A stretch of 14,697 bases of DNA, taken from positions 1 to 14,697 of the forward strand of contig CALLKB010000138.1 in the NCBI GenBank assembly GCA_938008575.1, given 5' to 3'. Positions 1 to 14,697 of the stretch are shown in pieces. Within the stretch, counting starts at the first letter, position 1, and every line of letters begins with the position of its first letter. Under the pieces are notes generated by a model. It searched no databases, had not been told where the DNA came from, and worked only from the letters and a program-made list of their open reading frames with translations. This DNA is from an uncultured Cytophagaceae bacterium (GTDB lineage Bacteria > Bacteroidota > Bacteroidia > Cytophagales > Spirosomataceae). A program made the translations under genes and the position numbers.

Positions 1-84
1 GAGCGGAACTCTGATGGTTGTAACTCATAAAAATTATCAAGAAGCTGGTTTTTTTTCTACCAAGTATTTACCCAGCAACCCTGC

Positions 85-120
85 ACCTTTGGCAATCCTC
101 AAACCAGGTTTGCCAAAGGT
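85..120 (+). repeat. 36-nt intergenic palindrome, copy 1 (forward)
   Basis: The arms ACCTTTGGCAA and TTGCCAAAGGT form an 11-bp perfect stem. The asymmetric centre reads TCCTCAAACCAGGT, the variant with A at position 17. It is identical to copy 2 and to the reverse complement of copy 6. It lies inside tandem unit 1. Confidence 0.95.
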
Positions 121-212
121 AGTGTGGGGGAGCGGAACTCTGATGGTTGTAACTCATAAAAATTATCAAGAAGCTGGTTTTTTTCTACCAAGTATTTACC
201 CAGCAACCCTGT

Positions 213-248
213 ACCTTTGGCAATCCTCAAACCAGGTTTGCCAAAGGT
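213..248 (+). repeat. 36-nt intergenic palindrome, copy 2 (forward)
   Basis: Identical to copy 1 (A at position 17) and lying at the same place in the second tandem unit. It is preceded by CCCTGT and followed by AACGTGGGGG, part of the C-rich/G-rich flanks that lengthen the stem imperfectly in several copies. Confidence 0.95.
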
Positions 249-347
249 AACGTGGGGGCAAGAATTGCCAAGGCTCAGTTTAATATCCACCGTGCGCTGT
301 AGCATTTCACAAATTCCCTAAATCTTGTAACTTGCCCTTCTAAACCT

Positions 348-1469
348 ATGTCGATGAAAAAAATCCTCTTCTTCCTGGCCGCAGTTTGGGCTTTGCAAGC
401 TTGCACATCCAAAGAAACGAGCGTTTCCTCGTACTTCAATTATGGAGATAGCCTCGAATCCGCAGGCGTCCGCATGATTCCCATTCAAACGCCGAAAGGC
501 ACATTCAAGGTTTGGACGAAACGATTTGGCAATAATCCCAAAATCAAAATCTTATTGCTCCATGGCGGTCCTGCCATGACGCATGAATACATGGAATGCT
601 TCGAGACTTTTTTCCAGCGGGAGGGTTTCGAGTTTTATGAATATGACCAATTGGGGTCTTATTATAGCGACCAGCCAACGGATACGACTTTGTGGACCAA
701 CGAGCGTTTCGTGGAAGAAGTCGAGCAAGTTCGCATGGCGATCGGGGCTGATGCTTCCAATTTCTACATTTTGGGAAACTCCTGGGGTGGTATTCTGGGG
801 ATGGAATATGCGCTGAAATACCAGAAGAATCTGAAAGGTTTGTTGATCTCCAACATGGTCGCTAGCGCACCCGAATATGGAAAATACGCGGATGAGGTGT
901 TGGCCAAACAAATGGACCCACAAATTTTAAAAGAAATCCGAGCGATTGAAGCGAAAAAAGACTTCGCCAATCCCCGCTACATGGAATTACTGATTCCGAA
1001 TTTTTACCATGAACACATTTGCCGCTTGCAAGAATGGCCAGATGCCCTGAATCGCTCCTTGAAACATGCAAACGGTGTCATTTATACACAAATGCAAGGT
1101 CCCAGTGAATTTGGGATTGGAGGTTCTTTGGCAAAATGGGACATCAAAAACCGCTTAAAAGAAATCTCCGTTCCTACCTTGATGATCGGAGGGAAATATG
1201 ACACGATGGATCCCAAAGCCATGGAAGCACAAAGTAAAATGGTTCAAAAAGGCTCCTATTTATATTGTCCAAACGGAAGCCATCTTTCCATGTGGGATGA
1301 CCAAAAGGTCTACATGAAAGGTGTCATCGATTTCATCCACAAAGTGGATGTGGGCGCCAATAAAAATCAATCCAAGCAGTCCATCCCAATAGGTGCTCCA
1401 TCAGGAATGTTAGGTGTTTGCATCGGTTTCCAATCGTTTGGATTCGCCTTAAATTGGTCGATCGTCTGA
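348..1469 (+). CDS. Alpha/beta-hydrolase lipoprotein, proline iminopeptidase-like (peptidase S33 type)
   Basis: A predicted outer-surface or periplasmic lipoprotein that would remove an N-terminal residue, classically proline, from short peptides. The signal peptide ends in a lipobox, LQAC, with Cys19. The fold motifs are the oxyanion HGGP (72-75), the nucleophile elbow GNSWGG (143-148, Ser145), the acid in GGKYD (Asp285) and the histidine in NGSH (His312), so the triad is complete. HGGP with GxSxGG is typical of S33 prolyl aminopeptidases, but exact substrate cannot be read from sequence. Start: ATG 348, although the in-frame ATG at 354 gives the more usual MKKILFF start. The last 33 or so residues run antisense into the neighbouring protease gene and look unlike a family C-terminus, so the native stop may have been lost. 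Confident in the fold, moderate on peptidase activity. Confidence 0.85.
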   Translation: MSMKKILFFLAAVWALQACTSKETSVSSYFNYGDSLESAGVRMIPIQTPKGTFKVWTKRFGNNPKIKILLLHGGPAMTHEYMECFETFFQREGFEFYEYDQLGSYYSDQPTDTTLWTNERFVEEVEQVRMAIGADASNFYILGNSWGGILGMEYALKYQKNLKGLLISNMVASAPEYGKYADEVLAKQMDPQILKEIRAIEAKKDFANPRYMELLIPNFYHEHICRLQEWPDALNRSLKHANGVIYTQMQGPSEFGIGGSLAKWDIKNRLKEISVPTLMIGGKYDTMDPKAMEAQSKMVQKGSYLYCPNGSHLSMWDDQKVYMKGVIDFIHKVDVGANKNQSKQSIPIGAPSGMLGVCIGFQSFGFALNWSIV

Positions 1470-3745
1470 ACGATGTATTTTGCCATGGCTGTCGGCTTAA
1501 GGCTATAATTTGCCCGAATCTTCTGTACAAATACTTGCACCTGCGCCGCCGCAAGGGGAGAAATACTAGGTGCATTCAATGTGTTCAATAAGGCCGAAAC
1601 GACTTTAAAATTGATGGTTTCTTGCGTGGCTTGCAGATAAGAATCTGCATGTGATTTGTTAATCGTTGCTTGCATCAGCCTATCCAAGGTTTCTTCCACG
1701 CCCAATTGTTTCGAATCCACGGATTTGTTGCCAGCCAAGCGGGATAGTCGATCCGGATGCAATAATAAGTCCAAGGTAAAATCAGCTGCCGACTCCACCG
1801 CTCCCATGGGATCAAAGGTGATGCCCGTTTTTCCTTTGAATGATTCACGCGTCCGATCGTAATTGAAGGCGCGCGGTGGGAATAATGCGAGTTTGTCCTT
1901 GGGTATGGCTAGGGTTTGTGCATCCAAGGTAGCCGTCAACGCTTGCAATGCATCGAGCTGTAAAGCAAGAGGTGCCGGTGATAAGACCATCTCTTTTCCA
2001 CCCCGTACGGCATAGTTATATTCCGAACCTCCGATGATTTTGGAAACCGCCTCCGTCTGATAGCGATGTAAGAAATACAAGGGAACAAATACATCTTCTA
2101 AGTGCGAATACGTTTCATTTGGGCGGATATTGTTTGCTGAAAAGTTCGCAATGGCTTGTTGGCGAACCTTCAAAATCTTCTGCAACTCATCCACAATGGT
2201 TGTTCCATTGTCCCAAAGGTGCGCATAAATATGTGCGCCGCCCGGATTTCTTGCGTCCGCGTCCGTAATGAAACGCATTCCTTTTTCGTAAGCATTGTCC
2301 AATACTTGATTCAGCGCTGCCTGGGTTTTATGTTCTCCATAGGCATAATCGACCGAAACCTTATCCCAATCCCCTATTTTCGTATCATAGGCATGGCTGA
2401 AATCCATTTGATTGTTTTTGAACTCGATTTGCGGGTGGGGGTAATCCATCACACTGCTATTGTTGCGCGCACTCGCCGCATAATTATGGGCAAATCCGAG
2501 CGTATGGCCTATTTCATGTGCGGCTAATTGTCGAATTCTTGCCAAAGCCATCGCCATCATCGGACCATTGTTTGATCCATCCACGGCAAACGGGGCATTC
2601 ATCAAGGCCTGCGCAATTAAGAAATCTTGGCGAATGCGTAGACTACCTAAGCTCACATGACCTTTCATGATTTCTCCAGTGCGCGGGTCGGCGATGCTCG
2701 CACCATACGACCAGCCGCGTGTCGAGCGATGTACCCATTGAATGACATGATAGCGCACATCCATGGGATCAGCATCTTCCGGTAATAATTTGATTTGAAA
2801 GGCATCTTTGTACCCGATGGCTTCGAATGCTTGGTTCCACCAGCGGCCTCCCTCCATCAGCGCAGAACGGATGGGTTCAGGGGTACCATTGTCCAAATAG
2901 TAAATGATAGGTTTGATTGCCTCACTCACAGCGGCTTTCGGGTCTTTTTTCTCCAAACGATGCCGCGTAATCCACTTTTTTTCAATCACTTCTTGAACCG
3001 GAGAAGCATAATCTTGAAAGGTGATCGCATTAGCTCCAGAACGTGGGTCAAAAAGGCGAGGTTGATAATTGTTGTCGGGAAGTTCAATGAACGAATGGTG
3101 TTCAACTACGGTCACATTATCGGCATTCGGTGCCACAGAACGTATTTCGGCTCCCGTTCCATTGCCAGCAAAGGTCAGTCGGGCCTCGAATTCCGTATTT
3201 TTAGGAAACGATTTGGTGCGTTCTAATGCCAAAGAGCTTTTTGATTTATCTAGGCTATAAGTACCTTGTTTCGCTTGCGCTAAGCGTTTCAAAACCCCAT
3301 GTGCATCTTGCATAAGGAAGTCCGTTAAATCAATGAAATAGGATCCATTGCGTGTATATTCGATTTTAAAACCAAACAAAACCGATTTCGCAAAGGCTTG
3401 TTGGACCGATAATTTTTCTAATGCATTCGTCGTATTCGCTCGGTAACGCGTGTTGGGCTGAACGAGGAAAATTTTATTGCCCTGCTTCTCGAAAAACACA
3501 ACTTGCTCATTGCCTAATTGGCCGCGGTCTAAGCCAAGGTCATTATTCCCTACGCCTTGGGCGAGTGAATAGGCATACAAAAATTCCTCGTTGAGTTTGT
3601 TGACTTCGAGATAGATTTTGTCGGCAGTATCATCGTAATAAAAATTAAAATAGCCCGGATGGGCTTTCATGGACTGGATTTTATCGGCGATTTGTGCCTG
3701 CGCACCTAGACTTAATAGGACAAAAAGAAGGACTAATTTTTTCAT
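1367..3745 (-). CDS. Secreted zinc-dependent metzincin protease (DUF5118/DUF5117/met-zincin type)
   Basis: A 792-residue exported zinc endopeptidase. A Sec signal peptide (MKKLVLLFVLLSLGAQAQ, residues 1-18) precedes N-terminal beta-rich sequence that fits the DUF5118 and DUF5117 domains of Bacteroidota zinc proteases. The catalytic motif is HEIGHTLGFAH (410-420), giving zinc ligands His410, His414 and His420 with catalytic Glu411. It is followed by SVMDY (431-435), a good match to the metzincin Met-turn. Only part of the protein is catalytic; about 370 residues follow. No C-terminal sorting domain of the Por/T9SS type is evident, so it probably stays in the periplasm or at the outer membrane. 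It lies 80 bp from a divergent operon, and its 3' end overlaps the upstream hydrolase gene by 103 bp. Substrate unknown. Confidence 0.9.
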   Translation of the reverse strand: MKKLVLLFVLLSLGAQAQIADKIQSMKAHPGYFNFYYDDTADKIYLEVNKLNEEFLYAYSLAQGVGNNDLGLDRGQLGNEQVVFFEKQGNKIFLVQPNTRYRANTTNALEKLSVQQAFAKSVLFGFKIEYTRNGSYFIDLTDFLMQDAHGVLKRLAQAKQGTYSLDKSKSSLALERTKSFPKNTEFEARLTFAGNGTGAEIRSVAPNADNVTVVEHHSFIELPDNNYQPRLFDPRSGANAITFQDYASPVQEVIEKKWITRHRLEKKDPKAAVSEAIKPIIYYLDNGTPEPIRSALMEGGRWWNQAFEAIGYKDAFQIKLLPEDADPMDVRYHVIQWVHRSTRGWSYGASIADPRTGEIMKGHVSLGSLRIRQDFLIAQALMNAPFAVDGSNNGPMMAMALARIRQLAAHEIGHTLGFAHNYAASARNNSSVMDYPHPQIEFKNNQMDFSHAYDTKIGDWDKVSVDYAYGEHKTQAALNQVLDNAYEKGMRFITDADARNPGGAHIYAHLWDNGTTIVDELQKILKVRQQAIANFSANNIRPNETYSHLEDVFVPLYFLHRYQTEAVSKIIGGSEYNYAVRGGKEMVLSPAPLALQLDALQALTATLDAQTLAIPKDKLALFPPRAFNYDRTRESFKGKTGITFDPMGAVESAADFTLDLLLHPDRLSRLAGNKSVDSKQLGVEETLDRLMQATINKSHADSYLQATQETINFKVVSALLNTLNAPSISPLAAAQVQVFVQKIRANYSLKPTAMAKYIVQTIDQFKANPNDWKPMQTPNIPDGAPIGMDCLD

Positions 3746-3775
3746 TTTCGTTTGTTGTTACTCCGGATAGACCGG

Positions 3776-3806
3776 TTTGATTTCTTGGCCAATTTGCCTA
3801 TCATTG
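3776..3806 (+). promoter_or_regulatory. Candidate promoter of the PIG-L / DUF1080 / Gfo-Idh operon, with overlapping dyad
   Basis: TTTG (3776-3779), a 19-bp spacer and TATCATTG (3799-3806) fit the Bacteroidota -33/-7 pattern (TTG, TAnnTTTG) with one mismatch in the -7 box. A dyad GCCAAT-N9-ATTGGC (3788-3793 and 3803-3808) overlaps the -7 box and could be a repressor site. Transcription would start near 3813, just before the ATG at 3826. Assigned by pattern only. Confidence 0.3.
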
Positions 3807-3825
3807 GCATGTAATTTCTAAACTT

Positions 3826-4686
3826 ATGAAAAATATTCTATTGTTGCTTCTTTTGGCGTTTACGAGTGTAGGCCAAACGAAACCTTTGCGTATCATTTTT
3901 ATTGGTGCGCACCCAGATGATTGTGATATTAAAGGCGGAGGAACGGCTGCCTTATTTGTGGAAATGGGGCATCAGGTTAAATTTCTTTCCGTCACAAATG
4001 GGGATGCCGGTCATCAAACGCAGGGAGGCGGGATGCTTGCTAAACGGCGCATTGCGGAAACGCGCGAAGTGGCGAAGCGTTTAGGCGTTTCCTACGATGT
4101 TTTGGATAATCATGATGGCGAATTGTTACCTAGCTTGGAAATTCGCTTACAAATCATTCGAAAAATAAGGGAATGGAAGGCGGATGTCGTGATTGCGCCT
4201 AGGTCAAATGATTACCATCCGGATCATCGCTATACGGGAATATTGGTTCAAGATGCCGCGTTTATGGTGGGTGTTCCCAATGTCGCTCCGGATGTAGAAC
4301 CGCTCCGCAAAAACCCGGTATTTCTCTATTATCAAGATAATTTCAAGAAACCCAATCCTTTCCAACCCGACATTGCTGTGGACATTACGCCCGTAATTGC
4401 CAAGAAGTTGGCCGGCCTCGATGCCCATCAATCGCAGTTTTATGAGTGGTTGCCTTGGATCGGGAATTATGAATCCGAGGTGCCCAAGGATCCAGCTAAA
4501 TACAAAGATTGGTTATTGCAAAAACGTGTGTTGAAACCCAATCCCGAAGTACAAAAGAGCCTAGTAAAATGGTATGGGGAAACGCGTGCTGCCAAAGCGC
4601 TTTATGCGGAAGCCTTTGAAATCTGTGAATATGGCACACAGCCAAGTGAAGCGGAAATTCGGAACTTGTTTCCCATGTTGAAATAA
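3826..4686 (+). CDS. Exported PIG-L (LmbE-like) family deacetylase
   Basis: A zinc-dependent hydrolase of the PIG-L/LmbE fold. Family members deacetylate N-acetyl-sugars or cleave related amides; the substrate here is unknown. A hydrophobic signal peptide (about residues 1-17, ending VGQ) points to the periplasm. The family motif AHPDD is at 28-32 (His29, Asp31, Asp32) and the second metal motif HPDH is at 131-134, so the zinc site looks intact. At 286 residues it is slightly longer than a minimal PIG-L domain. It is the first gene of a three-gene unit: 11 bp separate it from the DUF1080 gene, which in turn overlaps the Gfo/Idh gene. This grouping is recurrent in Bacteroidota and suggests trimming of substituted sugars. 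Fold is secure; reaction is inferred. Confidence 0.9.
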   Translation: MKNILLLLLLAFTSVGQTKPLRIIFIGAHPDDCDIKGGGTAALFVEMGHQVKFLSVTNGDAGHQTQGGGMLAKRRIAETREVAKRLGVSYDVLDNHDGELLPSLEIRLQIIRKIREWKADVVIAPRSNDYHPDHRYTGILVQDAAFMVGVPNVAPDVEPLRKNPVFLYYQDNFKKPNPFQPDIAVDITPVIAKKLAGLDAHQSQFYEWLPWIGNYESEVPKDPAKYKDWLLQKRVLKPNPEVQKSLVKWYGETRAAKALYAEAFEICEYGTQPSEAEIRNLFPMLK

Positions 4687-4697
4687 ATCAGATACAA

Positions 4698-5345
4698 ATG
4701 AAAAATACCTTATTATTCATTGCGTTCCTGCTGTCGTTTAGCTTGAATGCTCAAAACTGGAAACCACTTTTCAACGGCAAGGATTTGACCGGTTGGAAAC
4801 ACGTAGGAGGCGGCTCTCGTTTCGTTGAAAATGGCTTGCTCGCCAGCAAAGGCGGTATGGGACTCTTGTATTGGACCGGTGGAAAATTAGGTAATTGCCA
4901 AATCAAAGTCGTTTACAAAATGCAGAAATTCAATAGCAATGCCGGCATTTTTGTGAAAGTTCCTATCGAGCCCAAAGAGGAATGGATGCCCGTATTTTAT
5001 GGCTATGAAGTACAAATCGATAACCACCCTGAAACCTCCGGCGAGGATGAATATCACATCAGTGGCACGCTTTATGCTTTTACGAAACCCAAAAGCAAAC
5101 CCGGGAAACCGGGTCCCGAGTGGAATACCATGTTGATCACCTTGGACGGACCGCGGACGATTGTGCACCTCAACGATGAACTCGTGACGGATTACCGGGA
5201 AGGGGAACCTGTGCCGGCTAGGAAATTTGATTTTGAACCTTACCCAGGGCGCCGACCGGATTCCGGGTATTTTGGCTTGCAAAATCATGGAGATGAAGAT
5301 GTCGTGTATTTCAAAGAAGTTTCCGTTAGACCCCTCAAAAAATGA
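4698..5345 (+). CDS. Secreted DUF1080 protein (3-keto-disaccharide hydrolase domain)
   Basis: A 215-residue exported protein that is essentially one DUF1080/PF06439 domain, a concanavalin-like beta-sandwich. Members cleave glycosidic bonds in 3-keto-glycosides. The signal peptide is MKNTLLFIAFLLSFSLNAQ. The characteristic opening WKPLFNGKDLTGWK begins at residue 21. The later segments SNAGIFVK, YEVQIDNH and the closing SGYFGLQNHGD fit the family. Spacing supports operon membership: it follows the PIG-L gene by 11 bp, and its TGA overlaps the next ATG as ATGA (5342-5345), implying translational coupling with the oxidoreductase. Coupling to an oxidoreductase is what the oxidise-then-cleave model predicts. 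The individual glycoside is not predictable. Confidence 0.92.
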   Translation: MKNTLLFIAFLLSFSLNAQNWKPLFNGKDLTGWKHVGGGSRFVENGLLASKGGMGLLYWTGGKLGNCQIKVVYKMQKFNSNAGIFVKVPIEPKEEWMPVFYGYEVQIDNHPETSGEDEYHISGTLYAFTKPKSKPGKPGPEWNTMLITLDGPRTIVHLNDELVTDYREGEPVPARKFDFEPYPGRRPDSGYFGLQNHGDEDVVYFKEVSVRPLKK

Positions 5346-6832
5346 AGCGTTCCGAATTTATCAAGAAAAGCACCTTAGCTTCAGCGGGGTTTTTTATCGT
5401 GCCCCGACATGTCCTAGGGGGTAAAGGTTTTGTCGCACCCAGTGATAAATTGGTCATCGCGGCGATTGGTTGTGGAGGTGAGGGGGATAATGATATCCAA
5501 CATTTGGCTAAAACACCCAATAATAATTCGACCATCGGTTTTCTATGCGATGTGGATCAGCGTCAAGCCGCTCCGAAAAGAAAGCAATTTCCAAAGGCCA
5601 AATTTTACGAGGATTGGCGGGAATTGTTCGATAAAGAAGGTCAGCATTTTGATGCGGTAACCGTTGCCATTCCAGATCATAATCATGCATTAGTGGGTCT
5701 GCGCGCCATGCAGATGAAAAAGCATTTGTATTTGCAGAAGCCTTTGACCCATGACATTCATGAGGCTCGAATTATTACACAGGCGGCATCGAAATACAAA
5801 GTCGTTACCCAAATGGGTGACCAAGGGGCTTCCTGTGAAGGGATGCAAACCATGCGTGAATGGATTGAAGCGGATTTGATTGGCGAGATTTCCAAAGTCT
5901 ATTGCTGGACAGATCGTCCCGTTTGGCCACAAGGCATTGCCTGGCCGAAAACCCCGAGCCGAATCCCAAAAGAATTAAACTGGGATTTATGGTTGGGGAC
6001 CGCTCCACAAACCAATTACATCGAGAACCTCGTGCCCTTCAATTGGCGCGGTTGGTGGGAATTTGGTACGGGAGCACTTGGAGACATGGGTTGCCACATC
6101 ATGGGGCCGCCGTTTAAATTATTGAATTTGGGCTATCCGCATGAGGTGTCGGGGAGTGCTTCCACGACCTACAGCGGGGTCTTTAAGGAATCGGCCTATC
6201 CGGAAAGTGGACCCATTTCGAGTTCCTTGAAATATCGCTTTACGATGCAAAATGGCAAGGATTTGGATTTGTATTGGATGGATGGGGGCATCACGCCGGA
6301 GCGTTTACAGGCTTTGGCACCTGATGTAAATATGAATGATGCCTTGGGAGATTATCCTGGGGAAAACGATTTTGAGGGTTCTACTTTATTTGTTGGGACC
6401 AAAGGGGTGATAGCCTGCGGTTGGGGTGGTTCGCACCCGCGCTTGTTTTCGAAGGAATTGCAAGAGGCAGCTAAACATATCCCACAAAAATATGCCCGTG
6501 TGAAAGGTGGGATGGATGGTCATTGGTGGCAATGGATTGATGCGAGTATTGCGGGATACGGCAACATGGAGGTGAGTTCACCTTTTGAGGGCTATGGTGG
6601 ACCATTGACGGAAACCGTGTTATTGGGTAATTTATTGTTGAGGAGTTTTAATATCCGGGAGAAGGTCAAAAAAATGGATCCCGTGTATGGAGCCATGGAA
6701 GGTTATGCCTACAGCGGAAGGTACAAGGCGCTGAAATGGGATGGGGCCAACATGCGTGTGACCAATTACGAACCAGCGAATCAGTTTTTACGAAGAACTT
6801 ACCGAAAAGGCTGGGGCGATTTGGTGCTTTAA
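5342..6832 (+). CDS. Gfo/Idh/MocA family oxidoreductase, probably exported
   Basis: An NAD(P)-dependent sugar oxidoreductase of 496 residues. An N-terminal KRSEFIKKS followed by a hydrophobic run and PRHVLGG (about 1-27) resembles the twin-arginine leaders of this family, but with Lys-Arg instead of Arg-Arg, so the Tat route is likely but not certain. The Rossmann loop is AIGCGGEGDND (41-51). The usual EKP lysine motif appears as LQKPLTH (131-137), keeping the lysine. GALGDMGCH (244-252) supplies the conserved histidine, His252. The role proposed here is oxidation at C3 of a sugar or glycoside, or reduction of the 3-keto product, working with the DUF1080 protein with which its start codon overlaps. 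Its stop overlaps the convergent transporter gene by 4 bp, leaving no room for a terminator. Confidence 0.92.
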   Translation: MKRSEFIKKSTLASAGFFIVPRHVLGGKGFVAPSDKLVIAAIGCGGEGDNDIQHLAKTPNNNSTIGFLCDVDQRQAAPKRKQFPKAKFYEDWRELFDKEGQHFDAVTVAIPDHNHALVGLRAMQMKKHLYLQKPLTHDIHEARIITQAASKYKVVTQMGDQGASCEGMQTMREWIEADLIGEISKVYCWTDRPVWPQGIAWPKTPSRIPKELNWDLWLGTAPQTNYIENLVPFNWRGWWEFGTGALGDMGCHIMGPPFKLLNLGYPHEVSGSASTTYSGVFKESAYPESGPISSSLKYRFTMQNGKDLDLYWMDGGITPERLQALAPDVNMNDALGDYPGENDFEGSTLFVGTKGVIACGWGGSHPRLFSKELQEAAKHIPQKYARVKGGMDGHWWQWIDASIAGYGNMEVSSPFEGYGGPLTETVLLGNLLLRSFNIREKVKKMDPVYGAMEGYAYSGRYKALKWDGANMRVTNYEPANQFLRRTYRKGWGDLVL

Positions 6833-8001
6833 TCGAAGATACGCTTGTTTGAAACCAAAGGTTTGGCCCAAAAACCAATGCTAAAAATATAGCTCATGCT
6901 GAGAAACAGGATACTCATGCCTGTTTTTAGGCCAAAAATATCCCCAATTCCACCCACGATGAAAGGGAAAATGGCGCCGCCAACGATGCCCGTGACGATG
7001 ATTCCCGCGAAAGAACCGTGGTGTTCGGTGACCGAGTTTAAGGCCAGCGAAAAGATGATTGGGTACATGACGGATGCGAAAAAGCCAACGAGAGGAAAGG
7101 CAATCAATGCCATTGCTGCGTTTCCGTATAAGCCAAAAGCCAAGGAAATCATCGCTAAAAATGTAAAGGCTACTAGGATAATTCGGCTATCCAATAATTT
7201 CAATAAGACAATTCCTAAGACTCCTCCGGCCGTCATCAGTCCCCAATAATAGGCGATGGTATTCGCGCCATCTGTTTGCGGATTGAGGCCATGGTAGGTT
7301 TGTAAAAATTGCGATATCCATGTCGCAATCCCTTGTTCGGTTCCTACATAACAGAGCATGGCGATGAAATACAAGATGACTTGATTGTTTTTAAATAGTT
7401 CTAAGTGGATCGCGATAGCGCCAGGCTTTTCCTCATCCGATAATTTCACTTGGGGAAAATGGGTGCTCAGGGTTATGAGCATCATGATTGCGGAAATGCC
7501 GATAAATAGGATGTAAAGGCTTAGCCAAGGCAATTCCATGCCAATGAAATATTGATAAACCATGGGGCTCAGAAAGGATGCAAAGCCAAAGATCAATTGT
7601 GCCCAAACCGAGTAATTCGCATAATTTTCCTCTCCTCCTGCGGTTCTTAGTAAAGGATTAATGACGACTTGCAACATCGCCATACCGGATCCAATCATGA
7701 ACAAGGAAAGGAGAGCAGTTAAGTAATGTGGCGATAAAACAATCAATAAAGATCCTAAGGTTGCCAGTCCAAAAGCCATCATCATCACTTTCTTCTCATG
7801 GAACGTTTCAAGTAAAATTCCCGCGGGAATGGATGTCACGCCATAGGCAATGAAAAAGGCAAAGGGGAGAAGCGATACGAGCGTTAAACTTAAATCAAAA
7901 GTCCGAATGAGATCTGGGATGATGGGCCCAATGATGTTCGAAATAAATGAAATCACGAAGAAAGTCAATAAGATGACTGAGACAAGCTGTTTGTTTTTCA
8001 T
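6829..8001 (-). CDS. MFS sugar:H+ symporter (FHS / FucP-GluP-like)
   Basis: A 390-residue inner-membrane permease with about 12 predicted hydrophobic segments spread over its full length. The segment FFIAYGVTSIPAGILLE (49-65) and NPLLRTAGGEENYANYS (115-131) fit the fucose/galactose/glucose permease branch of the major facilitator superfamily, which imports monosaccharides with protons. It converges on the sugar-oxidation operon with overlapping stop codons, so it may import the sugars that operon releases. Start: ATG at 8001 places the first membrane helix directly after MKNKQ. A 36-nt palindrome ends only 6 nt upstream of this start, so the leader would contain a stable hairpin. The exact sugar is not known. 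Confidence 0.85.
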   Translation of the reverse strand: MKNKQLVSVILLTFFVISFISNIIGPIIPDLIRTFDLSLTLVSLLPFAFFIAYGVTSIPAGILLETFHEKKVMMMAFGLATLGSLLIVLSPHYLTALLSLFMIGSGMAMLQVVINPLLRTAGGEENYANYSVWAQLIFGFASFLSPMVYQYFIGMELPWLSLYILFIGISAIMMLITLSTHFPQVKLSDEEKPGAIAIHLELFKNNQVILYFIAMLCYVGTEQGIATWISQFLQTYHGLNPQTDGANTIAYYWGLMTAGGVLGIVLLKLLDSRIILVAFTFLAMISLAFGLYGNAAMALIAFPLVGFFASVMYPIIFSLALNSVTEHHGSFAGIIVTGIVGGAIFPFIVGGIGDIFGLKTGMSILFLSMSYIFSIGFWAKPLVSNKRIFD

Positions 8002-8007
8002 AACCTT

Positions 8008-8043
8008 ACCTTTGGCAATCCTCCAACCAGGTTTGCCAAAGGT
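8008..8043 (+). repeat. 36-nt intergenic palindrome, copy 3 (forward)
   Basis: The C-at-17 variant, identical to copy 5 and to the reverse complement of copy 4. It sits 6 nt upstream of the transporter start codon (8001, minus strand), inside that gene's leader. Confidence 0.95.
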
Positions 8044-8076
8044 ACAGGGGTATTTTGATTTTTGATGGGTGCCAAC

Positions 8077-8091
8077 TGATAATTATTATCA
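8077..8091. promoter_or_regulatory. 7-1-7 Fur-like dyad
   Basis: TGATAATTATTATCA is a perfect 7-1-7 inverted repeat equal to the classical Fur-family core described in other bacteria (TGATAATnATTATCA). It lies between the divergent transporter and siderophore-receptor genes, 76 bp from the transporter start. The caution is that the surrounding 24 bases (8074-8097) also match, at 20 of 24 positions, a stretch in the tandem repeat at 22-45 and 151-174, where the dyad is broken. Confidence 0.4.
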
Positions 8092-8152
8092 AGAATCTGA
8101 TTGTTTGATTTCTAAGCCTAATTTTTTGATTCCCAAAGGTAAGAGTATTGGC

Positions 8153-8175
8153 TTATTTAAAATAATTCTAAATAA
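8153..8175. promoter_or_regulatory. Operator-like 23-bp dyad, copy A
   Basis: TTATTTA-N9-TAAATAA, with perfect 7-bp arms. It is placed just upstream of the -33 TTG of the receptor promoter. A second copy with 19 of 23 identical bases lies exactly 60 bp downstream, which suggests a real binding site. An iron-type repressor is inferred from the downstream gene. Confidence 0.6.
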
Positions 8176-8177
8176 GC

Positions 8178-8208
8178 TTGCATTTGTAATTTGTCGCATG
8201 TAGTTTTG
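8178..8208 (+). promoter_or_regulatory. Promoter of the TonB-dependent receptor gene
   Basis: TTG (8178-8180), 20-bp spacer, TAGTTTTG (8201-8208). The -7 box matches the Bacteroidota consensus TAnnTTTG at every fixed position. Start of transcription is expected near 8215, inside operator copy B. This gives a leader of about 30 nt before the ATG at 8246. Confidence 0.55.
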
Positions 8209-8212
8209 GTCA

Positions 8213-8235
8213 TTATTTATAATTAGTCTAAACAA
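8213..8235. promoter_or_regulatory. Operator-like 23-bp dyad, copy B
   Basis: TTATTTA-N9-TAAACAA: the same pattern as copy A with four differences, ending 10 bp before the receptor ATG and covering the predicted transcription start. A bound protein here would block initiation, so repression is the natural reading. Confidence 0.55.
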
Positions 8236-8245
8236 ACATAAGTAT

Positions 8246-10576
8246 ATGATCCGCCTAATAATTCTTTTAATTTGTTCGTTTACAGTTGTTTATGGTCAGC
8301 AAGCCTCTTTGGAAGGTGTTGTTCGAGATGCCAAACAGCAAGTTGTTCCGGGTGTTTCTGTTCGATTGATCGAGTTGAAGCGCGGAAAGCCATCGGATGT
8401 TGATGGGAAATTCAATTTTCAAGGCTTGAAGCCGGGTATGTACACCTTGCAAGCTTCATTTGTAGGTTATAAAACCTTGCAAGAAAAAGTAAATCTGGTC
8501 GCAGATAAAACGCTTCATTTGGATTTGGAATTGGTTGAGGCAAGCAATGATTTGAAAGAAATTGTTGTCGTAGGCTATGTGAGTCAAAACGAGAAGCCAA
8601 TCACCATCGGAAAATTGCCTATCAAACCCATGGATTTGCCGCAAAGTGTGGTGACGCTCGATAAAAGTTTGTTGGAGGCCCAACAGGTCAACCGAATGAG
8701 TGATGTATTGATGAACACAAATGGCGTTTATATTTTCGGTGCTACGGGTGGCTACCAAGAGGAAATTGCCGCGCGGGGTTTTTCGATGGCGAGTTCAAAT
8801 ACCTTTAAGAATGGAATGCGCTATGCGAACGGAATGATTTCGGAATTGAGTGGAGTGGAGAAAGTGGAGATTCTGAAAGGTAGTGCTGCGATTCTGTATG
8901 GAAATGTGGCCGCTGGGGGTGTGCTAAATTTGGTGACCAAGAAACCTAAATTCAATTTCGGGGGAGAAATAAGTCTTCGTACGGGTTCATGGGGTATGTA
9001 CAAGCCTTCCGTCGACGTATATGGTGGACTTTCCAAAAACATCGCCGTTCGCTTAAATGCGAGTGCCGAGCAGGCAAATAGTTTTCGGGTAGGTGTTTCC
9101 TCGGAACGCGTATATGTGAATCCGTCAATCTTGTTTAAGCTAGGTAAAAAGACGGAATTGATTGTGGAAGGGGATTATTTGGCCGACCAAAGAACGCCTG
9201 ATTTCGGTGCTGGAATCATTAATTATCAAATTGTTGATATTCCCCGGGAACGATTTTTAGGCGTGGCTTGGTCGAATATTAAATCATCACAAAGTTCTGT
9301 TACGACTACTTTGACACATCAAATCAATGAAAATTGGACACTAAAATGGATGAATGGCTGGCGCCAAAATGCCAGTAATCTTTTCTCCAACACGCGTCCG
9401 AATGCTGGCACCTTAATCTCAGCAAACGGCCAATGGATTCGAAATTTACAGAAATCTGAGGTAGAGGAAAGCTATGGAATAACCCAATTGGATTTAATTG
9501 GCTCATTGAATTTGGCAGGGATGAAACATCAAGTATTAGTTGGTCTAGATTCGGATTTTTATAACACGGATACCTATGCCTATAATCAATTTGCGCGATA
9601 CGACACCATCAATGTGTATGCGAGTAGCTTAAAGACTAGTCGGTCAGATCAACCTACCATGACTCCGTTTACTAAAACGATGGCTCCTATTCGTCGCTTA
9701 GGTGTTTATGCGCAGGATCTTATTCATATTAATGGACAGTGGAAAATTTTGGCGGGCTTGCGTTATTCATACCAACAAACTTTGAGCGATGTTTATGCCT
9801 ATGCGACTGGCAAAACTACATCGACGTCTAATTTTGATGGGGCATTTTCACCTCGTTTGGGAATCGTATATAAACCTTCGTTGGACCATGCCTTGTTTGC
9901 CAGTTATTCGAATTCATTCACCTTGAATACGGGAGTGGATATCAATAATCAGGCTTTGCCTCCATCTTTAATTGATCAGTATGAAGTAGGGGCAAAGAAT
10001 GAATTATGGGATGGGTTGATTTCTGTTAATTTGACCGCTTACCGGATATTGAATAATAATTTAGCCCAAAATGCCCTACTCAACGCGACCACGTATTCCT
10101 ATGTCAAAGAAATGGCAGGTTCCGTGCAAAGTGAGGGCGTCGAATTGGATGTGATGTCTAAACCAATAGCAGGTTTTACGCTATCGGGTGGGTATAGTTT
10201 CAATGAAACGAAGTATGTCAAAAGTAATACCTATATCGAAGGAAGCTTATTGAAATATAACCCACGTCATACTGCGAATTTAGGCGTTCAATATCGTTAT
10301 CAAGGTTTTCAATTAGGCTTGACGGCGGTGTATATCGGCGAACGGTTTGCGGGGCGGTCGACGCGTGTGCTGGTGGCGAATGATGCCTACAGACTCATTG
10401 CGCTTCCAGCTTATGTGCAAGCAGATTTAACAGCGGGCTATACGTTCAAGAAAATGTCCTTGCGGGCTCGCGTGGCGAATTTGGGAGATGTGTTGAGTTA
10501 CAATGTTCACGATGATAATTCTGTGAATCCCATTGCCCCTCGGAATTATAGTTTGACCTTGACCTATGGGTGGTAA
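8246..10576 (+). CDS. TonB-dependent siderophore-type receptor with N-terminal regulatory-like domain
   Basis: A 776-residue outer-membrane receptor for energised uptake, most similar in layout to ferric-siderophore receptors. In order: Sec signal peptide ending VYGQ (1-18); a carboxypeptidase-regulatory-like beta domain (about 19-98, with SLEGVVRDAK, VDGKFNFQGL and YTLQASFVGYK); a TonB-box-like EIVVVGY (105-111); the plug (about 125-235, with AARGF and VEILKGSAAILYG followed by GGVLNLVTKKP); then a roughly 540-residue beta-barrel ending in aromatic YSLTLTYGW. That ending is the expected signal for barrel insertion. It is monocistronic: palindromes and about 200 bp follow it. Two operators and a promoter lie upstream, consistent with metal control. 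No SusD partner is present, so carbohydrate import is unlikely. The exact siderophore is unknown. Confidence 0.92.
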   Translation: MIRLIILLICSFTVVYGQQASLEGVVRDAKQQVVPGVSVRLIELKRGKPSDVDGKFNFQGLKPGMYTLQASFVGYKTLQEKVNLVADKTLHLDLELVEASNDLKEIVVVGYVSQNEKPITIGKLPIKPMDLPQSVVTLDKSLLEAQQVNRMSDVLMNTNGVYIFGATGGYQEEIAARGFSMASSNTFKNGMRYANGMISELSGVEKVEILKGSAAILYGNVAAGGVLNLVTKKPKFNFGGEISLRTGSWGMYKPSVDVYGGLSKNIAVRLNASAEQANSFRVGVSSERVYVNPSILFKLGKKTELIVEGDYLADQRTPDFGAGIINYQIVDIPRERFLGVAWSNIKSSQSSVTTTLTHQINENWTLKWMNGWRQNASNLFSNTRPNAGTLISANGQWIRNLQKSEVEESYGITQLDLIGSLNLAGMKHQVLVGLDSDFYNTDTYAYNQFARYDTINVYASSLKTSRSDQPTMTPFTKTMAPIRRLGVYAQDLIHINGQWKILAGLRYSYQQTLSDVYAYATGKTTSTSNFDGAFSPRLGIVYKPSLDHALFASYSNSFTLNTGVDINNQALPPSLIDQYEVGAKNELWDGLISVNLTAYRILNNNLAQNALLNATTYSYVKEMAGSVQSEGVELDVMSKPIAGFTLSGGYSFNETKYVKSNTYIEGSLLKYNPRHTANLGVQYRYQGFQLGLTAVYIGERFAGRSTRVLVANDAYRLIALPAYVQADLTAGYTFKKMSLRARVANLGDVLSYNVHDDNSVNPIAPRNYSLTLTYGW

Positions 10577-10587
10577 TACCCCCTCTT

Positions 10588-10623
10588 ACCTTTGGCAAAC
10601 CTGGTTGGAGGATTGCCAAAGGT
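10588..10623 (-). repeat. 36-nt intergenic palindrome, copy 4 (reverse)
   Basis: Exact reverse complement of copies 3 and 5. It starts 11 nt after the receptor stop codon and is flanked by CCCCC on the left and AGGGG on the right, which lengthens the stem imperfectly. It may serve as the 3' hairpin of the receptor mRNA, but no T-tract follows. Confidence 0.95.
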
Positions 10624-10654
10624 AGGGGTTTAGCGTGATTTAAATGTAAAGGCC

Positions 10655-10685
10655 AACTGATAATGCTGGCCAATTAACTGATAAT
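10655..10685 (+). repeat. Direct repeat AACTGATAAT, two copies 21 bp apart
   Basis: AACTGATAAT occurs at 10655-10664 and 10676-10685, a period of 21 bp or about two helical turns. Both lie between palindrome copies 4 and 5, upstream of the ACT-domain gene. The same 10-mer occurs at 8074-8083 and the 9-mer ACTGATAAT at 12671-12679. It may be a regulatory site or part of the repeat family. Confidence 0.6.
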
Positions 10686-10722
10686 CAATACAAACTAATC
10701 GGTCAAGTCCACAATCCTCCGT

Positions 10723-10758
10723 ACCTTTGGCAATCCTCCAACCAGGTTTGCCAAAGGT
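10723..10758 (+). repeat. 36-nt intergenic palindrome, copy 5 (forward)
   Basis: The C-at-17 variant. It faces copy 4 in inverted orientation across a 99-bp spacer and ends 23 nt before the ATG of the ACT-domain gene, so it lies within that gene's leader or promoter. Confidence 0.95.
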
Positions 10759-10781
10759 AAGGGAGCACTAAAACAAAATTC

Positions 10782-11231
10782 ATGTCAAAAATCAAAAGCA
10801 CCCTTGTGCTAACAGCAGCGCTACTTTCATTCAGTTTTTTAAGTACAGCGCAGAAAAGAAATTTAACCTTGTCGCTCATGCCTGATTCCTATGCCGTTTG
10901 TAGGCTGGCACCCGATTCCAAAGTGCCTGAATGGGCGTACCAAGGAAGCTTCTACTCCATTTCAAAAACGAATGATGAGTTGTCGATCGTAGTCGATCAG
11001 CGATTTGCACCGGCAGGAATAAAGAAAGCAGAAAACTGGAAAGGGTTTAAGATTGAAGGTCCACTTGACTTTTCGATTACGGGTATATTAGCGGCATTGT
11101 CGAAGACCTTAGCTGATAATCAAATTCCCTTGTTTTGTGTGAGTACGTTTGATACGGATTATATCTTGGTGGAAAGCAAGTACTACGAAAAAGCGAAAAT
11201 GGTGTTGGCCAAAGAAAACACAATCAAGTAA
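10782..11231 (+). CDS. ACT-domain protein with a Sec signal peptide
   Basis: A 149-residue protein. Residues about 27-145 fit the small ACT/CASTOR-like family (COG3603 type): SYAVCRLAPDSKVPEWA (36-52), then ELSIVVDQ, a central KGFKIEGPLDFSITGILAAL and STFDTDYILVE near the end. ACT domains usually bind amino acids or similar small ligands in the cytoplasm. Here the family domain is preceded by MSKIKSTLVLTAALLSFSF and LSTAQ, a convincing signal peptide with the A-Q ending used throughout this window, so the protein is predicted to be periplasmic. The in-frame ATG at M33 would cut into the first domain strand and is less likely as the start. It has no operon partner: palindromes lie on both sides, and the next gene is convergent. 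Function unknown; ligand binding outside the cytoplasm is inference. Confidence 0.85.
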   Translation: MSKIKSTLVLTAALLSFSFLSTAQKRNLTLSLMPDSYAVCRLAPDSKVPEWAYQGSFYSISKTNDELSIVVDQRFAPAGIKKAENWKGFKIEGPLDFSITGILAALSKTLADNQIPLFCVSTFDTDYILVESKYYEKAKMVLAKENTIK

Positions 11232-11246
11232 TTGATAAAATAAAAA

Positions 11247-11269
11247 AAGGAGGACATCATGTCCTCCTT
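11247..11269 (-). terminator. Intrinsic terminator for the serine-hydrolase gene
   Basis: The arms AAGGAGGACAT and ATGTCCTCCTT are an 11-bp perfect inverted repeat about one base. On the minus strand the hairpin is followed by a run of seven T and further T-rich sequence. It lies about 50 bp past the serine-hydrolase stop. It may also slow transcription from the ACT-domain gene on the other strand, but there it lacks a T-tract. It abuts palindrome copy 6. Confidence 0.75.
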
Positions 11270-11276
11270 CCCCCGT

Positions 11277-11312
11277 ACCTTTGGCAAACCTGGTTTGAGG
11301 ATTGCCAAAGGT
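11277..11312 (-). repeat. 36-nt intergenic palindrome, copy 6 (reverse)
   Basis: Reverse complement of copies 1 and 2. It is preceded by CCCCCGT and lies between the two convergent stop codons, 9 nt from the serine-hydrolase stop. Confidence 0.95.
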
Positions 11313-11321
11313 AAGTGCGGG

Positions 11322-12641
11322 TTATTTCGCGATACTTCCCCAAGCTAAATGACGGAATTTTTCATTAAATCGCGTAGGTTCAGGTGCAATTTGTAGGAAC
11401 ACCATTCCAAGCATGTCTTCCTTGCGGTCCACCCAAAATTGCGTTCCAAAATATCCTTTCCAGAAATATGTTCCCGCTGAGATTGTCTCGAATTTCGTTT
11501 GTTCCTCAGGATAAACATAAACGGTAACGCCCGCTTTGAACTGCGATCTACCCGTAACGCCTTTGGCAACTCCATCATTCGTCGCCACATCGAATAAAGG
11601 TTTCTCGATCATCTCAACCGTTTTCTTACTCAAAATGCGTGCGCCATCCAATTCTCCATAGTTAAGGATCATTTGGAAGAATCGAGCATAATCGTCTACA
11701 TTGCTAACAATGTCCGTTCCACCCATGGCTAATGACGTGTTCGTGTTCTTGTAGTAGTCCATCGACATGTCTGCTGAAAACCCTAATAATTTCTTGCCTA
11801 CTTCATCCGTGTAGACGCTCTTTTTCCCCGATTTGTCCTGCGTGTAAACCTGCGCCATGTTTTTCCATTCGTTTGGCGTAACACCTACAAACGTTCTTGT
11901 CATTTTTAAGGGCGTAAAGATTTCTTGGCGAAGGAAGTCGGCAAAGGTACGGCCATCCAAAACCTCAATCACACGACCTAATACTTCGAGATTCATGCCG
12001 TATGTCCAGCTCTCCCCGGGCTCATGAACCAACGGTAATTTTGCCACACCGCGAATAATTTCCGCGATGGTTAATTTTGTGTCCCCCTTGGGGAAAGCGA
12101 TCGTAATGCCCGCATTCAAATAGCCCTCGCGGCCTAAACTTGAGAAGGGTGGATAGGCAATGCCCGACGTATGTGTAAATACGTGCTTCATCAAGATCTT
12201 GTTTTTAGCAGGTCGTGTGATGAATTGATGTTTCAAGGTATCGTATCCGACCAAAATTTGCATATTGGCAAATTCAGGTAAAATCGTTTCCAAAGGCGTA
12301 TCCATTGTGAATAGTCCTCTTTCGAATAATTTAAGGCCTGCAACGCCGGTAATAATTTTGGTCATACTCGCCATCCGGAAAAGGTGGTCGGTGCGCATCG
12401 CTTCACCCGTTTCGAGGTTCGCTTTGCCAAAAGCTTTTTTGTAAGCAACTTTCCCATGTCGGACGATCATGCCAATCGACCCAGGAATGTGTTGATTTTC
12501 TGATTCTTTTGCCAAAAAGGCATCGACGCGTGCAAGTCCTTCTTTGGATAAACCGAGATGGACCGGGTCACCTGCAGGTAGATTTTGAGCAAGGCTGCCA
12601 AAGGAAATAAGGGCAACGAAAAGGAGTAAAGTGTGTTTCAT
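11322..12641 (-). CDS. Secreted serine hydrolase, class C beta-lactamase / DD-peptidase fold
   Basis: A 439-residue periplasmic hydrolase of the beta-lactamase/penicillin-binding-protein-like family (PF00144). Signal peptide MKHTLLLFVALISFGSLAQ. The active-site motif SMTK (92-95) gives nucleophile Ser92 and general base Lys95. WTYGMNLEVLG (212-222) carries the second-motif tyrosine, Tyr214. WKGYFGTQFW (394-403) stands where the KTG-like third motif is expected. FTHTSG (155-160) is also typical. Such proteins act as esterases or D-aminopeptidases, or cleave peptidoglycan stems; few are true beta-lactamases, so resistance should not be inferred. It appears monocistronic, with its own terminator downstream. 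Confidence 0.9.
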   Translation of the reverse strand: MKHTLLLFVALISFGSLAQNLPAGDPVHLGLSKEGLARVDAFLAKESENQHIPGSIGMIVRHGKVAYKKAFGKANLETGEAMRTDHLFRMASMTKIITGVAGLKLFERGLFTMDTPLETILPEFANMQILVGYDTLKHQFITRPAKNKILMKHVFTHTSGIAYPPFSSLGREGYLNAGITIAFPKGDTKLTIAEIIRGVAKLPLVHEPGESWTYGMNLEVLGRVIEVLDGRTFADFLRQEIFTPLKMTRTFVGVTPNEWKNMAQVYTQDKSGKKSVYTDEVGKKLLGFSADMSMDYYKNTNTSLAMGGTDIVSNVDDYARFFQMILNYGELDGARILSKKTVEMIEKPLFDVATNDGVAKGVTGRSQFKAGVTVYVYPEEQTKFETISAGTYFWKGYFGTQFWVDRKEDMLGMVFLQIAPEPTRFNEKFRHLAWGSIAK

Positions 12642-12685
12642 CGGATGGAGTAATTTGTGTTAATCAAGATACTGATAATATAACA

Positions 12686-12710
12686 AAAGGAGGACTCGTT
12701 ATCCTCCTTT
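12686..12710 (-). terminator. Intrinsic terminator after the NTF2-like lipoprotein gene
   Basis: AAAGGAGGA, 7-nt loop, TCCTCCTTT: a 9-bp perfect stem. On the minus strand it is followed by TTGTTATATTAT. It lies 62 nt past the lipoprotein stop and directly abuts palindrome copy 7. The arrangement and arm sequence repeat those of the terminator at 11247. Confidence 0.7.
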
Positions 12711-12716
12711 CCCCGT

Positions 12717-12749
12717 ACCTTTGGCAAACCTTGGAGGATTGCCAAAGGT
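12717..12749 (-). repeat. 33-nt intergenic palindrome, copy 7 (reverse, 3-nt deletion)
   Basis: The same 11-bp arms as the other copies, but the centre has lost three bases (AAACCTTGGAGG instead of AAACCTGGTTGGAGG). The arms are unchanged, so the deletion affects only the loop region. Confidence 0.93.
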
Positions 12750-12771
12750 AAAGGAGTTTGATGAAATATGA

Positions 12772-13272
12772 TTATTGCATGATTTCGTTAATCTTCTTCG
12801 TGTCATAGCGTAACCATTCAACCACCTGCTTGCCATCTTTGATGCCGTCTACTGAGTGGATGATGACTTTCACCGACTTGTCTCCACGCGTTAATGTGAA
12901 CCAAGCATATGCGTAGACAAAATGATTGCAATCGAAGTATCCTTTTTCGTTGTAAATCGTTTCTGTGATATTCGGGATGGAATCCAACTTCATCGTAATT
13001 CCTTTCGCTTTGAAAGCGGTGAATAAGGAAACGTTTTGGTCTAATGTAATCGTATCCGCGTTGTCATAAAAGACCGCATCTTCCGAATAGGTAGCACGAT
13101 AGGTTACAGAATCCCCATCGCTTAAGGCTTGCATCGATTTCTTGGCTAAATCGATGTTGGCCGACTTGTCTATTACATAACCTACAGCACCTTCTGGCAA
13201 CTTACTTTCTTGTTTAGAACAAGACATCATTCCGCCTGCGATTAGGCAAGCAAAAATCATTAATTTTTTCAT
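12772..13272 (-). CDS. NTF2-like (SnoaL-type) lipoprotein
   Basis: A 166-residue predicted lipoprotein. MKKLMIFACLIAGGMMSC has a plausible lipobox with Cys18. The rest fits the small cone-shaped NTF2/SnoaL fold: helix LAKKSMQALSDGD followed by YSEDAVFYDNAD, the usual 'burden of residues plus pocket' opening, and later beta strands such as FVYAYAWFTLTRGDKSV. NTF2-like proteins range from enzymes to scaffolds, so no reaction can be assigned. It is the last of three minus-strand genes coding for small exported proteins and is separated from the one upstream by a 54-bp gap holding a hairpin. Confidence 0.75.
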   Translation of the reverse strand: MKKLMIFACLIAGGMMSCSKQESKLPEGAVGYVIDKSANIDLAKKSMQALSDGDSVTYRATYSEDAVFYDNADTITLDQNVSLFTAFKAKGITMKLDSIPNITETIYNEKGYFDCNHFVYAYAWFTLTRGDKSVKVIIHSVDGIKDGKQVVEWLRYDTKKINEIMQ

Positions 13273-13290
13273 GATTGTTGGGTTTAAAAT

Positions 13291-13312
13291 GGCCGACTCA
13301 TGCGAGTCGGCC
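13291..13312 (-). terminator. Hairpin between two minus-strand genes
   Basis: GGCCGACTC-ATGC-GAGTCGGCC, a 9-bp GC-rich stem with a 4-nt loop. It is followed on the minus strand by ATTTTAAACCC. It begins 15 nt after the stop of the upstream gene and ends 18 nt before the next start codon, so it could terminate, attenuate or protect the mRNA. Confidence 0.65.
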
Positions 13313-13326
13313 TGGAAAATTTAGAA

Positions 13327-14118
13327 CTAGTTAAATGTACCTACCGCGTATTGTAACAATACAGATTGGTTGATGCTACGTAAATCCCCTACTTTTTTAG
13401 TGAATTGTTCAGGAGTCAGATTCATGTATTTTTTTGCTCCATTGATGTAGACTGGGCTTGAATCAAAGTCAAATTTGGACAAGTCTTTGAAGAAAGTTAG
13501 CGTTGTGAATTGGCCAGATCCTTCATAGGAGATAGGTGTCAAATGTTGTAAAAATGCCCATTCCTGAATGTTGTCAGCTTTGATTCGATCTGTTTGAATG
13601 GCTTTAACTTGTTTTTCGAAATCCAAGTAGGCAAAATAGTTTTGTTGTGTGACTTTCATTGTTTCCATCAATATGATCGAATTCAAATCATTGGATGGAC
13701 CTGTTGTTTCTATAACCTTAGTCAATTTGTTGCGAACAATCGATTGAACCTTTAACGTTTCATCCATTAAAGAATAAAAACTTGGATCTTCTTTCATTAA
13801 GGCTGTTCCCATATCCGCTGGATATTGTGTAAGCTTGTTTAAATCTTCTGAAGCATTTAGGGATACATAATCATAATCCACCGATTCCGATTTGTATTCA
13901 TTCATAATTGGATAAACAGCCCAGGCGCCAATTAGGCCTGCAGCCTTACGTTTCAAATGAATAACTTTCCATTTCTTTTCGAGCGCCATGGCCTCATCAA
14001 TTGTGTGGCCGGGCTTTAATTTGTGAAAAGCAATGTTGATATAATAGGTCTTGTTTTGTGCGAATGTGCTCGCTGTGATTGCAAAAATTGCAAGGAATAA
14101 TAAGGTAAGTTTTTTCAT
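13327..14118 (-). CDS. Unrecognised exported protein, possible two-part dimeric alpha/beta-barrel-like fold
   Basis: A 263-residue protein I cannot assign to a named family. It has a clear signal peptide (MKKLTLLFLAIFAITASTFA, then Q) and is predicted periplasmic, with no lipobox and no further membrane segment. The mature part seems to fall into two halves of similar layout: a strand starting YYINIAFHKLKPG (25-37) followed by a helix and strand, and later SIILMETMKVTQQ, helix AYLDFEKQVKAIQ, then FTTLTFFKD. This strand-helix-strand rhythm recalls NIPSNAP or dimeric alpha/beta-barrel proteins, but that is a weak structural impression only. It sits between two NTF2-like genes with hairpins on both sides, suggesting shared expression. 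Confidence 0.75.
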   Translation of the reverse strand: MKKLTLLFLAIFAITASTFAQNKTYYINIAFHKLKPGHTIDEAMALEKKWKVIHLKRKAAGLIGAWAVYPIMNEYKSESVDYDYVSLNASEDLNKLTQYPADMGTALMKEDPSFYSLMDETLKVQSIVRNKLTKVIETTGPSNDLNSIILMETMKVTQQNYFAYLDFEKQVKAIQTDRIKADNIQEWAFLQHLTPISYEGSGQFTTLTFFKDLSKFDFDSSPVYINGAKKYMNLTPEQFTKKVGDLRSINQSVLLQYAVGTFN

Positions 14119-14141
14119 GGTTTTTTGGGTTTAAAAATATT

Positions 14142-14166
14142 GTCCGTGAGCGATATGCTCACGGAC
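14142..14166 (-). terminator. Hairpin after the broken NTF2-like gene
   Basis: GTCCGTGAGC-GATAT-GCTCACGGAC: 10-bp perfect stem, 5-nt loop. On the minus strand it is followed by AATATTTTTAAACCC. It is 8 nt beyond the upstream stop and 23 nt before the next start codon, the same arrangement as the hairpin at 13291 but with a different stem sequence. Confidence 0.65.
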
Positions 14167-14174
14167 TTAATTGG

Positions 14175-14663
14175 TTATTTTTTTGTTTTTTCTCTTGAGA
14201 ATTGAGTAAGCCCATCAATTTTACCTGCTAAGTTGAAACGGAAAAGTTCTACTATATCTTTCTCCCAAACTTTCCCATCTTTTAATACCCGTTTTTCAGT
14301 TGAATAGACCATAATTCCCTAAACGGGATCGGTATCTTTCAACTTAAATGGAAGGATGAAAGTAGGTTTCCATTCCAAGGATTTGAACTCGGCAAATAAA
14401 GCAGGAATCATATCTTTTGTAAATTTTGATTTATTGCCTTCAAAATCTTCAATAGTTAACACATCTGCCAAGATGGCTTCTACCCCTTTGACGTCCATCG
14501 CGTTATAAGCTTTTGCGAAATTTTCGATGGCTTCTACTTCGCCACGATTTGAGAATTCAAAAGGTCTGCCGTCTACTTCCGATCCGGCTTTTTCAGCGAT
14601 AAATTTTCCACCATAGGTCTTGCCATATTCATTAGTTTTTGGAATCGAATAGTATTGGGTAAA
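14175..14663 (-). pseudogene. Partial NTF2-like (SnoaL-type) gene with an in-frame stop
   Basis: An open frame runs on the minus strand from the adapter junction (14663) to TAA at 14175-14177: 163 codons, with the 5' end missing. Translation gives TNEYGKTYGGKF, then EAIENFAKAYNAMDVKGVEAIL, SLEWKPTFILPFKL, and after an interruption MVYSTEKRVLKDGKVWEKD. It ends LTQFSREKTKK. The helix-plus-pocket pattern is NTF2-like. A single TAG at 14319-14321 (after DTDPV, before GIMVY) splits the frame, which is otherwise coherent on both sides. One G-to-A change from TGG (Trp) would explain it. It could be a recent pseudogene, or a sequencing error near a contig end. Its neighbours downstream are small exported proteins on the same strand. 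Confidence 0.75.
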
Positions 14664-14697
14664 AGATCGGAAGAGCGTCGTGTAGGGAAAGAGTGTC
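14664..14697. other. Illumina adapter read-through (not genomic)
   Basis: From 14664 the sequence is AGATCGGAAGAGC followed by GTCGTGTAGGGAAAGAGTGT, the reverse complement of the Illumina TruSeq universal/P5-side adapter over 33 bases. The final C would be the first base of an index. These bases should be ignored as biology and trimmed. Confidence 0.97.

What the first reader, a model, noticed from the sequence alone, without database searches (positions are those of the whole stretch)
85..12749. Seven-copy family of near-identical 36-nt intergenic palindromes
Copies at 85, 213, 8008, 10588, 10723, 11277 and 12717 share perfect 11-bp arms (ACCTTTGGCAA / TTGCCAAAGGT). They show only two single-base variants at position 17, and one has a 3-nt loop deletion. 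All are intergenic; four are forward and three reverse. The flanks tend to be C-rich on the left and G-rich on the right. Such conservation between unrelated neighbours implies active spread or selection on a structure. A REP/BIME-like family moved by a Y1 (RAYT) transposase encoded elsewhere is the leading idea. I do not recognise the family.
Basis: partly seen in the sequence, partly recalled or inferred. Interest (0 to 1): 0.7.

Follow-up and report, generated by a model that had tools for sequence, protein, structure and literature searches.

The report
Repeat hairpins with their own transposase
Seven near-identical DNA hairpins between the genes of a Cytophaga-like bacterium belong to a repeat family whose ten relatives examined each carry a matching transposase gene bracketed by the same hairpin, which links the repeats to their likely enzyme and suggests that they are rewritten in place rather than jumping.

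Summary
The seven palindromes are real and lie where stated. They belong to a family in ten related MAGs labelled Cytophagaceae or Spirosoma (20-71 exact copies per genome). The window's own genome is not held.

In 10 of 10 relatives a syntenic gene for a divergent RAYT (REP-associated tyrosine transposase, 202-214 aa; best PDB match 4er8, RAYT bound to a REP hairpin) lies between two inverted copies of the palindrome; Pfam PF01797 had missed it. RAYT-flanking cores tend to match cores abundant in the same genome.

Arms are identical in 59 of 67 orthologue pairs, cores differ in 43, orientation in 21. This suggests overwriting in place with the hairpin kept.

New details: a motif, AAACTGATAATC, exactly 29 nt from the hairpin in a large minority of copies, replicated in a second set; an A.A mismatch in 122 of 128 copies; no GTAG foot. 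Verdict: a REPtron, new variant of a known kind.

The parts
85..120 (-). REP-like palindrome, 36 nt, core ACCTGGTTTGAGGA (strand given for the A..A orientation)
150..161 (+). degenerate AAACTGATAATC motif 29 nt from the palindrome edge (TAACTCATAAAA, 8 of 12)
213..248 (-). REP-like palindrome, 36 nt; second copy within a tandem duplication of about 128 bp
8008..8043 (-). REP-like palindrome, 36 nt, core ACCTGGTTGGAGGA, just upstream of the start of the ORF 6829-8001(-)
8073..8084 (+). AAACTGATAATC-type motif 29 nt from the palindrome edge (CAACTGATAATT, 10 of 12)
8130..8143 (+). remnant right arm of a lost palindrome; the relative G001 has the whole copy here
10588..10623 (+). REP-like palindrome, 36 nt; inverted partner of 10723
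10654..10665 (+). AAACTGATAATC-type motif, offset 30 nt (CAACTGATAATG, 10 of 12)
10723..10758 (-). REP-like palindrome, 36 nt; the copy at the same site in G002 is flipped and has another core
10782..11231 (+). 149-aa ORF missing at this site in G001 and G003, with junctions at palindromes in both; present in G002
11277..11312 (+). REP-like palindrome, 36 nt, between convergent genes
12717..12749 (+). REP-like palindrome, 33 nt, with the commonest core of the clade (ACCTTGGAGGA)

Best explanation
The palindromes are the REP elements of a vertically inherited REPtron: a domesticated RAYT transposase at a fixed locus plus a population of cognate hairpins at long-occupied intergenic sites, often near gene ends. 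Shown by computation: the family, the RAYT bracketed by the palindrome in 10 of 10 relatives, the tendency of the RAYT-flanking core to match the genome-wide core, conserved arms with turnover and flipping of the core at fixed sites, and the fixed 29-nt motif. Inferred: the RAYT recognises the single-stranded hairpin with its A.A mismatch, cuts at or near the AAACTGATAATC motif, and occasionally copies or swaps hairpin content between existing sites (by strand transfer or by repair after cutting). The stem is kept by selection for RAYT recognition and/or for a host role at transcript ends. The confidence given is for REPtron membership with this RAYT as the cognate enzyme; I put RAYT-driven rewriting today at about 0.5.
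For: RAYT match in 10 of 10 genomes with NF047646; palindromes on both sides in each, about 86-123 nt before the annotated start and about 17-22 nt after the stop (coordinates); same neighbours, cysG-like and fba, in 10 of 10; AlphaFold model pLDDT 91.5, top PDB match 4er8_A, RAYT bound to a REP hairpin, E 5.4e-7, 12% identity. Core coupling, RAYT-flanking copies included: CCGGnn 14/13/13 in G008-G010, 1 in G002, 0 in the other six; CTTGGAGG 12-24 in G001 and G003-G007, 16 in G002, 0/1/0 in G008-G010; CTGAGGAGG 10 in G002, 1 in G001, 0 in the other eight. With two flanking copies subtracted per genome, 1 of 840 label arrangements, the observed one, reaches the observed match. Arms identical 59 of 67, paired changes 5 of 67; cores different 43, orientation flipped 21. 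A.A/T.T mismatch in 122 of 128. Motif at offset 29: 27 and 16 on the two sides, other offsets at most 5; 17 against at most 3 in a second set of 37 copies.
Against: The window's own genome and RAYT are not available. No fresh insertion with a clean empty site was found. G002 keeps 16 CTTGGAGG copies beside its own RAYT type, and the 36-nt cores of the window, G001 and G003 do not match the RAYT-flanking core of G001 or G003. Core coupling is confounded by phylogeny: effectively three lineages, G002 being the informative one. RAYT-flanking arms are the GCC variant in 9 of 10 genomes while most genomic copies listed are GGC. No GTAG foot. NF047646 scores of the ten bracketed genes, 24.8-30.5 bits, lie below its 80-bit cut-off. 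The motif at exactly offset 29 scores 8 of 12 or better in 59 side-instances from 112 copies, so about half the copies lack it, and control offsets 48-56 are also raised (36 of 112, against 75 of 112 at 27-35). The genomes are incomplete MAGs.
Confidence: 0.8

Rival explanations
1. Fixed host elements: structured 3'-end signals (mRNA stabilisers or termination aids) or chromosome-organising sites, with the RAYT association being historical only. Arms are kept by selection for that role; loops drift.
For: Sites stable; convergent gene ends favoured in each of three genomes (ORFs of 100 aa or more): G001 13 of 22 convergent, 9 of 33 co-directional, 5 of 22 divergent; G002 13 of 29, 12 of 58, 5 of 37; G003 12 of 21, 12 of 50, 1 of 31; stable fold.
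Against: Does not explain why the RAYT gene is bracketed by the same hairpin in 10 of 10 genomes or why cores tend to follow the RAYT. The outward flanks are G-rich, without the T-run of an intrinsic terminator (the terminator scan was not run). Some copies lie between divergent genes.
Confidence: 0.12
2. Concerted evolution without any enzyme: replication template switching and homologous gene conversion between hairpins generate the paired arm changes, flips and shared cores; RAYT does nothing today. This disputes the present-day mechanism, not membership of the REP family, so it overlaps with the best explanation.
For: Flipped orientation (21 of 67); partial and nested copies beside palindromes; some neighbouring pairs share variants; deletion junctions at palindromes. 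REP evolution by gene conversion was proposed long ago (Higgins 1988; title seen in reference lists only).
Against: Unconstrained palindrome correction should erase the A.A mismatch, which is kept in 122 of 128. The RAYT reading frame is open and its motifs conserved in 10 of 10.
Confidence: 0.3
3. Non-autonomous ends (MITE) of a classical insertion sequence rather than a REP family.
For: Doublets 114-135 bp apart with a shared inner motif.
Against: The bracketed gene is a HuH/Tyr RAYT at one conserved locus; 80 of 112 copies have no neighbour within 250 nt. Target duplications were not looked for systematically.
Confidence: 0.03

Closest known systems
REP/TnpA_REP systems ('REPtrons') of E. 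coli, Pseudomonas and Stenotrophomonas
   Same: Imperfect palindromes, many intergenic copies, HuH/Tyr RAYT flanked by the same palindromes, reported coevolution of REP and RAYT; a conserved stem irregularity as in E. coli REPs (PMC8266576: abstract, sections 3, 28, 29 and passages seen)
   Different: No GTAG/GTGG foot; A.A mismatch instead of the E. coli bulge; a second motif at exactly 29 nt in part of the copies; RAYT far from the curated models
TnpA_REP subclass 2.6 of Bacteroidetes (PMC6006769: passages and one section seen)
   Same: Phylum; 'atypical' flanking structures without GT[AG]G, with copies elsewhere in the genome; SS motif after the core
   Different: Motifs here are NH[FY]H and YIH[VTA]NP, against NH[LIV]H and YIH[QN]NP; the spacing from HuH to Tyr, 69 residues from His64 to Tyr133, is below the median of 82 reported. 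The motifs look nearer to subclass 2.1, for which that paper reports no REPs; not tested in a tree
REPINs (PMC3116915: passages; PMC8049555: abstract and introduction part 1)
   Same: Vertically inherited RAYT with a long-lived population of short elements; doublets occur here too
   Different: Most copies here are singlets (80 of 112 without a neighbour within 250 nt), whereas REP singlets there are described as decaying remnants
BIME
   Same: Pairs of palindromes with a linker
   Different: No long arrays of alternating copies in the sampled regions

Membership tests
REP element | 20-60 nt imperfect palindrome, many intergenic copies | tested here: met
   in relatives, since the window's own genome is not held
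REP element | GTAG/GTGG tetranucleotide 5' of the hairpin | tested here: not met
   85-copy consensus: position -3 is C in 51%, T in 29%; no fixed GTAG 5' of the arm on either strand. Also absent in classes 2.6 and 3 according to PMC6006769
REPtron | RAYT gene flanked by the cognate palindrome | tested here: met
   10 of 10 related genomes; the window's own genome not testable
RAYT (TnpA_REP) | HuH and catalytic Tyr motifs with the Y1 transposase fold | tested here: met
   N61, H62, H64 and Y133 invariant in the 58 aligned sequences; top fold match 4er8_A
RAYT (TnpA_REP) | NCBIfam NF047646 score above the curated cut-off | tested here: not met
   27.1, 30.0 and 29.4 bits for three clade RAYTs, cut-off 80; no Pfam match at E 0.001
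RAYT (TnpA_REP) | one copy per genome, vertically inherited | tested here: met
   12 NF047646 matches in G001-G010, of which 10, one per genome, are bracketed by this palindrome at one locus; G002 and G004 have a second RAYT with another palindrome; allele exchange at the locus is likely; MAGs incomplete
TnpA_REP subclass 2.6 or 2.1 | position in the RAYT tree | not tested
   no reference set for the subclasses was at hand; motif comparison only
REPIN | inverted REP doublet as the main, best-conserved unit | tested here: inconclusive
   16 pairs 114-135 bp apart, 10 of them inverted; 80 of 112 copies are singlets; conservation of doublets against singlets was not compared
REPtron | RAYT cleaves and joins single-stranded REP | not testable with these tools
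   needs biochemistry

The most novel reading that the evidence does not exclude
A REPtron whose repeats no longer spread to new sites but are rewritten in place: RAYT-cognate hairpin variants replace the cores of hairpins at permanently occupied sites, in either orientation, so that a change of RAYT allele (as in G002) re-formats the genome's REP population. Recognition uses two parts, the mismatched hairpin and an AAACTGATAATC cleavage motif exactly 29 nt away, in a RAYT lineage whose motifs resemble a subclass reported to have no REPs.
Probability: 0.3. Interest if true: 0.75.

Novelty: new variant of a known kind. Interest (0 to 1): 0.55.

Why it matters
How REP elements spread is called unresolved in PMC8266576 (section 3). 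Here ten related genomes share the RAYT locus and enzyme family, and the three compared site by site share sites, yet they differ in RAYT allele and hairpin core: a natural experiment on how a RAYT shapes its repeat population. The 29-nt motif and the A.A mismatch give concrete, testable recognition determinants for a REP type without GTAG. Pfam missed this RAYT, so similar repeat families in Bacteroidetes may be going unassigned.

Tried and rejected
Rfam: no match for the window at gathering scores. Y1_Tnp PF01797: 0 of 10 in the clade, which for a while led me to a 'no RAYT' reading; NF047646 overturned it. Several RAYTs of the Prado042 MAG (G011) and of G014 lie beside other palindromes, so they do not look like this family's enzyme; not all of them had clear flanking repeats. 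Considered and dropped: attC/integron sites (recalled motif, not tested), Xer/dif-like reading of the inner motif (recalled consensus; spacing does not fit), IHF site (recalled consensus; partial match only), promoter -10 reading (distance does not fit), targeted insertion 29 nt from a pre-existing motif (not excluded, but no empty site seen). No match in plasmids for window 10580-10770. The exact GGC-arm pattern is rare in the wider family: 4 of 150 genomes, all of this clade. Literature: searches found no papers; others listed papers on REPs, REPINs or transposases; in the abstracts and passages that I saw none described this family, and the word Aquirufa (the genus of a related RAYT) occurs in none of the eight papers listed at 88, of 2,670 found.

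Limits: regions L163-L222 were chosen because they hold palindromes, so occupancy (127 of 129) is biased upward, and the comparisons count each pair from both sides (67 distinct pairs). Arms were searched with at most 5 mismatches, so badly decayed copies are missed. Copies with more than 4 arm mismatches were dropped, and with more than 2; one search used the limit of 2 for the palindromes. The second unoccupied comparison (G002 L220 against G003 L202) was not examined further. In one search the Fisher tests pool orthologues; the per-genome tests replace them (with ORFs of 120 aa or more instead of 100 the G003 divergent count becomes 3 of 32).
Full report
Observation. Allowing two mismatches, the arm occurs 27 times in the window against 6.95 in shuffles (0 of 200 shuffles reach it). 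Inside the arms the stem goes on: an unpaired A.A (T.T on the other strand), then three more pairs, then a loop; of the seven, the three folded as DNA have z-scores of -4.67, -4.85 and -6.06. The C-rich left and G-rich right flanks can pair and lengthen the stem.

The family. The genome that holds the window is not available. Ten of the genomes (handles G001-G010, nine labelled Cytophagaceae and one 'Spirosoma fluviale') are studied here as a clade; G001 (isolate Ww124) is 93% identical to window 342-10624 and 88% to 11276-14663. Polar exact copies per genome, from the header rows: G001 49, G002 71, G003 50, G004 31, G005 35, G006 39, G007 20, G008 29, G009 25, G010 21. In the wider family the exact GGC-arm pattern is found in 4 of 150 genomes, all from this clade. 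Related palindromes, mostly with other cores, occur in the Prado042 MAG (18), a Capnocytophaga MAG (17), a Runella MAG (1) and G014 (2).

The transposase. PF01797 finds no Y1 transposase in G001-G010 (0 of 10). NCBIfam NF047646 (REP_Tyr_transpos) does: 12 matches below its cut-off, at least one in each of the ten. Reading these loci, each genome has a 202-214-aa protein between two inverted copies of the palindrome, about 86-123 nt before the annotated start and 17-22 nt after the stop; the element, palindrome to palindrome, is 814-821 bp. The neighbours, a cysG-like gene and fba (names are my reading of the sequences), are the same in 10 of 10. The protein keeps NANH[FY]H and YIHxNP; Asn61, His62, His64 and Tyr133 are invariant in 58 aligned sequences. 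An AlphaFold model (pLDDT 91.5) has as its best PDB match 4er8_A, the RAYT bound to a REP hairpin (E 5.4e-7). The other two NF047646 matches, in G002 and G004, are a second RAYT flanked by a different palindrome; several RAYTs of G011 and G014 also lie beside other palindromes.

Coupling. The core of the RAYT-flanking copies is CTTGGAGG in G001 and G003-G007, CTGAGGAGG in G002, and CCGG-type in G008-G010. The same cores are frequent in the same genomes: CCGGnn 14, 13, 13 in G008-G010, 1 in G002, 0 in six others; CTGAGGAGG 10 in G002, 1 in G001, 0 in eight others; CTTGGAGG 21, 16, 12, 19, 22, 24, 15 in G001-G007 and 0, 1, 0 in G008-G010. These counts include the RAYT-flanking copies; with two subtracted per genome, 1 of 840 label arrangements, the observed one, does as well. 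Shared ancestry explains part of this. G002 is the informative case: its RAYT is only 71% identical to that of G001 although the neighbouring genes are 85% and 93% identical, while the RAYTs of G001 and G003 are 99% identical next to a gene at 86%. RAYT alleles seem to be exchanged at a fixed locus, and the core tends to follow. Against a simple story, G002 still has 16 CTTGGAGG copies, the 36-nt cores of the window, G001 and G003 match no RAYT-flanking copy seen, and RAYT-flanking arms are the GCC variant in 9 of 10 genomes although most listed copies are GGC.

Sites stay, cores change. In 20 regions from each of G001, G002 and G003 plus the window, 127 of 129 orthologous comparisons are occupied; one of the two exceptions is a decayed copy at window 8130-8143 that G001 keeps, the other was not examined. 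The regions were fetched because they carry palindromes, so this figure is biased, and each pair is counted from both sides. Among the 67 distinct pairs, arms are identical in 59, changed on both sides in a pairing way in 5 (four of them involving the RAYT-flanking copies), otherwise changed in 3; cores are identical in 20, identical after flipping in 4 and different in 43; orientation differs in 21. Over the window and the regions of G001-G003, arm mismatches of 0/1/2/3/4/5 number 86/2/24/11/5/11, with none at three or fewer mismatches for three shuffled arms; the eight two-mismatch copies of G001 are all paired changes. The ten CTGAGGAGG copies of G002 all have the foot GGT+TAAG, but so do 6 of 14 CTTGGAGG copies sampled there. 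Of the eight that do not flank the RAYT, four lie at sites that carry other cores in relatives and a fifth does so by the junction print. I read this as overwriting in place. Gene conversion or RAYT-mediated exchange could both do it; the A.A mismatch, kept in 122 of 128, argues against blind palindrome correction. E. coli REPs also need their stem irregularity (PMC8266576 section 3).

A second motif. The 8-mer AACTGATA is found 41 times within 150 nt of palindromes, 1.0 expected. AAACTGATAATC (9 of 12 or better) sits at offset 29 from the palindrome edge 27 times on one side and 16 on the other, no other offset exceeding 5 (112 copies). With a looser 8 of 12 anywhere at offsets 27-35, 75 of 112 copies have it, against 36, 11 and 9 in three control windows, the first of them (48-56) raised perhaps by a second motif copy further out. 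59 units with the motif at exactly 29 give 37 after removing look-alikes. Of 76 AACTGATAW-type sites in the regions, 40 have a palindrome arm at about that distance. In an independent set of 37 copies from G004-G010, offset 29 is found 17 times, the next best 3. The motif can fall in coding sequence at that distance, and a degenerate form lies in the 3' end of the RAYT gene itself in several genomes. A cleavage site is my guess; it holds the CT dinucleotide that E. coli RAYT cuts (PMC8266576 section 3), which is weak evidence.

Where they lie. Convergent intergenic regions carry palindromes most often: 13 of 22, 13 of 29 and 12 of 21 in G001, G002, G003, against 5 of 22, 5 of 37 and 1 of 31 divergent ones. 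Recombination at palindromes has consequences: the ORF at 10782-11231 is present in the window and G002 but missing at this site in G001 and G003, with different junctions, each at a palindrome.

What is known. PMC6006769 (passages and one section) reports Bacteroidetes RAYTs of subclass 2.6 with atypical REPs lacking GT[AG]G. The present RAYT differs in its motifs and looks nearer to subclass 2.1, which that paper finds without REPs; I did not place it in a tree. I therefore file the system as a REPtron, a new variant of a known kind, and leave the subclass open.

Noticed in passing
L231 2135-2758 (G002) and L223 1875-2495 (G004): A second RAYT, about 31-32% identical to the first, flanked on both sides by AACGCTGCCGGGGTC..GACCCCGGCAGCGTT palindromes: apparently a second REPtron.
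   Followed up: partly
window 10782-11231: 149-aa ORF missing at this site in G001 and G003 with different junctions, both at palindromes; present in G002.
   Followed up: yes
window 1-258: Tandem duplication with a period of about 128 bp that includes the palindrome.
   Followed up: no
window 11245-11270 and 12685-12710: Terminator-like GGAGGAC..(G)TCCTCC hairpins right beside two palindromes.
   Followed up: no
L182 and L196, RAYT locus: RAYT 99% identical between G001 and G003 although the cysG-like neighbour is 86% identical: likely recent exchange of the locus.
   Followed up: partly
L206, L210, L180: Other repeated words such as GCGTCTCTAC and CCTAGG-containing palindromes near decayed AACTTTGGCAA palindromes.
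   Followed up: no
L188 7996, L179 5032, L172 4978: Nested or partial palindrome duplications, as expected from template switching or slippage at hairpins.
   Followed up: partly
G013 (Capnocytophaga MAG S30M_Sa_14_sub) and G011 (Prado042): 17 and 18 copies of a related palindrome, mostly with AGTT..AACT-type cores; the cognate enzyme was not identified.
   Followed up: partly
CAMCXW contigs (G004): The MAG titled 'Spirosoma fluviale' is about 2.3 Mb and groups with this clade in the three genes compared; the label may be wrong.
   Followed up: no
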